DNA from: Methylobacillus arboreus
GTDB taxonomy: Bacteria; Pseudomonadota; Gammaproteobacteria; Burkholderiales; Methylophilaceae
Assembly (NCBI RefSeq): GCF_020532725.1
Contig: NZ_JAJAVC010000006.1
Coordinates: 620,001 to 684,000 of the forward strand
Length of the DNA stretch: 64,000 nucleotides
Reading direction: 5' to 3'
Positions 1 to 64,000 of the stretch are shown one piece after another. A model generated the notes under the pieces. The model saw nothing but the letters and a program-made list of their open reading frames with translations, had not been told where the DNA came from and made no database searches. Numbering within the stretch: the stretch's first letter is position 1; every line of letters begins with the position of its first letter. The translations under genes were made by a program, and so were the position numbers.

Positions 1-285
1 CCGACGATTTTCTGCCTGCGTATGGCCGCAAAAGCGCGCGACCGGCTGGAAACAATCTGCCAGCAACGGCAAATCTCCACCCGCCGCTGGTACCAACCGC
101 TATTGCACCAGCACGCAGCTAAGGTGGCCCCCATCATCAAACAACCAACGCCTATTGCAGAAGCGATTGCCACAGGACTTATTGGCCTGCCGTTTTCTCC
201 CTTCATGACCAATGAAGATATCAATCGTGTAGTAGAGGCCACCAGGCTGGCAACTGCCAGCCCAATTTTAGCGCATCAACCTTAG
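1..285 (+). CDS. Sugar aminotransferase, DegT/DnrJ/EryC1/StrS family (C-terminal part)
   Basis: The reading frame is open from the first base, so the start lies outside the window; about 94 residues remain. The ending IGLPFSPFMTNEDINRVVEA matches the C-terminal signature of PLP-dependent sugar aminotransferases, where a 'LPxHP..s.eD...Vie' segment closes the fold. These enzymes transfer an amino group to a keto sugar nucleotide to make 4-amino or 3-amino sugars for surface glycans. The active-site lysine and cofactor pocket are not in view. The stop codon at 283-285 abuts the acyl carrier protein gene, which suggests the amino group made here is the acceptor for the acyl group built by the next genes. 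Family call is fairly secure; the substrate is unknown. Confidence 0.7.
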   Translation, partial: PTIFCLRMAAKARDRLETICQQRQISTRRWYQPLLHQHAAKVAPIIKQPTPIAEAIATGLIGLPFSPFMTNEDINRVVEATRLATASPILAHQP

Positions 286-296
286 TGAGAATGACC

Positions 297-521
297 ATGG
301 ATAACATCGAAGCCTTTATTGAAAAATTCATTGCCGCAGTGGACTTTCAGGAACAAGTAGCCATCACGCCAGAAACCAAGCTCGAAGACTTACCGGAATG
401 GGACTCTCTGGCGGCGCTGGGCGTCATCGTCATGTTCGACATGGAGTATGGCAAGACGATTACCGGTGAACATTTGAAAAAGGCCGCCACTGTCCAAGAC
501 CTTTATCAACTACTTGCCTGA
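297..521 (+). CDS. Acyl carrier protein
   Basis: A 74-residue acidic helical protein with the phosphopantetheine attachment motif WDSLA, serine 37 by this start. It carries acyl groups as thioesters for the KAS III-like synthase and the two reductases encoded just downstream. GTG at 285 and ATG at 291 are also in frame. ATG at 297 is preferred because the AGTGAG-like ribosome site at 284-289 is then correctly spaced. It is not next to fabD/fabG/fabF, so it is a dedicated carrier for this glycan locus rather than the housekeeping AcpP. Confidence 0.88.
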   Translation: MDNIEAFIEKFIAAVDFQEQVAITPETKLEDLPEWDSLAALGVIVMFDMEYGKTITGEHLKKAATVQDLYQLLA

Positions 522-529
522 GTTGCAAC

Positions 530-1582
530 ATGGCCACCTCTACGCTCAATAATGTACACTTTGCCGGCATGGCGACTTGCGTGCCCAAACATGTCGTCCA
601 TAACGTGCATGACGTGCCGCCGCACCTGCGCTCCGAGCGCGAACGGCTGGTGCGTAACATCGGTATCGAGACCCGGCGTGTCTGCCCCGATTGGCAATGT
701 TTTTCCGATCTGGCATACGATGCCGCCGACAAACTGCTGAATGACCTGCAATGGTCGCGCGAGGAGATCGGTGCATTGATCGTGGTGACCCAGTCGCCTG
801 ACTACCTGGTGCCGGCCACGGCCATCATTATGCAAGACCGCCTGGGCCTGGCTCACACCACCATCGCCTTTGACGTCAACCTGGGCTGCTCCGCCTACCC
901 GTTTGCCTTGCAGATACTGGGCAGCATGATTGCTTCGGGGGCAATCAAAAAAGGATTGGTGCTGCTGGGGGACCGTTCCAGCTACAAGCACAAGGATCCA
1001 TTGAAAGACCCTTTGTTTTCCGACGCGGGTACGGCCACAGCCTTGGAGTACCAGGAAGGCGCAGCGCCCATGTACTTTGACCTGAACAGTGACGGCAGCG
1101 GTTATAAGGCAATCATCGTGCCCGTGGGCGGGCATCGCAATCCGTTCCAGCTTGAACACGGCATTGCCCGCAAGGGGGAGGACGGCTTCTGGCGTTCCGA
1201 CCTGGACCTGATACTCGACGGCCCCGCCGTGATCAGTTTCTCCACGCAGCGCGTACCGCCCACCGTGGAAAACCTGCTCCGATATGCAGACATTGCCAAG
1301 GATGAAGTCGACTACTTCATCTTTCACCAGGCCAACCGGATGATCAATGAAACCATCCGTAAAAAACTGGGACTTCCGGAGGATAAAGTACCTTCGACAT
1401 TGCGCGACTTCGGCAACACCAGCGGCGCGTCCCTGCCCGTGACTGTCACCGCGCGCCTGCGCGAGGCGCTGGCACAGGGTAAAAAGCGCCTGCTGCTGTG
1501 CGGCTTTGGTGTGGGCTTGTCATGGGGTGGTGCCATTGTGGATGTGGAAGGTGCCGTCTTCCCCGAACTGATTATTTCATGA
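530..1582 (+). CDS. 3-oxoacyl-ACP synthase III family protein (KAS III/FabH-like)
   Basis: The 350-residue length is close to the family norm of about 320-350. The thiolase-fold triad is visible: Cys120 in LGCSAYP, His266 in IFHQANR and Asn296 in DFGNTSGAS, matching Cys-His-Asn of FabH. The expected reaction is condensation of an acyl-CoA or acyl-ACP with a malonyl thioester on the neighbouring carrier protein, giving a 3-oxoacyl-ACP. It lies 8 bp after the acyl carrier protein gene, and its stop overlaps the next SDR gene (ATGA). Similar ACP/KAS III/FabG sets occur in pseudomonad flagellin-glycosylation islands, where they build short acyl decorations; that parallel is inference. Confidence 0.88.
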   Translation: MATSTLNNVHFAGMATCVPKHVVHNVHDVPPHLRSERERLVRNIGIETRRVCPDWQCFSDLAYDAADKLLNDLQWSREEIGALIVVTQSPDYLVPATAIIMQDRLGLAHTTIAFDVNLGCSAYPFALQILGSMIASGAIKKGLVLLGDRSSYKHKDPLKDPLFSDAGTATALEYQEGAAPMYFDLNSDGSGYKAIIVPVGGHRNPFQLEHGIARKGEDGFWRSDLDLILDGPAVISFSTQRVPPTVENLLRYADIAKDEVDYFIFHQANRMINETIRKKLGLPEDKVPSTLRDFGNTSGASLPVTVTARLREALAQGKKRLLLCGFGVGLSWGGAIVDVEGAVFPELIIS

Positions 1583-2343
1583 GCGTAGCGCAGGATCCGT
1601 TTTCGCTCAGCGGCAAGCGTGTGCTGGTCACAGGCGCATCATCGGGCATCGGCAGACAGATTGCCATTACCTGCTCACAAATGGGAGCGCAACTGGTCAT
1701 TACCGGCCGCAATACCGAACGCCTAGAGGCAACTGCCACGGCACTTCACGGAGAGGGCCACACCGCCATACCCGCAGACCTGTCACAGCAGCAAGGATTG
1801 GACCTGCTCGCCGACCAGGCCGGAGCGCTGAATGGCGTAGTGCATGCCGCAGGTATTTCCAAGCTGGTCCCGTTCCGGCTGATCAGTAAAAGCCACCTGG
1901 ACGAAATTTTCGACAGTAATACCTATGCACCCCTGCTATTGACCAAAGGGCTGCTTGCCAGAAAACGCATTGCGTCCAATGGCTCCATACTTTTTATCTC
2001 TGCCCTATCATCCCATAGCGGTGCAATGGCCACATCGGCTTATGCAGCCAGCAAGTCCGCGCTGCTGGGCGCCATGCGCTCACTGGCCCTGGAGGTCGCC
2101 AAACAGGGCATGCGCGCCAACTGCATTGCGCCCGGTTATGTACGCACCCCCATGCTGGATGGCCTGGGACAGGGGGGCGGCAATATGGATGCCCTGTTTG
2201 ACCTCACGCCGCTAGGCATGGGCGATCCGGAAGATGTGGCTTATGCATCCGTATTTTATCTGTCGGATGCCAGCCGCTGGGTCACGCGCAATTACTTCAT
2301 CCTAGATGGGGGCCTGAGTACCCCCATGGACATCTACGCATGA
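1579..2343 (+). CDS. SDR family oxidoreductase (FabG-like)
   Basis: A 254-residue classical short-chain dehydrogenase. Visible signatures are the cofactor motif TGASSGIG near residue 17, the YAASK catalytic Tyr/Lys pair, and a C-terminal DGG. The start at 1579 overlaps the KAS III stop by four bases (ATGA). An in-frame extension to 1498 would lie inside the KAS III gene and lacks homology, so it is not used. The likely role is NADPH-dependent reduction of the 3-oxoacyl-ACP made by the preceding enzyme, or reduction of a keto sugar. It is followed by a paralogous SDR with about the same start motif (NPFSLQGK versus DPFSLSGK), so the pair looks like a tandem duplication. Confidence 0.88.
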   Translation: MSVAQDPFSLSGKRVLVTGASSGIGRQIAITCSQMGAQLVITGRNTERLEATATALHGEGHTAIPADLSQQQGLDLLADQAGALNGVVHAAGISKLVPFRLISKSHLDEIFDSNTYAPLLLTKGLLARKRIASNGSILFISALSSHSGAMATSAYAASKSALLGAMRSLALEVAKQGMRANCIAPGYVRTPMLDGLGQGGGNMDALFDLTPLGMGDPEDVAYASVFYLSDASRWVTRNYFILDGGLSTPMDIYA

Positions 2344-3080
2344 ACGCGCCCGTGATCAATCCCTTTTCGCTCCAGGGAAAAACGATCCTGGTAACGGGCG
2401 CCTCGTCTGGATTGGGCCAGCATATTGCCATTCGCTGCGCCCAGCGCGGCGCACGCCTAGTGATTACCGGACGCGATAAGGCCCGTTTGCAGGCAACCTA
2501 CGACCAGTTGCAGGGTGAGAGCCATGTACAGGTTCAGGCAGACCTCACCATGGCCGAGGATCGCGACCTCCTGGTCCAGTCGGTCAATGCGCTGGATGGG
2601 TTGGTGCACTGCGCTGGCATGCAAAAGCATTGCCCGGTGCGCCAACTGTCTGAACAGCTCATGAACGACATTTATCGTGTCAATTTCCTGGCGCCTGTCA
2701 TGCTGACGCAAAGCCTGTTACAGGCCAATGCCATCGCGCAGCAAGGTTCCATTCTTTTCATGCTGTCTACCGCGGCGCACATCGGCACCCGTGGCCTGGG
2801 ACCGTATTCAGCCATGAAGTCGGGGCTGATCGGCATCATCAAGTGCCTGGCGCTGGAGCAGGCCAAACGCAAGATTCGCGTCAATGGTATTTCGCCGTCG
2901 GCGATTGCTACCCCGATGTGGGATGTGCACCAACAGCTGCTGGAAGAGCAAAAAGCCAGGCATCCATTAGGGCTGGGGACGCCTGACGATGTCGCCAATG
3001 GCGCGATTTACCTGCTCTCGGACGCCAGCCGCTGGGTCACGGGCACCAGCTTGGTCATGGATGGCGGAGCAGTCATTTGA
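2340..3080 (+). CDS. SDR family oxidoreductase (FabG-like), second copy
   Basis: A 246-residue classical SDR with TGASSGLG cofactor motif, YSAMK catalytic pair and a terminal MDGGAVI. It overlaps the first SDR by ATGA and the next gene by TGATG, indicating translational coupling. Its sequence is related to the preceding SDR along the full length, but the active-site surroundings differ. One copy may reduce the acyl chain and the other may act on a sugar or on a different chain length. Substrate assignment is not possible from sequence alone. Confidence 0.87.
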   Translation: MNAPVINPFSLQGKTILVTGASSGLGQHIAIRCAQRGARLVITGRDKARLQATYDQLQGESHVQVQADLTMAEDRDLLVQSVNALDGLVHCAGMQKHCPVRQLSEQLMNDIYRVNFLAPVMLTQSLLQANAIAQQGSILFMLSTAAHIGTRGLGPYSAMKSGLIGIIKCLALEQAKRKIRVNGISPSAIATPMWDVHQQLLEEQKARHPLGLGTPDDVANGAIYLLSDASRWVTGTSLVMDGGAVI

Positions 3081-3721
3081 TGAAAAAAGCCTATATCATC
3101 GGTGCCGGTGGCTGGGGGCGCGAAGTCCTGGTGCAAATGCACGATGACTTGTCCTGCGGCAAGGCATGGGAGATTGCCGGCTTCCTGGACACCCGTCCGC
3201 ACATGCTTGATGGCATAGACTGCGGCGCCCATATCGTGGGCGACCCCTTGACACACATACCTAATGACGACGAGGTCTTTGTCTGCGCCATAGGGCTGCC
3301 ACGGGGGCGCGAACAATACGCCAAGCCCCTGCTCGACAAAGGCGCGCAGTTTATCCATATCCGCACACCCTACAACACCCATGGTTATGTCAGCGTGCGC
3401 GTCCACACCGGCACAGGCTGTTTCTGGGCCGCACGGGTGCAGATCAGCCCAGACGTCTGGATAGGGGATTTTGCCAATATCCACAGCGGCACCATCATCA
3501 GCCATGACGTGCGCATCGGCGACTATGCGCAGATTGGCGCCATGGTGTTCATCGGCGGCGGCGCGCAGATTGGCAACCACGCCATCGTCTACCCTCATGC
3601 CACCATCACCCCTGGCATCAAAATAGGCGATGGCGCCACGGTAGGCGCAGGAGCTGTGGTTATTAAGGATGTGCCACCCGGTGTCACCGTATTCGGCAAC
3701 CCGGCCAAAGTCATCTTTTAA
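3080..3721 (+). CDS. NeuD/PglD-family sugar O- or N-acyltransferase
   Basis: A 213-residue protein. It starts with a Rossmann-like nucleotide-binding segment (YIIGAGGWGRE) that binds the sugar nucleotide in PglD, followed from about residue 90 by hexapeptide repeats of a left-handed beta helix (WIGDFANIHSG, VRIGDYAQIGA, KIGDGATVGAG). The catalytic-base histidine is probably in TIISHDV. Relatives acetylate UDP-4-amino sugars or sialic acid from acetyl-CoA. In this operon the donor could instead be the acyl-ACP assembled upstream. ATG at 3080 is chosen over TTG at 3077 because it forms the TGATG coupling with the SDR stop. Confidence 0.82.
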   Translation: MKKAYIIGAGGWGREVLVQMHDDLSCGKAWEIAGFLDTRPHMLDGIDCGAHIVGDPLTHIPNDDEVFVCAIGLPRGREQYAKPLLDKGAQFIHIRTPYNTHGYVSVRVHTGTGCFWAARVQISPDVWIGDFANIHSGTIISHDVRIGDYAQIGAMVFIGGGAQIGNHAIVYPHATITPGIKIGDGATVGAGAVVIKDVPPGVTVFGNPAKVIF

Positions 3722-3747
3722 CGGCGCAGATCATTCAGGAAGCATCC

Positions 3748-4890
3748 ATGCAATCACGCATGCATCCCAAATACTATTTGTCGCAGGATATTTTCGACCG
3801 TGAGCAGGTAAAGATTTTCCGCAAGGTCTGGTTGTTCGCAGGGCTGGCTTCGCTCTTGCCCGAGAACAACTCCTTCATTACACGCAAGATCGCGGGCATC
3901 CCGGTCGTGATCCAGAACTTCAAAGGCGAAATCAAGGCTTTTGAAAACGTCTGCCTACACCGCAGCGCGCCTTTACAGCAAGGGTTTTATGGCCGCCGCG
4001 CCCTGGTTTGTCCTTACCATGCCTGGAGCTACGATGCCACAGGCATGGTCAAGAGCATTCCCGACTGCGATACTATCTACCGCTTCAGCAACGAGGAAAA
4101 GCAATCCCTGAAACTGCGTGAGTTTGCCTTGAAACAGTTAGGTTCCCTGCTATTCATCAACCTGAGCAGTGAGCCCATGCCGTTCGAGGAGCAGTTCAAT
4201 CCCGGCTTTGTCGCATTGATGAAAAACGCCGCAAATGCATTCGACACCGAAGTGATGGTGACCACCTGGCATGGCAAGTTCAACTGGAAACTGGTCTATG
4301 AAAACCTGCGCGACTTCAACCATGTCAAATTCCTGCATGCCAAAAGCCTGGCGGCTGTAGCCGATTTTCCATTCCATGCAGCAAACCAAGTCGACTTGGC
4401 ACTTACACCATTATCCGACACTTCCGTGGCCGGGCTGCGCAAAGCCATGCGCCCGTTCAGTTTCGGCGGACCCGAAGGCGAAGTCGACCCGATACGGCAT
4501 GTCCCCTGGCTGGATATGGTGGAGCGCTGGGGAACGCAGGATGCCTATTTCAACTGGCTCGCCTATCCGAACCTGCATATCGCCTGCGGCAACGGCGGCT
4601 ATTCCTTCACCATCGAACACCATATCCCCGTCGCGCCGGACCGAACCGATATCGAAATCTATTTCGTCACGGCTAAAAAGAAAAAGCCTTATGCCGCATC
4701 GTCCCAGGTGCTGCTCTCCAACTTGCACTACAGCAAGAAAATCCTCGATGAGGACATAGGCATGCTGGAACAGATACAGAGCGTATTACACGACGACGCC
4801 CCCATACCCAACCAGGGCGCATACGAAAGCACCAACCGGCAGATCGAACGCTGGTACACCACCTTGATGGAGATCGAGCATGAAATCTAG
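3748..4890 (+). CDS. Rieske [2Fe-2S] oxygenase, aromatic-ring-hydroxylating dioxygenase alpha-subunit type
   Basis: A 380-residue protein with an N-terminal Rieske domain: Cys69-x-His71 followed by Cys88-x2-His91. The C-terminal catalytic domain carries the mononuclear-iron motif NHVKFLH (His192, His197) after an ENLRDF segment. It would use O2 and an external reductase to hydroxylate or demethylate its substrate. No ferredoxin reductase is encoded beside it, so electrons must come from elsewhere. AGGAAG at 3737-3742 is a good ribosome site for ATG 3748. Its place between two acyltransferase genes of a glycan cluster suggests it oxidises the acyl group or a sugar, not an aromatic; this is inference. 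Confidence 0.85.
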   Translation: MQSRMHPKYYLSQDIFDREQVKIFRKVWLFAGLASLLPENNSFITRKIAGIPVVIQNFKGEIKAFENVCLHRSAPLQQGFYGRRALVCPYHAWSYDATGMVKSIPDCDTIYRFSNEEKQSLKLREFALKQLGSLLFINLSSEPMPFEEQFNPGFVALMKNAANAFDTEVMVTTWHGKFNWKLVYENLRDFNHVKFLHAKSLAAVADFPFHAANQVDLALTPLSDTSVAGLRKAMRPFSFGGPEGEVDPIRHVPWLDMVERWGTQDAYFNWLAYPNLHIACGNGGYSFTIEHHIPVAPDRTDIEIYFVTAKKKKPYAASSQVLLSNLHYSKKILDEDIGMLEQIQSVLHDDAPIPNQGAYESTNRQIERWYTTLMEIEHEI

Positions 4891-5503
4891 ATGGATAGTC
4901 GGCGGCGGAGACCAGCTGGGCCTAGCCTATTACGCCTGGAAACAAGCGCGTCAGGACGAAGATGTGCAGAAAATCGAAGTGCCGCAAGGGGCGGACTATG
5001 AATTTGATTTATCGGTTTTCGATCAATTGAACCCGGAGACCGGCGATATTTTTATTGCCTTTGACGAACGCTTCGGCAACTTCAAGCGCATGGAGCTGTT
5101 TCGCGCCGCGCTGGCCCGTGGCTTTTCTCTGGGGCCCTTAATCAGCGCCAGCGCCGATGTAGCACAAGATGTTGTAGTGGGGAAAAACGTATTCATCGGT
5201 CCGCAAGCGGTCATTGGCCACGGCTGCAAGATCGAATACAACAGCGTCATCCACGCTGGCGCGCATGTGGGTGCCAACAGCCACCTCCGCGCATCCGTGT
5301 GGGTAGAACCCGGAGTACAGATCGGCGCCAGGGTCGAAGTGGGCGCCCATGCCATTATCCGTACCGGCGCCATCGTGCACAGCAATATAAAAGTGGGCAA
5401 AGGGGCAGAGCTGGGCTGGCCCCAGCTCTACAGCACCGACGTGACGGACAAGACCGTATACGATATTCGCTATGACGAGCCGATATACGTCTACGGCAGT
5501 TGA
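4880..5503 (+). CDS. NeuD/PglD-like left-handed beta-helix acyltransferase, second copy
   Basis: A 207-residue protein with a short N-terminal nucleotide-binding-like segment (WIVGGGDQLGLAYY) and hexapeptide repeats from about residue 85 (VVGKNVFIGPQAVIGHG, QIGARVEVGAHAIIRTG). The start overlaps the Rieske gene end by 11 bases. It differs clearly from the PglD-like gene at 3080: the glycine-rich loop is GGGDQ rather than GAGGWG, and the C terminus is replaced by a YDIRYDEPIYVYGS tail. It may transfer a different acyl group or serve as a partner subunit. Confidence 0.75.
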   Translation: MKSRWIVGGGDQLGLAYYAWKQARQDEDVQKIEVPQGADYEFDLSVFDQLNPETGDIFIAFDERFGNFKRMELFRAALARGFSLGPLISASADVAQDVVVGKNVFIGPQAVIGHGCKIEYNSVIHAGAHVGANSHLRASVWVEPGVQIGARVEVGAHAIIRTGAIVHSNIKVGKGAELGWPQLYSTDVTDKTVYDIRYDEPIYVYGS

Positions 5504-5551
5504 TCATGCAATCAAACAAACACCTGCATGGTAGGTTAGCGGACGCATAAC

Positions 5552-6733
5552 ATGCATCACAAGGATACTTTTCTTGCTGCGGTGCAGGCATTAGCGCAAG
5601 ACCCCTTGCATACGGTGCCAGAGGCTGCGCGTGCCATTATTGCCAAGTCCGGCAAGGCAGCCAAGATCGTTATCCTCGGTACCCGGGGCCTGGGCTCATA
5701 TTTGCTCGACTTGCCTGCTCCGGAACGTTACTGCGATGTTGTCGCCGTGGTGGATGACTCTCGCAGCAAGTCGGAATCTACTTACAGAAACCTGCCGCTG
5801 GTAACAACTGCGCAGTTTATCGCGATGTCGAAACAGCACAGCAACCTGCTCGCCATCAACACATGCAGCAAACAAGCGCCCCAGCAATTTTTCAACCAGG
5901 TTTGCCGAGACAATGATATTGCCTGCATCAACTTCGAGCAGGCCATCCGCGCTCTTGGCCTGAATGGCAAACTGGATTATCGCGTCGAAGACTGGGGGCC
6001 GGACATTGTACGCAACGCGGCGCGATATCAAACCCTGGAAAAACGCCTGGGAGACGACACGTCAGTTGCAACGCTTTACGCATTGCTGAGCCATTACCTG
6101 AGTTGTAAACTCTCGTATGTTCGAGATGTACAACTGCCTTATTCCGCCCTCTACTTCCGCTCCGGACTGCTGCATTTCGGCAAGCAGGAGAAAATGGTGG
6201 ACTGCGGCGCCTCGACAGGCGAATCGCTGCGGGGGTTGCTCAACGTGACCAACGGCGAATTCGCGCGTAGCTGGATGATAGAGCCTGATCGCAACAATGT
6301 GAGGGTGCTGCAATCATTGATCAATCACTATCAGGGCACTGCGCTGGCGGACCGGATCAGTTTACATCCCTGCGGCGCAGGCGAAACGGCCATGCACGTC
6401 CACTTCAAGCACGAGGGCGGTCATGGTGGCGCGGTGATCGCAAACGGCATGGCAGGCAATACCGACATGGTTGAAGTACAACCAATAGACGATATTGTCG
6501 ATGATGTTCCTACTTTCATCAAAATGGACATCGAAGGATCGGAGTTGTCGGCCCTGAAGGGTGCTCGCCGGACTATTTCCGCACACAAACCCAAGCTGGC
6601 GATATCGGCTTACCACCGATCCATGGATTTGCTGGATCTGACTGACTACGTATTGTCGTTGAATCCGGATTATCGAGTGAGTTTGCGGCATCACACACCG
6701 TTGCGGTGGGATACATGCTTGTATTTTTACTGA
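5552..6733 (+). CDS. FkbM family methyltransferase with N-terminal Rossmann-like domain
   Basis: A 393-residue protein. Residues about 30-150 form a nucleotide-binding-like domain (IVILGTRGLGSYLL, then VVAVVDDS) resembling the N-terminal domain of PglD/NeuD proteins. From residue 215 it has an FkbM SAM-dependent methyltransferase domain: MVDCGASTGES (SAM loop), then FIKMDIEGSELSALKGA, the acidic signature of the family. FkbM proteins O-methylate sugars or polyketides. The extra N-terminal domain may bind the sugar nucleotide or a dehydrogenase-like substrate. Confidence 0.8.
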   Translation: MHHKDTFLAAVQALAQDPLHTVPEAARAIIAKSGKAAKIVILGTRGLGSYLLDLPAPERYCDVVAVVDDSRSKSESTYRNLPLVTTAQFIAMSKQHSNLLAINTCSKQAPQQFFNQVCRDNDIACINFEQAIRALGLNGKLDYRVEDWGPDIVRNAARYQTLEKRLGDDTSVATLYALLSHYLSCKLSYVRDVQLPYSALYFRSGLLHFGKQEKMVDCGASTGESLRGLLNVTNGEFARSWMIEPDRNNVRVLQSLINHYQGTALADRISLHPCGAGETAMHVHFKHEGGHGGAVIANGMAGNTDMVEVQPIDDIVDDVPTFIKMDIEGSELSALKGARRTISAHKPKLAISAYHRSMDLLDLTDYVLSLNPDYRVSLRHHTPLRWDTCLYFY

Positions 6734-6740
6734 GACTCAC

Positions 6741-8972
6741 ATGCACCTCCTGACACCTGGCCCTCTCGTTTCCGTTGTCATTCCGAGCTCCAAGGAAGCA
6801 AATTTCCTTGCGCAAGCGATGGACTCGGTGCGCGCGCAAGGGATAGAAGGTTTGGAACTGCTCATCGATGGCGACGTAAAACAGGCCAAAGGCAAATATA
6901 TCGTCTTTTTGGAAGCGGACGGTGTATTTGAAGCAAGTGCCTTGCGGGCACGCCTGGACTACCTGGAAAGTCATCCGGAAACGCGGCTGGTCCATAGCCC
7001 TGTCAAACTGATCGACGTAAATGGTAACGATCTTGGCGCAGTGATCTCCCGTCCCAAGGCAATGGCGTTTGACGCATCGGTCAATCCCATTCACCTGAGT
7101 GGGGTCATGGCTGAGACAGCCTTGCTCCGCGAGTTTGCTTTCACGGAAGTTGAAGTGCCTGGCTGGTATGCAGGCTGGCTGACCTTTGCCCAGGCATTGC
7201 GCACAGGGGCAGTGTCGCAATTTGTCGCCAATGGCGGGGCCAGGCACCGAGTCCGGCAGACACCCTCGCTAGCGTCGGAACAACAGTGCCATGACGCTGC
7301 GCTGCGGGATGTGCTCGGCTGGATATACGCACCATCGCAAGACGCCTGCACCGCACCGCAGTACATGCAAGGCTTGGCCAGTCCGCCATTCACGGCAGCC
7401 AGGCGCTTGCGCGACTTCTCCTTTTTCATCTGGTGCCTGGTCAGTGGTCACGCCAATATATGCCGATCCATGCTGGAAAACGCCGGTCTTGTCGCCTTCC
7501 TGAATACCTGGCTGGTGGTATCCATCAAGGAAGAAATCCACAGGCAGGTCGCCCGCCAGTATCAAACCAACCTGCAAGCGCATCCAGAGCAATTGGAGCA
7601 AGACGTCAAGACAAGGATGCTGCGTGATGCCATTGCCCTGGAATTGCGGGACAAGGCCCCTTCCATATTACTGGCGGTTTGCGAATGCTTGGGTATGCCG
7701 TATCCGCAAGAAAAGGTAAAAGAAGATAGGGAACTTGTACCTGTAGCAGATGTTGCGGTCAAAAATGACCCTCGCCCTTTTGTGCTGATAACGACTTTTC
7801 GTACCGATGCGGATGCGGCAGAGGTCAGAAACTGCGCAGCAATCCTGTTGGAAAATTGCAGCAACCCCTGGATATACCAAGTACATGCATTGCTGGAAGG
7901 GCCTGCCGCAAACCTGGAAGCTGGCTTGCAAGACTCGCAACTCACGGCGCTACGCGGGTTTGCAGCCTCTGGCAAATTAGTGTTTTCGCCAATTTCATCG
8001 CGTCCTCACTACCAATACCTGTTCGGCTACGCCAACTCCCTGGGCAACGTGACGGCTGCCGTGGTCAATGCCGACATGGTGTTGCCTCCGCAGGCGGCTC
8101 ATGACATGGTGCTTGGCCACGCTGCCGATGGTCATGCCATATATGCGCTGACACGCTGGAACCGCACAGCGACAGGCGAATACTTGCAAGGCCTGCAGCC
8201 GCATCCCCCCTGGCCGCAATGGTCGCCTGCCGGGCGCAGCCATTTTGAGAAACATTGCCTGTCTTACGACTGCTACATATTCGATACCCCTATATCCGTT
8301 CCACAGGAATTGGCATCGGTATCAATCGCCACTTACGGATGCGATACGGCGATCGCGGCCATCCTGCGCACGGAAGGCCATGTAGTCCGGAATCCATGCC
8401 TGTCCGTGCGCACCCTGCACATGGACGAGAAGCTGCGTGACTATGCCGGCGAGCGCGGACAGCAAGACCTAGCGAACAATATCCAGGCCTTCGCAGCCGT
8501 ATTGCTGCGCAAGTACACCCAGCACGCATCATATTCAGGCAGTTTGCAGAATCTGCAGGTATTGAACAAGCAAACTGCGTGGCTGGGTGGCCCCGGCAAT
8601 GCCGACGTGATGCATACCATTTTCATGAACCTGGGGGCAAGCCCCTGGATGAAACTGGGGAAATACCCGCCTTTTTCCGCAATTACAATCACTATCACGC
8701 ATGGTAATCTCGACAATGTGGCAGCAGAACTGGCCCGGATACCAGAAGTCATCGAGCGCAATCTTTTTATCATTTGGGAACTGTATGGCTTCCCTCATGG
8801 AGGAGGCCACATCGCCGACTTGTTGGTCAACCACGATCGTTTCGAAGCCATCGGCTACCCGCTGTTCCGTTATCAGTGGCAGGCCATGGTACATCGGGAT
8901 CTGGCCAGTGATACCGCACAACGGATACTGGATGACCTGAGTAGGATGATTGCTGAAATCTTGCACGTATAA
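6741..8972 (+). CDS. Family 2-like glycosyltransferase, large, with shortened N-terminal GT2 domain
   Basis: A 743-residue protein that opens like GT2 enzymes (LVSVVIPSSKEANFLAQAMD) and reaches GKYIVFLEADGVFE, the usual segment before the DxD site. The roughly 25-30 residues that normally lie between them, including the VDDGSTD nucleotide-binding acidic motif and the NxG loop, are missing: LLIDGD runs straight into VKQAKGKY. A second alpha/beta region starts near residue 345 (FVLITTFRTDADAAEV) and contains VVNADMVLP. The C-terminal 130 residues match no family known to me. It sits 7 bp after the FkbM gene. The GT call rests on the N terminus; activity of that domain is doubtful. Confidence 0.62.
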   Translation: MHLLTPGPLVSVVIPSSKEANFLAQAMDSVRAQGIEGLELLIDGDVKQAKGKYIVFLEADGVFEASALRARLDYLESHPETRLVHSPVKLIDVNGNDLGAVISRPKAMAFDASVNPIHLSGVMAETALLREFAFTEVEVPGWYAGWLTFAQALRTGAVSQFVANGGARHRVRQTPSLASEQQCHDAALRDVLGWIYAPSQDACTAPQYMQGLASPPFTAARRLRDFSFFIWCLVSGHANICRSMLENAGLVAFLNTWLVVSIKEEIHRQVARQYQTNLQAHPEQLEQDVKTRMLRDAIALELRDKAPSILLAVCECLGMPYPQEKVKEDRELVPVADVAVKNDPRPFVLITTFRTDADAAEVRNCAAILLENCSNPWIYQVHALLEGPAANLEAGLQDSQLTALRGFAASGKLVFSPISSRPHYQYLFGYANSLGNVTAAVVNADMVLPPQAAHDMVLGHAADGHAIYALTRWNRTATGEYLQGLQPHPPWPQWSPAGRSHFEKHCLSYDCYIFDTPISVPQELASVSIATYGCDTAIAAILRTEGHVVRNPCLSVRTLHMDEKLRDYAGERGQQDLANNIQAFAAVLLRKYTQHASYSGSLQNLQVLNKQTAWLGGPGNADVMHTIFMNLGASPWMKLGKYPPFSAITITITHGNLDNVAAELARIPEVIERNLFIIWELYGFPHGGGHIADLLVNHDRFEAIGYPLFRYQWQAMVHRDLASDTAQRILDDLSRMIAEILHV

Positions 8973-9023
8973 CGGGTTTTATTTTTATCGAACAACTATG
9001 ATTGCCGTTTTCCATAAGCTGCC

Positions 9024-10691
9024 ATGAACACTTCACTACGTATTCCGGTGCAAATGCTGGGCCAGTCTGGCTGCCGGTTGGAGTTTCCTGGCTGCACAGT
9101 CTATGTCGACCCTTACCTGTCGAATTCGGTCCAGGAACTGGATGGACCTGACCTGGATCGCTTGCTGCCCATCCCCATGCAGCCTGAAGATGTCCAGGAT
9201 GCCGACTGGGTGCTGATCACGCATGAGCACATCGACCACTGCGATCCGCACACTTTGCCCAAGCTGGCAGTTGCCTCGCCGCAAGCCCGTTTTATCGGCC
9301 CCCTTCCTGTATTGAAACTACTTGCCGAGTGGGGTATTGCCGCCAATCGTTTACTGGTTGCCAAGGAATCCTGGCAGCATTTGAAGCAGGAAGGGCTACG
9401 CATACATGCAATCCCGGCAGCACACCCGGAACTGTTGCGCGATGCCGAAGACAACCTAGCTTTTGTAGGGTATGTGCTGGAATATGGCGGGCAAAGGCTA
9501 TATCTCGCTGGCGACACCATGGCCAATCAGGAGATCATCAATGCCCTGGCTGATTTTGCGCCACTGCATACCGCTTTCCTACCGGTCAACGAGCACAATT
9601 TTTTCCGGGGCCGACGCGGCATCATAGGCAATATGTCCATCCGCGAGGCTTTCCAGTTTGCCCAGGAAATCGGCGTCCGGCAGGTGGTGGCTGTGCACTG
9701 GGACATGTTTGCGATCAACTCGGTCGACCCGGATGAAATCCGCCTGGTGCACCAGAAACTGAAACTCGGATTCGATCTATTGCTTCAGCCCTCCAGCATC
9801 AACCTTGGCAAGGTTCGCGCCAGCATCATCATCCGCACCCTTAACGAGGGCCGCCACCTGGAATCCGTGTTGCAGGGCATTGCCAGCCAGGAAACCGGTG
9901 GCTGGGCTCATGAGGTGGTGCTGGTTGACTCCGGCTCTACGGATGAGACCCTGCAAATAGCCGAACGCCATAGCTGCCGCATTCTGCATATTTCGCGGGA
10001 AGAGTTTTCTTTCGGGCGTTCGTTGAACAAGGGTTGCGAGGCCGCCATGGGCGACATCCTGGTCATGGTCAGTGGACATTGCATACCCAGCGACCCGCAC
10101 TGGCTGCGGAACCTGTGCCTCCCCATCATTGAACAGCAGGCCGACTATGTATACGGAAGACAGCTGGGAGGGAGGGACAGCCATTTCAGCGAGAAACGTA
10201 TTTTTGCCAAGTATTTCCCCGCATCCTCCGCAGTGCCGCAGGATGGATTCTTCTGCAACAACGCCAATGCGGCACTATCGCGCAAGGCTTGGCAACAATA
10301 CCGCTTCGACGAAGACTTGACCGGATTGGAAGATATGGACCTGGCACAAAAGCTGGTACGGGACGGCAGGAAAGTGGGGTATATCGCCGAGGCGGCGGTA
10401 TATCACCATCATGAGGAAAACTGGTCGCAAGTGCGACGGCGGTTCGAGCGTGAAGCCATCGCCTTGCAAAGAATCATGCCGCAATTTCATGTCAGCCTAG
10501 TGGATACCCTGCGCTATATTTTCAGCAGCTTTCTCAAGGACATGCGGCAGGCCTGGCGTGACGGCACCAAGGTCAGTATGCTGGACGTGTTTCGCTACAG
10601 GCTTAACCAGTACTGGGGCGCGTACAAAGGTAACCATGAGCATAGACGTATGTCCCGTGCCGAAAAAGAAAAATATTTTTATCCCCAATGA
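9024..10691 (+). CDS. Fusion of metallo-beta-lactamase-fold hydrolase and family 2 glycosyltransferase
   Basis: A 555-residue two-domain protein. Residues 1-255 are a metallo-beta-lactamase-superfamily hydrolase of the UlaG-like type, with the metal motif HEHIDH, a later GDT and HWDMF. From residue 264 a complete GT2 domain follows: RASIIIRTLNEGRHLE, LVDSGSTDETL, then GHCIP in the DxD region, and GLEDMDLAQKL as the acceptor/base motif. The GT2 half resembles rhamnosyltransferase-like enzymes. No frameshift or internal stop separates the halves, so this is a true fusion. It overlaps the cytidylyltransferase gene by ATGA. Confidence 0.82.
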   Translation: MNTSLRIPVQMLGQSGCRLEFPGCTVYVDPYLSNSVQELDGPDLDRLLPIPMQPEDVQDADWVLITHEHIDHCDPHTLPKLAVASPQARFIGPLPVLKLLAEWGIAANRLLVAKESWQHLKQEGLRIHAIPAAHPELLRDAEDNLAFVGYVLEYGGQRLYLAGDTMANQEIINALADFAPLHTAFLPVNEHNFFRGRRGIIGNMSIREAFQFAQEIGVRQVVAVHWDMFAINSVDPDEIRLVHQKLKLGFDLLLQPSSINLGKVRASIIIRTLNEGRHLESVLQGIASQETGGWAHEVVLVDSGSTDETLQIAERHSCRILHISREEFSFGRSLNKGCEAAMGDILVMVSGHCIPSDPHWLRNLCLPIIEQQADYVYGRQLGGRDSHFSEKRIFAKYFPASSAVPQDGFFCNNANAALSRKAWQQYRFDEDLTGLEDMDLAQKLVRDGRKVGYIAEAAVYHHHEENWSQVRRRFEREAIALQRIMPQFHVSLVDTLRYIFSSFLKDMRQAWRDGTKVSMLDVFRYRLNQYWGAYKGNHEHRRMSRAEKEKYFYPQ

Positions 10692-11419
10692 ACCCGACAG
10701 GTAAGCAAAATAAAATGAGCAACCCCAAGCCGCGCATCGTCGCGTTGCTGCCGATGAAGACCAACAGCGTACGCGTCACCGGCAAGAACTTCCGCACCTT
10801 TTGCGACAAGCCGCTGTTCCGCTGGATTCTGGACACCCTGCTATCGGTCGATGAAATCGACGAAATCATCATCAACACCGACGCGCGCAATATCCTGGCC
10901 GAAAATGGCCTGACGGACGGCGGGAAAGTCAGGATTCGCGACCGCAAGCCGGAAATCTGCGGCGATTTGGTCAGCATGAACCTGATACTGGCAGACGACA
11001 TCGACAATATACCCGCAGACATCTACTTGATGACGCACACCACGAACCCCTTGATGTCAGCTGATACGATACGCAAGGCCCTTGCAGCCTATCAGGCAAG
11101 CCTGGCAACAGGCGAGGCGGACTCGCTCTTTACCGTGGACAAGATCCAGACGCGCTTTTATCGTGCGGATGGCAGCGCCATCAACCATGACCCGGACAAC
11201 CTGATGCGCACCCAGGACCTGGAACCTTGGTTTGAGGAAAACTCCAATCTTTATCTGTTCACGCGCGAAAGCTTCGCCAAAACCAACGCACGCATCGGTA
11301 AAAAACCGATGATGTACGAAGGGCCGCGCATCGAATCCATCGATATCGACGATCAGGACGACTGGGACTTCGCGGTGATTACGGCCAGCTACCTGCAAAA
11401 CCAGAAAGGTAAACAATGA
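10688..11419 (+). CDS. Acylneuraminate cytidylyltransferase-like CMP-sugar synthetase
   Basis: A 243-residue nucleotidyltransferase. The N-terminal IVALLPMKTNSVRVTGKNF matches the mononucleotide-binding P-loop-like region of CMP-NeuAc/CMP-Kdo synthetases (R-x-GSKG-..-KN), though in variant form. MTHTTNPLMSADTI and YEGPRIESIDIDDQDDWDFA match the later conserved blocks. It should couple CTP to a keto acid sugar, or a related sugar acid, for use by a glycosyltransferase. An alternative start at 10715 exists; ATG 10688 overlaps the upstream stop (ATGA). No NeuB-type synthase is in the window, so the sugar acid must be made by genes elsewhere. Confidence 0.82.
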   Translation: MNPTGKQNKMSNPKPRIVALLPMKTNSVRVTGKNFRTFCDKPLFRWILDTLLSVDEIDEIIINTDARNILAENGLTDGGKVRIRDRKPEICGDLVSMNLILADDIDNIPADIYLMTHTTNPLMSADTIRKALAAYQASLATGEADSLFTVDKIQTRFYRADGSAINHDPDNLMRTQDLEPWFEENSNLYLFTRESFAKTNARIGKKPMMYEGPRIESIDIDDQDDWDFAVITASYLQNQKGKQ

Positions 11420-12354
11420 AGATTCTGGTGACCTGCCCGCCTATGCTGGGGATGATAGACGCCTTCCGCCCGCGTTTTGCGCAATACGGCGTGGAACTGA
11501 CCGCGGCCAAGGTAGTGCAGACCTTGTCCGTGGATGAGTTGAAGGACATCGTGCCGCAGCACGACGGCTGGATTATAGGCGACGACCCGGCCACGCGCGA
11601 AGTATTCATGGCAGGCAAGGCTGGCAAGCTCAAGGCCGCGGTCAAGTGGGGCATAGGCGTAGATAACGTAGACTTTGCTGCCTGCAAAGACCTGGACATT
11701 CCCATTACCAACACGCCCAATATGTTCGGCGGTGAAGTGGCCGACATCGCCGTAGGCTATGTAATTTCCCTTGCGCGTGAAACATTCCAGATCGATGCCG
11801 CCGTCCGGCAGGGCGACTGGCCCAAGCCGCGCGGCATATCGTTGGCGGGAAAAACCGTGGCCTTGGTCGGTTTCGGCGATATCGGCAGGAACACGGCTCG
11901 ACGTTTATTGGCTGCAGACATGAAGGTGATTGCTTACGACCCGGCGGCGCCCGACGTCCCCGAGCTTGCCCAAGTGCAGCGCGCTGCCTGGCCCGAGCGT
12001 TTGCATGAAGCGGATTTCATCGTAGTCACGTGCGCACTGACCGCTAGCAGCCACCATATGCTTAACGCGGACACGCTGGCCAAGGCCAAGGACGGCGTCA
12101 GGGTAGTGAACGTCGGGCGCGGTCCCATCATCGACGAAGCCGCGCTGGAAGCCGCACTGCAATCGGGCAAGGTATATTCCGCGGCGCTGGATGTATTCGA
12201 GGTTGAGCCATTGCCGGTCGATTCCTCGCTGCGTGCTCATCCACGCTGCATTTTCGGCTCGCACAATGCCTCTAATACTGCCGATGCCGTTGTACGCACA
12301 AGCGAGATCGCCATCGACAGGCTGATGGGCTTTCTTGGGGTAACGGGTCAATGA
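11416..12354 (+). CDS. D-isomer-specific 2-hydroxyacid dehydrogenase (phosphoglycerate dehydrogenase-like)
   Basis: A 312-residue NAD-dependent dehydrogenase. The cofactor loop GFGDIGRN lies near residue 152. Catalytic-site segments are visible: the Arg in NVGRGPIID, the Glu in FEVEPLP and the His in FGSHNAS. There is no C-terminal ACT domain, so it is not the regulated SerA of serine synthesis. Its four-base overlaps with the CMP-sugar synthetase and the next SDR indicate a role in making or modifying the sugar acid of this operon; the substrate is unknown. Confidence 0.85.
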   Translation: MKILVTCPPMLGMIDAFRPRFAQYGVELTAAKVVQTLSVDELKDIVPQHDGWIIGDDPATREVFMAGKAGKLKAAVKWGIGVDNVDFAACKDLDIPITNTPNMFGGEVADIAVGYVISLARETFQIDAAVRQGDWPKPRGISLAGKTVALVGFGDIGRNTARRLLAADMKVIAYDPAAPDVPELAQVQRAAWPERLHEADFIVVTCALTASSHHMLNADTLAKAKDGVRVVNVGRGPIIDEAALEAALQSGKVYSAALDVFEVEPLPVDSSLRAHPRCIFGSHNASNTADAVVRTSEIAIDRLMGFLGVTGQ

Positions 12355-13109
12355 ACGCCACACCGCAGCGCCATGTACTGATTACCGGTGCAGCCGGCGG
12401 CATAGGCCGCGCCCTGGTAGAAGCTTTTTATGCCGACGGTTATCACGTCATTGCGACCGATATAGCTTCAAGACCCGAGTGGCTGCCACCAGGGCAAACC
12501 TGGCTGGTTGCAGATCTGGCAAGACTGGTCAGGGAAGCTGCGTATGCAGATGCGTTCCTGGCGGAAGTACGCAAAGCGTTGCAACAACCCTCGCTGAACG
12601 CCCTGGTGAATAACGCAGCGGTTCAGATCCTTGCCGATACCGGCGAACTGGACCTGGCGGATTGGCAGACTACGCTGGACGTCAACCTGAGCGCACCGTT
12701 TATTCTGGTGAAAGATCTTTTGCCTGAACTGGAGGCGACGCAAGGCGCAGTCGTCAATATCAGCAGCATTCATGCTGCGCAAACCAAGAAGCGGTTCGTG
12801 GCCTATGCCACCAGCAAGGCGGCGTTGAGCGGCATGACGCGCGCACTGGCAGTGGATTTGGGCGACCGTATCCGTATCAACGCAATCGAGCCCGCCGCCA
12901 TCGATACCGAGATGCTGAGGGATGGCTTCAGCGACAATCCTGAAGGCTTGGCACAACTGGAACAATACCACCCGGTTGGCCGCATCGGTCAGCAAGAGGA
13001 AGTGGCAAGGCTGGCCTTGATATTGTGTGGAGACAGCTTGCCTTTTGCCAATGGCAGTTGCGTGGCGCTGGACGGCGGCATACGCGGCAGACTGCATGAC
13101 CCGGATTGA
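12351..13109 (+). CDS. SDR family oxidoreductase
   Basis: A 252-residue short-chain dehydrogenase with TGAAGGIG cofactor motif, NNAAVQ, and YATSK catalytic pair. It is coupled (ATGA) to the hydroxyacid dehydrogenase gene. PtmA-type SDRs sit beside CMP-sugar synthetases in nonulosonate and flagellin-glycan loci, so a role in tailoring the CMP-activated sugar acid is plausible but not proved. It ends 10 bp before the start of the GT42/DUF115-like gene. Confidence 0.85.
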   Translation: MNATPQRHVLITGAAGGIGRALVEAFYADGYHVIATDIASRPEWLPPGQTWLVADLARLVREAAYADAFLAEVRKALQQPSLNALVNNAAVQILADTGELDLADWQTTLDVNLSAPFILVKDLLPELEATQGAVVNISSIHAAQTKKRFVAYATSKAALSGMTRALAVDLGDRIRINAIEPAAIDTEMLRDGFSDNPEGLAQLEQYHPVGRIGQQEEVARLALILCGDSLPFANGSCVALDGGIRGRLHDPD

Positions 13110-13119
13110 GAACCAAACA

Positions 13120-15093
13120 ATGAATGTGACGAAAATCGTATGCCTACCCGACTTATTCAAAGGCAGGTTTTCACGCCAGAAAGGCATGTTTGACCTGATG
13201 CGCGAGCCCATCCTGCAGGGTTGCGGTATCGATATTGCCTACCCGCCCACAGTCAGGAAAAAGCCATCCGCATTACTTGCAAAATTTGATCTTGAGAAAT
13301 TTCTTGCCTTGGCCAGCGATGCGCATGGGCAGCAACGCTCGTCCTGGGCAGCACCCCGGGCGTCAGTGGATTACCTGTTTTCGTGCCTGCCGGAAGATGC
13401 CCTGGTGCTATCGGTTGATATGCCGCCATGGCTGGAACAGGCATGTGCAGACCATGGTTACGATTTCATCAACATCACGACATCCCCCCTGCGTTTTGCC
13501 CGCGACTTGTACATCGCGGTACGCTGCTCGAATGCAGATACATTAAAAAAAGTCGGATCATATGCGGTCAAGCAAGAGGAAATCCGGCTTGAGGCTGCTG
13601 CATTGGCAGCCAATGTGCGCATGCATAAAGCCCTGGTGGAGGAAGAAGGCAGCTTTCATTTTGATGATCTTGATGACAGCCTGATCTATATCGGCCAGGC
13701 GCCATACGAAACCTCCTTGCAAACACCCGATGGACGTAGCCTGAGATGTGACGATTTTGCTGACCGGTTGCAAACCTTATGCCAAGGGCGCCGCCTGCTT
13801 TACAAGGGCCACCCGCTGGTGGCGGACTTCGCGCAACAAGAACGCGCCGCATTGGCACGAATCACAGGGCAGCCAGTAGCCCTGTGCCAGCAAGGTGGTT
13901 ACCAGATACTTTCCGCGACCGAAGACCTTGAGCTAACCGGCATTTCCGCTGAAATACTGCAAGAAGCACAATGGTTCGGCAAACGCTCACACATGCTGTA
14001 TCAACCAGCCGTGCCGCTGGCTGGGCAAGGAGAAAGCTCCTGCCAGCTCTACCAACAAGTGCATTTCAAGGATTTCCTCTCCCCTGCGTTCTGGCACCAG
14101 CTTCTGGCACCGGCACGCCTGGCCCCAATTGTGCCGGAGATTTCCGTAGTGGCACATCACCATGCAAGGGAAACACTGGATCAGTGGGGAGACTATTCCG
14201 CTGTCATGACGTGGGGCAGAACGCTTCCTTATGAATCGTTCCTGCGTTCGGGAGGACTCAGCCTGATCCAGCGTATCGAATCTCTCGAGGAGTCGGCTGC
14301 AGAACGCCAGGCAGCAGAAGGGGAAAACCATTTTTCCCGCAGCGGGAAACTGGTCATCCTGGGGAATGGCCCGTCACTCAAGGGATTTGATCTTCACTCC
14401 CTCACAGGCGCCGATACCTTGGGGATGAACGCAGCCTATCGTTACTGGGAGCGCGTCAACTGGTATCCGGATCATTACGTCTGCCTGGATGATCAATTGA
14501 TCGAGACCCATGCCGGCGCGATCCATGACATGATCGTTTCAGGCAAGGTGAGAACAGCGTTCCTGATCGCCAAGATATTGAATTACTATCCAGACCTGCG
14601 TGGCCGGAAGAATGTCTTTTTCCTGGAAAGCTTCAAGAACTCATCGCGAAAGAGCGCCTATTTGCGCGGCATCAGGATACACTCCTCCATCCCCTTCAAG
14701 GGCACCACCTCCCTGGAGCACACGACGGGCGCATTTGCCGTGCGCTACGCTGCTCATATGGGCTATGCGGACATTGCCATTCTGGGAGTGGACCTGAGAT
14801 ATGTGGAAGTGATACCCGAAGCACAGCATGCAGGTGGAATCAAGCTTGTGATGACAGAAACCCCCAAGCACAACCCCAATTATTTCTTTGACGATTACCA
14901 GCAGGCCGGGGACAAATACAACATCCCGAATCCGGGCCGGAACCTGCACGTCAGCGCATTCAAGAAAGTAGCGGCCGACCGGCAGGCCTACTCCTGGAAA
15001 ACGCGCATCTTCAATTCGAATAAAGAGTCTGTATTGTTTGACGAATCGATTTTTCCGTTTGTCTCTATTGAAGATTTCCTCAGGAATACTTGA
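13120..15093 (+). CDS. Large glycan protein with C-terminal GT42/DUF115 (MptE-like) domain
   Basis: A 657-residue protein; ATG 13120 is used because the in-frame extension back to 13027 would lie inside the SDR gene. The first ~400 residues are not recognised. From residue 415 it shows GNGPSLK, then GMNAAYRYWER and later TTGAFAVRYAAHMGY and ILGVDLRY. This arrangement is shared by GT42 sialyltransferases of the Cst type and by DUF115/MptE-like domains found in Maf-type motility glycosyltransferases. GT42 and Maf proteins use CMP-activated nonulosonates, which fits the CMP-sugar synthetase three genes upstream. Specific donor and acceptor remain unknown. Confidence 0.62.
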   Translation: MNVTKIVCLPDLFKGRFSRQKGMFDLMREPILQGCGIDIAYPPTVRKKPSALLAKFDLEKFLALASDAHGQQRSSWAAPRASVDYLFSCLPEDALVLSVDMPPWLEQACADHGYDFINITTSPLRFARDLYIAVRCSNADTLKKVGSYAVKQEEIRLEAAALAANVRMHKALVEEEGSFHFDDLDDSLIYIGQAPYETSLQTPDGRSLRCDDFADRLQTLCQGRRLLYKGHPLVADFAQQERAALARITGQPVALCQQGGYQILSATEDLELTGISAEILQEAQWFGKRSHMLYQPAVPLAGQGESSCQLYQQVHFKDFLSPAFWHQLLAPARLAPIVPEISVVAHHHARETLDQWGDYSAVMTWGRTLPYESFLRSGGLSLIQRIESLEESAAERQAAEGENHFSRSGKLVILGNGPSLKGFDLHSLTGADTLGMNAAYRYWERVNWYPDHYVCLDDQLIETHAGAIHDMIVSGKVRTAFLIAKILNYYPDLRGRKNVFFLESFKNSSRKSAYLRGIRIHSSIPFKGTTSLEHTTGAFAVRYAAHMGYADIAILGVDLRYVEVIPEAQHAGGIKLVMTETPKHNPNYFFDDYQQAGDKYNIPNPGRNLHVSAFKKVAADRQAYSWKTRIFNSNKESVLFDESIFPFVSIEDFLRNT

Positions 15094-15121
15094 TTCATCC
15101 AGCCTATGATTGAAAGCACAG

Positions 15122-15971
15122 ATGAATAATTTGCTGTCCGCCCTCAAGGTCAATAAACCTGACACACTCATAGAGGCGTATAGAAGAGCCCGTTACCCGC
15201 TACGCAATGCCATCGATGGGGGCGCTGGGTTCGGGAAAACGTCTCGCGACATCTTGGAGCATCTCGCTCCTGAGAGCAAAGTATATGCATTCGAGCCATT
15301 CCCTGGGAATCACCGCTTTTTCGACAACATTGATGCGCTTATCCAGCTAATCCCTAAGGCACTGACTGATAAGCATCAATATGCAAACTTTATATGCCTT
15401 CTGTCGTCAGCGAGGATTCTGCTTGGGGAGAAAAGGGTATGGCGGGCTATTCATCACTAGGTTCGCTTTCCGCACCCAGAGACAATATTCACACCAATAT
15501 CGAAGTGGAGTGCTTCCGGGGCGACGATGTCATTGACCCAGCTATCTCCATTGACTTCGTCAAGCTTGATTTGCAGGGCGGCAAATTGAATGCATTGAAG
15601 GGATGCCTCGCATCCTCAATGAAGCCAAGTTTTTATGGGTGGAATTTCTCCATTCCGGCAATGGCTTATTGAAGTTCCTGATCGACTCCGGTTACATGAT
15701 ATTTGATACGGAATATATGTTTATAGGCGAGCCCACGACAGAAACCGAAGTCCTGTTTGAGATTTCGGAAACAGAGATTGCGTTATCCACCAATGCCAAG
15801 GCCTGGTTTGGCTATAAAAGAAAGTCATGGGGAGATTTCAAGCAAGAGTTCTATGAATTGAAACGTACCATAGGCCTCGTGCAGACCAACCTTGTTTGCA
15901 TTAATAAAAAGCAATTATCCGAATTTGTATCCATCCTTCCCTACCTGAACACAAGCGCCCGAGAGGAGTAA
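15122..15971 (+). pseudogene. FkbM family methyltransferase, broken by two frameshifts
   Basis: The coding signal runs through three frames. From ATG 15122 it reads an FkbM SAM domain (IDGGAGFGKTSRD, KVYAFEPFPGN). Near 15388-15393 the frame must change to continue as MPSVVSEDSAWGEKGM and IDFVKLDLQGGKLNALKG. Near 15600-15604 it must change again to continue as PRILNEAKFLWVEFLHSG to the stop at 15971. Each change equals the loss of one base: one T in a TTT run before ATATG, and one A in GGATG. Joined, the product would be about 280 residues, normal for FkbM. Both sites are short runs, so base-call error is an alternative to true decay. Confidence 0.8.
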
Positions 15972-15973
15972 GC

Positions 15974-18757
15974 ATGTCGCAGACGAAATTGCCGCGGCTA
16001 TTGATCATCGACCCGACACCTCCGGGATACATATGTGCTACGAGCCAGTTAAAGCAATTGTTCCTTGAAGACTGGCCACAAGACCATGTTTTGCAGGTAT
16101 GGTACGAAGACTTGGCAGCGCAACCTTTGCGCACGATCAGGTTAGGGCAGTCCCTTGAGGAAAACATCACAGATGCCGGGACGGTTGAGGAAGTCATGAA
16201 TGACTGTGTCCGATTCCAGCCAGACATCATCTATTTCCGGCCGGTGGAATCCGGCGCCTTGTTTGGATTCGTCGAGCGTTTGCTGGATACCCTGCCAGTG
16301 CCTTTGGTAGTACATATGATGGATGACTGGCCAGAACGCCTACGCATCCGCGATGCAGCCCGCTTTGCCTGGTTCGCCCCGAAGCTGCGGCGTATCCTGG
16401 CAAAAAGCTGGCGTCGACTAAGCATTGGAACCGCGATGAGCAGAGCCTATGCCTCACGCTATGGCGGTTACTGGCTTCCTTTGGCCAATGGGGTGGAGCG
16501 ATCCGATTTCGCCAACGACCATGCAAAATCGTACAGCATTCCCACCCCGGCATCCCCGTTTATCATTCGCTATATGGGCGCGCTTGCCGACGACATGACT
16601 TATGCCAGCGTCCGGGACGTAGCTGAAGCCGTTGCCTCATTACAGGAAAAATGCCCGGTTCGCCTTGAAATCTACACAGTAGAGGAGTGGCTGGACAAGG
16701 CACGCCATGAGATGGGAAATTGGGCAGGTGTGTCCGTGCACCCTCAGGTTGACGAATCCGCATACAAAAAAACACTTTGCGAGGCAGATGCGCTGGTCAT
16801 TGCCTACAATTTCGACGCCATGAGCATGGCTTACACAGGCCTTTCCATCGCCAACAAAATGCCGGAGTGTCTGGCCTCCGGCACACCAGTACTGGCTTAT
16901 GGGCCGCCCAGCACCGCAACGATTGCCTATTTGCACCATGCTGAATGTGCGGAGCTCGTCACAGAACGAAACCCCGAGAAGTTGCGCAATGCGATCAAAC
17001 ACCTGGCCATTCACCCGGCAAGACGGCAAACGCTTGCTGCGAAAGCGCAAGCCTATGCCGCCAGGCATCTTTCGCGCAAAGCCGTCCAGCAAAAGTTCAG
17101 GCAATATGTTTCCCTTGTATCTGCGCCAGCAGGCCAGGTAATTGTCGGGCCTTTTGAGCGCGAGCGGTCCGCGCACTATGACGAGACGCATTGCATCGCC
17201 AACCTGTACGCTGGTGAATACAGTATGGACAAAACCATGATAGATGTGGGGGCCCATGTTGGCTCAGCATTGTGGCCTTTCCTCAATAAAGGCTGGCATA
17301 TCTACGCTTTTGAACCGGATGATCAGAACCGTAGCAAGCTGCTGGAAGGGTTGGCCGGGCATGCAAACAAGCATTTGGTGACGCTGGACGCACGTTGTGT
17401 CAGCAATAAAACTTGTCATGGCTTGCCGTTTTACCGGTCAGAGCAAAGCACGGGCATCAGCGGGCTTTCCGCCTTTCACGAGTCCCACGCCGAAACGCAG
17501 CGGGTCAGTGCTGTCACGCTAAGCGATTATTTTGCTAATGACGCAACACCTGACGTTGATTTTCTGAAGATTGATACCGAAGGGCACGATCTTTTCGTGC
17601 TGAATGGTTTTCCATGGGATCAGAAAAAACCTGCTGTTATCGAATGTGAATTCGAGGACGCCAAGACCATACCGCTAGGTTACGACTTCCATGACTTGGC
17701 GCAATTTTTGGTCGATAAAGGTTACACAGTCTACGTCAGTGAATGGCATCCCATCGTGCAATATGGCACACGCCATGACTGGCGTTGCCTAGCAAAATAT
17801 CCTTATCAACTGCAGAACGAAAAGTCCTGGGGAAACTTGCTGGCATTCCGCGATCCGGTAGACGAGCTTGTGCTGGCACAGGTGGTAGAAAAACAGCTTC
17901 GCTTTCCACCTGCTGCCCTACAGGCCGAACACCTGCTGGGGTCATTAACATCAAGACAGCTAAACCTTGACGGCCTGCCGCTTGAAGTTCTGGACGACAT
18001 GTATGACGCAACGTGGTACCAGCAACGCAAGAGTTATGAAGAAAAGGCTTCGTTGCTATACCAGTTTATCCGCGATGAGGGGTTTGTTCAATTTGTCGAT
18101 GTTGGCGCAAATGTCGGTTTCATATCCATATTAGCCAGCTTAACGGCTCCTGAGCTGCATTGTATTGCGCTTGAAGCAGACCCTCGCCTGGTCGAGCTCA
18201 TGCGTCGCAATTTTGAAAGACTTGGGCTTGAAAAAATTCTCATCCTCAATGCAATTATGGGTGCAGAATCGCGTACTGATACGACTTTCAGCCTGAACCC
18301 CAGAAGCAGTCTTGATAATCGTGTCAGTATCAGTGGCTGGGGGGAAATAGCGTTGCCTATGATGCGCCTTGATCACGTGTTGCAAAAACATGGTGTCTCA
18401 GGCAAAACATTTTTCAAAATTGACACCCAGGGCTTTGAGTTCAATGTGTTGCGCGGTTGTGACTCCTGGTTGCTCAATCATCATGACTGGGTAATCAAGA
18501 TGGAGTTCGCTCCTGACTTGCTACGATCACAGGGAACAGATCCACTAAGCTTGCTGGCCTGGCTACAGGACGAATGTCGCTTTGAAATTGCCGAATTTGC
18601 CGAACGCATCCCATATGGAACACCCAGCATGGAATCCCTTTTTTCCTATCCGCTGAAGCAAGAAAATCGCGAAGATTTTCTCGACTATGTCATGTCTCTC
18701 AACAAAGAGGGAATTGGCTGGGTAGACTTGCTGGTAAGACCGTACCACAGACCCTAG
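15974..18757 (+). CDS. Three-module protein: GT-B-like glycosyltransferase plus two FkbM methyltransferase domains
   Basis: A 927-residue protein with three parts. Residues 1-~385 look like a GT-B glycosyltransferase (LLIIDPTPPGYICATSQ at the start, ANKMPECLASGTPVLAYG as the donor-site helix). An FkbM domain follows near residues 420-610 (MIDVGAHVGSALWP, FLKIDTEGHDLFVLNGF). A second FkbM domain lies near residues 705-890 (FVDVGANVGFISILASL, FFKIDTQGFEFNVLRG). A clear ribosome site GAGAGGAG precedes ATG 15974. It could extend a glycan and cap it by O-methylation within one polypeptide. Domain calls are firm; the glycan is unknown. Confidence 0.8.
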   Translation: MSQTKLPRLLIIDPTPPGYICATSQLKQLFLEDWPQDHVLQVWYEDLAAQPLRTIRLGQSLEENITDAGTVEEVMNDCVRFQPDIIYFRPVESGALFGFVERLLDTLPVPLVVHMMDDWPERLRIRDAARFAWFAPKLRRILAKSWRRLSIGTAMSRAYASRYGGYWLPLANGVERSDFANDHAKSYSIPTPASPFIIRYMGALADDMTYASVRDVAEAVASLQEKCPVRLEIYTVEEWLDKARHEMGNWAGVSVHPQVDESAYKKTLCEADALVIAYNFDAMSMAYTGLSIANKMPECLASGTPVLAYGPPSTATIAYLHHAECAELVTERNPEKLRNAIKHLAIHPARRQTLAAKAQAYAARHLSRKAVQQKFRQYVSLVSAPAGQVIVGPFERERSAHYDETHCIANLYAGEYSMDKTMIDVGAHVGSALWPFLNKGWHIYAFEPDDQNRSKLLEGLAGHANKHLVTLDARCVSNKTCHGLPFYRSEQSTGISGLSAFHESHAETQRVSAVTLSDYFANDATPDVDFLKIDTEGHDLFVLNGFPWDQKKPAVIECEFEDAKTIPLGYDFHDLAQFLVDKGYTVYVSEWHPIVQYGTRHDWRCLAKYPYQLQNEKSWGNLLAFRDPVDELVLAQVVEKQLRFPPAALQAEHLLGSLTSRQLNLDGLPLEVLDDMYDATWYQQRKSYEEKASLLYQFIRDEGFVQFVDVGANVGFISILASLTAPELHCIALEADPRLVELMRRNFERLGLEKILILNAIMGAESRTDTTFSLNPRSSLDNRVSISGWGEIALPMMRLDHVLQKHGVSGKTFFKIDTQGFEFNVLRGCDSWLLNHHDWVIKMEFAPDLLRSQGTDPLSLLAWLQDECRFEIAEFAERIPYGTPSMESLFSYPLKQENREDFLDYVMSLNKEGIGWVDLLVRPYHRP

Positions 18758-18967
18758 GATATTCCTGGTTTTTCATCTTTTGCTTATTAATGCCTGCATG
18801 GATATGTGAATATGTGGGTTAACGCACGCCACTGCAACCTCCATTCCAATGGTCTGCAATTCAAATATTAACCGACCTTTATCGCCATTATTCCGGCATT
18901 AGACCAGCACTTGCCCAACGTATACTCTTTAACCTAGTCTCGCTCAACACTCAAAAAGGCCCAAGGA

Positions 18968-21900
18968 ATGGCAGGTGAACTCCCGCTAGTCAGCATCGTC
19001 ATGCCAGCATACAAGCACCAATATCTGGCACAAACGCTGGATAGGGTACTGGACCAGACTTATCCGATGCTGGAGCTAATCATCTGCGACGACAGTGATA
19101 ACGGGCGCATCGCCGAGCTGGTTGCGCAGAAGAAAGACAGTACAAACGTACTCATACGTTATTACAAGAATGGCGGGCACTTTGGAGAACTCGTCAGCAC
19201 AGTCAAGGGCATCAAACTAGCCCAAGGCAAGTACATCAAGCTCTTGCATGACGACGATGTGCTGGAACCCGACTGTATCACCGAGCTGGTAGCGGCCATG
19301 GAAAATGAGCAGGGCATTGCCCTGGCTTCTTCACGCCGCCAGCGGATCGACGACGACGGCGAGCCGTTGCCGGATATTCTCCATACCTGCTTCCCGTTTT
19401 CCGGCGATGTGGTCATCAACGGCAAGGAGCTGGTCTCGTTTCTCGGCGACCACACGATCAATTTCATTGGAGAGCCGAGTTGCATCCTGGCGCGGCGCAG
19501 CGACCTGCTGGAGATTGCCGACGAACTGATGTCGCTCAACGGCAAGGTCATCCATTGGGTTGGCGACTTGGCGCTGTATGCCAAGCTGCTGCAGCGCGGC
19601 AATTTGGCTTTTCTTGCCAGGCCGTTGACCAAGTTTCGCGTCTCCAGCACACAATTCAGCCAGGTTGGCCGCGACCAGGCTGGCATCGGCGACAAAGGCC
19701 ATGCTGATTTCCGCCAAGGGGTTCGCGATCTTGGCTGGTATCGCGCCTCTGGCGACAGTCGTTTCGTCAATGTCGCGCCGATCACGCGCCTGAAGGCGCG
19801 GGTGTTTAAGCCGATGAACCTGTTGGCAGCCTTGCAGCGCGCGGCGAAACTGGGCAGCGTTTCCCTGGCTAACTGGATTGCCTCGCGGCGGCCGACGCCG
19901 GTGCAGCAAAAGCTGATCGAGCAGCGAATGGCGCAACAGGACGGCGGCCCGCGCATTGCGGTCGTGCTGATCGATGTTAAAGGCGATGCCGATGCAGTCG
20001 GACGCACGTTGCAAACCCTGGAGCAGCCCAATCTCTACCGCAACCTGGATGTGCTAGTGTTTTCGCCATCTGCGCTACCCATTGCGGCAAACCAGGCCAG
20101 GGTTGTGACCTTCGACCCCGGGTCTGGCGTCGCTCCAGCATTGAATCAAAGCCTGACCGATTTACGGGCCGAATGGATCTTGCTGGTGCAAGCCGGCGCG
20201 GAATTCATGCACAGCGGCCTGCTGGTTGCCGCCCTGGATTTGCCCACGCTGCCAGAGACCTGCCAAGCGGCCTACGCCGATGAAATCATCCGCCTGGAAG
20301 ATGATGAGCTCGGCCTGATGCTGCGGCCAGACCTCAACCTCGACTTGCTGCTCAGTTTCCCGGCCAGCATGTCTTCACATTGGCTGTTCCGCCGGACGGC
20401 ATTGCTGGAGCAGGGCGGGTTTTCCGAAGAATTTGGTCAGGCTTTTGAGCTGGAATACCAGTTACGCCTGATCGAACAGCAAGGGCTGGGCTGCATCGGC
20501 CACATTAGCGAACCGCTGCTGACAGGCAACACATTAAGCTTGCAGGATAAACCCGAGGAGCAGGCAGTCATCCAGCGCCATTTGCAGGCCCGCGGCTATG
20601 AACATCCTGAAATCGCCAGCCACCTGCCTCGATGCTATGAGATCAATTACGGACATCCGCAACAGCCTGCGGTCAGCATCCTGATTGTAGCCAAGCACCG
20701 GTTGCCGCAAATTCAGCGCTGCCTGGAAACCTTGCTGGAAAACACAAGCTATCCCAATTACGAAGTGCTGCTGCTGGATCATGGCAACCAGGCAGCGGAC
20801 ATCCGCACCTGGCTGGCCGGGATTGAGGCAATGGGTGTCGCGCAACTGCGCGTGCTGCATTTCGCCAATAACCTTTCGCGTGAGGCATTGTGCAACCAGG
20901 CAGCGCAGCAGGCGCGGGGAGACTTCCTGCTCTGGCTGGGCGATGGCGCAGGGATTCTGCGCAAAGACTGGCTGCAGCAACTGCTCAACCATGGGTTGCG
21001 CCCCGAAGTGGGGGCTGTAAGCGGCAAACTGCTTTCCGCCGACGGGAAAATACGCCATGCCGGACTGCTGCTCGGCCTCAACGGCCCGGCAGGGCGCGCT
21101 TTTGAAGGGCTGGCCCACGACGATAACGGCTATATGCAGCGCTTGCAGTTAGACCAGGATTACTCTGCCATCAGCGGTGAATGCCTGATGCTGCGGCGGG
21201 ACTTGTTCCTGGAAGCGGGTGGCTTTGACGAAGACCCTTTGCTATCGCGCTGGGTTGATGTCGACCTGTGCCTGAAACTACAACAGGCCGGTTTCCTCAA
21301 TGTCTGGACACCGCGAGCGCAACTGCTGATGGACATGCCACCGGCCACCACCGCAAGCACCGGGGAAGAAGATGCCATGTATGCCCGCTGGCTGCCGGTG
21401 CTTGCGCGCGACCCGGCTTACAACCCGGGTTTCTCGCTGCAAGCCGAGCAGGGCTTCAAGCTGGCAGAACCGCAACTGGCCTGGCGCCCACTGCAAGCCT
21501 GGCGACCGTTGCCGGTTATCCTGGCGCACAATGCCGACCCATACGGATGCGGCCATTACCGGATCATCCAGCCATTTGCCGCCATGCGCGAAGCTGCATT
21601 GGTTGACGGCACGATATCCGCCAACTTATTGTCGCCTGCCGACCTGGAACGATATAAGCCTGACGCGATCGTGCTGCAACGGCAAACCACTGAAGAACGT
21701 GTTGAGGCCATGCGCAGCATCAAGGCTTTTTCACAGGCATTCAAGGTATATGAACTGGATGACTACATACCCAACCTGCCCATGAAGAGCATTTACCGCC
21801 AGCGCATGCCCAAGGACATCATCAAAATCCTGCGCCAAGGGCTCAGCTTTGTGGACCGTTTTGTGGTGTCCACCCCGGCATTGGCAGAAGCTTTTGCCGG

Positions 21901-22501
21901 GCTGCATGCCGATATCCGCGTCGTCAAGAACCGCCTGCCGGTCGCCTGGTGGAAAGACTTGCAGAGCCATCGCCGTACTGCAGCAAAGCCACGCGTCGGC
22001 TGGGCTGGGGGCAATAGCCATACGGGCGACCTGGAGCTGATTGTAGATGTCATCAAGGAGCTGGCCGACGAAGTGGAATGGGTGTTCTTTGGCATGTGCC
22101 CGGAAAAACTGCGGCCCTATGTGCACGAATTCCATGCCGGTGTTGCCATCGACCAATACCCTAAAGTCCTGGCCGGCCTGAACCTGGATCTTGCCCTGGC
22201 ACCCGTCGAGCAGAACCTGTTCAACGAGTGCAAAAGCAACCTGCGCCTGCTGGAATATGGAGCCTGCGGCTTCCCGGTCATCTGCAGCGATGTGCGTTGC
22301 TATCAGGAGGATGACCTGCCGGTCACCCGCGTCAAGAACCGCTTCCGCGACTGGGTGGATGCGATCCGCATGCATCTTGCAGACCTGGATGCCACCGCCA
22401 GAACTGGCGATGAACTGCGCAATGCGGTGCTGGCGAACTGGATGCTGGAAGGCGAGCATCTGCATTGCTGGCACCGTGCCTGGCTACCGGACAGCAACTA
22501 A
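18968..22501 (+). CDS. Four-module glycosyltransferase (GT2, two GT2-like, GT-B)
   Basis: A 1177-residue protein. Module 1 (residues ~5-260) is a standard GT2 domain with VSIVMPAYKHQYLAQT, IICDDSDNG and a DDD metal site in LLHDDDVLE. Module 2 (~329-540) is GT2-like, but QAGAE replaces the DxD site. Module 3 (~567-830) is GT2-like (AVSILIVAKHRLPQIQRCL) with GDG at that site. Module 4 (~849-1177) is GT-B-like: AHNADPYGCGHYRI, VYELDDYIPN and LLEYGACGFPVICSD. Only module 1 has a clean metal site. It is separated by 210 bp from the previous gene and may have its own promoter. Such long modular GTs often build O-antigen or flagellin glycans. Confidence 0.8.
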   Translation: MAGELPLVSIVMPAYKHQYLAQTLDRVLDQTYPMLELIICDDSDNGRIAELVAQKKDSTNVLIRYYKNGGHFGELVSTVKGIKLAQGKYIKLLHDDDVLEPDCITELVAAMENEQGIALASSRRQRIDDDGEPLPDILHTCFPFSGDVVINGKELVSFLGDHTINFIGEPSCILARRSDLLEIADELMSLNGKVIHWVGDLALYAKLLQRGNLAFLARPLTKFRVSSTQFSQVGRDQAGIGDKGHADFRQGVRDLGWYRASGDSRFVNVAPITRLKARVFKPMNLLAALQRAAKLGSVSLANWIASRRPTPVQQKLIEQRMAQQDGGPRIAVVLIDVKGDADAVGRTLQTLEQPNLYRNLDVLVFSPSALPIAANQARVVTFDPGSGVAPALNQSLTDLRAEWILLVQAGAEFMHSGLLVAALDLPTLPETCQAAYADEIIRLEDDELGLMLRPDLNLDLLLSFPASMSSHWLFRRTALLEQGGFSEEFGQAFELEYQLRLIEQQGLGCIGHISEPLLTGNTLSLQDKPEEQAVIQRHLQARGYEHPEIASHLPRCYEINYGHPQQPAVSILIVAKHRLPQIQRCLETLLENTSYPNYEVLLLDHGNQAADIRTWLAGIEAMGVAQLRVLHFANNLSREALCNQAAQQARGDFLLWLGDGAGILRKDWLQQLLNHGLRPEVGAVSGKLLSADGKIRHAGLLLGLNGPAGRAFEGLAHDDNGYMQRLQLDQDYSAISGECLMLRRDLFLEAGGFDEDPLLSRWVDVDLCLKLQQAGFLNVWTPRAQLLMDMPPATTASTGEEDAMYARWLPVLARDPAYNPGFSLQAEQGFKLAEPQLAWRPLQAWRPLPVILAHNADPYGCGHYRIIQPFAAMREAALVDGTISANLLSPADLERYKPDAIVLQRQTTEERVEAMRSIKAFSQAFKVYELDDYIPNLPMKSIYRQRMPKDIIKILRQGLSFVDRFVVSTPALAEAFAGLHADIRVVKNRLPVAWWKDLQSHRRTAAKPRVGWAGGNSHTGDLELIVDVIKELADEVEWVFFGMCPEKLRPYVHEFHAGVAIDQYPKVLAGLNLDLALAPVEQNLFNECKSNLRLLEYGACGFPVICSDVRCYQEDDLPVTRVKNRFRDWVDAIRMHLADLDATARTGDELRNAVLANWMLEGEHLHCWHRAWLPDSN

Positions 22502-22537
22502 CCGGGCTTTTGAGTTCATTAAATCCCGCATCTGGTC

Positions 22538-22563
22538 TGGCTGTCAGTCAATACTGACAGCCA
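22538..22563 (+). terminator. Perfect 11-bp hairpin after the glycan cluster
   Basis: TGGCTGTCAGT and ACTGACAGCCA form a perfect 11-bp stem around a CAAT loop, 36 bp after the stop of the four-module glycosyltransferase. No T-run follows, so it is either a weak terminator or a 3'-end stabilising hairpin. Confidence 0.45.
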
Positions 22564-22669
22564 ATTCATCCTCGCCCTGACTGCGGCTATTCCATGCAGC
22601 ATCTACTATTGTTCCCAGATTAATCGCAATGCGATTTTCCTACTGAACTACTTACAAAAGGAGCACACC

Positions 22670-22876
22670 ATGAATTGGGATCAAGTAGAAGGCAACTGGA
22701 AGCAACTCAAGGGCAAGGTGCGCCAGCAATGGGGCAAGCTCACAGACGACCAGTTCGAGCAGATCAAGGGCAACCGCGAAATGCTGTCCGGCAAATTGCA
22801 GGAACTTTACGGCATTTCGAAGGAAGAAGCCGAAAAGCAGATCGAGTCCTTCAATAAGAGCTGTACCAAACACTAG
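22670..22876 (+). CDS. CsbD family stress-response protein
   Basis: A 68-residue hydrophilic protein with the CsbD signature MNWDQVEGNWKQLKGK and later QFEQIKGNREMLSGKLQ. CsbD-like proteins (E. coli YjbJ is one) are abundant, poorly understood stress proteins, often under general-stress control. AAAAGGAG at 22657-22664 is a strong ribosome site. A monocistronic gene: the GT hairpin lies upstream and a strong terminator downstream. Confidence 0.92.
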   Translation: MNWDQVEGNWKQLKGKVRQQWGKLTDDQFEQIKGNREMLSGKLQELYGISKEEAEKQIESFNKSCTKH

Positions 22877-22920
22877 TCAAATAGTGTGATTTGATTCTCC
22901 TCCAGTAGTACTCCCTTTTT

Positions 22921-22943
22921 ACCGGCCCTTTGGCCGGTTTTTT
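22921..22943 (+). terminator. Rho-independent terminator of the CsbD gene
   Basis: Stem ACCGGCC/GGCCGGT with a 4-base loop followed by TTTTTT. It lies 45 bp after the CsbD stop codon. Confidence 0.9.
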
Positions 22944-23002
22944 CTTGTTGATGGTCTGGGTTTTGCTTAAGTATGATCATGAAAAATTTCTGAGTCCCCA
23001 GC

Positions 23003-23995
23003 ATGCCCTTGCCTAGCTTCAGCTACATCCAATGCAGTTTTTCCGGAATGGACTTCACGCTGCGCATTGAGTCCAGCCTGTTGTCGCCTGCGACCCTGTC
23101 CGGCAACCGCATCGTCAAGACCGTGCCTGCGCCTTCATTCTGTCCCGCCATTCCAGCGGAATATTTCAACGCCATCGAGGGCAACAAACTCTACAAGCTG
23201 GCTTACTATCTGGAGAACCTTGCATCCCTGCCGCCGATTAAGCGCATCTGGAGTTATGGCTCGGCGCAATCCAATGCCATGCTGGCCTTGAGTGCACTCG
23301 CACAACTCATGGGCACGGAGTTTCATTATGTATTGCCATACCTTGCAGACGAGCTAAAGGCAAAACCTAAAGGCAATCTCGCCATGGCATTAAAACATGG
23401 CATGCACATGCATATCGACAGTGCGCTTTATCGGCGCATGACACATCAAGAGTTTGTGCCGGGCGAAGACGAATGGATATTTGGCGAGGGCGGCAACAGC
23501 CTACATGCCGGCCATGGCTTTGAATTCATGGGCCGGGAAACCAGCGAGGCTTGCAATACATTGGGGCTGCATCAGGTATTCCTGCCCTCTGGCACGGGTA
23601 TTAGCGCCCGTCATTTAGCTGCTGCCATGCAACAAGATATTGAAGTGGTCACTACACCGGTATATGGCGACACACACTACCTGGAACAGGTATTTGCCGC
23701 ACAGCCAGGCCAGCCGAAACCGACAATATTGAGCAGCCAGCCGCATTACCGTTTTGGCTCGCTATATCGTGAACTGTGGGAATTGCAGGCCGAATTGGTG
23801 GCAGAAACCGGCATCAGCTTCGACCTGCTCTATGACCTGCCAGCCTGGGCCTGCATCCTGCAAAACCGCCAGCATTTCACGCAACCCTGGCTGTACCTGC
23901 ACCAGGGCGGCATGCACGGCAGCGCCACCATGCGTGAACGCTACATCAGGATGTTTGGCGCGGAGCGTCCCCCAACCATCAGGCTGGCAAGCTAA
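23003..23995 (+). CDS. 1-aminocyclopropane-1-carboxylate deaminase/D-cysteine desulfhydrase-like PLP enzyme
   Basis: A 330-residue fold-type II PLP enzyme. The PLP-lysine lies in GNKLYKL and the substrate loop in SYGSAQSNAM, both in the positions seen in ACC deaminase and D-cysteine desulfhydrase (YedO/DcyD). FLPSGTGISA matches the glycine-rich phosphate loop. D-cysteine breakdown to pyruvate, sulfide and ammonia is more likely than ACC use, but residues deciding this cannot be read with certainty. ATG 23051 is a possible later start. It ends one base before the stop of the convergent TonB receptor gene. Confidence 0.8.
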   Translation: MPLPSFSYIQCSFSGMDFTLRIESSLLSPATLSGNRIVKTVPAPSFCPAIPAEYFNAIEGNKLYKLAYYLENLASLPPIKRIWSYGSAQSNAMLALSALAQLMGTEFHYVLPYLADELKAKPKGNLAMALKHGMHMHIDSALYRRMTHQEFVPGEDEWIFGEGGNSLHAGHGFEFMGRETSEACNTLGLHQVFLPSGTGISARHLAAAMQQDIEVVTTPVYGDTHYLEQVFAAQPGQPKPTILSSQPHYRFGSLYRELWELQAELVAETGISFDLLYDLPAWACILQNRQHFTQPWLYLHQGGMHGSATMRERYIRMFGAERPPTIRLAS

Positions 23996-23996
23996 A

Positions 23997-26126
23997 CTAG
24001 AAATCCAACGTCAAACCAACATTCACTGAACGCCCCATGCCAGCCACCGGCCCCATTGCCCCTATCGACCCATTAACCTTCCAGTCCGCATAGTTCACGC
24101 CACCCACAGGCAGCGCATAGTAACGATCAAACAGGTTAGTCACACTGAAATCCAGCCTGGCCTTGGTCCACTGGTAGCTGCTGCGCCAGTCCACCAACGT
24201 ATAGCCGCCAGTTTCCGGCTCAAGGCGGGCATCATCCACGCGAGTCTTGCTGTCGACAAACTGCACATCAACACCGTTCGACCAAGCGCCTTTCTTTTGC
24301 TCCAAGCTGATGCGCGCATTGAGCGGCATGATCTGGTAGAGCGAATCGCCGTTGGTACGCTCGCCGCGCGTCCACGCCAGATTGGCCCGCAGACGACCCT
24401 CGCCCAAGGCAGTGCCTTGCCAGAGTTGCTTTGCACCTTCCATGTCGATGCCGTAGAAACGCGCATCCTGATTATCGAAACGCAGGTTGGCACGGTTACC
24501 AGCGGCGACAAATCCAACCTGTTCAACGCCGATGTAATCCTGCACATAGGTAAAGTAAGGGGTCACCTTAGCCTGCCAGGATTTTTTCTCCGCATCATGC
24601 CAATCTAACGTGGCGCTGATGGTATTCGCCTTTTCCGGCTTGAGATCGGGATTACCGACATAGCCATTGGCATCACCGAACCAGCCGATCATGTTGCGTG
24701 CCATCTGACCTTGACCCCAGGAATATCGTTCGTAGAGATTGGGAGAACGAGTCTTGCGGGCATAGCCAAACTCCACGCCCACGGTATCGGAAAACTCGTA
24801 CTTACCTGTCGCGGTAAGGTCAACATGGTTGTCCCGTGCCGAACGGCTTCCTGCATTGAAGGCGATTGCTGCCGCGTTGTCGGCTGCGCCCATCATGGAA
24901 CCATAAGACTGCACCTCGCCGGTACTGGTGCGCACATGGTCAACGCGCGCGCCCAGCAAGCTGCTCCAGCGGCTGTTCCATTGCGACTCAACTTCCGCAA
25001 AAACCCCCAAACGGTCCCGGCGGCCATCATTGATATTCACAAACGTACGCGGCCCCATCATGGTGCCCGCCACCGGCGGCCAGTAATCATCCAGTGTGTT
25101 GCGATGGAAATCGTTGCCCACACGCAGGATGTGCACGTCATCCAGCGGAATTGTCGCCTTGATGTTATAGCCCATATCCTTGCCGCGCGTCTTCATCGGC
25201 ATCATCCCGGTTTTCTCGGATGAAAAGAAACCCATCTCATGGCTCACCTGCTGCCAGTAAAACCGGGTGTCCAGTTCGCCCCAGCCGAAATGACGGCGAT
25301 AGCTCGCATTGATGGAATCTGCCGTATTGCCGACTAGATCCATGTATTGATTGGGAAAGCCCTGGTGCGGCACTTCCTGATGGCTAAGCCTCAGCACAAA
25401 ATCCTCGTTCTCGCCCTTGGCACCAATCGTCAAGGCCTGGATATGGCGCTCAAACTGGGAAGCACGCACCTTGCGACCATTGCCATCCTGATAACTCTGC
25501 CCGCGGTCCATGGTGCTGGTGAAATTGAAGCTGAGGTTGTCACTCGCGGCCGTGGCATTGAGCGCCGTGCTCAGGCCATTGTTATTGCTGCGGTATATGG
25601 TAGAAAAACTGCCCTGGTACAGCCATGCATCTGCGCTGCTGGAATAAGCAGGTCTGGCCGAATCCACCGTAATGGTGCCGGCAATGCTGTCACCACCCAT
25701 GCTTACCGGTGTAATGCCCGCGAGTACGCTGACATTGGCAACGGAGGCAGGCGAGATATAAGTGAGCGGGGCATTCATATTGTTGGCACAAGCGGCTGTG
25801 AGCTCAGCACCGTCCACCAGGATGCGGATGCGGTTGTCATTCATACCGCGGATATTGGGCAGGGCAGAAATACCGCCTGCCTGATAGGAATATACACCTG
25901 CATAATCCTGCAACAGGCTAGCAGTGTCTGCGCTATCGACCATGCGTTGATGGAGCTGGCTGTCGCTGTCATGCGCGTGCGCCTTGACCTCCAACTCAGG
26001 CAGAACGTGCGAATGGTCGTGGTCTGCATGTGCCAGCCCACTGAACAATGGCGCCAATACCAGCACCGTCCAATTAAGCTGCATTCTCCTGCCCGGCCTG
26101 ACCGGGGCTTTCATTCTGACTACCAT
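23997..26126 (-). CDS. TonB-dependent copper receptor, OprC/NosA-like
   Basis: A 709-residue outer-membrane receptor with a signal peptide (hydrophobic LNWTVLVLAPLFSGLAHA) followed by a histidine-rich stretch HADHDHSH. The plug domain is present (NIRGMNDNRIRILVDGAELT), and the barrel ends in aromatic VNVGLTLDF, typical of beta-barrel insertion. The plug holds Cys113-x3-Met117 in AACANNMNAP, equivalent to the copper-binding CxxxM of Pseudomonas OprC. TonB energy would drive copper uptake or sensing. In-frame ATGs at 26114 and 26084 are alternative starts. It is transcribed away from the tRNA gene. Confidence 0.85.
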   Translation of the reverse strand: MVVRMKAPVRPGRRMQLNWTVLVLAPLFSGLAHADHDHSHVLPELEVKAHAHDSDSQLHQRMVDSADTASLLQDYAGVYSYQAGGISALPNIRGMNDNRIRILVDGAELTAACANNMNAPLTYISPASVANVSVLAGITPVSMGGDSIAGTITVDSARPAYSSSADAWLYQGSFSTIYRSNNNGLSTALNATAASDNLSFNFTSTMDRGQSYQDGNGRKVRASQFERHIQALTIGAKGENEDFVLRLSHQEVPHQGFPNQYMDLVGNTADSINASYRRHFGWGELDTRFYWQQVSHEMGFFSSEKTGMMPMKTRGKDMGYNIKATIPLDDVHILRVGNDFHRNTLDDYWPPVAGTMMGPRTFVNINDGRRDRLGVFAEVESQWNSRWSSLLGARVDHVRTSTGEVQSYGSMMGAADNAAAIAFNAGSRSARDNHVDLTATGKYEFSDTVGVEFGYARKTRSPNLYERYSWGQGQMARNMIGWFGDANGYVGNPDLKPEKANTISATLDWHDAEKKSWQAKVTPYFTYVQDYIGVEQVGFVAAGNRANLRFDNQDARFYGIDMEGAKQLWQGTALGEGRLRANLAWTRGERTNGDSLYQIMPLNARISLEQKKGAWSNGVDVQFVDSKTRVDDARLEPETGGYTLVDWRSSYQWTKARLDFSVTNLFDRYYALPVGGVNYADWKVNGSIGAMGPVAGMGRSVNVGLTLDF

Positions 26127-26259
26127 GTTGTATTCCCAAACAGCGTCCGCGCATCATGCTGATGCATGCGACAAAGTGCAGGATTCTAATCGGGATGGCA
26201 TTTTTCAAGAATGCGGCATAATGTCGCACCTGAGACATGGCCGGGCTGACATAAACAGG

Positions 26260-26265
26260 TATAAT
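26260..26265 (+). promoter_or_regulatory. -10 element of the tRNA-Gly promoter
   Basis: A perfect TATAAT lies 10 bp before the mature tRNA 5' end, the right distance for a tRNA transcription start. No convincing -35 hexamer is present at 16-18 bp; CTGACA at 26246 is too close. Confidence 0.5.
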
Positions 26266-26275
26266 TGCCGCCTGC

Positions 26276-26349
26276 GCGGGCGTAGTTCAATGGTAGAACG
26301 CCAGCTTCCCAAGCTTGATACGCGGGTTCGATTCCCGTCGCCCGCTCCA
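26276..26349 (+). tRNA. tRNA-Gly (anticodon CCC)
   Basis: A 74-base cloverleaf with encoded CCA. The acceptor arms GCGGGCG and CGCCCGC pair fully; the D stem is GTTC/GAAC; the T arm is GCGGG-TTCGATT-CCCGT with one G-U pair. The anticodon loop TTCCCAA gives anticodon CCC, reading GGG. The anticodon stem CCAGC/GCTTG has one C-U mismatch at its second pair. Very similar overall to E. coli glyU. Confidence 0.95.
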
Positions 26350-26439
26350 GTTTTGCAATAGCCCACACATATTTCCCCAGACAGACAACAGTACTAGCAT
26401 ATCAAGGTATCTGTAAGAGGCCGACGAACGCTCATGGAT

Positions 26440-27015
26440 TCATTCGGCCTGTCGCTTACGGAACTCGCTCACTTTATGCCGGTTGCCGCAGAGCGCCATG
26501 CTGCACCAGCGACGGCGATGCGACTTGGTGCGGTCGTAAAACCAGAGGATGCACTCGGGATGCTCGCATTGTTTGATTAGCCCAAAGTCGCCTTCTGCAA
26601 GTAACTCGGCCGCCGCCTCGCCTAGGAAAGTCAGAGCACGCCATGGGCTGTCTCCCACGGGCTGGCGATACATCTGCCAACCCTCTCTGTCCTGCCGCAA
26701 TACGGCCCGGGAAGGCATCTGCAAGAGCACTGCATTGAAGGCATCTGGCCTAAATGGCTCGCTGCGCTTGCGCGCTGTCACGGCTTGCCGGATGACTTCG
26801 CGAAGTTCGCGTGCGCACTCGGCCAGGCCAGCCACGGGAACCTCTTCACGCCCGATCAGGCGCGACAACCATTGTGCCGTTGCTAGATCGTCATACAGAT
26901 AATCCTTTGGGGATCCCGCTTCCTGCACCACGGTATTCAATAAGTCCAAGGCGTATTGGTCAGCGACCAGAGGAGCCCCTGCGGATGGCTGGGCGATGAT
27001 GGATGGCGTCTTCAT
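26440..27015 (-). CDS. CGNR zinc-finger regulator (ABATE domain)
   Basis: A 191-residue protein. The N-terminal ABATE domain begins DQYALDLLNT. The C-terminal CGNR zinc finger holds four cysteines at 150, 155, 171 and 176, ending in WCSMALCGNRHKV, which gives the family name. Family members are putative stress-linked transcription regulators. ATG 27015 is used; a TTG at 27021 is possible. It is divergent from the alpha/beta hydrolase gene, and the shared intergenic region carries four phased GTAAC half-sites, making it the prime candidate for the protein that binds them. Confidence 0.88.
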   Translation of the reverse strand: MKTPSIIAQPSAGAPLVADQYALDLLNTVVQEAGSPKDYLYDDLATAQWLSRLIGREEVPVAGLAECARELREVIRQAVTARKRSEPFRPDAFNAVLLQMPSRAVLRQDREGWQMYRQPVGDSPWRALTFLGEAAAELLAEGDFGLIKQCEHPECILWFYDRTKSHRRRWCSMALCGNRHKVSEFRKRQAE

Positions 27016-27024
27016 GAACAAAAT

Positions 27025-27106
27025 GTAACCTTTAAAAATTATATTGACAAGTTACTTTGCCATAGCTAGTATTTTGTAACCCTTAATTTTAAATTTAAAA
27101 GGTTAC
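27025..27106. promoter_or_regulatory. Operator array: two GTAAC-N21-GTTAC inverted repeats
   Basis: GTAAC at 27025 and GTTAC at 27051 form one inverted repeat; GTAAC at 27076 and GTTAC at 27102 form another with the same 21-bp gap. The second has longer arms (TTGTAACC and GGTTACAA). Half-site starts are 26, 25 and 26 bp apart. The array fills the space between the CGNR regulator and the hydrolase. Confidence 0.65.
27044..27072 (+). promoter_or_regulatory. Sigma-70 promoter of the alpha/beta hydrolase
   Basis: TTGACA at 27044-27049, a 17-bp spacer and TAGTAT at 27067-27072. It lies inside the GTAAC array: one half-site is in the spacer and another sits about 4 bp past the -10, so a bound regulator would block polymerase. 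Confidence 0.68.
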
Positions 27107-27131
27107 AATCTTCACAACCAGGAGCACTGCC

Positions 27132-28010
27132 ATGCCTAGTAACTCCAATTTCCCTGTCCACTACCGTCATGTTGAAGCCGATGGCGTCAACGTATTCTAC
27201 CGAGAAGCCGGCAACCCATCGGCGCCCACGCTGTTGCTGATCCATGGTTTTCCCAGCAGTTCCCATATGTACCGCCAGCTCCTGGCCGAGCTCTCTGACC
27301 AGTTCCATCTGGTTGCTCCTGACCTGCCGGGCTTCGGCTTTACCGAGGTACCAGAGACCCGTGGCTACACCTATACCTTCGATGCACTGGGCAAAACTCT
27401 TGAGGCCTTTGTCGATGCATTGGGTCTGCAGCGCTATGCGCTGTATGTGTTTGACTATGGTGCGCCGACTGGGCTGCGCCTGGCGCTCGCCAAACCGGAA
27501 CGGGTCACCGGCCTGATTAGCCAAAATGGCAACGCATATCTGGAGGGGCTGGGAGATGCCTGGGATCCGATCCGCCTTTACTGGGAAACCCCCAGCCAGG
27601 AAAACCGCGATGCAATCCGCAAGATACTGACCCTGGAAGGCACGCGCTGGCAATACGAGCATGGAGTCCCGGATACTAGCCTGATCGCTCCGGAGTCCTA
27701 CCAGTTGGATTACCTGCTGTTACAGCGTCCCGGCAATGACGAGATTCAGCTCGACCTCTTCCTGGACTATGCCAACAATCTTAAGCTCTATCCGAAGTTC
27801 CAAGCGTTCTTCCGCGAGCGCCAGATACCGACATTGGTCATCTGGGGTAAACACGACCCGTTCTTCATTCCGCCGGGAGCAGAGGCCTATCTGCGCGACA
27901 ATCCGAACGCCCGGGTGGAGCTGCTGGACACAGGCCATTTTGCGCTGGAAACGCACGCAAGCCACATCATCCAGCGGATCCGCTCCATATTCGGCGCTAT
28001 ATTGGCGTGA
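27132..28010 (+). CDS. Alpha/beta hydrolase, haloalkane dehalogenase/epoxide hydrolase-like
   Basis: A 292-residue alpha/beta hydrolase. The oxyanion segment HGFPSSS lies at residue 39. The nucleophile is Asp108 in YVFDYGAPTG, not the usual serine; aspartate at this place is typical of haloalkane dehalogenases and epoxide hydrolases. Asp242 (GKHDPFF) and His269 (DTGHFALE) complete the triad. CAGGAGCA precedes ATG 27132. Its divergent CGNR partner and overlapping operators suggest induction by a substrate or stress. The exact reaction is unknown. Confidence 0.85.
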   Translation: MPSNSNFPVHYRHVEADGVNVFYREAGNPSAPTLLLIHGFPSSSHMYRQLLAELSDQFHLVAPDLPGFGFTEVPETRGYTYTFDALGKTLEAFVDALGLQRYALYVFDYGAPTGLRLALAKPERVTGLISQNGNAYLEGLGDAWDPIRLYWETPSQENRDAIRKILTLEGTRWQYEHGVPDTSLIAPESYQLDYLLLQRPGNDEIQLDLFLDYANNLKLYPKFQAFFRERQIPTLVIWGKHDPFFIPPGAEAYLRDNPNARVELLDTGHFALETHASHIIQRIRSIFGAILA

Positions 28011-28400
28011 GTTGCGACATCGGCTGCATAGATACCCTGCTTACTCAGATAACGCTTCCGACTGTGAGGGAATGTGCCGCAGCTGGTGGACTACGATGGC
28101 AAGATTACTTGCTGGCAATATTTGTGTGTGTAGCTGATAAGTAATCGACAATGGACAGCTCCGGTTAAATGAAAAGCGGAGCCTGATCGCCGCATTTGAC
28201 ATTGGTGCAGAACAGCAGGAAATAAAGTCAGCCACTAATCCTTCATCTGATATGCGCCTGTCATCATCGCGCGATATACTGTTACCAATAAGCCAAGCTG
28301 TGGCACAGCGAATTTATGCCCAATCTGCCTTGGCATAAGAACTCAGAAAACCAATCATCAGCCAAGATCAACCACACCTCTTCAGTTGCATCACATTTCC
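28011..28400. other. 390-bp intergenic region with no recognised feature
   Basis: Between the hydrolase and MFS genes I see no credible gene, RNA or terminator. Short frames here lack ribosome sites and family resemblance. Composition is more A+T-rich than the flanking genes. Confidence 0.5.
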
Positions 28401-29576
28401 ATGATCCAGACTATGCAGCGCCGCCGGGCGTTATTCATGTTTTTCCTGCTCACGGGGCTGGCAGTAGCTTCCTGGGTCACACGAACTCCGGCCATTCGGG
28501 ACCAGCTTGAAGTCTCAATCGCAGAAATGGGACTGATCCTGTTCAGCATTTCCGTTGGTGCGATGACGGGTATCCTGAGTTCGGGCAAGCTGGTACAACA
28601 TTGGGGTACAAAACCCGTGATCCGTACAGGCATGCTGCTGCTCCTGCTAGGGCTAGGCGTCATGGCGGCAGGGCTAAGCTGGACGTTGACGTTAGTGGTG
28701 GCGCTGGGCCTCATGCTGTTTGGATTAGGTGTCGGTGTAGCGGAGATCGCGCTCAACATTGAAGGCGCCGAAGTTGAACGGATCACACAAAAACCGGCGC
28801 TGGCCATGTTGCATGCCGGTTTCAGCCTGGGCACCTTTCTGGGCGGGATTGTCGGCATCGGCCTGGCAAGTGTTGAATTCCCGGTCACCTGGCATATTGG
28901 ACTGACCACATTGTATGGAATCCCCATCACACTTTGGGCGTTACAAGCCATTCCGCACGACATCGGCAAAGAAGCCGTAACTCCGGCTGGCATGCCCAAT
29001 AAAACCGGGCAGCCATTCAAGCCGTGGCAAGACTGGCAATTGATGTGCATCGGTCTGATCGTGCTCGGCATGGCATTGGCAGAAGGCTCCGCTACCGACT
29101 GGATTCCTATCCTCATGGTGGATGAGCATCACTTCAATGCCACGATTGGTTCCATGATCTACACAGGGTTTGCCGGCATGATGGCCCTGGGCCGTTTCAG
29201 CGGTCATTACTTCCTCACGCGCTTCGGCAGAGTATCCGTAGTACGCGCCAGTGCCTTGCTGGGGGTGGCCGGCATCGGCATGGTGATTTTTGCCAGCCAT
29301 CCTTATGTGGCAGCGGCAGCCGTGCTGTTCTGGGGGTTGGGTACATCGCTGGGGTTCCCCCTGGCCATCTCGGCCGCCGGCGATACCGGCAGTCATCCGA
29401 CAGCGCGCGTCAGCGTGGTTGCCACAGCAGGTTATATTGCCTTTCTGGCAGGCCCGCCCTTACTGGGCTTTTTGGGTGAACACTTTTCCCTGCGCCATGC
29501 ACTGCTGGTGGTACTGTTCTTTGTCGGCCTGGCGTTCTTCCTCGCACGTGCGGTATCTCCGCGCGCCAAGGCTTAA
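28401..29576 (+). CDS. MFS transporter
   Basis: A 391-residue integral membrane protein with about twelve hydrophobic segments. The region after the first helix (WVTRTPAIRDQL) and the repeated GTxLG-type glycine motifs resemble the YbjJ/FucP-like branch of the major facilitator superfamily. ATG 28401 is preferred to TTG 28386. A central cytoplasmic loop is seen near residue 195-210 (KTGQPFKPWQDW). Substrate unknown; sugar or drug efflux are both found in this branch. Confidence 0.85.
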   Translation: MIQTMQRRRALFMFFLLTGLAVASWVTRTPAIRDQLEVSIAEMGLILFSISVGAMTGILSSGKLVQHWGTKPVIRTGMLLLLLGLGVMAAGLSWTLTLVVALGLMLFGLGVGVAEIALNIEGAEVERITQKPALAMLHAGFSLGTFLGGIVGIGLASVEFPVTWHIGLTTLYGIPITLWALQAIPHDIGKEAVTPAGMPNKTGQPFKPWQDWQLMCIGLIVLGMALAEGSATDWIPILMVDEHHFNATIGSMIYTGFAGMMALGRFSGHYFLTRFGRVSVVRASALLGVAGIGMVIFASHPYVAAAAVLFWGLGTSLGFPLAISAAGDTGSHPTARVSVVATAGYIAFLAGPPLLGFLGEHFSLRHALLVVLFFVGLAFFLARAVSPRAKA

Positions 29577-29629
29577 GGTTCACACCCGTACTCCTGTTCT
29601 CATCTCGCTTTTTACAGGCTTTTACACAA

Positions 29630-29647
29630 GAAGGGGAATTCCCCTTC
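29630..29647. promoter_or_regulatory. 18-bp perfect palindrome upstream of rpfG
   Basis: GAAGGGGAATTCCCCTTC is a perfect 18-bp palindrome, followed three bases later by TATAAT (29651-29656). No T-run follows, so it looks more like a protein-binding site than a terminator for the MFS gene. Confidence 0.4.
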
Positions 29648-29868
29648 ACCTATAATTTAGTACGGCCTTATCATTAATTCCTGGCAAGATATTGTCAGGA
29701 TTTAATATTAGCCTGGCATTAATCAGCCTCATCTATGCTCCACTCTTTTACAACAGGCTGTATCATGCTAATGAGACTAAATCTTCTGCATTACCGGCCG
29801 TAAGCAAATCGGCGAGGTATTTGCAGAGGCAGTGACTAGCCCCCCCTGGACTAAGAACATAGGTAATT

Positions 29869-30930
29869 ATGAAGAACTTCAACCTCGTTGATACCGCCAA
29901 GGTATTGATACTGGATGATCAAGCTGTCAGCCGCTCAATCCTGTCGAAAATCGTCAGGAACCTCGGGCGCGGCATCAAGACCTTTGAGTTTTCCTCACCA
30001 ACCGAAGCGCTGCTATGGGCGCAGGACAATACCGCAGACCTGCTGCTGGTAGATTACGAAATGCCCGGCATGAACGGTCTGTGTTTCATCAATGAAATCA
30101 CACGCTTGCCGCAGTATCAATCCGTCCCCACTATCATGATTACGATCAAGCAGGACGTGGAAATCCGCTATGCGGCACTGGATGCCGGCGTGACCGATTT
30201 TCTCACCAAGCCCGTGGATATGCATGAATGCATGGCGCGCTGCAAGAACCTCATCACATTGCGTCAGCAAAGGCTCACATTGGAAGATAAAAGCCGCCTG
30301 CTGGAATGCATGGTGCGCGAAGCCACTGAAAACATCCTCATGCGCGAGAAAGAAACGCTGATGCACCTCGCCCGCGCTGGGGAATATCGCGATTACGATA
30401 CGGCCCAGCACCTGCTGCGCATGGCGCTTTATAGCCGCGTATTGGCCGAGGCACTGGGCTTCCCGGAGGAGGAGGCGGAACTGATTGAACTGGCAGCGCC
30501 ATTGCACGACATCGGCAAGATCGGCATCCCGGACAGCGTATTGCTGAAACAAGGCCCATTTACGCCGGAAGAAAAAAAGGTCATGCAGGAACACCCGCTG
30601 ATCGGTTATGAGATCCTGCAAGGCAGCCCATCCAAGTATCTGCAGAAAGGCAGCGAGATTGCGCTTGCCCATCATGAGAAATTCGACGGCTCCGGCTATC
30701 CTTATGGCATGTCGGGCCAGGAAATTCCTTTGTCCGCCCGGATTGTCGCTGTCGCGGATGTGTTTGACGCCCTCACCAGCCGCCGCCCCTACAAGGAAGC
30801 ATGGAGTGTCAACAGCGCGGTGGACTACCTGCATGCAGAAAGCGGCAAGCACTTTGACCCGGAGTTGATCAAGCTGATTCCCGATGTGCGGGTGTTGTTT
30901 GAGGAAATCCACAAGCGCCATGCTTCCTGA
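29869..30930 (+). CDS. rpfG: RpfG-like response regulator with HD-GYP c-di-GMP phosphodiesterase domain
   Basis: A 353-residue protein. The receiver domain has phosphoacceptor Asp62 (LVDYEMPGMNG) and the switch lysine in LTKP. The HD-GYP domain has the metal/catalytic HD at 213-214 (LHDIGKIG), then HHEKFDGSGYP with GYP at 276-278. In the DSF pathway RpfG receives phosphate from RpfC and hydrolyses cyclic di-GMP, lowering biofilm and changing virulence or dispersal traits. The next gene encodes an RpfC-type sensor and the one after it RpfF, which makes the assignment strong. Confidence 0.92.
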   Translation: MKNFNLVDTAKVLILDDQAVSRSILSKIVRNLGRGIKTFEFSSPTEALLWAQDNTADLLLVDYEMPGMNGLCFINEITRLPQYQSVPTIMITIKQDVEIRYAALDAGVTDFLTKPVDMHECMARCKNLITLRQQRLTLEDKSRLLECMVREATENILMREKETLMHLARAGEYRDYDTAQHLLRMALYSRVLAEALGFPEEEAELIELAAPLHDIGKIGIPDSVLLKQGPFTPEEKKVMQEHPLIGYEILQGSPSKYLQKGSEIALAHHEKFDGSGYPYGMSGQEIPLSARIVAVADVFDALTSRRPYKEAWSVNSAVDYLHAESGKHFDPELIKLIPDVRVLFEEIHKRHAS

Positions 30931-30942
30931 GCTTGCAAATTT

Positions 30943-30954
30943 CCCCAATTGGGG
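30943..30954. repeat. CCCCAATTGGGG palindrome between rpfG and rpfC
   Basis: A perfect 12-bp palindrome 12 bp after the rpfG stop. It shares the AATT core and four-base G/C arms with the palindrome upstream of rpfG, but with arms inverted. Function unknown. Confidence 0.35.
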
Positions 30955-31060
30955 ACTTGAATATAACTTTATCTAAGCGCAACCTATACACGCATTCAGG
31001 ACGATACGTGGACTGCAGTTCTATTGCAGTGCTTTCGCAACCTTAAAAAACTTGACCGGC

Positions 31061-33205
31061 ATGATGTCACTAATGCAACCCTTCAAGCGGGCCAGGCGAT
31101 ACTGGCTGACTCTAAGCAGGCACTGCGACCCGCTGGAACTTGAGCAGGCCGTGATCCGCATCTGGCTATGCATGGCATTCCTTTCCTTTCTGGTCTACCG
31201 GCAAATAGCAGGGCTAAATACCGAGGGTAACGCCTTCCCGCTCGCAATCACAATGACACTGACATTCCAGTTATTGTCTTTTGTGTTACTCGGGCTGATC
31301 CTGTTCACAAAAAAGCACCCTGTCCTGCGCAGGTTGTCCGGTGCATGGCTGGATATAAGCCTGCCCACCATGCTCATGGCCATGACGGGGGAAATGGGCG
31401 TCATCCTGGTTGGGGTGTATCTATGGGTAACCTTTGGTAATGGTTTCCGCTTTGGCAAGAAATACCTGATTCACTCCCAGATACTCAGCCTGGCCGGTTT
31501 TCTCTATATCATCAACGTCAACCCGTTCTGGTTGCAGCATCAGGCCATCGGTTACAGCCTGTTGCTCATGCTGGTGGCATTGCCGCTGTATGTCGCCACC
31601 CTCATCACCCGCATTGAGGAAGCCAGGCAAAAAGCCGAAGTGGCCAACCACGCCAAAACCCGCTTTGTCGCCAACATGAGCCATGAAATCCGCACCCCGC
31701 TCAATGGCATCATCGGCATCAGCACCCTGTTGCGCAATACGCAGCTCAACAGCGAGCAGGATGAATTGCTGCGTACACTGGAAAGTTCCTCCAAGCTATT
31801 GCTGGCGCAACTCAACAATGTGCTGGATTTTTCCAAGATCGAGCAGGAAAAACTGCAGGTGGAAGAAACCGAGCTCTCCTTGCGCGAGCTAGTGGAACAA
31901 ACCATAGAAGTTTTCAAAGGGCAGGCGCTCAACAAACGGATATCTCTGGAAAAAATCATTGGCCTTGATGACGTGCGCGTCAAAAGTGACCCTTACATTC
32001 TGCAGCAAATCCTCGCCAATCTCGTCGGCAATGCTGTCAAATTTACCGAACGTGGCTCGGTTACGCTGGCGGTACATACCCTGGAATCAACAGACAATCA
32101 CGGCGTATACCGCATCGAGGTCATTGATACCGGCATCGGCATTTCCGCTGAACAGCGTGAACGCATTTTCGAGAGTTTCACCCAGGCAGACATTTCCACC
32201 ACACGCAAATTTGGCGGCAGCGGCCTGGGGCTTACCATTGCCAAGCGCTTGGTTGAGGCATTGGGCAGCACGCTGAACCTGAATAGCGCATCCAATGTCG
32301 GCAGCCGTTTCTGGTTTGACCTCAAATTGGAAATCAGCACACCCGCCCCTGTCGTTGCACTAGCCCCGGTTGACAGCAATCTCCAGGCCACCACCAAACC
32401 GCTCAAGATTCTGGTATGCGAGGACAATGTCACCAACCAGACCATCATCGTCAAACTGCTGCAATTGCCCGGCCATCATGTCGCAGTGGTCAACAATGCC
32501 GATGAATTACTGGACAGGCTGGAAATTGAGCAATTCGACCTGGTGGTATCCGACCTCAATATGGCGGGCATGAATGGGATTGACGCCCTGAAACTGTATC
32601 GATTCCTGCGGCCGGACGACCGGCAAACCAAATTCATCCTGTTCACGGCCGACGCCACGGTAGAAACCAAGACCGCCGCCGAAGTAGCGGGATTTGACGC
32701 TTATCTGACCAAACCGATTGAAACCAAGCTGTTGTTTGACACCATTGCCAACCTCAAAGGCGAGCCGGTCTCAGGCCAGGTAGCCCAGCTTTATGCAAAA
32801 AAGAATGCAGTACCGCAACAGGAAACTGCCAATATCAACAACGACATATTGTCTAGCGATACATTGTCAGAACTTGAACTGCTGGGTGGACAGGACAGTA
32901 TGTTTGTACCACGCCTGTTGAGCAAATATGTCACCGACTGTGGAGCACTGATCAAACTGATCAAGCAGAACCTCAGCACCAAGCGGTATGGTGAACTGCA
33001 TGAGTTTTGCCATGCACTCAAGGGCAATAGCCTGAGCGTTGGCGCAATCGCCGTCAGCAAGCAGGCAGAGCTCATGGACAAAGCAAGCCCGGAGGAGCTG
33101 CGTTTCCGCGGCACCATCATGTTCGAGCAACTGGAAAAAGAATTTGAGGCAGCCAAGCAAGCCATCAATGGCTACTTGAGCAGCCGCCAGGCTGCCTCAA
33201 GCTAG
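31061..33205 (+). CDS. rpfC: RpfC-like hybrid sensor histidine kinase with receiver and HPt domains
   Basis: A 714-residue hybrid kinase with the RpfC order: N-terminal membrane helices (about five within residues 30-185), HisKA with His208 ([10 protein letters not shown]), HATPase with [17 protein letters not shown] and [12 protein letters not shown], receiver domain from ~448 with Asp498 ([10 protein letters not shown]), and a C-terminal HPt with His651 ([10 protein letters not shown]). RpfC senses DSF fatty acids through its membrane domain and both signals to RpfG and restrains RpfF by binding. ATG 31061 is chosen over TTG 31052. It converges with rpfF, leaving three bases between stop codons. 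Confidence 0.92.
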
Positions 33206-33208
33206 GTT

Positions 33209-34102
33209 TCACCCCGCCACCTTTACTGCTACTTCGTCCTGCTCACCTACCTTGCTGTTCTGGGCACGCACCAGACGCTCCATCACCTTGAGGTTGCGAT
33301 CGGTCAGACGCAATGCGGCATCCACCCAGATTTCCGTAATATCCAGCAGCTCCTGCTTGGTAAGCGGGTTGACACGCTGCTTGGCTTTTTGGATGGCCTG
33401 GAAGGAATTCAAGGATTTATGCGTCTTGCGCACCCAATCCTGCAATGCCTTTTCACCCTGGCCTTCCTCTGCCAATACATCCACCACGCCCATGCCGTAA
33501 AGCTCTTCTGCGGTATAGACCTTACCTGAACGAATCATCTTCTCGGCAGCGTTCAAGCCGATACGGCGTGAAAGAAAGCTCATCGCCCCCATGCCGGGGA
33601 ACAGGTTGAAGAGCACTTCCGGCAAGCCCATGAGCGAACCTTTCTCCGCCACCAGCACATGCGCGGACAAGGCAGCCTCGAATCCGCCGCCCATGGCCTG
33701 TCCCTTGACCAGGGAAATAGTCGTGATCGGCGCCTGCATGTTATAGAAGGTCCATAGATTGTCTATGCACAAATGGGCATAATCGAGCAGCTTGCTCCTT
33801 TCCTGTTTCTCTATCGCTTCCTTGAAGGTTGCCAGGTCTCCTCCAAGGTTGAATATGCCTTCAACATCCGACGCCAGCACCAGGTAGTTGGTAAGCTGCT
33901 GAGGCCGATGTTGCGGGTTGGCGTGGGATGCTTCAATTTGTGTTTGATTGAGCAATAACTCGCTCATGCAAATGCGATTGAAGCACGGCCGCGGGCTTGG
34001 CCGCATAAACAACCAAGTAATACCGAACTCAGACTCATAGTGGGTACGCACTTGCTCAAATTGGACGGTGTTCAAAGGATTGAAATCAATGACGGCATTC
34101 AT
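33209..34102 (-). CDS. rpfF: RpfF-like DSF synthase (crotonase family)
   Basis: A 297-residue crotonase-fold enzyme. Glu142 (GGGFEAALS) and Glu162 (GLPEVLFNLFPGMGA) match, with an offset of one, the catalytic Glu141 and Glu161 of Xanthomonas RpfF. The reaction is dehydration of 3-hydroxyacyl-ACP and thioester cleavage to release a cis-2-unsaturated fatty acid signal. ATG 34102 has a GGGGAG ribosome site (34113-34108); the longer frame to 34159 has no homology. It faces rpfC tail to tail, unlike the codirectional rpfF-rpfC order of xanthomonads. Confidence 0.92.
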   Translation of the reverse strand: MNAVIDFNPLNTVQFEQVRTHYESEFGITWLFMRPSPRPCFNRICMSELLLNQTQIEASHANPQHRPQQLTNYLVLASDVEGIFNLGGDLATFKEAIEKQERSKLLDYAHLCIDNLWTFYNMQAPITTISLVKGQAMGGGFEAALSAHVLVAEKGSLMGLPEVLFNLFPGMGAMSFLSRRIGLNAAEKMIRSGKVYTAEELYGMGVVDVLAEEGQGEKALQDWVRKTHKSLNSFQAIQKAKQRVNPLTKQELLDITEIWVDAALRLTDRNLKVMERLVRAQNSKVGEQDEVAVKVAG

Positions 34103-34267
34103 AATAAAACTCCCCATAACGAAGGTTAAAAAAGCACTACATGTACAGACGTAGCACAATTGTGTTGCAAGGTAAATGCCTGATTGATTATTAAAAATTC
34201 AACCATCAGGAAACTTTGCCGTTAATATCCGCAATAAATACAACCTCGTCGACAATGGATATAAAAA

Positions 34268-35557
34268 ATGATGAAACGAGTACTAGGGCTATGGATGTGG
34301 GGAATAGGCAGCATCAGCATATCTGCACAAGGTGCAGGCTTTGCTCTGATCGAGCAAAGTGCTTCCGGCTTTGGCAATGCCTATGCCGGCATGGCGGCAC
34401 GCGCAGATGACGCCAGTGTTCAGTTTTTCAATCCAGCAAACCTGTCCTGGCTGCCACCAGGCAAGCAGATCGTGCTGGGCGGCAGTGCAATATTGCCGAA
34501 TATCAAACTCAAAAACGCGAGCGCCAGCAACACAACGACAGGCACCGCCATCCAGGGCAATGATGGCGGCGATGCTGGAACACTGGTCTTGGTGCCCAAT
34601 TTCTACTTCGCAAATGATGTGGGCCAGAATCTCAAGTTTGGCCTGGGTATCACCGTCCCTTACGGCCTTACCTCAGAATACAAGGATGGCTGGGTAGGGC
34701 GTTACAATGCGCTCAAGTCTGAACTCATGACCGTCAACATCAACCCTGCGCTTTCGTTCAAGCCTTCGGAAAAATGGTCGATCGGCGGCGGCATCAGTTT
34801 GCAATACGTCAAGGCTGAACTCACCAATGCAGTGGACGCACGCACTATCACTGGCGGCCTCGTCACGACAGACAGTTACAGCAAAATGTCAGGAGACGAC
34901 CTGAGTTGGGGCTTCAACCTGGGCGCGGTATACAAGCCATGGGACGGCACCACTCTCGGGGCCAGCTACCGTTCACATATCAAACACACATTGCACGGAG
35001 AAGCACGTTTCAGGCATGCATCTCCTGCACTCGGCGCCAGAGTGGCTGACTCTGATATCAATGCTAATCTTTCTTTGCCGGAAACCGTCTCATTAAGCCT
35101 GGCCCAAAAGATCAATGACAAGTTGGAACTGCTGGCAGACGTTACCTGGACCAACTGGAGCCGCTTCAAGGAACTGCGCATCCAATTCGACAACCAGGGA
35201 ATGGCGGACAATGTCACCACCAACAAGTGGGATGACAGTTACCGTGTTTCCTTAGGCGGCAATTACCGTTACAGCGAGCTGCTGACATTGCGCGCAGGGG
35301 TCGCCTACGACCAGTCCGCAGTGCCTGATTCCGCGCACCTGACAGCGCGCATCCCGGATGCAGACCGCACCTGGTTTGCTGTCGGCGCGGGCTGGAAGCT
35401 GGATTCGTCCAATACCCTGGATTTCGGCTACGCTTACCTGCGCATCAAAGATGCCCGGACCAACCACAGCAGCGAGGGTGCGATCAGGCATGCGATACAA
35501 GGCGAATACGCTTCAAAGGTGGACATCCTCAGCGTGCAGTGGACACATAGCTTCTAA
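34268..35557 (+). CDS. FadL/OmpP1/TodX-family outer-membrane transporter
   Basis: A 429-residue outer-membrane barrel. A signal peptide is followed by GFALIEQSASGFGNAYAG, with NPANLSWL a few residues later, both hallmarks of the FadL plug region, and the chain ends in an aromatic SVQWTHSF. FadL proteins admit long-chain fatty acids and other hydrophobic compounds. It is divergent from rpfF with 165 bp between start codons, so it may handle DSF-type fatty acids; that link is inference. A strong terminator follows. Confidence 0.9.
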   Translation: MMKRVLGLWMWGIGSISISAQGAGFALIEQSASGFGNAYAGMAARADDASVQFFNPANLSWLPPGKQIVLGGSAILPNIKLKNASASNTTTGTAIQGNDGGDAGTLVLVPNFYFANDVGQNLKFGLGITVPYGLTSEYKDGWVGRYNALKSELMTVNINPALSFKPSEKWSIGGGISLQYVKAELTNAVDARTITGGLVTTDSYSKMSGDDLSWGFNLGAVYKPWDGTTLGASYRSHIKHTLHGEARFRHASPALGARVADSDINANLSLPETVSLSLAQKINDKLELLADVTWTNWSRFKELRIQFDNQGMADNVTTNKWDDSYRVSLGGNYRYSELLTLRAGVAYDQSAVPDSAHLTARIPDADRTWFAVGAGWKLDSSNTLDFGYAYLRIKDARTNHSSEGAIRHAIQGEYASKVDILSVQWTHSF

Positions 35558-35580
35558 AGTTTGGGACCAGTCAATAAAAC

Positions 35581-35617
35581 GGCGCCAAGCCTATCGAGAG
35601 GCTTGGCGCCTTTTTAT
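35581..35617 (+). terminator. Rho-independent terminator of the fadL-like gene
   Basis: A 12-bp stem GGCGCCAAGCCT/AGGCTTGGCGCC with a 6-base loop, followed by TTTTTATT. Also close to the end of the convergent DUF2171 gene (stop 35632). Confidence 0.92.
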
Positions 35618-35631
35618 TGTTACAAAAATTA

Positions 35632-35871
35632 TCAGTTAGGCAGGGGACTAGTAGACCATTCCTTCATCGCTTGTTCGCCCGGGCGATCTACCGTGACCTC
35701 GGCATCATCGGTGGCAGTCACCCAACTCACAGGGATATAGTGATGCTGACCTTTTTCATCCTTCTGGAGCTTGATCTGATTGCTGCCTTCCATATGATCC
35801 ACAGTGGCAAACCGGCCACCCTGGGAACAGATCACTGGCATACCGGGCAGGATTCCGTGGGAAAGACTCAT
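35632..35871 (-). CDS. DUF2171 family protein
   Basis: A 79-residue protein. The core FATVDHMEGSNQIKL followed by HHYIPVSWV matches DUF2171, a small beta-rich family of unknown function. The start has a good ribosome site (GAAAGGAGC) just upstream on the minus strand. It stands alone between the fadL terminator and a 221-bp gap to the peptidase gene. Confidence 0.82.
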   Translation of the reverse strand: MSLSHGILPGMPVICSQGGRFATVDHMEGSNQIKLQKDEKGQHHYIPVSWVTATDDAEVTVDRPGEQAMKEWSTSPLPN

Positions 35872-36092
35872 GATATTGCTCCTTTCAAACTAATGAGCCT
35901 TCATGTTATCCATGATGTTGTCCCGGCAGGATAGGCAACATGCTGAAAGCCTTGTCAGAATTGCTTAAGGGCTGCAGGACTGCTGACGTCAATTTTCGCG
36001 CTGATACGGTTTTGCACTCAAATAGAACAAGGCGGGTTGCCGCAGACAATGCTGACATACAGCAAGGTGGCCCAACGCCGTTTTCGTTGGAA

Positions 36093-36641
36093 TTACACGT
36101 TTGACGAAACCGCATGAAAACACCAATGCCAAGGCTCGTAGCTATAGCCATATCTGTTGTTTCTGGGATAGGACATGGCAAACCCATGACTGGATGCATG
36201 CTGCGACAACCACTGAAAAGCTGGAGTATGTTCAAATGAAACATCCAGGTTCAGGGATGCCGGAGTGGCAATATCCACGGCCTTTCCTGAATGATGTTCG
36301 CTATAGCCTGGCACCGCACTGACCAATAATATTTCTTCGAGACTTTGTCCCTGTTGCAACTTGCGGCGAATAATCCTAGCCTGGTAATCAACACTGCGGA
36401 ATGCGGACAGCAACACCAGATCGACACCATCATGGTCCGCGGCTTGTTGCATGCTATGCCAGGCATTTGCCGTACCGGGCTCAAGAAGAAATGGCCTGCC
36501 ATCTTTGGCGATAGAAGTAGTCTCGACCAAATCCTTTGCCTCCATGAACAACGGCAAATCTCTATCCACAACAACATGCTTTGGAATCCCAAGCTCGCGC
36601 ATCAGCGCATCAATCCGTATCAGGTAATCTGCATGCACCAT
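36093..36641 (-). CDS. VanY-type D-alanyl-D-alanine carboxypeptidase family protein
   Basis: A 182-residue protein with the zinc-peptidase motif SEHHSGKAVDIA and the later EPWHW, which together supply the His-Asp-His ligands and catalytic Glu of VanY/LAS-type peptidases. LLSAFRS is the upstream substrate-site motif. No signal peptide is visible, unusual for a cell-wall enzyme. The frame extends to a TTG at 36662, but that start lies within the copy A repeat; ATG 36641 is preferred. Confidence 0.8.
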   Translation of the reverse strand: MVHADYLIRIDALMRELGIPKHVVVDRDLPLFMEAKDLVETTSIAKDGRPFLLEPGTANAWHSMQQAADHDGVDLVLLSAFRSVDYQARIIRRKLQQGQSLEEILLVSAVPGYSEHHSGKAVDIATPASLNLDVSFEHTPAFQWLSQHASSHGFAMSYPRNNRYGYSYEPWHWCFHAVSSNV

Positions 36642-36653
36642 GAAATTAAGCGC

Positions 36654-36757
36654 GGCTAACAAAACTCAGTGAAGCGATCCTGGCTAGCCGTTTTGCCGAA
36701 GGTATTACAAGGGGGGTATGACAAAGGAGAAACACCACCAAGAGAGTTTTGTTAGCC
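36654..36757 (+). repeat. Interspersed ~105-bp repeat, copy A
   Basis: Ends are perfect 14-bp inverted repeats, GGCTAACAAAACTC and GAGTTTTGTTAGCC. The inside shares AGTGAAGCGATCCTGGCTAG and a GAGAGTTTTGT end with copy C at 54055, and is the reverse orientation of copy B at 40433. Confidence 0.75.
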
Positions 36758-36767
36758 ACTCTAAATA

Positions 36768-37634
36768 TCAGCTCCGCGCAATCAGCACATCGCAAGGCAC
36801 TGTATCCAGTATGCGCATGGCCACGCTGCCCAGCAACACACCCAAGAGGCCGCTGCGACCACGGGTCGCTACTACCACAAGGTCAATCCTTTTGTCCTGG
36901 ACATACTTTTCCAGCAGCAAGTCCGGCTCGCCATATTCCACCACCACCTCTATGCTGGTAGCCGCATCCTCGCCAGCCACATCGCGGATGAAGTCCTGGC
37001 AGTTCTGGATGGCATCACCGCGCAGTTCGCTCTCGTACGCCACCCTGTCATCCATGCGGCTGGCAAAATGGGCGAAGGCAGCATGGAACACCACTAGATT
37101 TTTCGGCCCGAACAGATCGACGGCACGGGCAAGCGCCACGCGCGAAAGCTCTGAGAGGTCGGTAGCGACCACGATCTTGCGGTAGGGCTGGCGCAAACGT
37201 TTCTTCACCACCAACACCGGCACCTTGGCTTGGCGCGCCAGTTCGGTGACCGTATCGCCAAGCAGGGCTTTCTCAAAGGCGCCGTCGCGCTTGACGCCGG
37301 TCAGGATAAGTTCAGCCTGTATTTCTTCAGCCACCTGCAATACCACTTCGCCAGGCTTGCCGCGCACCACGCGCGCGCTGATGCCCGGCAACGCCGTCAC
37401 GCCTAGCTCTTCTTCCAACTCTGCCTGTACTGCAAGCGCGGCATCCTGCGGCTGGCGCCAGCTGGGCTCATCCAGAACCGGCTGCGGCTGCTCGAATGCA
37501 TGCACCAGGGTCAAGGGCGCCTGCCACTCGCGGGAGAGCTGCACCGCCCGGTCCAGCGCGCGGTCGCAACGTGCGCCAAGATCGGTAGCTAATAACAACT
37601 GGCGCGGTTTTTTTGTCTCGAAGTTGGTGGTCAC
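36768..37634 (-). CDS. Tandem-domain universal stress protein (UspA family)
   Basis: A 288-residue protein with two UspA domains: residues ~10-145 (LLLATDLGARCDRALDRA) and ~150-288 (KIVVATDLSELSRVAL). The second ends with the ATP-binding glycine motif ATRGRSGLLGVLLGSVAM. GTG 37634 has AAAGGAAA upstream. It follows the P-type ATPase gene by 12 bp on the same strand, so the two form an operon; the pairing suggests stress-linked ion transport. Confidence 0.9.
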   Translation of the reverse strand: MTTNFETKKPRQLLLATDLGARCDRALDRAVQLSREWQAPLTLVHAFEQPQPVLDEPSWRQPQDAALAVQAELEEELGVTALPGISARVVRGKPGEVVLQVAEEIQAELILTGVKRDGAFEKALLGDTVTELARQAKVPVLVVKKRLRQPYRKIVVATDLSELSRVALARAVDLFGPKNLVVFHAAFAHFASRMDDRVAYESELRGDAIQNCQDFIRDVAGEDAATSIEVVVEYGEPDLLLEKYVQDKRIDLVVVATRGRSGLLGVLLGSVAMRILDTVPCDVLIARS

Positions 37635-37646
37635 CAGGTTTCCTTT

Positions 37647-40340
37647 CTATGATTCAGCCAGCACATTGGTTTTGAAGCGCTTGCGTATCAGTGCTTTTTC
37701 CAGTTCCAGCACCAGCATGAAGACGATGCCGATCAATATGATCACGAGGCCATCGGTCCAGTCAACCGGCGCAGAGGAAAATAGCGCATGCAGGGGTGGA
37801 GCATAGGTGAAAGCCAGTTGCGCGACAATCACCACGGCAAGCGCAATCAAAAGAATCGGCGTGCCGATCAGCCCGCGCCAGCTGAATGAGCGTGCGTTGA
37901 TGTAGCGCACGTTGAACAGGTAGAAGATTTCCAGCACCACCAGCGTATTGACCACCATGGTGCGTGCCACTTCCTCGCCCAGGTCGCGCCGCATGGCGTA
38001 TTCAAAAATAACAAACACACCGATCGTGAACAATACCGAGACAAACCCCACGCGCCAGAGCAGGAAAGGAGAAAGCAGGGCAGAGTTTCTTGAACGCGGC
38101 GGGCGTTCCATGACATCGGGCTCCGACGGCTCGAACGCGAGCACCAGGCCCAGGGTCACGGTCAACACCATGTTGATCCAGAGAATCTGTGCCGGCGTCA
38201 TCGGCAATGACATACCCAGCAGGAGCGCAATCACCACCGCCAGGGCCTCGCCGCCGTTGGTGGGCAAGGTCCATGCAATCACCTTGCGCACATTGTCATA
38301 TACGGTGCGCCCGGCATGCACCGCCGAGACGATGGTGGCAAAGTTGTCGTCAGCCAGCACCATTTCCGAGGCCTGCTTGGCGGCCTCGGTGCCTTTCTTG
38401 CCCATGGCGATGCCGACATCCGCTTGTTTTAGCGAGGGTGCGTCGTTGACGCCATCGCCCGTCATCGCCACCACTTCGCCCTGTGCCTGCAGCGCCTTGA
38501 CGATGCGCAGCTTGTGCTCAGGCGTCGTGCGGGCAAACACGCTGGTTTTTGCCAATACCGCGTTCAATTCATTATCCGGCACCTTGTCCAGCTCTGCCCC
38601 GGTCATCACGCCTGGCTCGTCTGCAAGATGAAGCTGCTTGGCAATCGCCTGGGCAGTGGCGGCATGGTCGCCCGTAATCATCTTGACCTTGACCCCGGCC
38701 GAACGGCAGCTGGCAATGGCATCCAGCACCTCATCACGCGGAGGGTCGATGAAGCCCATGACGCCGAGAAATTCCAAGCCGCTTTCCACATCCTTGAGCT
38801 CAAGTTGCTGCTTGCCATCCTCACAACGCATGGCGGCAAAGCCCAGCACGCGCTCGCCATGGCCGGCCGCTTCGCTGATGCAATCGGCCCAGTAATCATG
38901 ATCCGGCTGCTGGCACCTTTCCAGCACGCTTTCGGGCGCGCCCTTGATGAAAATCCAGCTGCCGTGTTCCTGGTGATGATGCAGCGTCGCCATGAACTTG
39001 TGCTTGCTGTCGAACGGTATTTCATCCACGCGCTTCCAGGCGTCGCGCTCTTGCTGCGTATCTAGTCCGGCTTTCACGGCCAATGCCACCAGCGCGCCTT
39101 CCATGGGGTCGCCCAACACCTGCCAGTGACCGGACTCCTCCTTGAGCTTGGCATCATTGCAGAGCAGACCCGCGCGCACCAACTCATTCCATTCATCTTC
39201 CGGCGCGCCATCCTGCGGCTTGATCTCGCCCTCGGGTATATAGCCGGTGCCTTCCACCAGGTAATGCGCCTTGCCTGCCACCAGGCGCCGCACCGTCATT
39301 TCGTTACGGGTAAGGGTACCGGTCTTGTCGGAACAGATGACCGAAGTCGCCCCCAGGGTTTCCACCGCGGGCAGGCGGCGGATGATGGCATTGCGCTTGG
39401 CCATGCGCTGCACGCCGATGGCAAGCGTAATAGTGATCACGGCGGGCAGGCCTTCCGGCACCAGGCCGACCGAGATCGCCACCACTACCATGAAGCCATC
39501 GATCCAGCTGTAGTTCTGCACCAACTTGGCAAACGCCAGCAGCGCCAGCGCCAGGCTGAGCGCAAACCAGGTAAACCAGCGCCCGAAATGATTGATTTGC
39601 TGCAGGAGCGGGGTTTCCAGCATTTCCACCTTGGAAATCATGCTGCTGATCCGGCCTATCTCGGTGGCGCTGCCGGTTTCCACTACCACGGCGCGCGCCT
39701 GGCCGGCCGCGACGATGGTCCCGGAATACAGCATGGAATGCCTGTCCCCGAGATCAGCGCCTTCCTCCACTTCCTGTTCCTGCTTCTGGCTAGGAACGGA
39801 TTCCCCGGTCAGGATAGCCTCTTCGCTGGAAAGCTGCTTGGCCTTGAGCAGCCGCACATCGGCAGGCACGCTGTCGCCGGCTTCCAGCACGACCACATCG
39901 CCCGGCACCAACTCCCCGATATCCAGGTGCTTGCGGTGGCCGTCTCGCAGCACCGTGACGTGCGGCACCATCATATTGCGTATCGCATCCAACGCCTGCT
40001 CAGCCTTGCCTTCCTGGATGTAGCCCACAATCGCGTTGATCAGCACTACGGCAAAAATCACCGCCGAGTCCACGGCATGATCGAGGAAGAACGCAATCAC
40101 CGCCGCGGACATCATGAAATAGATCAGGGCATTGTTGAACTGCGACAAGAAGCGCATCACGGGGTGCTGCCTGCGCGGCGCGGGCAATTCGTTGCGCCCA
40201 TGCTCCTGCAGGCGCTTCTCGGCTTCCTCGGTACTCAAACCCTCGGGACTGGATTGCATACGCTCGAGGACTTCACTGGTCTTGAGCGCATGCCATGGCG
40301 GCATGACAACTTCATCATTCTGGCTGGATTGCGGCGGCAT
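37647..40340 (-). CDS. P-type cation-transporting ATPase (P2-type)
   Basis: An 897-residue P-type ATPase with all core motifs: TGES (actuator), DKTGTLT (phosphorylated Asp), TGDH and MTGDGVNDAPSL (hinge). An N-terminal cation-ATPase domain and about ten membrane helices are present. The M4 motif PEGLPAVITITLAIG is that of calcium and sodium/potassium pumps. The M6 segment reads LWINMVLTVTLGLVLAFEP and lacks the Asp of the SERCA NLVTDxLPA motif, so calcium is not assured. ATG 40340 is preferred to TTG 40346. First gene of the ATPase-USP operon. Confidence 0.88.
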   Translation of the reverse strand: MPPQSSQNDEVVMPPWHALKTSEVLERMQSSPEGLSTEEAEKRLQEHGRNELPAPRRQHPVMRFLSQFNNALIYFMMSAAVIAFFLDHAVDSAVIFAVVLINAIVGYIQEGKAEQALDAIRNMMVPHVTVLRDGHRKHLDIGELVPGDVVVLEAGDSVPADVRLLKAKQLSSEEAILTGESVPSQKQEQEVEEGADLGDRHSMLYSGTIVAAGQARAVVVETGSATEIGRISSMISKVEMLETPLLQQINHFGRWFTWFALSLALALLAFAKLVQNYSWIDGFMVVVAISVGLVPEGLPAVITITLAIGVQRMAKRNAIIRRLPAVETLGATSVICSDKTGTLTRNEMTVRRLVAGKAHYLVEGTGYIPEGEIKPQDGAPEDEWNELVRAGLLCNDAKLKEESGHWQVLGDPMEGALVALAVKAGLDTQQERDAWKRVDEIPFDSKHKFMATLHHHQEHGSWIFIKGAPESVLERCQQPDHDYWADCISEAAGHGERVLGFAAMRCEDGKQQLELKDVESGLEFLGVMGFIDPPRDEVLDAIASCRSAGVKVKMITGDHAATAQAIAKQLHLADEPGVMTGAELDKVPDNELNAVLAKTSVFARTTPEHKLRIVKALQAQGEVVAMTGDGVNDAPSLKQADVGIAMGKKGTEAAKQASEMVLADDNFATIVSAVHAGRTVYDNVRKVIAWTLPTNGGEALAVVIALLLGMSLPMTPAQILWINMVLTVTLGLVLAFEPSEPDVMERPPRSRNSALLSPFLLWRVGFVSVLFTIGVFVIFEYAMRRDLGEEVARTMVVNTLVVLEIFYLFNVRYINARSFSWRGLIGTPILLIALAVVIVAQLAFTYAPPLHALFSSAPVDWTDGLVIILIGIVFMLVLELEKALIRKRFKTNVLAES

Positions 40341-40432
40341 TGGCAATGGCCTTTCAATGGTGGATGTTTTTTATTCTAACAAGGCTTTTGCTTATTCAGG
40401 CAAAACCATAATCAAAATATGGCTTATGGCTA

Positions 40433-40539
40433 CTAACAAAACTTTCCTGGTGGTGTTGCTCTGCCTTGTCGTACCAGTTGTAATGCCTGCGGCAAGGCCG
40501 CCCAGCCAGGGCCGTTCACTGAGTTTCGTTAGCTGCTCT
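40433..40539 (-). repeat. Interspersed ~105-bp repeat, copy B (inverted)
   Basis: In reverse orientation to copies A and C. Ends are CTAACAAAACT (40433-40443) and GAGTTTCGTTAGCTGCTCT (40521-40539). The middle keeps CCTGGCT, AGGCATTACAA and CAAGGCAG blocks seen in copy C. It fills part of the 431-bp gap between the ATPase and thiD; the rest shows no gene. Confidence 0.75.
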
Positions 40540-40771
40540 TAATAATAAATTAAAGCAGTATTGACAACCTGACCATGAAGCCTGAGCTATGTTCCTCAAT
40601 CCCTGGAATCTGCACAGCAAACGCAACTGCATCGGCATCTCCATGCCTCACCCTCTCTTTTCGGGAATGAATAGGCTAAAATAGTCCTCTTGAACGACAT
40701 TGGAATAGTATGGTGCCTGACCATGCTATTGCCTGGCTCAAGTCCACTCTTATCCATTGACAGGATCCGCC

Positions 40772-41611
40772 ATGGAAACAATCAACCTCATGCCCCCCTG
40801 CGTACTCACCTTTGCCGCCACCGACCCGAGCAGCGGCGCAGGCCTGCAGGCAGACTTACTGGCATTGGCCAGCATCGGCTGCCACCCGTTGTCGGTCGTC
40901 ACGGCGATTACCGTGCAAGATACGGTGGGTGTGGAGAACGTAGTGCCGCTCGATGCCGACCTCATCAATGAGCAGGCACGCACTATCCTTGAAGACATGC
41001 AGATTTCCGCATTCAAGCTCGGCATGCTGGGCAGCGTGGAAAACATTGCAGTGATTGCCGAAATCGTCGCAGATTATCCCGATGTGCCGTTATTGATAGA
41101 CCCGATCCTGTCTTCGGGGCGGGGCGACGAACTTGCCAATGAAGCCATGCAGGAGGCGATGATAGACCTGCTGTTCCCGCAATCCACCCTGATCACGCCC
41201 AATAGCCTGGAAGCACGCCGCCTTGCATTTACCGGCGACGACACCGACGATATCGAGAACGCCTCCATGGATGAAGTGGTGGAGCGCCTGCTGGCGCTGG
41301 GCCCGGAATACGTCCTGGTGACCGGCACCCACGAGCGCTCGCCCCAAGTTGTCAACAACCTTTACGGCTCGCAGAAACTACTGCGCTCCTATCCATGCGA
41401 ACGCCTGCCCGGCAGTTACCATGGCTCGGGCTGCACTCTGGCCTCTGCCATTGCAGCCTGTCTCGCCCATGGATTGGGGATGGAAGAAGCCATCGCCGAG
41501 GCACAGGAATATACCTGGCATTCGTTACGCCATGCCTTCCGACCCGGCATGGGCCAATATATCCCCGACCGTTTGTTCTGGGCGCGTGAAGAAACCGATG
41601 ACGCAGAATAA
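40772..41611 (+). CDS. thiD: Hydroxymethylpyrimidine/phosphomethylpyrimidine kinase
   Basis: A 279-residue ribokinase-fold kinase. The N-terminal FAATDPSSGAGLQAD is the HMP-binding signature, and the C-terminal GSYHGSGCTLASAIAACLA contains the catalytic Asp-free GSGC anion hole typical of ThiD. It phosphorylates HMP and HMP-phosphate for thiamin synthesis. ATG 40772 is used; the frame also allows TTG 40757 and ATG 40790. It overlaps thiE by 14 bases. No TPP riboswitch is apparent upstream. Confidence 0.93.
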   Translation: METINLMPPCVLTFAATDPSSGAGLQADLLALASIGCHPLSVVTAITVQDTVGVENVVPLDADLINEQARTILEDMQISAFKLGMLGSVENIAVIAEIVADYPDVPLLIDPILSSGRGDELANEAMQEAMIDLLFPQSTLITPNSLEARRLAFTGDDTDDIENASMDEVVERLLALGPEYVLVTGTHERSPQVVNNLYGSQKLLRSYPCERLPGSYHGSGCTLASAIAACLAHGLGMEEAIAEAQEYTWHSLRHAFRPGMGQYIPDRLFWAREETDDAE

Positions 41612-42227
41612 ACCGGCGGCTATCACTGGGTTGTACGCAATCACCCCGGATGAGACGGATACGCAAAAATTGCTGGCCGATAGCGAAGCCGCCCTGGTTG
41701 GCGGCGCCAGGATAATGCAATACCGCAACAAACGCGTTTCTGGCGAACAGGCGCGCGAACAGGCAAGCGCGCTGCTGGCGCTGTGCCGCCGTTACCAAGT
41801 GCCGCTCATCATCAATGACGACGTGCAGCTCGCCGCCAGCCTGGATGCCGATGGCGTGCACCTGGGCATAGACGATGGCGACATTGCCGACGCGCGCGCG
41901 CAACTTGGCGCAAGCAAGATCATTGGCGCCTCGTGTTACAACAACATTGCGCTTGCCCGGCAGGCAGCAACCATGGGCGCGGATTACGTCGCCTTCGGCG
42001 CCTGCTTCCCTTCATCCACCAAGCCCGGTGCAGCACGCGCAGAACCGGCGCTGTTCGCTGCCGCGCGTGAACTCAAGCTGCCCGTCGTTGCCATAGGCGG
42101 CATCACTCTGGAGAACGCAGCCAGCATCATCGCGGCAGGCGCCAATGCCATCGCCGTCATCGGCGCTTTGTGGCAGGCACCAGACATCAAGGCGCAAGCC
42201 AGCCAATTCAATCAACTTTTCAGTTAG
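41598..42227 (+). CDS. thiE: Thiamine-phosphate synthase
   Basis: A 209-residue TIM-barrel enzyme. GLYAITPD opens the barrel; IMQYRNK binds HMP-pyrophosphate; PLIINDDVQLA and GVHLGIDD bind magnesium pyrophosphate; FGACFPSSTKPGA and AIGGI follow as in ThiE. It joins HMP-PP and thiazole phosphate. The start ATG 41598 is inside the end of thiD, implying coupling. The longer frame upstream is only the shadow of thiD. Confidence 0.93.
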   Translation: MTQNKPAAITGLYAITPDETDTQKLLADSEAALVGGARIMQYRNKRVSGEQAREQASALLALCRRYQVPLIINDDVQLAASLDADGVHLGIDDGDIADARAQLGASKIIGASCYNNIALARQAATMGADYVAFGACFPSSTKPGAARAEPALFAAARELKLPVVAIGGITLENAASIIAAGANAIAVIGALWQAPDIKAQASQFNQLFS

Positions 42228-42236
42228 AGCCAGGCC

Positions 42237-43517
<1,281 letters not shown>

Positions 43518-43535
43518 TCAGGAACCAATTTAACA

Positions 43536-44600
43536 ATGACTTCATTGAAAAACGACATTTTTCTCCGCGCCCTGCAACGCCAGCGCACACCTTATACCCC
43601 GGTATGGATGATGCGCCAGGCGGGACGTTATTTGCCCGAGTACCGCGAGAGCCGCAAGAACGCCGGCAGCTTCATGAGCCTGTGCCAGAGCCCGGACTTT
43701 GCCACTGAAGTCACCTTGCAGCCGCTGGACCGCTATCCTCTTGATGCCGCCATCCTGTTCTCGGACATTCTCACGATCCCCGATGCCATGGGGCTGGGAC
43801 TGTATTTCGAGGAAGGCGAGGGGCCGAAGTTCGAGCGCACGCTGCGCGAGGAAAGTGACATCCTCAAGCTGGCTGTCCCGGATATTGGTACCGACCTCAA
43901 GTACGTCACCGATGCAGTAAGCCAGATTCGCCGCGCGCTGGATGGCCGCGTGCCCCTGATCGGTTTCTCCGGCAGTCCCTGGACATTGGCAACTTATATG
44001 GTGGAAGGCCGTGGCGGCACGGATTTCCTCACCATCAAGCAGATGGCATATGCACGTCCTGACTTGCTGCACCATATTCTCGACATCACCGCGCAAACCG
44101 TCACCGCCTATCTGAATGCGCAGATTGCCGCAGGCGCGCAGGCAGTAATGATTTTCGATTCATGGGGCGGGGCGCTTTCCCACCACGCCTACCAGGAATT
44201 CTCATTGCAATACATGAAGAAGATCGTCAGTGGCCTCACAAAGGAAAACGAAGACCGCCCTGTGCCCAGCATCGTATTCACCAAAGGCGGCGGGCTCTGG
44301 CTGGAAGCCCAGGCCGATACCGGCGCCAACGCGCTGGGGCTGGACTGGACGGTTTCACTCGGCGAAGCGCGCAAACGCGTGGGCAGCAAGGTCGCCCTGC
44401 AAGGCAATATGGACCCGGCCATCCTGCTTTCCACGCCTGAAGCAGTGGAAAAGGAAGTGGCGCGCATCCTTGCCGATTACGGTATCGGCAGCGGCCATGT
44501 ATTCAACCTCGGCCACGGCATCACCCAGTTCACGCCGCCGGAAAATGCTGAGGCCATGATCAAGGCCGTGCATGCCATCAGCAGCAAGTATCACCTGTAA
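43536..44600 (+). CDS. hemE: Uroporphyrinogen decarboxylase
   Basis: A 354-residue enzyme with the N-terminal signature [15 protein letters not shown] (arginine and aspartate clamp for the substrate) and the second signature [13 protein letters not shown]. It decarboxylates uroporphyrinogen III to coproporphyrinogen III. Length is standard. A terminator follows about 30 bp after the stop codon. Confidence 0.97.
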
Positions 44601-44601
44601 G

Positions 44602-44618
44602 AGCGTAAACAGGCTCTA
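44602..44618. repeat. Possible solo end of the MITE-like element
   Basis: GAGCGTAAACAGGCTCT plus the following AGGA closely matches the right end of the element at 55559-55745 (GATCGTGAACAGGCTCTTAGGA). No second end is visible nearby, so it would be a remnant. Confidence 0.3.
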
Positions 44619-44629
44619 GGACATAGCAC

Positions 44630-44663
44630 CGCGATTGTCATTTTTTGTCAATCGCGGTTTTCT
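44630..44663 (+). terminator. Rho-independent terminator of the thi-hem operon
   Basis: Stem CCGCGATTG/CAATCGCGG, loop containing a T-run, followed by TTTTC. Located 30 bp after hemE. Confidence 0.85.
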
Positions 44664-44752
44664 GCCCCTGCCCTCACTGGCAATATCGTTGTAAGATGAA
44701 CCATAGGCAGGTTTCATTTGTCACGACTTCATAACAACAAGGAGAGAAGCAA

Positions 44753-45229
44753 ATGGGTTTGATTTCATTCATCAAGGATGCAGGTGAAAAGCTGTTCGGC
44801 ACCCATCCCGCTGTTGAGTCCAAAGCCGAGAATCCGGCAGCGGCTGCCAATGCCGAAGCAGGCAAGGCTATTCTCAACTACATTCACAAAATGGAACTGG
44901 ATGCCGACGGCCTGCAAGTGGACTTCGACGGCGCCACAGGCAAGGTGACGGTGAGCGGTACTGCCGCCACGCAGGAGATCAAGGAAAAGATCCTGCTCTG
45001 TAGTGGCAACATCAATGGTGTCAGCGATGTGGTGGACAACCTCAAGGTGACAGCGGCAGAAACAGCCTTCGTGTTCTACACCGTGGTTCGCGGCGACACA
45101 TTATCCAAGATTGCCAAGGAACATTACGGCAATGCGAATGCCTATCCCAAGATATTCGAGGCCAATAAGCCCATGCTGACCCATCCGGACAAGATTTACC
45201 CGGGCCAGACTTTACGTATCCCTCAATAA
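44753..45229 (+). CDS. LysM/BON domain protein (YgaU/Kbp-like)
   Basis: A 158-residue protein with a BON domain (residues ~40-100, GKVTVSGTAATQEIKEK and NGVSDVVDNLKV) and a C-terminal LysM domain (YTVVRGDTLSKIAKEHYGN ending LRIPQ). The arrangement and length match E. coli Kbp/YgaU, a potassium-binding protein linked to osmotic and general stress. No signal peptide. AAGGAGAG precedes the start. A lipoprotein gene follows 19 bp later. Confidence 0.92.
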   Translation: MGLISFIKDAGEKLFGTHPAVESKAENPAAAANAEAGKAILNYIHKMELDADGLQVDFDGATGKVTVSGTAATQEIKEKILLCSGNINGVSDVVDNLKVTAAETAFVFYTVVRGDTLSKIAKEHYGNANAYPKIFEANKPMLTHPDKIYPGQTLRIPQ

Positions 45230-45248
45230 CACCAACAGGAGATTTACC

Positions 45249-45491
45249 ATGAAACTGCTTTCAACTTCCGTCCTTGCCATTTTTCTTGCCAGCCTCATGT
45301 TGGGCGGCTGCAGCAACAAACAGGAAGAAGATGTTGAAGCTGCTGCTGCACAAGCGGTAGAAGAGGCCCAGGAACATGCGGAACACGCTGCCGACAGGGC
45401 AGAAGAAGCCGTTGACGAGGCAAAAGACGCCGCTGAAGATGCAATCAGCAAGGCTCGCGAAGCCGCTGAAGAAAAAACCGACAACGAATAA
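45249..45491 (+). CDS. Small Ala/Glu-rich coiled-coil lipoprotein
   Basis: An 80-residue protein. A type II signal peptide ends in the lipobox MLGGC, so Cys21 would be lipidated. The mature part is almost wholly Ala/Glu/Asp/Lys heptads (AADRAEEAVDEAKDAAEDA), predicting one long helix or coiled coil. It resembles Lpp-like or apolipoprotein-like small lipoproteins in character, with no specific family recognised. CAGGAG precedes ATG. Likely cotranscribed with the LysM/BON gene. Confidence 0.85.
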   Translation: MKLLSTSVLAIFLASLMLGGCSNKQEEDVEAAAAQAVEEAQEHAEHAADRAEEAVDEAKDAAEDAISKAREAAEEKTDNE

Positions 45492-45505
45492 TCCGCTTGT
45501 CAGGC

Positions 45506-45536
45506 ATACCCGGGCGCCTGCCCGGGTATTGCTTTT
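45506..45536 (+). terminator. Rho-independent terminator after the lipoprotein gene
   Basis: Stem ATACCCGGGC/GCCCGGGTAT with a GCCT loop followed by TGCTTTT. It lies 14 bp after the stop and also near the end of the convergent SDR gene. Confidence 0.85.
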
Positions 45537-45547
45537 ACCCCATCCGG

Positions 45548-46336
45548 CTAGAAAGCTGACCGGATCAGTCCGCCTTCTGCACGTATTGTCGCGCCGTTAA
45601 TGACGGCAGCCCGATCGCTGCAGATAAATGTCACCACATCCCCGATTTCTGCCGGATCGATCAACCTGCCTATCAAGGAGGTTGGCCGGTTTTCACTGAT
45701 GAATTTCTTTTCAGCTTCCTCCAGGCTCAAGCCAGGATAAATATCCTGGATAAACTTTTCCACTCCCTCGGTCCTGGTAGGGCCTGGCAACACGGCATTC
45801 ACGGTCACCGCTGTTTGCTTGGTCAACTCTGCCAGGGAACGTGATATCCCGATCTGCATGGTCTTGGTCGCGCTGTAATGGGCCATTTCCGGCGCAGGCG
45901 TGACACCGGACTCACTGGAAATAAACACGACCCTGCCGGTCCGGCGTTCAAGCATCTTGCCAAGGTAGTGCCGGGCCAGCCTCACGCCGCTCATGATGTT
46001 GACTTCGAACAGATGCTGCCAAGCTGCATCTGTCTCATCGAAAAAGCCGACCGCTTCATAGACCCCAAGATTGTTCACCAGAATATCGACATCGGGAAAT
46101 TGCTGCACCGTTGCCTGGGTTCCCTCCAGAGTACCGTTGTCCGCGGCCAGCCCTTCAAGCCTGGCCTGGGGATGATCTTGCTGGATGCGCTTGATTGCCT
46201 TGTCTACGCTGGCTTGGGTTCGCCCATTGACAATCACGCGCGCGCCTTCTCTTGCCAGCGATTTCGCTATTTCCAATCCAATCCCGGCAGAGGATGCCGT
46301 GACCAGCGCTAATTTATTCTCCAGATCAAGTTTCAT
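45548..46336 (-). CDS. SDR family oxidoreductase
   Basis: A 262-residue short-chain dehydrogenase with TASSAGIG as cofactor motif, VNNLGVYE and the catalytic YSATK pair. The C terminus ends [18 protein letters not shown] 46336 gives the normal family start ([13 protein letters not shown]); the frame extends upstream to 46435 without homology. It is a stand-alone gene with unknown substrate. Confidence 0.88.
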
Positions 46337-46591
46337 GATATTTCCCGTGGATAGGTCAATGGAAAGAGTATGCGCCCACGGCCTTAGCTTGATAAGTGCA
46401 TGGAATCGAATATGAGTGGTGAATCGTTCTCCCAAGCAGGCTCACAATGGGTTCAAGCAGCAGTGAAAGCAGGTGTTCATCCAGGTTGATTCCTACATCA
46501 GGATCAGCAGAACACCGATACGTTGATGTCAACATGGTTGCTACGCTTGCTCTCGTCCACAATAAGTAAGCATGAAGAAAGGAACAGGAAC

Positions 46592-46879
46592 ATGAAAATC
46601 CACAAACTACTTAGCGCTGCATCCCTGATTACCGTCAGCACACTGCTCATCAGCACCCCGGTACTGGCTGACAAGGAGTTCATCGGCCGTATCGACGAAC
46701 GCCCCACCGGCAACCTCGGTATCTGGACCATCAGCGGCCAAAAAGTGGAAGTGACTGAAAAAACCGATATCGAACCTGAACAAGGGCCATTGGTAGTCGG
46801 TGCCTGTGTGGAGGTGGAACACAAGAAAGGCGTGGCAAGCGAGATCGAGACTATCAAACCGGAAAAGTGCGGAAATTGA
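46592..46879 (+). CDS. Small secreted DUF5666-like protein
   Basis: A 95-residue protein with a signal peptide ending near TPVLA, followed by a single OB-like beta domain: FIGRIDERPTGNLGIWTISG, KVEVTEKTDIE and VGACVEVEHK. This pattern is that of DUF5666/YdeI-like small periplasmic domains. AAAGGAAC precedes ATG 46592; the upstream frame to 46523 is not used. Function unknown. A terminator follows. Confidence 0.72.
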   Translation: MKIHKLLSAASLITVSTLLISTPVLADKEFIGRIDERPTGNLGIWTISGQKVEVTEKTDIEPEQGPLVVGACVEVEHKKGVASEIETIKPEKCGN

Positions 46880-46891
46880 TTATCTAAGGCT

Positions 46892-46922
46892 AGGCCCAGC
46901 TTATATCATGCCGGGCCTTTTT
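46892..46922 (+). terminator. Rho-independent terminator
   Basis: AGGCCC-A-GC and GC-C-GGGCCT pair around a short A+T-rich loop, followed by TTTT. It lies 12 bp after the DUF5666-like gene. Confidence 0.8.
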
Positions 46923-46999
46923 CGATGCGCTGTTCACGGCTCTTGTGACGCCGAATATCATTCGGGCCTCCCATGCCCTTGCCAAGCATCAATCTGTTT

Positions 47000-49216
47000 T
47001 CAGAATTCCTGCGGGTCTACATCCACCGCCCAGCGTATCTTGCTGCTCAATGGATGAGCCCGTAATTGCGGTGTCAGCTGCCGCAATACCGCCTGCAATG
47101 CCTGCCTGCTGGGTGCCTGGAACAAAAGCTGCCCCCGTTCCATGCCTTTCAGGCGCTCCATCTGTGGCCTGACCGGGTCGTAGACCAGTACCTCACCTCC
47201 CATCTCGCGCGCCACATCACCAGCAAACTGTAAAAAACGTTGCACAGGCATGTAATCGTTTGCCTCTGCCTTGACCAAGGCCAGGAACTCGTAAGGTGGA
47301 AACTGCGTGATCTCGCGCTCGTTCAGCAAGCCGGTGGCATAGGCCGCGTAATCCTGGCTGCGCAGGGCATTGAACAAGCTATGTTCCGGGAAGGTAGTCT
47401 GTATCAGCACCGTTCCAGGCTTCTCGGCCCGTCCGGCGCGGCCCGAAACCTGCATAAGCTGGGCAAACAGACGCTCTGCCGCGCGGAAGTCCGGGCTGAA
47501 CAAGGCACTGTCGGTATCCAGCACGCCGACCAGTGTGAGATTGGGAAAATCGTGGCCTTTGGCCAGCATTTGCGTCCCAACCAGAATATCCACCTCGCCC
47601 GCATGTACTGCGGAAAGCATGTCATCCAAGGCATTCTTGCGCCGCGTGCTATCCCGGTCCACCCGCAACACCCGTGCTTCCGGCAACAGTTTTGCCAGGG
47701 TTTCCTCCAGGCGCTGGGTGCCGTGTCCGGTAGGGTGTAGGTCGGGATTGCCGCAACTCGGGCACTGCCTGACGATTTTCTGCTCATGCCCGCAATGGTG
47801 GCAGCGCAAGCAACCTTGGCGCAAATGCACCACCAGCCTGCTGCTGCAACGCATGCAAGGCGCTATCCATTGGCAGGCAGTACATAACAGGACCGGCGAG
47901 TAACCGCGCCGGTTGATGAACAGCAGGCTTTGCTCGCCGCGCTCCAGGCGCGTTTTCAGCGCCTTGACCAGTTGCGGCGACAAGCCTTCCTGCATTTGCA
48001 CCCGGTTCACATCCACACAATGGACTTGGGGCAGTTGCGATTGGCTCACCGCCCGCTGCTGCATGCTGAGCAGGCCATAGCGTCCGCTTTGCGCGTTATG
48101 CCAGGTTTCCAGCGCCGGGGTGGCAGAGCCCAGCACAATCGGAATATTGCGGCGCTGCGCCCTCACCAGGGCCACATCGCGCGCATGGTAGCGCATGCTG
48201 TCCTGCTGCTTGTAGGAAGTATCGTGCTCCTCATCCACAATCATGAGCTTGAGCCTGGGCAGGGGAGTGAAAACCGACAGGCGCGTGCCGATGACGATGC
48301 GTGCCGCCCCGGTTTGCGCCAGGCGCCAGTTTTGCAAGCGCTCACTTTCACCAAGATTGCTGTGCAGCGTGACCAAAGGAAATTGCGGCAGGCGGCTGCG
48401 GAAACGCGCTTCCAGTTGCGGCGTCAGGTTGATTTCGGGCACCAATACCAGCGCCTGATCGTCATTGTCTTCGAGCACGGCCTGCAACAGGCGGATATAG
48501 ACCTCGGTCTTGCCGCTGCCGGTAATGCCATGCAGCAGCCATGGCTTAAAGCCACTGCGTTGTGCCAACACCGCCTGCACGGCATGGGATTGCTCGCCGT
48601 TCAGCTCCGGCTGCACATTCGATGCATGTAAAGTCGATCGCAAGCCTGCGTACACCTGCTCTTCGTCGATCCAGCCGTGGTCGCGCAAGGCGGCCAGGCC
48701 TTTGCGCCAGCCTGGGCTGAGTTCTGCCAGCTCCGTCTCTCCCAACCTGCCATGCGCTTCCAGGGCACTGAAAATACGCTGCTGGATCACTTGCCTTGCA
48801 GGAATCGCCTCCACCCCGGCTGCCAGGCCGGACGGATTCAGCCAATAACGGAACTGCTGCCTGGCCTGGGCAGGCTCGGTCTGGCGCAATCGTGCCGGCA
48901 AGGCAGAAAGCAGGGCTTGTCCGTAAGGGTATTGGTAATAATCGGCGCAGAACCTCAGCAATGAGAAGAACTCGCTGTCGAGCACAGGTTCGTTGTCGAA
49001 ATGCTGCAGGATGAACTTGAGCTTGGCCGGGGCAATATCACTATCCGTCGCGGTATCCACCACAATGCCGACCTGCCTGCGCGGGCCGAAAGGCACCACG
49101 ACGCGCTGCCCGACCATGATGGGAACATCGCTGCGGTAATCGAATACGCCATCCAGCGGAACATCCAGTGCCACCTTGAGAATCTGCATGTGTGGCGTCT
49201 GGCGCGGGTCAGTCAT
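47000..49216 (-). CDS. priA: Primosomal protein N' (replication restart helicase)
   Basis: A 738-residue SF2 helicase. The N-terminal 3'-DNA-binding domain begins VALDVPLDGVFDYRS. Walker A is GITGSGKTEVY and Walker B is VDEEHD, followed by the aromatic loop SYKQQD. Eight cysteines in the zinc region (CTACQWIAPCMRC, CLRCHHC, CPSC) match PriA. It reloads DnaB at stalled forks. It is divergent from argS with 90 bp between them. Confidence 0.96.
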   Translation of the reverse strand: MTDPRQTPHMQILKVALDVPLDGVFDYRSDVPIMVGQRVVVPFGPRRQVGIVVDTATDSDIAPAKLKFILQHFDNEPVLDSEFFSLLRFCADYYQYPYGQALLSALPARLRQTEPAQARQQFRYWLNPSGLAAGVEAIPARQVIQQRIFSALEAHGRLGETELAELSPGWRKGLAALRDHGWIDEEQVYAGLRSTLHASNVQPELNGEQSHAVQAVLAQRSGFKPWLLHGITGSGKTEVYIRLLQAVLEDNDDQALVLVPEINLTPQLEARFRSRLPQFPLVTLHSNLGESERLQNWRLAQTGAARIVIGTRLSVFTPLPRLKLMIVDEEHDTSYKQQDSMRYHARDVALVRAQRRNIPIVLGSATPALETWHNAQSGRYGLLSMQQRAVSQSQLPQVHCVDVNRVQMQEGLSPQLVKALKTRLERGEQSLLFINRRGYSPVLLCTACQWIAPCMRCSSRLVVHLRQGCLRCHHCGHEQKIVRQCPSCGNPDLHPTGHGTQRLEETLAKLLPEARVLRVDRDSTRRKNALDDMLSAVHAGEVDILVGTQMLAKGHDFPNLTLVGVLDTDSALFSPDFRAAERLFAQLMQVSGRAGRAEKPGTVLIQTTFPEHSLFNALRSQDYAAYATGLLNEREITQFPPYEFLALVKAEANDYMPVQRFLQFAGDVAREMGGEVLVYDPVRPQMERLKGMERGQLLFQAPSRQALQAVLRQLTPQLRAHPLSSKIRWAVDVDPQEF

Positions 49217-49306
49217 GGCATTCCCATGACGAAGTTCGACAATTGCATATCAGTGCAAGCTTGCAGTAGGTTAAAATAATGCTTTTATTCACGTTTGTAG
49301 CTCGCC

Positions 49307-50965
49307 TTGAAAGCACATCTTACCGAATTACTACACGTCGCAGCAAACAGCCTGAATGCCGATGCGGGCATTCCCGCCATCCAGCTTGAACGCCCCAAGA
49401 ATACAGACCATGGGGATTTTTCCACCAACCTGGCAATGACGCTCGCCAAGCCGCTGCGCCAGAATCCGCGCGCTATCGCCGAGTCCCTGATCAATGCTTT
49501 GCCTGCTTCCGAGTATGTCGCCAAGGTCGAGATTGCCGGCGCGGGCTTCATCAACTTCTTCCTCAGTCCGGCAGCCAGGCAAGCCGTGGTGCGCGAAATC
49601 CAGCGCCAGGGCGAGCGTTATGGCCACAACCAGCAAGGCCAGGCCCGCAAGGTACAAGTGGAATTTGTTTCCGCCAACCCGACCGGCCCATTGCACGTCG
49701 GCCATGGCCGCGGCGCTGCCGTGGGTGACTGTCTTGCGCGCTTGCTTGCCGCCAGCGGCTGGGCCGTCACGCGCGAGTTCTACTACAACGATGCCGGCGC
49801 GCAAATCGACAACCTGACAATATCGGTGCAATCCCATTGTAAGGGCATTACCCCCGAGCATGCCGCATGGCCGGAAGCGGGTTATCGCGGCGATTACATT
49901 GCCGATGTCGCTGCCGCCTATATGGCAAAGGAGACCGTCACGGCAGATGACCAGGAAGTCACCGGCAAGGGCGATGCCGGTGATGCCGAGGCGATTCGCC
50001 GGTTTGCCGTGGCCTATTTGCGCCATGAGCAGGATCTGGACCTTAAGGCATTCAAGATCAATTTCGATGTATTTTCTCTTGAATCCGCGCTGTACCACGA
50101 CGGCAAGGTGGAAAGCACGGTCGGGAACCTCATCAAGAGTGGCCACACTTATGAGCAGGACGACGCCCTGTGGCTGCGCACCACGGAATTTGGCGATGAC
50201 AAGGACCGCGTCATGCGCAAGCGCGAGGGCGGGTACACCTACTTCGTTCCCGATGTGGCTTACCACCTGGACAAATGGCAGCGCGGCTTCGAACGCGTGA
50301 TCAACGAGCAGGGCGCAGACCACCACAGCACCATCACTCGCGTGCGTGCCGGCTTGCAGGCCTTGAATGTCGGCATCCCGCAGGGCTGGCCGGAATATGT
50401 GCTGCACCAGATGGTGACGGTGATGCGCGGCGGCGAGGAAGTGAAGATTTCCAAGCGGGCGGGCAGTTACGTGACCCTGCGCGACCTGATCGAGGAGGTG
50501 GGTTGCGATGCGACCCGCTACTTCCTGGCTGCGCGCCGCGCCGACTCACAGCTGGTGTTCGATATCGACCTTGCCCGCGCCCAGAGCAACGACAACCCGG
50601 TGTACTACATCCAGTATGCCCATGCGCGCATCTGCAGCGTATTGAACGAGTGGGGCGGCGATGCAGCCGCACTGGAACAGGCTGACCTGAGCCCGCTTGA
50701 TACCGAACATGAAGCCATCCTCCTGCAGCGCCTGGGCGAATTCCCCGAGCTGGTTGCGCATGCCGCCCAGGAACTGGCACCGCACATGATTGCGACCTAT
50801 CTCAAGGACCTGGCAGGCGACCTGCACAGCTATTACAACGCCCATAAATTCCTGGTCGATGATGCCAGGATCACCGCGGCACGCCTGGCGCTTGTCAGTG
50901 CTACCCGCCAGGTGCTGCGCAACGGCCTGGCACTGCTCGGCGTCAGCGCACCGGAAAAAATGTAA
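49307..50965 (+). CDS. argS: Arginyl-tRNA synthetase
   Basis: A 552-residue class I synthetase. The additional N-terminal domain is present; the HIGH motif reads HVGHGRG after [10 protein letters not shown], and the KMSK region reads KISKRAGSY. The anticodon-binding DALR domain closes the protein. A TTG at 49307 is the only reasonable start, since an in-frame stop lies at 49298-49300, nine bases upstream. A weak start may limit its expression. Confidence 0.96.
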
Positions 50966-51086
50966 GCGAAGATGTAAACTTTAGGTTTCTAACGGGGAAT
51001 CTCAACAACCTGAGTCAGGTTCCTAGGTTAAGTCTCAATGCAAGACCCGCCAGGACATGAATTGAAAGAGGAAGAGGAATATTATT

Positions 51087-51692
51087 GTGAGTCGAGATTA
51101 CAAGCCTACCCAGCGTAAATCGTCTGGCTCCAGCAGCAGTAGCAAAGGCAGCCCATTTTTTACCGGCCTGCTCGTTGGCCTGTTATTGGGAGTAGGCATT
51201 TCAGTGGCTGTTGCCATTGTCGTCATGAAGAGCGACAGCCCATTCTCCGACAAGGCCGGCAAACCCAAACTGGAACCGGGTGAGATTGCATTGCCCAAGG
51301 CAGAGCCCGAGCAAAAAGCCGGGAATGATGCCGGCAGCGAAAAACCACGCTTCGATTTCTATACCATTCTGCCGGGCAGTGAAAGCCAGGTAACGGAGCA
51401 GGAAATCAAGCAGAAGGAAGCAGACCCTGCGCCTGCCCAAACCCAGGAAAGCTACTTCCTGCAGGTTGGCGCATTCCAGACCGAGCAGGAAGCCGACAAC
51501 ATGAAAGCCAGCCTGGCGCTTCTGGGGCTGGAAGCCATTGTGCAGACAGCCACCATCCCCGGCAAGGGCGTGTGGCACCGCGTACGCGTCGGCCCGTTTA
51601 CCGACCTGAACCAAATCAACAGCGCCAAGTCTGATCTTGCGCAAAACGGCTTCAAGGCGGATTTGATCAAGGTAAATACGCCTGGCCAGTAA
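51087..51692 (+). CDS. SPOR domain protein (FtsN-like)
   Basis: A 201-residue protein with a short basic cytoplasmic tail, one membrane helix (residues ~24-45), a charged periplasmic linker, and a C-terminal SPOR domain from ~122 (YFLQVGAFQTEQEADNMKA; VRVGPFTDLNQ). SPOR domains bind denuded septal peptidoglycan, so a division or cell-wall role is likely. GTG 51087 follows a GAGGAAGAGGAA purine-rich site. It lies between argS and dsbA, a conserved betaproteobacterial order. Confidence 0.9.
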   Translation: MSRDYKPTQRKSSGSSSSSKGSPFFTGLLVGLLLGVGISVAVAIVVMKSDSPFSDKAGKPKLEPGEIALPKAEPEQKAGNDAGSEKPRFDFYTILPGSESQVTEQEIKQKEADPAPAQTQESYFLQVGAFQTEQEADNMKASLALLGLEAIVQTATIPGKGVWHRVRVGPFTDLNQINSAKSDLAQNGFKADLIKVNTPGQ

Positions 51693-51754
51693 GCTAGGTC
51701 ATCCAGAACAATTTGCCAGACGTTAACAACCTAAACTCCACTGAAGGACGTGAT

Positions 51755-52390
51755 ATGAAAAAGCTTCTTGCCGCCTTGATGCTGTTGGTATCTGCAACCG
51801 CAATTGCGGACCCGCAACTGGGCAACGAATTCAACCAGACGGCCAAAACCATCAAGACCGACGACCCGGCCAAGATCGAAGTACTGGAAATTTTCTGGTA
51901 TGGCTGCCCGCATTGCTACCACCTTGAATCCAGTCTGACCGCATGGGTCAAGAAGCTGCCGCAGGACGTCTACTTCAAGCGGGTTCCCGGCGTGCCCCGT
52001 CCTGACTGGGCGCCTGCCGGCAAGGCGTTCTACGCGCTGGAAGCCCTCAACCTTACCGAGAAGCTGCACGCCCAGTTGTTCGACGCGATCCACAAGGCAC
52101 GTAACGTCAACCCGACCGTGGAAGCCCAACTGATCGATTGGATCACGAATAAAGGAGGGCAGGACCGCAAGAAAGTGGAAGAAGCGTTCAACTCGTTCTC
52201 CACCAATAACAATATCGTCAAGGCCATGAACACATTCCGTGACTCCGGCGCTACCGGTGTGCCAGCCCTCATCATCGATGGCCGCTACATCACCTCCAGT
52301 TCTATGGCAGGCGGCAACCAGGCCGTGCTGAAAACCGCCGACTACATCATCGAGAATGTCCGCAAGGAAAAAGGCGGCAGCGCCAAGTAA
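51755..52390 (+). CDS. dsbA: Thiol:disulfide interchange protein DsbA
   Basis: A 211-residue periplasmic oxidoreductase with a signal peptide ending at ATAIA. The active site is Cys51-Pro-His-Cys54 (WYGCPHCYH), the classical DsbA motif, and the cis-proline is in TGVPALIIDG. It oxidises cysteines of exported proteins. ATG 51755 is preceded by GAAGGACG; the longer frame from 51713 is not used. Confidence 0.95.
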   Translation: MKKLLAALMLLVSATAIADPQLGNEFNQTAKTIKTDDPAKIEVLEIFWYGCPHCYHLESSLTAWVKKLPQDVYFKRVPGVPRPDWAPAGKAFYALEALNLTEKLHAQLFDAIHKARNVNPTVEAQLIDWITNKGGQDRKKVEEAFNSFSTNNNIVKAMNTFRDSGATGVPALIIDGRYITSSSMAGGNQAVLKTADYIIENVRKEKGGSAK

Positions 52391-52413
52391 TTCCTAGCCT
52401 GGCCACTTCCACT

Positions 52414-53208
52414 ATGCCGCAAGCATCCAAACCCGCTGCCAAACAGCGGGTTTTTATTACCGGCGCCTCCAGCGGCATCGGCCTGGCAGTTGCCCGGCAT
52501 TACCTCAGGCAAGGCGCAACCGTTGGCGTGACTGCCCGTAGGCTGGCGCCTTTACAGGCACTGGTTGCGGAATTTCCTGCCGGGCAATGCCTGCCATACC
52601 AGGTGGATGTGCGTGACGCCAAAGCCATGCAGACCAGCGCCCAGACATTTATCCAAGACGCTGGTGTGCCGCATATCGTCATCGCCAATGCTGGCGTGAG
52701 CCGCGGCACATTGACTTCTGAGCCTGAAGATATTGAAGCTTTCCATACCGTATTCGAGATCAACGTCTTCGGCCTGGTGCATACCTTTCAGCCATTTATT
52801 GCCGCCATGCGCAATGCAAAACTGGCAGGGCAACTCGTCGGCATTGCTAGTGTCGCAGGCATTCGCGGCCTGCCCGGCGCAGGCGCCTACAGCGCTTCCA
52901 AGTCTGCCGCTATCATTTATCTCGAAAGCCTGCGCACCGAGATGCAGCACCACGGCATCGCCGTCACCACCATCGCCCCCGGCTACATCCGCACCCCGAT
53001 GACCGACGTGAATGGTTACCGCATGCCGTTCCTCATGGACGTCGATATTGCCGCGGCAAAGTTCGCCGATGCCATCGCCCAACGCAAACGCTTCGTCATC
53101 ATTCCTTGGCAGATGGCCTGGGTGGCCCGCATATTGCGCATCATTCCACGCTGGCTGTGGGATAGGCTTACACGAAATGCACCGCATAAACCAAGGATTA
53201 ATCTATAA
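52414..53208 (+). CDS. SDR family oxidoreductase
   Basis: A 264-residue short-chain dehydrogenase with TGASSGIG, NAGVSRG and YSASK. A C-terminal hydrophobic/basic stretch (WQMAWVARILRIIPRWLW) suggests membrane association, as in SDRs of lipid metabolism. It follows dsbA by 23 bp and is usually found here in betaproteobacteria. Substrate unknown. Confidence 0.88.
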   Translation: MPQASKPAAKQRVFITGASSGIGLAVARHYLRQGATVGVTARRLAPLQALVAEFPAGQCLPYQVDVRDAKAMQTSAQTFIQDAGVPHIVIANAGVSRGTLTSEPEDIEAFHTVFEINVFGLVHTFQPFIAAMRNAKLAGQLVGIASVAGIRGLPGAGAYSASKSAAIIYLESLRTEMQHHGIAVTTIAPGYIRTPMTDVNGYRMPFLMDVDIAAAKFADAIAQRKRFVIIPWQMAWVARILRIIPRWLWDRLTRNAPHKPRINL

Positions 53209-53428
53209 AGCTCAAAGCTCTGCTGATGAGCTGGCAAGGACTTTTATGGTAAGCAAAAACTAGAAGCCGCGTAATGTCAGCATCGCACTCCAATGCGGCC
53301 ATGCCTTCCTTGATCTCGTTTTGCACCACCAACATTGCTTGACTATCACCCAAAGATGTAAATAAGAATTATTATAATATTCTATTGCTCCCTTTCCAGG
53401 CAATGCGATCTCACTGAACGGACATGCT

Positions 53429-54055
53429 ATGACCAGCCACTTTTCCTCCATTACTTCAATCTCTGAGTTGCGCGCCGTTTATGATGAACCCGCCAAAGCC
53501 ATCCGTGACAAGGCATTACCTATGCTCGACAAGTACAGTCGCCGCTTTATCGAGTTGTCTCCCTTCTTTTGCATCAGCTCCCACGGCCCCGAGGGCTTGG
53601 GCGATGTCTCGCCGCGTGGCGGTGAGCCGGGTTTTGTGCATGTGCTGGACGATACGCATATTGTCTTCCCTGACCGGCCCGGCAACAACCGTCTGGATAC
53701 ATTGACCAATATGCTTTCTTCCCCTGGTGTGGGTATGCTGTTCTTCCTGCCAGGTATCCACGAGATGCTACGCATCAATGGCCAGGCATCCATCACCTTG
53801 GATGAAGGCCTCATGCAGCGTTTTGTCCATCAGGGCAAACAGCCTCGCGCCGTGATCGTGGTGGAGGCAAAGGAGGTGTATATGCATTGCTCCAAGGGTC
53901 TGAAGCGTTCGGAATTATGGAATCCGGACAAGCATGTCGGCAAAAAGGATTTCCCCAGCCTGGGGCAGATCGCAAAGGACCAGTACAAGTTGTTTGTCCC
54001 GGCCAAGCTTATTGATCTTGTATTGGACCAAGACGCCAAAAAGAACTTGTATTAA
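53429..54055 (+). CDS. Pyridoxamine 5'-phosphate oxidase-like flavoprotein
   Basis: A 208-residue PNPOx-fold protein: FFCISSHGPEGLGDVSPRGG begins the FMN-binding barrel, FPDRPGNNRLDTLTNM follows, and YMHCSKGLKRSELW forms the C-terminal conserved block of the MSMEG_1061-type branch. FMN-dependent redox on a small molecule is likely; the substrate is unknown. Two further paralogous PNPOx-like genes lie within 9 kb. TATAAT at 53373-53378 could be its -10, without a good -35. Confidence 0.82.
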   Translation: MTSHFSSITSISELRAVYDEPAKAIRDKALPMLDKYSRRFIELSPFFCISSHGPEGLGDVSPRGGEPGFVHVLDDTHIVFPDRPGNNRLDTLTNMLSSPGVGMLFFLPGIHEMLRINGQASITLDEGLMQRFVHQGKQPRAVIVVEAKEVYMHCSKGLKRSELWNPDKHVGKKDFPSLGQIAKDQYKLFVPAKLIDLVLDQDAKKNLY

Positions 54056-54166
54056 GAGCAGCTAACGAAACTCAGCGAAGCGATCCTGGCTAGGCGTCCT
54101 GCGCAGGCAGTACAAGTAGTGCGGCAAGACAGGGCAATAATGCCAGGAGAGTTTTGTAACTGCTCT
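54055..54166 (+). repeat. Interspersed ~105-bp repeat, copy C
   Basis: Ends AGAGCAGCTAACGAAACTC and GAGTTTTGTAACTGCTCT are imperfect inverted repeats. It begins at the last base of the PNPOx-like stop codon and lies between two genes that converge. Same orientation as copy A. Confidence 0.78.
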
Positions 54167-54193
54167 AAAAGTAAATCAGGATGTAGAAAAGAC

Positions 54194-54442
54194 TCAAGCC
54201 TTGAGGTCGTCAGGCCGCAAGGCGATATTGAGCTGGTCGATCACCTCCGCCCAGTCGGCATCCTGCAACAGGCCTTCGCGAAGAAAGCTCGCCTGTGCAG
54301 GCGTCCAGAAAGGCGCATCGGCAAGGAGCACATCATGGGGCAAGGGGGAATGGGTCGCCAGGAATTGGCGGATTCCTTGTTCATCGGTGGGCAGGCCGAG
54401 TTGGGCAAACAATTCTGAAAAGCGGTGGAAAGTCTGACTCAC
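54194..54442 (-). CDS. DUF2789 family protein
   Basis: An 82-residue protein that matches DUF2789 along its length (FHRFSELFAQLGLP, DAPFWTPAQASFLREGL, DWAEVIDQLN). Function is unknown. GTG 54442 has an AGGAGCC ribosome site upstream. It is on the same strand as the IclR gene but 137 bp away. Confidence 0.85.
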   Translation of the reverse strand: MSQTFHRFSELFAQLGLPTDEQGIRQFLATHSPLPHDVLLADAPFWTPAQASFLREGLLQDADWAEVIDQLNIALRPDDLKA

Positions 54443-54579
54443 GGCTGGCTCCTATTGCTGGGGAAAGAGACGAGGCCCATTGCAAAAGCGGCCTCCATAG
54501 CATTTAAGCATAGCGCCCGGGATCATACAATCTTGGCGATGCAGACACCCCCGCTTACAGAAGTTGGGTTTGTTGTTAT

Positions 54580-55395
54580 TTAGACGTTGGAAGCAGACTG
54601 GTCCAGTGCATGGGCAATCATCTGGGCGGCCTTCTGCATCTGGTAGAGGCATGCATTCCACTGCGGCCTGGTCAGCTTGCCAGTGGCAAAAGTGGTGCCG
54701 ATGCCTGCGAGCGGATAGCCAGTATGGTCGCAAATCGCCACGCCCAGACCGCTGGTGGAACGGTCAAGTATGATGCCGTCATAGGTGCTATAGCCTTGCT
54801 TGACGGCTTTAGCCACAGCTTTGCGGAACCCGGTTTCTTCAAAGCCTTCAATGCGGTGGTAGCGCGAGAGGTTGAGAGTGACCACTTGCTCTATCTCGTG
54901 TGGCGGCAGGCGCGCCAGGATGGCCATGCAGCTTGGCGTGAGTCCCAGCGGGTAACGCAATCCAGCACGCCCCCTGCCTTCCGTGACGGTGGCCTCGCTT
55001 TCATAACGGCCAATGCAGGTATGATCAAGCCCGGTGCGCACACCCAGGTAGACCACTTGGTTGAGTATTGCCGCCAGCTCATTGAGGTGTATCGCGGCTA
55101 TCCGCTCTATGGCATGGCGGGTAATCGCGGTGTAGCCTAGGGCAGCCAAGCTCAGGCCGAGGTTGTACAACATGGTCTCGGGATCGCGATAGACCCATCC
55201 TATCTCCGCCAGCATGTCCAGCGTGCGGTGTATGGTGGGGCGTGGCAGGCCGGTCCTGGCCACCAGCTGGCATAATGAGCTGCCTTTGCGCGAACCTTGT
55301 GCGATGACCCTGAGCAGTATCGCCGCCCGGTTGAGGCTGCCTCTTGGCAAATCTTCAGTAATGGCCCCGAAAGGAAACTGGGCTCCGTTTTTCAT
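54580..55395 (-). CDS. IclR family transcriptional regulator
   Basis: A 271-residue regulator. The N-terminal winged helix includes SLNRAAILLRVIA, LVARTGLPRPTIHRTL and LAEIGW; the C-terminal effector domain includes GLRYPLGLTPSCMAILA and GVAICDHTGYPLAGIG. IclR proteins usually repress or activate nearby catabolic operons in response to small acids or aromatics. Here the most likely targets are the PNPOx-like gene at 55774 and the ABC transporter operon. Its upstream gap carries the MITE-like element. Confidence 0.9.
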   Translation of the reverse strand: MKNGAQFPFGAITEDLPRGSLNRAAILLRVIAQGSRKGSSLCQLVARTGLPRPTIHRTLDMLAEIGWVYRDPETMLYNLGLSLAALGYTAITRHAIERIAAIHLNELAAILNQVVYLGVRTGLDHTCIGRYESEATVTEGRGRAGLRYPLGLTPSCMAILARLPPHEIEQVVTLNLSRYHRIEGFEETGFRKAVAKAVKQGYSTYDGIILDRSTSGLGVAICDHTGYPLAGIGTTFATGKLTRPQWNACLYQMQKAAQMIAHALDQSASNV

Positions 55396-55558
55396 GTGAA
55401 TATTATCCGGTCAACGAATAATTAAATCCATCATCGCTTGACGAAGATCGAGGCTCTGGCGACACTATCCAATAGGCACGGCCAAGTACCATCAGCAGCA
55501 GACTGAGGTCAGCAGGCCTGCCAGCAGTTATTACTCAATACACTTGGATTCATCCATT

Positions 55559-55745
55559 AGAGCCTGCTTACGATCTTTTCATGAGGTACGTTGCCCTGCC
55601 AGGGTAGTCGATGCAAGGCACAAACCGCAGACGGGCTTATTGCACAGCGAGGATTTGTAACGTCGCAGCGGCGGCTGCGCTGCCGGGGCAACCCGAAGGG
55701 CATGGCTTCAAAACGCGCCCTATGAAAAGATCGTGAACAGGCTCT
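55559..55745. mobile_element. MITE-like element with ~28-bp terminal inverted repeats
   Basis: Left end AGAGCCTGCTTACGATCTTT and right end, read in reverse, AGAGCCTGTTCACGATCTTT continue into CATGAGG/CATAGGG. The 187-bp element has no open frame of note. TTA flanks both sides if the element is taken as GAGCC...GGCTC, a possible 3-bp target duplication. Its right end is 28 bp from the start of the next gene. Confidence 0.65.
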
Positions 55746-55773
55746 TAGGACGGACATCTCGCGAGAGTACAAA

Positions 55774-56430
55774 ATGAGCGATTTATATGGAGATGAACAT
55801 CGGCGGGTGCAGGAACGGTTTGAAACCACCCAGCTTGCCGACGCCGTGCGCAAGAATATCGTACACTCCAGCATCACGGAAACGCATCGGCTGTTTATCG
55901 AGAGCCGGGACATGTTCTTCCTCACCACCACGGATTACAGAGGCTTTCCTACTTGCTCATACAAAGGGGGCGATCCTGGCTTTATAAGGGTGTTGGATGA
56001 GAAAATGCTGGCTTTCCCCAGCTACGATGGCAACGGCATGTTTCTCTCCGTCGGCAACATGATCGCCAACGACAAGATAGGCATGCTGCTGATTGATTTC
56101 GAGACCCCCAACCGAATCCGTATACACGGCACCGCCTCGGTGGACTTTAATGATCCGCTATTGAGCACTTTTCACGGCGCGGAATTAGTTGTGCGGGTGA
56201 CCATCACCGATATCTTCACCAATTGTCCGCGCTATATCCATCGCTATCAGCGGATTGAACGCTCCAAGTATGTACCAAGCGAACAGTCCCCGACGCCGGA
56301 ACCGCAATGGAAACGCATAGATGACCTTCAGCCCGCGTTGCCCGCCAACGCAAAGGGGATAGCGGAAGCGCTGGGCGGCACCATCAGCCAGGAAGAGTAT
56401 GCAGAGAAAGTGAAAAAAGGCGAGGCATGA
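55774..56430 (+). CDS. Pyridoxamine 5'-phosphate oxidase-like flavoprotein (paralog 1)
   Basis: A 218-residue PNPOx-fold protein with FIESRDMFFLTTTDYRGFP, SYKGGDPGFIRVLDE, FPSYDGNGMFLS and CPRYIHRYQRI. It is clearly paralogous to the gene at 61879-62547, with long shared blocks, though on the opposite strand. FMN-dependent oxidation or reduction is expected. The MITE-like element lies 28 bp upstream, so transcription signals may come from it. It ends one base from the stop of the convergent ABC fusion gene. Confidence 0.84.
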   Translation: MSDLYGDEHRRVQERFETTQLADAVRKNIVHSSITETHRLFIESRDMFFLTTTDYRGFPTCSYKGGDPGFIRVLDEKMLAFPSYDGNGMFLSVGNMIANDKIGMLLIDFETPNRIRIHGTASVDFNDPLLSTFHGAELVVRVTITDIFTNCPRYIHRYQRIERSKYVPSEQSPTPEPQWKRIDDLQPALPANAKGIAEALGGTISQEEYAEKVKKGEA

Positions 56431-56431
56431 T

Positions 56432-58972
56432 CTAGTGCGCCGCCAGGTTCAATATACTATCCTGGCTGGCTTTTGGCTGGCTCAGCTCCCCGGCCACCTT
56501 GCCTTTGCGCAATACCACTATCCGGCTTGATAACTTGAGGATTTCGGGCAGGTAGGAAGAGACCAGGATGACGATCCTCCCTTGCGCCGCCAATTCCTGG
56601 ATCACGGCATGTATCCTGGCAATCGCGCCTATATCCACCCCATGGGTCGGCTCGTCGAAAAATACCGCCTGCGGCTCCAGGCTGAGCGCCCGCGCGATGA
56701 GGATTTTCTGCTGGTTGCCGCCGGAATAGGTACTGGCAGCCTGGCCGGGATGCAGGCCGCTAATGCCCAGCTTGGCTATCCAATCTGCCGCCACCGCCTT
56801 CGCCGCATGCTTTGAATACCAGAAACGCCAGCCTTTGCGTGTCGAAAGCAATGCCAGGTAGAGATTATCGGCAACGTCCATGGTGGCGAACAATCCATCC
56901 TCGTGACGGTTCTCGGTGACATAAACTATCCCGTTTTCTATGGCTTGCCGCGGATTGAAGCATTCCACCGGCCTCCCTTGCAAAAGAACCTGGCCTTGCA
57001 CTCTTGCCCCTGTGTGCAACGCACCGCACGCCGCACGCGCTATCTCAGTGCGGCCCGAACCCACCAGTCCCGCAATACCGGTGATGCGGCCCGCCGGGAA
57101 ATCAAGCGAGATATCCGCAAAACTGCCGGACAGCGTCAGGTGCCGCAGCGCCAGGCCCGACTGGGCCGAAACGGCAGGCACGCTGGATTGATGCGGCTCG
57201 GCATAGGTATCCTGCGTGTCGCGCCCCACCATCAGCTGTATCAAGGTGGCCCGGTCGAGGCTGCCAACCGGCAGCCGCTGCCTGACGCAATCGCCGTCGC
57301 GCAGGACGGTAACGCAGTCCGCCACCGCAAGCGCCTCTTCCAGTGCGTGCGTGATCAACACGATCGAAATGCCCTGCGCCCTCAGGCGGCGCAACAACGA
57401 GAAAAAGAACTCCGCCTCGGCTTGGCTCAGGCTGGCAGTGGGCTCGTCAAATACCATCACCCTTGCCTTCAAGCGTATCGCACGCATGGTTTCCACCAGT
57501 TGTTTTTGCGCGATGCTCAGGCTGGCGACTTCGGCCAGGGGGTCTATGTCCAGGAAGAACTCCCGCAACAGGCCACGTATCTGCTCCAATATGGCGGCAT
57601 TGAGGTAGATCCACGGCTCTTGCCCAAGCACAATATTCTGCGCCACCGTCATGTGTTCGATCAGGCTGGTTTCCTGATAGACCATCGCGATGCCGGCCTT
57701 GATGCTGTCAGCGGGATTGCGGAAGACGGCCGGCTCCAGGTTCACCAGCAGCTGCCCGCTGCTGGGCGCCACCGCCCCGGCAATGATTTTGCACAAAGTA
57801 GACTTGCCCGCGCCGTTCTCACCCAGCAATGCCATGATCTCGCCTGCATGCAGGTCCAGGTTGATCCTGCGAAGCGCATGGTGGCCGGCATATTGCTTGC
57901 TGATATTGAGCAGGCTGACCACACGGTCATGGCCCTCAGAAGGCTCGATATCATGGACAGCCAAGGGAACTGGCAGCAGCGCGCTGGAGTTTGTGCTGGC
58001 ATCGCGCAAGCCCTGCGGCTTGGCTTTGCTTATGGCCGCGATGGCAGCCAGCAGGATAACACCGGTAATGGTAGCCGAGATGCTGCCGCTGATATTGAAG
58101 CGGAGCAGGCCGTTCATGAGCAAAAAGATGAAAGCCGCCCCAAGCAAGGCACGCGGTATTGTACCCTTGCCGCCCGCCAGGCTGACGCCGCCTATTACGC
58201 ACGCAGTAATGGCCATTAGCTCCATGCCGACCCCGGTATCGGTGCCTGCGCTGTTCTGGCGCGCCGCATACAGCAAGCCCGCCGCTGCGGACAGCAAGCC
58301 GCTCAAGGCATAGACCAGCAGGATGATGCGGTTGACGCGTATACCCGCATGCCGCGCTGCCTTGCGGTTGGCGCCCGTTGCCGTGAGGTGGGAGCCCGGC
58401 CTGCTGCGGATAAGCAGCAGATGCACCAACAATCCGGCAACAAGAAGCGCCAGCATGTTGACGGGGATGCCGGCCACGGCGCCGCTGCCCATGAAATCCC
58501 ATGCTTCGCTTTCATTGAAGGCGTCCACCAGCTCCACGGCATAGCTGTCGGCGGCCAGCTCGTAGCAAGCGCGCAGTATCAGCAGCATGGCCAGCGTAGT
58601 GAGAAAAGGCCGCGTCTTGACATAGCCGATGAGTAGGCCGTTTACCAGGCCGATAGCAAGACCGGCTGCCAGGGTAAGCGGCACAGTTGCCGCTAGCGGC
58701 AACCCATGCACTTTGAACAAGTAGAGCGCGACAAAGTTGGCAATGGCAAACACGGCGCCTACCGAGAGGTCTATGCCGCCTGAAATAATGACGATGGTCA
58801 TGCCTGTCACGATCAAGGCAGGTTCCGCATAATCCCGCAGCAGTTGCTCGATATTCGTGGCACTGGCGTAATGGGGAATCGTGGCGGCAAACAGGACGAA
58901 AAGCCCCAGCACGGCAAATGCCAGCGCCAGGGTGCCTGGCTCTAAGGTCTTGAACCGGTTTAGGTTACACAT
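56432..58972 (-). CDS. Fused ribose-type ABC importer: permease plus double ATPase
   Basis: An 846-residue fusion. Residues 1-~330 are an RbsC-like permease (IVTGMTIVIISGGIDLSVGA is the family signature). Residues ~345-846 are an RbsA-like double ATPase: the first domain has GENGAGKSTL and VFDEPTASLS; the second has the degenerate loop GLVGSGRTE, signature YSGGNQQKIL and FFDEPTHGVDIG. These are usually two separate proteins. The binding protein and a second permease gene follow upstream on the minus strand. Substrate unknown, probably a sugar or polyol. Confidence 0.88.
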   Translation of the reverse strand: MCNLNRFKTLEPGTLALAFAVLGLFVLFAATIPHYASATNIEQLLRDYAEPALIVTGMTIVIISGGIDLSVGAVFAIANFVALYLFKVHGLPLAATVPLTLAAGLAIGLVNGLLIGYVKTRPFLTTLAMLLILRACYELAADSYAVELVDAFNESEAWDFMGSGAVAGIPVNMLALLVAGLLVHLLLIRSRPGSHLTATGANRKAARHAGIRVNRIILLVYALSGLLSAAAGLLYAARQNSAGTDTGVGMELMAITACVIGGVSLAGGKGTIPRALLGAAFIFLLMNGLLRFNISGSISATITGVILLAAIAAISKAKPQGLRDASTNSSALLPVPLAVHDIEPSEGHDRVVSLLNISKQYAGHHALRRINLDLHAGEIMALLGENGAGKSTLCKIIAGAVAPSSGQLLVNLEPAVFRNPADSIKAGIAMVYQETSLIEHMTVAQNIVLGQEPWIYLNAAILEQIRGLLREFFLDIDPLAEVASLSIAQKQLVETMRAIRLKARVMVFDEPTASLSQAEAEFFFSLLRRLRAQGISIVLITHALEEALAVADCVTVLRDGDCVRQRLPVGSLDRATLIQLMVGRDTQDTYAEPHQSSVPAVSAQSGLALRHLTLSGSFADISLDFPAGRITGIAGLVGSGRTEIARAACGALHTGARVQGQVLLQGRPVECFNPRQAIENGIVYVTENRHEDGLFATMDVADNLYLALLSTRKGWRFWYSKHAAKAVAADWIAKLGISGLHPGQAASTYSGGNQQKILIARALSLEPQAVFFDEPTHGVDIGAIARIHAVIQELAAQGRIVILVSSYLPEILKLSSRIVVLRKGKVAGELSQPKASQDSILNLAAH

Positions 58973-59031
58973 GTTTGGTCTTGCTTAAAGATTGGAGAAA
59001 TTGCCGCCGCCCTCGCGACAGCGGTTATTGC

Positions 59032-60039
59032 TTATTTCGGCAAATCGTAGCAGTAGTTGCGCTCCTGCTTGCCGGTTACCCAGTAGTTGTTGGAAAGTAT
59101 GGTCATGCGCTTGCTGCCTGGCTTGTTGCCGCTTTGCAGCAAGCTGATGACTGCGTTAGATACTTGTTCGCCCTGGATATCGGCGCGAAAGGACAATATC
59201 TTGTGGAACAGCTTCTGCTCCACCAGGTCGCAATCCGAGCGTGGGCCATCGCTGGAAGCATAGACCTTGACCTTTCCCTGCAGGCCCGCAGTCTTGACTG
59301 CCTGTGCCGCGCCCTGTTGCATGATGCCCCATGAGCCATAAGTGGCGCATAGGTCGGGATGCTGTTGCAGAGTGGTGGCGGTGATCTCGTTGGCCTTGTT
59401 GCTGTCCCACTTAGCAGCCTGGGTAGAGACCAACTTGATGCTCTTGTCCTGCTTGAATACTTCCATGGCACCCTTGAGCTGATCTATGCTGTCCGTAGCG
59501 GTAGCCTCGCCCTGGACGAAAGCCACCTTGCCGGAGGATTTGCCGCCACCGCATTCCTTGACGATGTCCCTGGCGATCTGGCGTCCCACGTCCACGTAGT
59601 CCACCCCGACATAGGCATCGGTGGGCTGGTTGGACAGCAGGTTGACCTGAATCACGTAAATGCCGTTATCCATGGCCCGTTTCAATTCCTTGGTCAGTAA
59701 AGTAACGTTGGAATTCTGCACGATGAGTACATCTGGTTTCTGGTTGATGAGGTTGGTGACCGCCTGCAGCTGTGCGCTCGTGCTGAAGTTGGGATCACGT
59801 ACGAGAAACTTGATGCCGTACTTCTCGAAGTTCTGGCGCATGGCAGCGGTCCACATGTCGCCTATCGGATTGCCCAGGGTAATCGGCACCCATGCCACTG
59901 TCTTGCCCTTAACCGCCTTGTCAAAGTCCAGCCGCATCTGGTCGCGCGGCGTGGGATTGGCGGCCTGGGCCACGGCTGGCCCCAGCAACAGGCTGCTGAG
60001 CAGCAATAGCGATAATGAACGGTTCTTCTTGGTTTTCAT
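59032..60039 (-). CDS. Periplasmic sugar-binding protein of the ABC importer
   Basis: A 335-residue protein with a signal peptide ending near AVAQA and a Peripla_BP_4/RbsB-like fold (VAWVPITLGNPIGDMW; LINQKPDVLIVQNSN; VGVDYVDVGRQIARDIV). It should bring substrate to the fused permease-ATPase and the second permease. GAGGAGAGGAAAG is a strong ribosome site. It lies 36 bp downstream of the second permease gene on the minus strand. Confidence 0.88.
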   Translation of the reverse strand: MKTKKNRSLSLLLLSSLLLGPAVAQAANPTPRDQMRLDFDKAVKGKTVAWVPITLGNPIGDMWTAAMRQNFEKYGIKFLVRDPNFSTSAQLQAVTNLINQKPDVLIVQNSNVTLLTKELKRAMDNGIYVIQVNLLSNQPTDAYVGVDYVDVGRQIARDIVKECGGGKSSGKVAFVQGEATATDSIDQLKGAMEVFKQDKSIKLVSTQAAKWDSNKANEITATTLQQHPDLCATYGSWGIMQQGAAQAVKTAGLQGKVKVYASSDGPRSDCDLVEQKLFHKILSFRADIQGEQVSNAVISLLQSGNKPGSKRMTILSNNYWVTGKQERNYCYDLPK

Positions 60040-60075
60040 GACTTTCCTCTCCTCGTTTTAATAATTAGCGTGTGC

Positions 60076-61068
60076 TCAAATGCTTTGCCTGGACGATTCC
60101 TCGTCGAACGGATACAACCATTTATCAGCGACGAGCACGACCAGCAATACGGCACCCTTGATGATGTTTTGTAGTTGGCTGTTGATATCCATGATGGTCA
60201 TGGCGTTAAGCAGCACGCCCACCAACAGCAGGCCGGCAATCACGCTGGCAACACTTCCCCGGGCACCGGCGAAACTCGCGCCGCCTACCACGACCACCAG
60301 GATCACGTCGAAGATCAAGGTGGAATTCACCGTCTTGAGGTCGGCCATTGCCGTGGTGGAAACCATCAACAGGCCCGCCAGGAACGCCAGCAATGCCGAA
60401 CCCATATAGGCCATTAGCGGGATGATGCGTACGGGCATGCCATACAGCCTGGCGGTTTCCGGGTTGTCGCCATAAGCATAGAAAAAACGGCCAATGGTGG
60501 TGCGGGCAAGAAACAAGTGCATCGCCAACGCGCAGGCGAGAAACAGCAATAACGGGATGGGAATGCTATGCCAGTTCCCTGCCAGCGAGGTCAGGCTGCG
60601 GCTATCTGGAGGCAGGTTGATGATCATCGAGGGCAATACTGTCACCCTTGCCAGTCCCACGTAGATGAATACCGTTGTCAACGTGACGAACAATGCAGGG
60701 ATTTGCAGGCGGTCCACCAGCAGGCTGTTGACCAGGCCCATCGACAATGCCAGCGGCAATCCCACCAGCAGGCATACCGGCAGCGGATAACCCAACGCTA
60801 CGCCCTTGACCACGATGGCAGCCGAGACCATGCCGATCGCCACTTGCGAGAGATCTATCCCGCGAATGATGATGACCATGATCATGCCAAGCGCCAGGAT
60901 GCCGAGAATCGACACGCTGCGCAGCAATGTCATGATATTGCCCCAGCTGGAAAAACCGTCCAGGGTGGCGGCAAAAAGCAATGCAAGCGCAAATGCCGCC
61001 AGCAATACAATGGTTTCCTGGTTGGCTGGCCGGAATCGCGGGAGAGAGGTGGTTCTTGTGTGCATCAT
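60076..61068 (-). CDS. Ribose-type ABC transporter permease
   Basis: A 330-residue RbsC-like permease with about eight to ten membrane helices. The family signature appears as LGMIMVIIIRGIDLSQVAIG, with RGIDLS in place of the usual GGIDLS. It gives the importer two different permease chains, suggesting a heterodimeric channel with the fused protein. Start choices at 61068 and 61065 are adjacent ATGs. Confidence 0.87.
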   Translation of the reverse strand: MMHTRTTSLPRFRPANQETIVLLAAFALALLFAATLDGFSSWGNIMTLLRSVSILGILALGMIMVIIIRGIDLSQVAIGMVSAAIVVKGVALGYPLPVCLLVGLPLALSMGLVNSLLVDRLQIPALFVTLTTVFIYVGLARVTVLPSMIINLPPDSRSLTSLAGNWHSIPIPLLLFLACALAMHLFLARTTIGRFFYAYGDNPETARLYGMPVRIIPLMAYMGSALLAFLAGLLMVSTTAMADLKTVNSTLIFDVILVVVVGGASFAGARGSVASVIAGLLLVGVLLNAMTIMDINSQLQNIIKGAVLLVVLVADKWLYPFDEESSRQSI

Positions 61069-61133
61069 GGTTAAGCAGGATCAACATTCAACAACAGGCA
61101 ATATACAACGAAGCAGGATGCTAGCGTGGGGTG

Positions 61134-61853
61134 TCACTTCATCTCCAGTTTCATTTCCTTGTTGCCAATATAGGCGCCGCCCGGCATGAAACTCAGCAAC
61201 AAAAGCAGCAATACCGGCATGCCCAGGCAGGCGAAGGAAAGGTTTTTCAGCATAAATGCACCCAGCACCGCTCCCGCAATAAAGCTGACAATTGCAGCCG
61301 TAGCCTGTTTCAACCGCTGACTGGCCCCGGGCTCAGCGCTGCGCTTGGCGAGATACAGGTCGACAAAATCGATGACAGCCTGCACCAGGTTGCCGGTCAT
61401 TACGGTGGTGGGAACGCACTGCGGGTCGAGCAGCTTGCCCTGGGTGTTCTGCACACTCATGGCCGCCACGGCAAACAAACCGGCGCAAACCAGCCAAGGA
61501 TCATTGGGATCGTCGTGCGGCAACGAAGCCAGGGCGGTCACCATGAACAATATGAGGAGCAATGCCTGCGCCATGTAAAGGATGCGCGTTGAAGGATAGC
61601 CGCTTGCAGCCAGGCGCAGGATCATGAGCCGGGTCAAGGCCACGCTGCCGATGAATACCGGGATTGCCAGCAGCTTCAGCAGCATACCGGGGCTGGAGTA
61701 GCTCAGCGAGATGCCGATCATCACAATATTGCCGGTCATGTGATTGGCAAACAGGCCGAACAGCGCAGCAAAGCCAACGACATCCACGAAGCCGCCGGTA
61801 AACGACAGTACGTTTGCTCTGCCGAGTAATGGTAGTGGTGGTGGCTGTATCAT
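61134..61853 (-). CDS. YoaK/DUF1275 family membrane protein
   Basis: A 239-residue integral membrane protein with about six helices. It begins VLSFTGGFVDVVGFAALFG and continues NHMTGNIV, the DUF1275 hallmarks. Function is unknown; family members are small putative transporters. ATG 61853 has GGGAGAGG upstream; the longer frame to 61988 would overlap the PNPOx-like gene and is not used. It lies 25 bp downstream of that gene in the same operon. Confidence 0.87.
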   Translation of the reverse strand: MIQPPPLPLLGRANVLSFTGGFVDVVGFAALFGLFANHMTGNIVMIGISLSYSSPGMLLKLLAIPVFIGSVALTRLMILRLAASGYPSTRILYMAQALLLILFMVTALASLPHDDPNDPWLVCAGLFAVAAMSVQNTQGKLLDPQCVPTTVMTGNLVQAVIDFVDLYLAKRSAEPGASQRLKQATAAIVSFIAGAVLGAFMLKNLSFACLGMPVLLLLLLSFMPGGAYIGNKEMKLEMK

Positions 61854-61878
61854 GGCCTCTCCCGATCGAATGACATGG

Positions 61879-62547
61879 TCAGGCGCTGCCCGTCCTGACC
61901 ATTTCTTCATATTCTTCCGGCGTGATCGTGCCGCCCAGTGCCTCGGCAATATGCTGGTCACGTGGAGGCAGCGCTTCTTGCAGGCCATCTATGCGCTTCC
62001 ATTGCGGCAGCCTGGTTTGCTTGCCGTGCTTGGGCACATAGTCGGAATCGGCCACTCGCTGGAAACGGTGGACATAGCGCGAGCAGTTGACAAACAATTC
62101 CTTGACCTTGACGCGCACCACCATCTCGGCCTCGGCATACTCCGCCATTAACGGGTCATCGCGGTCTATGCTCGCATCGCCATGGATACGGATACGGTGC
62201 GGGACTTCAAAGTCGATCAGCAGCATGCCGATCTGCCTGTTGCGCGTGATGTTACCCATAGACAGGAACATGCCGTTACCGTCATAGCTCGGGTAGGCCA
62301 GCGTGTGCTCGTCCAGCACCTTGATAAAGCCGCGGCTGCCGCCCTTGTAAGAACAAGTGGGATAGCCTCGGTGGTCTATGGTGCTGAGGAAAAACATATC
62401 CCGGCTTTCTATGAAGGCCTTGTGCACGTCTTCTATCTGCGGACTGACAATATTGTTATGGACTGCGGCCGCCAGCTTGACCGTGTCGAAATCCTGCTGC
62501 AAGGCCAGATGCTGCGGCCCGTACAATTCTTCCTGTTGTTTATCCAA
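61879..62547 (-). CDS. Pyridoxamine 5'-phosphate oxidase-like flavoprotein (paralog 2)
   Basis: A 222-residue PNPOx-fold protein sharing FIESRDMFF, RGYPTCSYKGG, YPSYDGNGMFLS and IGMLLIDFE blocks with paralog 1. The start is TTG 62547, supported by AAGGAGGAG about nine bases upstream. It is cotranscribed with the EamA gene upstream and DUF1275 downstream. The two paralogs bracket the transporter genes. Confidence 0.85.
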   Translation of the reverse strand: MDKQQEELYGPQHLALQQDFDTVKLAAAVHNNIVSPQIEDVHKAFIESRDMFFLSTIDHRGYPTCSYKGGSRGFIKVLDEHTLAYPSYDGNGMFLSMGNITRNRQIGMLLIDFEVPHRIRIHGDASIDRDDPLMAEYAEAEMVVRVKVKELFVNCSRYVHRFQRVADSDYVPKHGKQTRLPQWKRIDGLQEALPPRDQHIAEALGGTITPEEYEEMVRTGSA

Positions 62548-62563
62548 TGCTGGTCTCCTCCTT

Positions 62564-63496
62564 TCAGGCCACTCTGGCTGGCTTCAGCAGTTTGACTCTC
62601 ACCTCGGCCAGGTACACCCCGCCAAGGCCCAGCACCAATGCCAGGCCATGATGGAAAAGGAAGGGCTCGCCGAGAATGAGCACGGCAAATAAAGCCCCCA
62701 ATGCCGGCACCAGGCATGGGAACAGGCTGGCGCGAGATGGGCCTATCAGTTCCACGCCACGCATATAGGCCAGTTGGGCGGTGAGCGTAGGGCCAAATGT
62801 CACGAATAACAGAATCCACCAGCCGGTGGCATTGGGCCAATAGGTGTAGCCTGCCATTGCTTCGGCCAGCAATAACGGCAAGGCTGTAACCAAGCCGCCT
62901 ATGGACATGCCGAAAAAGAACACCAATGCCGGCATGACAGGGCGCTTGCGGATGGAAAGCGTGTAGGCCGCATATAGCAGGCAAGCCAGGATGATGGCAA
63001 TATCGCCCAGGTTGAAGGAAAGCCCGGCCAGGGTTTCCAGCCTGCCCTGCGAGGCAATCAGCACCATTCCGCACAACGCCATGATCATGCCCGCCACGCT
63101 GGCACTGCTGATCTGCTCTTTGAAGAAAAGCCAAGCGCCCAGCATGATGAACGGCGGCATCGAGGTTTGTAGCAGCGTGATATTGACGGCTGTGGTCTTG
63201 TAGGCAGCAAGGTAGAACAAGGCGCTGAAACCAGTAAAGCCGGCAAAACCTAGCCACAGGAAGCGCCGCCAGTTAGCACGCAATAGTGGCCATTCCCGCC
63301 TTATCGGCTGCTGCAGGAAAAAAGCCAACACCGCACATACAATCAGCCAGCGCAGCAATACCAGGCTCATGGGCGAGATATTCCCCGTGGCCAACTTGGC
63401 CGCCACCGCATTGCAGCCCCATATCGACGCGGTATAGAGCAGGAGCAGGATGGGGCTATGCCACAGTTTCCGGCAGGCTGCTTGCAAATGCCTCAT
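62564..63496 (-). CDS. EamA/DMT family transporter
   Basis: A 310-residue membrane protein with two EamA repeats and about ten helices (VLLRWLIVCAVLAFFLQ in the first, SRASLFPCLVPALGALFAVL in the second). Such proteins export amino acids or metabolites. The start overlaps the stop of the flavoprotein gene by four bases (ATGA), so the two are coupled. Substrate unknown. Confidence 0.88.
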   Translation of the reverse strand: MRHLQAACRKLWHSPILLLLYTASIWGCNAVAAKLATGNISPMSLVLLRWLIVCAVLAFFLQQPIRREWPLLRANWRRFLWLGFAGFTGFSALFYLAAYKTTAVNITLLQTSMPPFIMLGAWLFFKEQISSASVAGMIMALCGMVLIASQGRLETLAGLSFNLGDIAIILACLLYAAYTLSIRKRPVMPALVFFFGMSIGGLVTALPLLLAEAMAGYTYWPNATGWWILLFVTFGPTLTAQLAYMRGVELIGPSRASLFPCLVPALGALFAVLILGEPFLFHHGLALVLGLGGVYLAEVRVKLLKPARVA

Positions 63497-64000
63497 GGCT
63501 GGTACTGGCTGCTCACGGCAGCCTGGGGTCGGCCGGCAACGTTGCCGCGCTCGTCTGTTGTCTGGAACAGGTGCCTGGTCAATTTCCTCGAGGTATATCC
63601 CGCTCCCAGTGCAAAACGCATCAACGGCCCGAAATTGTTCGCGGTAGAAGGGCCGGCAAAGTAGATGCCAGGCACTGAAGACTCGAAGTTCGCGCTCAGC
63701 CTGGGCGTATTGCCTATGGTTCGCATCTGTAGGCGGATTTCCGGGCTGAGAAAGCTGATGCTGCCGAGATCGGCTTTATAACCCGTGGCAGCGACCACAT
63801 GGTCCACCTCAAGTTCGCTGATCTTGTCACTGGCGTCGACAAAATACAGGCTGGCCTTGTCCTGGGTCGAGCTAGCCGAGAACAGCCGTTGCCCGAGCAT
63901 GACGGGCACCTTGTCGAGACGTTCCTGTATGAACCAGGCGCCCGAAGGCCCGAGGAAATCCTTGGTAATCCGGATACGGGCCTGGTCTGGCAGGTAGCGG
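63493..64000 (-). CDS. FAD/NAD(P)-dependent oxidoreductase, C-terminal part
   Basis: The frame is open to the last base, so the N terminus is outside; about 168 residues are visible. DHVVAATGYKADLGSISFL carries the ATGY motif shared by flavin monooxygenases and N-hydroxylases, followed by GIYFAGPSTANNFGPLMRFA, the FAD-closing segment. A reaction of the monooxygenase type is likely. Coupled to the EamA gene and probably first or early in the operon. Confidence 0.78.
   Translation of the reverse strand, partial: RYLPDQARIRITKDFLGPSGAWFIQERLDKVPVMLGQRLFSASSTQDKASLYFVDASDKISELEVDHVVAATGYKADLGSISFLSPEIRLQMRTIGNTPRLSANFESSVPGIYFAGPSTANNFGPLMRFALGAGYTSRKLTRHLFQTTDERGNVAGRPQAAVSSQYQP

Follow-up and report, generated by a model that had tools for sequence, protein, structure and literature searches.

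Positions 1-5503 of the 64,000-nucleotide stretch of Methylobacillus arboreus DNA analysed here (the window) carry the end of an aminotransferase gene, followed by genes for an acyl carrier protein (ACP), a beta-ketoacyl-ACP synthase III (KAS III), two short-chain dehydrogenases (SDR1 and SDR2), a NeuD-type acyltransferase (NeuD1), a Rieske oxygenase and a second NeuD-like protein (NeuD2). Adjoining genes overlap or are separated by 8-26 bp (Table 1). The initial annotation had named these genes and called them tightly coupled, and the family assignments, the spacing and the conserved active sites agree with it. The whole aminotransferase gene was read in locus L006 (17125-18285, 386 aa). Relatives of the FkbM methyltransferase at 56-58% occur in L012 and L014, with weaker ones in other loci. 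The large glycosyltransferase stands at the end of the island; it has a nearly full-length match in X. hortorum (61% over residues 4-1175) and a counterpart in 25 of 30 Xanthomonas loci. The island further encodes a GT41-like protein, a cytidylyltransferase, a hydroxyacid dehydrogenase and an MBL-GT fusion.

Table 1. Coordinates and family matches of the island genes discussed in the text.
Feature	Position	Strand	Family match
DegT-family sugar aminotransferase, C-terminal 94 codons (start upstream of window)	1..285	+	PF01041
Dedicated ACP	285..521	+	PF00550, E 6.7e-4, 20.3 bits (slightly below gathering score 20.8)
KAS III	530..1582	+	PF08541/PF08545
SDR1, short-chain dehydrogenase, Ala at usual catalytic Ser	about 1579..2343	+	PF13561
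SDR2, ketoreductase-like, Ser/Tyr/Lys present	2340..3080	+	PF13561
NeuD1, sugar N-acyltransferase with catalytic His	3077..3721	+	TIGR03570, 173.7 bits
Rieske non-haem iron oxygenase, alpha subunit only	3748..4890	+	PF00355 + PF00848
NeuD2, hexapeptide-repeat protein without catalytic His, partner gene of Rieske	4880..5503	+	PF00132
FkbM-type methyltransferase, weak NeuD-like N-terminal match	5552..6733	+	PF05050; TIGR03570, E 1.2e-4, residues 38-119
Multidomain glycosyltransferase, 1177 aa, candidate transferase of finished sugar	18968..22501	+	Glycos_transf_2, two stretches

The order KAS III-SDR(s)-NeuD1-Rieske-NeuD2 is kept in 37 of 39 related loci, by which a chance neighbourhood is rejected, and NeuD2 directly follows the Rieske gene in 40 of 43 cases. 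The initial annotation had proposed a search for the same order in other genomes, where it is indeed found. It had also named absence of the Rieske and ACP genes from syntenic glycan loci as refuting; this condition was checked and did not refute its reading of a carrier-based acyl line. In the genus of X. hortorum, 31 of 35 genomes have a Rieske relative, and 30 of these were read for gene order; in the last (G597, L201) the contig ends just past the Rieske gene. A KAS III search covering G597, G055, G057, a phylum sample and the four genomes of the genus that lack a Rieske gene gave no match in any of those four, and none of the islands read has this KAS III without some Rieske gene. G055, a candidate for a KAS III island lacking the Rieske gene at an E cut-off of 1e-60, was rejected as such, its locus L200 having two divergent Rieske genes and a NeuD2; one of these Rieske genes is split over two frames, the NeuD1 frame is just 127 aa, and an FkbM gene lies between NeuD1 and the first Rieske gene. 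The window shows the full aminotransferase-ACP-KAS-SDR-SDR-acyltransferase-Rieske-NeuD2 order of the GigX-type pattern, and as judged from sequence its island belongs with the GigX/viosamine flagellin-glycan islands.

Active-site residues are largely intact along the acyl line. The pyridoxal phosphate lysine of the aminotransferase is present in 37/37 relatives. The best NCBIfam model for both the window and the X. hortorum aminotransferases is DesI (TIGR04427), far below cut-off in both cases (146 bits against 650 for the window protein); the window enzyme shares 27-29% identity with its Xanthomonas counterpart, and the base sugar may therefore differ from that of Xanthomonas. The Ser of the ACP is kept in 38/38 relatives, and KAS III, which is 67-72% identical between the window and the Xanthomonas loci read, has Cys-His-Asn in 39-40 of 40. 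The initial annotation had counted two reductases. This holds for SDR2, with Ser, Tyr and Lys all present in 37/37 sequences, but not clearly for SDR1, where Tyr and Lys occur in 38/38 and the Ser column is Ala in 23 and Ser in 15. This group was assembled by best match and may include a few other SDRs, one of which (L155) is the SDR3 of its island. Since the window protein lacks the canonical Ser, carrying Ala there and a Ser one residue ahead of that column, its role as a reductase is doubtful.

Likewise, of the two NeuD/PglD-type acyltransferases originally proposed, only the first fits. NeuD1 scores above the TIGR03570 cut-off of 160.8, its catalytic His143 is present in 39/39 relatives and occupies the alignment position of the His altered in 4eaa and 4eab, and its nearest solved structures are PerB and then VioB (7txp, E 7.5e-20). 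NeuD2 scores 86.5 bits with the same model, and at the His position 40 sequences have Pro (17), Ala (11, with the window among them), Ser (5), His (2), Gln (2) or three others; on this loss and the sub-threshold score, a second ordinary acyltransferase was rejected as its likely identity. With the predicted structure of NeuD2 (pLDDT 75.6), a fold search returned nothing at E <=0.001, the top match being PerB H141N (E 0.0099, TM 0.34), which is too weak for use. The second-best solved match of NeuD2 is QdtC, an enzyme that also functions without such a catalytic base, so His loss leaves room for acyltransferase activity. NeuD2 flags a class of proteins that resemble sugar acetyltransferases yet lack the catalytic residue.

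Rieske oxygenases are known mainly from catabolism and natural products. The CxH/CxxH cluster ligands and the 2-His-1-Asp iron site are each present in 43-44 of 44 sequences, and L154 holds one decayed second copy without the cluster segment. The matches kept from a search of genome contigs comprise six relatives at 60-65% identity and 74 more that do not exceed 35%; the commoner Xanthomonas type is 61-65% identical to the window protein, and intermediates at 30-50% are also found in the same kind of island. A stray catabolic gene was rejected as an explanation, since wherever a locus with a 60-65% relative was read, that relative lay in this same type of island. With the amine-group Rieske oxygenases (carnitine and glycine betaine monooxygenases) the protein shares the Rieske cluster and 2-His-1-carboxylate motifs. 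Carnitine monooxygenase is the nearest solved sequence (E 3e-23), but the match covers residues 9-198 only and the window has no adjoining reductase gene; the glycine betaine monooxygenase model, among the best named matches, is far below cut-off and confined to the N-terminal half. No reductase gene that could serve as an electron-transfer partner was found in the island, and reductase-like proteins are encoded elsewhere in the genome, among them a BenC-like protein at C14:806205. The predicted structure (pLDDT 36) was unusable. CMP-N-acetylneuraminate hydroxylase (CMAH) is a Rieske-type enzyme that hydroxylates the N-acyl group of a nucleotide amino sugar; it is absent among the matches listed for the window proteins in Pfam, NCBIfam and solved-structure searches.

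Covariation divides these genes into two groups. Pairwise-distance correlations were calculated after dropping the tandem or partial loci L154, L157, L158 and L160, the single-SDR loci L165-L167, L159, L174, and L011 and L185 (no aminotransferase found, or a broken NeuD2), which retained 28 loci and the window, 25 of them Xanthomonas. Across the 25 Xanthomonas loci, r was 0.99 for SDR1-SDR2, 0.92 for SDR2-NeuD1 and 0.88 for Rieske-NeuD2, and -0.12 for Rieske-KAS III. Correlations between the groups were weak, not nil: 0.33 for Rieske-NeuD1 and 0.26 for NeuD1-NeuD2 (permutation p <=0.001 for each), and 0.36 for Rieske-SDR2 (p 0.0025). Rieske-NeuD2 pairs stand in tandem in L157, L158 and L160, two types of the pair exist, and a recombination scar is left. 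Because of this covariation, the tandem pairs, the two types and the scar, the Rieske and NeuD2 genes behave as one swappable two-gene cassette, and SDR1, SDR2 and NeuD1 form a separate block. Type I Rieske genes occur with a B-type SDR/NeuD1 block in four Xanthomonas loci; against full independence of the two groups, none of the eight Xanthomonas loci that have a type II Rieske has A-type SDRs. The split between cassette and block makes oxidation of the carrier-bound chain less likely than an oxidation step that follows N-acylation.

We consider it somewhat probable (about 0.55) that this is a GigX/viosamine-type island supplying flagellin with a 4-amino-4,6-dideoxyhexose that is N-acylated and then further oxidised; gene content, order, conservation, active-site state and cassette behaviour are taken from sequence, and the substrates, the order of steps and the flagellin target are inferred. 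The aminotransferase would supply a nucleotide 4-amino sugar. On the dedicated ACP, KAS III would assemble a short 3-oxoacyl chain for SDR2 to reduce, with SDR1, lacking the usual Ser, assisting or performing another step, and NeuD1, with its His intact, would transfer the chain onto the sugar amine. The N-acylated sugar nucleotide would next be the joint substrate of the Rieske enzyme and NeuD2, working as a functional pair: the Rieske enzyme would hydroxylate its acyl chain or its ring with electrons from a reductase encoded elsewhere, and NeuD2 would hold this substrate or modify it by a mechanism independent of the canonical His. The FkbM enzyme would methylate, and the 1177-aa VioT-like transferase would attach the sugar to the flagellin glycan. 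A bolder proposal, which we hold only tentatively and at less than even odds, is that the Rieske enzyme and NeuD2 constitute a new enzyme partnership oxidising N-acylated nucleotide sugars, in which NeuD2, a beta-helix protein that lost its acyltransferase base, now serves as a substrate platform or a new catalyst, and that the flagellar glycan is varied by swapping this cassette, stacking it in tandem and replacing it.

It is rather unlikely that the target of the Rieske enzyme is the sugar ring or nitrogen instead of the acyl chain, with ring hydroxylation, ketone formation or N-oxygenation as examples. That the cassette is more loosely coupled to the acyl block would suit such a role, as would the small polar amines on which carnitine and glycine betaine monooxygenases act, with the restriction that these best named matches are N-terminal and far below cut-off; N-oxygenation, however, would compete with the N-acylation expected of NeuD1. 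The initial annotation had predicted an amino sugar with an oxidised, carrier-built acyl group, taken here to mean that the Rieske enzyme hydroxylates the acyl chain while it is still ACP-bound, before one of the acyltransferases passes it on. The gene neighbourhood, and the presence of some Rieske gene in every island read with this KAS III, are consistent with that route, but it is weakened to the point of being unlikely by the covariation, since NeuD1, which would need to recognise the oxidised acyl group, tracks the SDRs far more closely than the Rieske gene, by the four Xanthomonas loci combining a B-type block with a type I Rieske, and by NeuD2, which tracks the Rieske gene yet lacks the catalytic His.

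With the proposed N-acylated, oxidised sugar, flagellin is the probable target in the window's genome. In all four Xanthomonas checked, a distance of 12.7-13.2 kb separates the Rieske gene from a flagellin gene; L169, a locus read by family, has sigma-54, response regulator and FleQ genes upstream; and flagellin is present in all 11 Rieske genomes searched. Outside Xanthomonas the island lies away from flagellin in seven of eight genomes compared, G388 (L174) alone having the two side by side. A different surface glycan (O-antigen, capsule or a protein other than flagellin) is an improbable destination of the sugar here. In its favour, flagellin is on a different contig (C11) from the island (C14), its neighbourhood there, read from translations, having no recognisable sugar genes, and no flagellar genes were recognised within the window or in the 18 kb upstream (frames of at least 150 aa). 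Against it, a scan of 18 distinct island proteins, a set without the broken gene at 15110-15971, showed no flippase or polymerase, the island encodes a GT41-like enzyme and a VioT-sized transferase, and related islands sit in flagellar clusters.

The Rieske gene is kept in flagellar-cluster sugar islands through most of a plant-bacterial genus and in methylotroph-like relatives, and a swappable Rieske-NeuD2 pair would offer a concrete explanation for how such bacteria vary their outer flagellar sugar. Flagellin glycans are linked with shielding from plant recognition in a review (PMC8364246). A literature search, with the original gigX study outside its reach, found no paper describing what a Rieske enzyme does chemically in making a flagellin glycan. 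The Rieske-bearing set itself, which the initial annotation had taken as undescribed, is not new: the same gene order is already tabulated for XCV2013-XCV2007 of the X. euvesicatoria flagellar cluster, the printed table listing for XCV2013-XCV2005 an aminotransferase, ACP, KAS, two SDRs, an acetyltransferase, a Rieske protein and two hypothetical genes, ordered as in the window (PMC3826837). The gigX island of X. oryzae is reported to determine flagellin glycosylation (PMC6859632, PMC8657755). Likeness to these two islands is one of printed gene order; the identities given above come from the Xanthomonas loci read, none of them identified as X. oryzae or X. euvesicatoria. The window's island differs from them in lying outside the flagellar cluster, in an aminotransferase just 27-29% identical to that of Xanthomonas, and in its additional GT41-like, cytidylyltransferase, hydroxyacid dehydrogenase and MBL-GT fusion genes.

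Carrier-based acyl lines in pseudomonad glycan islands, invoked in the initial annotation, are exemplified by the viosamine island of P. syringae pv. tabaci 6605 (vioA, vioS, vioR, vioB and acp), where VioA, VioS, VioR, VioB, ACP and the methyltransferase VioM lead to dTDP-N-(3-hydroxy-1-oxobutyl)-2-O-methylviosamine, transferred by the 1173-aa VioT (PMC3927599). The seven reading frames given there include neither a Rieske gene nor NeuD2, and one reductase only (PMC3927599). A search for VioT in pseudomonads found nothing in 206 genomes of the family of G621, an uncertain family searched with no positive control, and this empty result is uninformative. Likeness to the viosamine island is by families and sizes: the viosamine-type ACP, KAS III, 3-oxoacyl reductase and VioB-type N-acyltransferase families are all present in the window, together with a methyltransferase, and the candidate counterpart of VioT, alike in size, has 1177 aa against 1173.

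The genome carrying the window (3.05 Mb, 17 contigs) holds a glycan island of approximately 25 kb, of which positions 1-5503 are the first part inside the window. The order of the run is aminotransferase, acyl carrier protein (ACP), KAS III, two short-chain dehydrogenases (SDR1 and SDR2), the NeuD-type acyltransferase NeuD1, a Rieske non-haem iron oxygenase, the NeuD-like protein NeuD2 and an FkbM methyltransferase. The only gaps fall between ACP and KAS III (8 bp), NeuD1 and Rieske (26 bp), and NeuD2 and FkbM (48 bp); all other neighbours overlap. We read the run as a line of enzymes dedicated to building an acyl group for an amino sugar (probability about 0.9), with a 4-amino-4,6-dideoxyhexose as the somewhat favored base sugar. 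Candidate reductase partners for the Rieske enzyme lie elsewhere in the genome.

Features of the island, the window and related loci
Feature	Coordinates	Remark
GT41/TPR gene and full aminotransferase	L006 (stretch upstream of the window) 15470-18285	island start
ACP	285-521	
KAS III	530-1582	
SDR1	1579-2343	
SDR2	2340-3080	
NeuD1	3077-3721	
Rieske	3748-4890	
NeuD2	4880-5503	
FkbM methyltransferase	5552-6733	N-terminus weakly similar to NeuD (TIGR03570, E 1.2e-4), resembling a recruited NeuD domain
Metallo-beta-lactamase domain and family 2 glycosyltransferase, one fusion	9024-10691	82-83% counterparts in L154 and L155 (two genomes, same genus)
Apparent single FkbM-type gene	15110-15971	broken across three overlapping frames, probably decayed (judged by eye)
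1177-aa glycosyltransferase	near 22501	island end
Apparent sugar ABC transporter permease-ATPase fusion	56432-58972	one 846-aa frame (judged by eye)
Example of a candidate Rieske reductase partner	C14:806205 (the island's contig)	best model BenC, 214 bits vs. cut-off 430
Probable cassette-swap scar: type II Rieske start remnant and duplicated NeuD1 3′ end	L182 (G613) 7300-7760	remnant: tblastn E 2e-11 with L162

At a threshold of E 1e-60, five of the 187 genomes in the window's family gave a Rieske match, as did two of 398 sampled across the phylum, one of these two being the window's own. G055, the family's sixth genome with the island, carries divergent Rieske genes that fall just below this cut-off, and an FkbM gene between NeuD1 and Rieske. 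In the genus of X. hortorum, 31 of 35 genomes had a match, 24 at 61-65% identity (one of them also carrying the 32-34% kind) and seven only at 32-34%; the four Rieske-negative genomes of this genus gave no KAS III match either (0/4). Among the matches listed, relatives at 60-65% identity came from four Xanthomonas, Candidatus Burkholderia verschuerenii and Oxalicibacterium solurbis, while the remaining 74 loci reached at most 35% in the best segment. All six close relatives keep ACP, KAS III, SDRs, NeuD1, Rieske and NeuD2 in one order. The initial annotation had proposed a search for the same gene order in other genomes. Across 39 loci (these six and 33 more, with order read from the sought families only), KAS III, one or two SDRs, NeuD1, Rieske and NeuD2 are consecutive in 37, and an aminotransferase lies upstream in 34 of the 37. 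NeuD2 directly follows 40 of the 43 Rieske genes in these loci, the exceptions being in L154 (a second copy without the cluster-binding segment), L159 (where the gene sits at the end of its contig) and L174 (a divergent Rieske). Judged from this conservation, the neighborhood is more than chance.

Within the run, two blocks stand out by their distances. Over 25 Xanthomonas loci, pairwise distances of SDR1, SDR2 and NeuD1 correlate at 0.92-0.99 and those of Rieske and NeuD2 at 0.88, whereas correlations between the two blocks are only 0.26-0.37, and that of Rieske with KAS III is -0.12. The permutation p was 0.0005 for Rieske-NeuD2, but the three pairs tested across the blocks likewise gave 0.0005-0.0025; because the sequences share a tree, the contrast between correlations outweighs the p values. 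The blocks also occur in different combinations. Among 30 Xanthomonas loci, SDR/NeuD1 blocks of type A occur with type I Rieske (the commoner kind, 61-65% identical to the window's) in 18; type B occurs with type I in four, with type II (the other Xanthomonas kind) in four and with both in tandem in one, and a single SDR accompanies type II in three. In L182, two elements lie between NeuD1 and an intact type I Rieske: the type II remnant and an extra copy of the NeuD1 3′ end, continuous with the Rieske gene and 92.5% identical over 187 bp to the junction of L013; replacement of a type II cassette by a type I cassette is the simplest reading. Tandem Rieske-NeuD2 pairs occur in L157, L158 and L160, and extra Rieske copies are in decay in L154 (G056; the copy lacking the cluster segment) and L200 (G055; split into two frames). 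NeuD2 of L011 is itself broken into two frames.

Rieske and NeuD2 likely act as a pair. NeuD1, the expected acyl transferrer, tracks the SDRs far more closely than Rieske, which suggests that the acyl group is probably complete before its transfer to the sugar. From this evolutionary pattern we infer that the Rieske-NeuD2 pair would act after acyl transfer, or elsewhere on the sugar, and we lean toward oxidation following N-acylation.

Active-site residues differ between NeuD1 and NeuD2 and between SDR1 and SDR2. His143 of NeuD1 aligns with the His altered in entries 4eaa and 4eab of the solved sugar N-acyltransferase PerB, and is His in 39/39 NeuD1 sequences, one being a stand-alone NeuD of L174. 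The equivalent position in 40 NeuD2 sequences is Pro (17), Ala (11), Ser (5), His (2), Gln (2), Tyr, Ile or Asn (1 each), and in no column of the NeuD2 alignment does His exceed 65% of rows. This loss is among the new points of the analysis, together with the Ala of SDR1, the two blocks, their swaps, the L182 scar and the tandem or decaying copies. The structure model of NeuD2 is of fair quality (pLDDT 75.6) except for an unreliable stretch of 28 residues at its end, and gave weak fold matches only. SDR2 is the likelier ketoreductase, because its catalytic Ser is kept in 37/37 whereas SDR1 has Ala there in 23/38, the window's included, and because the SDR retained in the three single-SDR Xanthomonas loci best matches SDR2; Tyr and Lys of SDR1 are kept in all 38.

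Flagellin was present in all 11 Rieske-bearing genomes searched. In each of the four Xanthomonas examined, 12.7-13.2 kb separate a flagellin gene from the Rieske gene, and L169 has sigma-54, response regulator and FleQ genes ahead of the run. Flagellin is almost certainly the target in Xanthomonas, and quite likely so in the window's genome, where it lies on contig C11, away from the island, with no sugar genes recognized around it. Among eight genomes compared outside Xanthomonas, the window's is one of seven in which flagellin is not beside the island: the two were also on separate contigs in G053, G056, G050 and those carrying L011 and L012, and about 730 kb apart in the single-contig G054. 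The run of L174 (G388) goes ACP-KAS III-SDR-FkbM-Rieske, and its Rieske, at 27% identity, is a third kind of Rieske oxygenase in an ACP-KAS III island; before it stand a pair of flagellin genes with fliD and fliS (read from translations) and a TPR/OGT-like gene (28% match). This locus also holds genes for a nucleotidyltransferase, a dehydratase, a 451-aa DegT protein and an epimerase, reminiscent of a CDP-3,6-dideoxyhexose set.

The ten genes of gigX, the flagellin-glycan island of X. oryzae, reportedly include a ring-hydroxylating dioxygenase, named in the abstract of the original paper. Later work reports that gigX1-10 is RpoN2/FleQ-regulated and determines flagellin glycosylation (PMC8657755, PMC6859632). 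The gene set with its Rieske, whose oxidation step the initial annotation did not know from a described pathway, had already been tabulated in X. euvesicatoria: the table gives XCV2013 (aminotransferase), XCV2012 (ACP), XCV2011 (3-oxoacyl-ACP synthase), XCV2010 and XCV2009 (SDRs), XCV2008 (acetyltransferase), XCV2007 (Rieske protein), and XCV2006 and XCV2005 (hypothetical), between fleQ (XCV2014) and fliE (XCV1999) (PMC3826837). As listed there, XCV2013-XCV2005 is the window's run. In P. syringae, dTDP-N-(3-hydroxy-1-oxobutyl)-2-O-methylviosamine is made by VioA, VioS, VioR, VioB, ACP and VioM, and it is transferred by VioT (1173 aa) (PMC3927599). Relative to this viosamine set, the extra genes of the window are the Rieske, NeuD2 and one more SDR.
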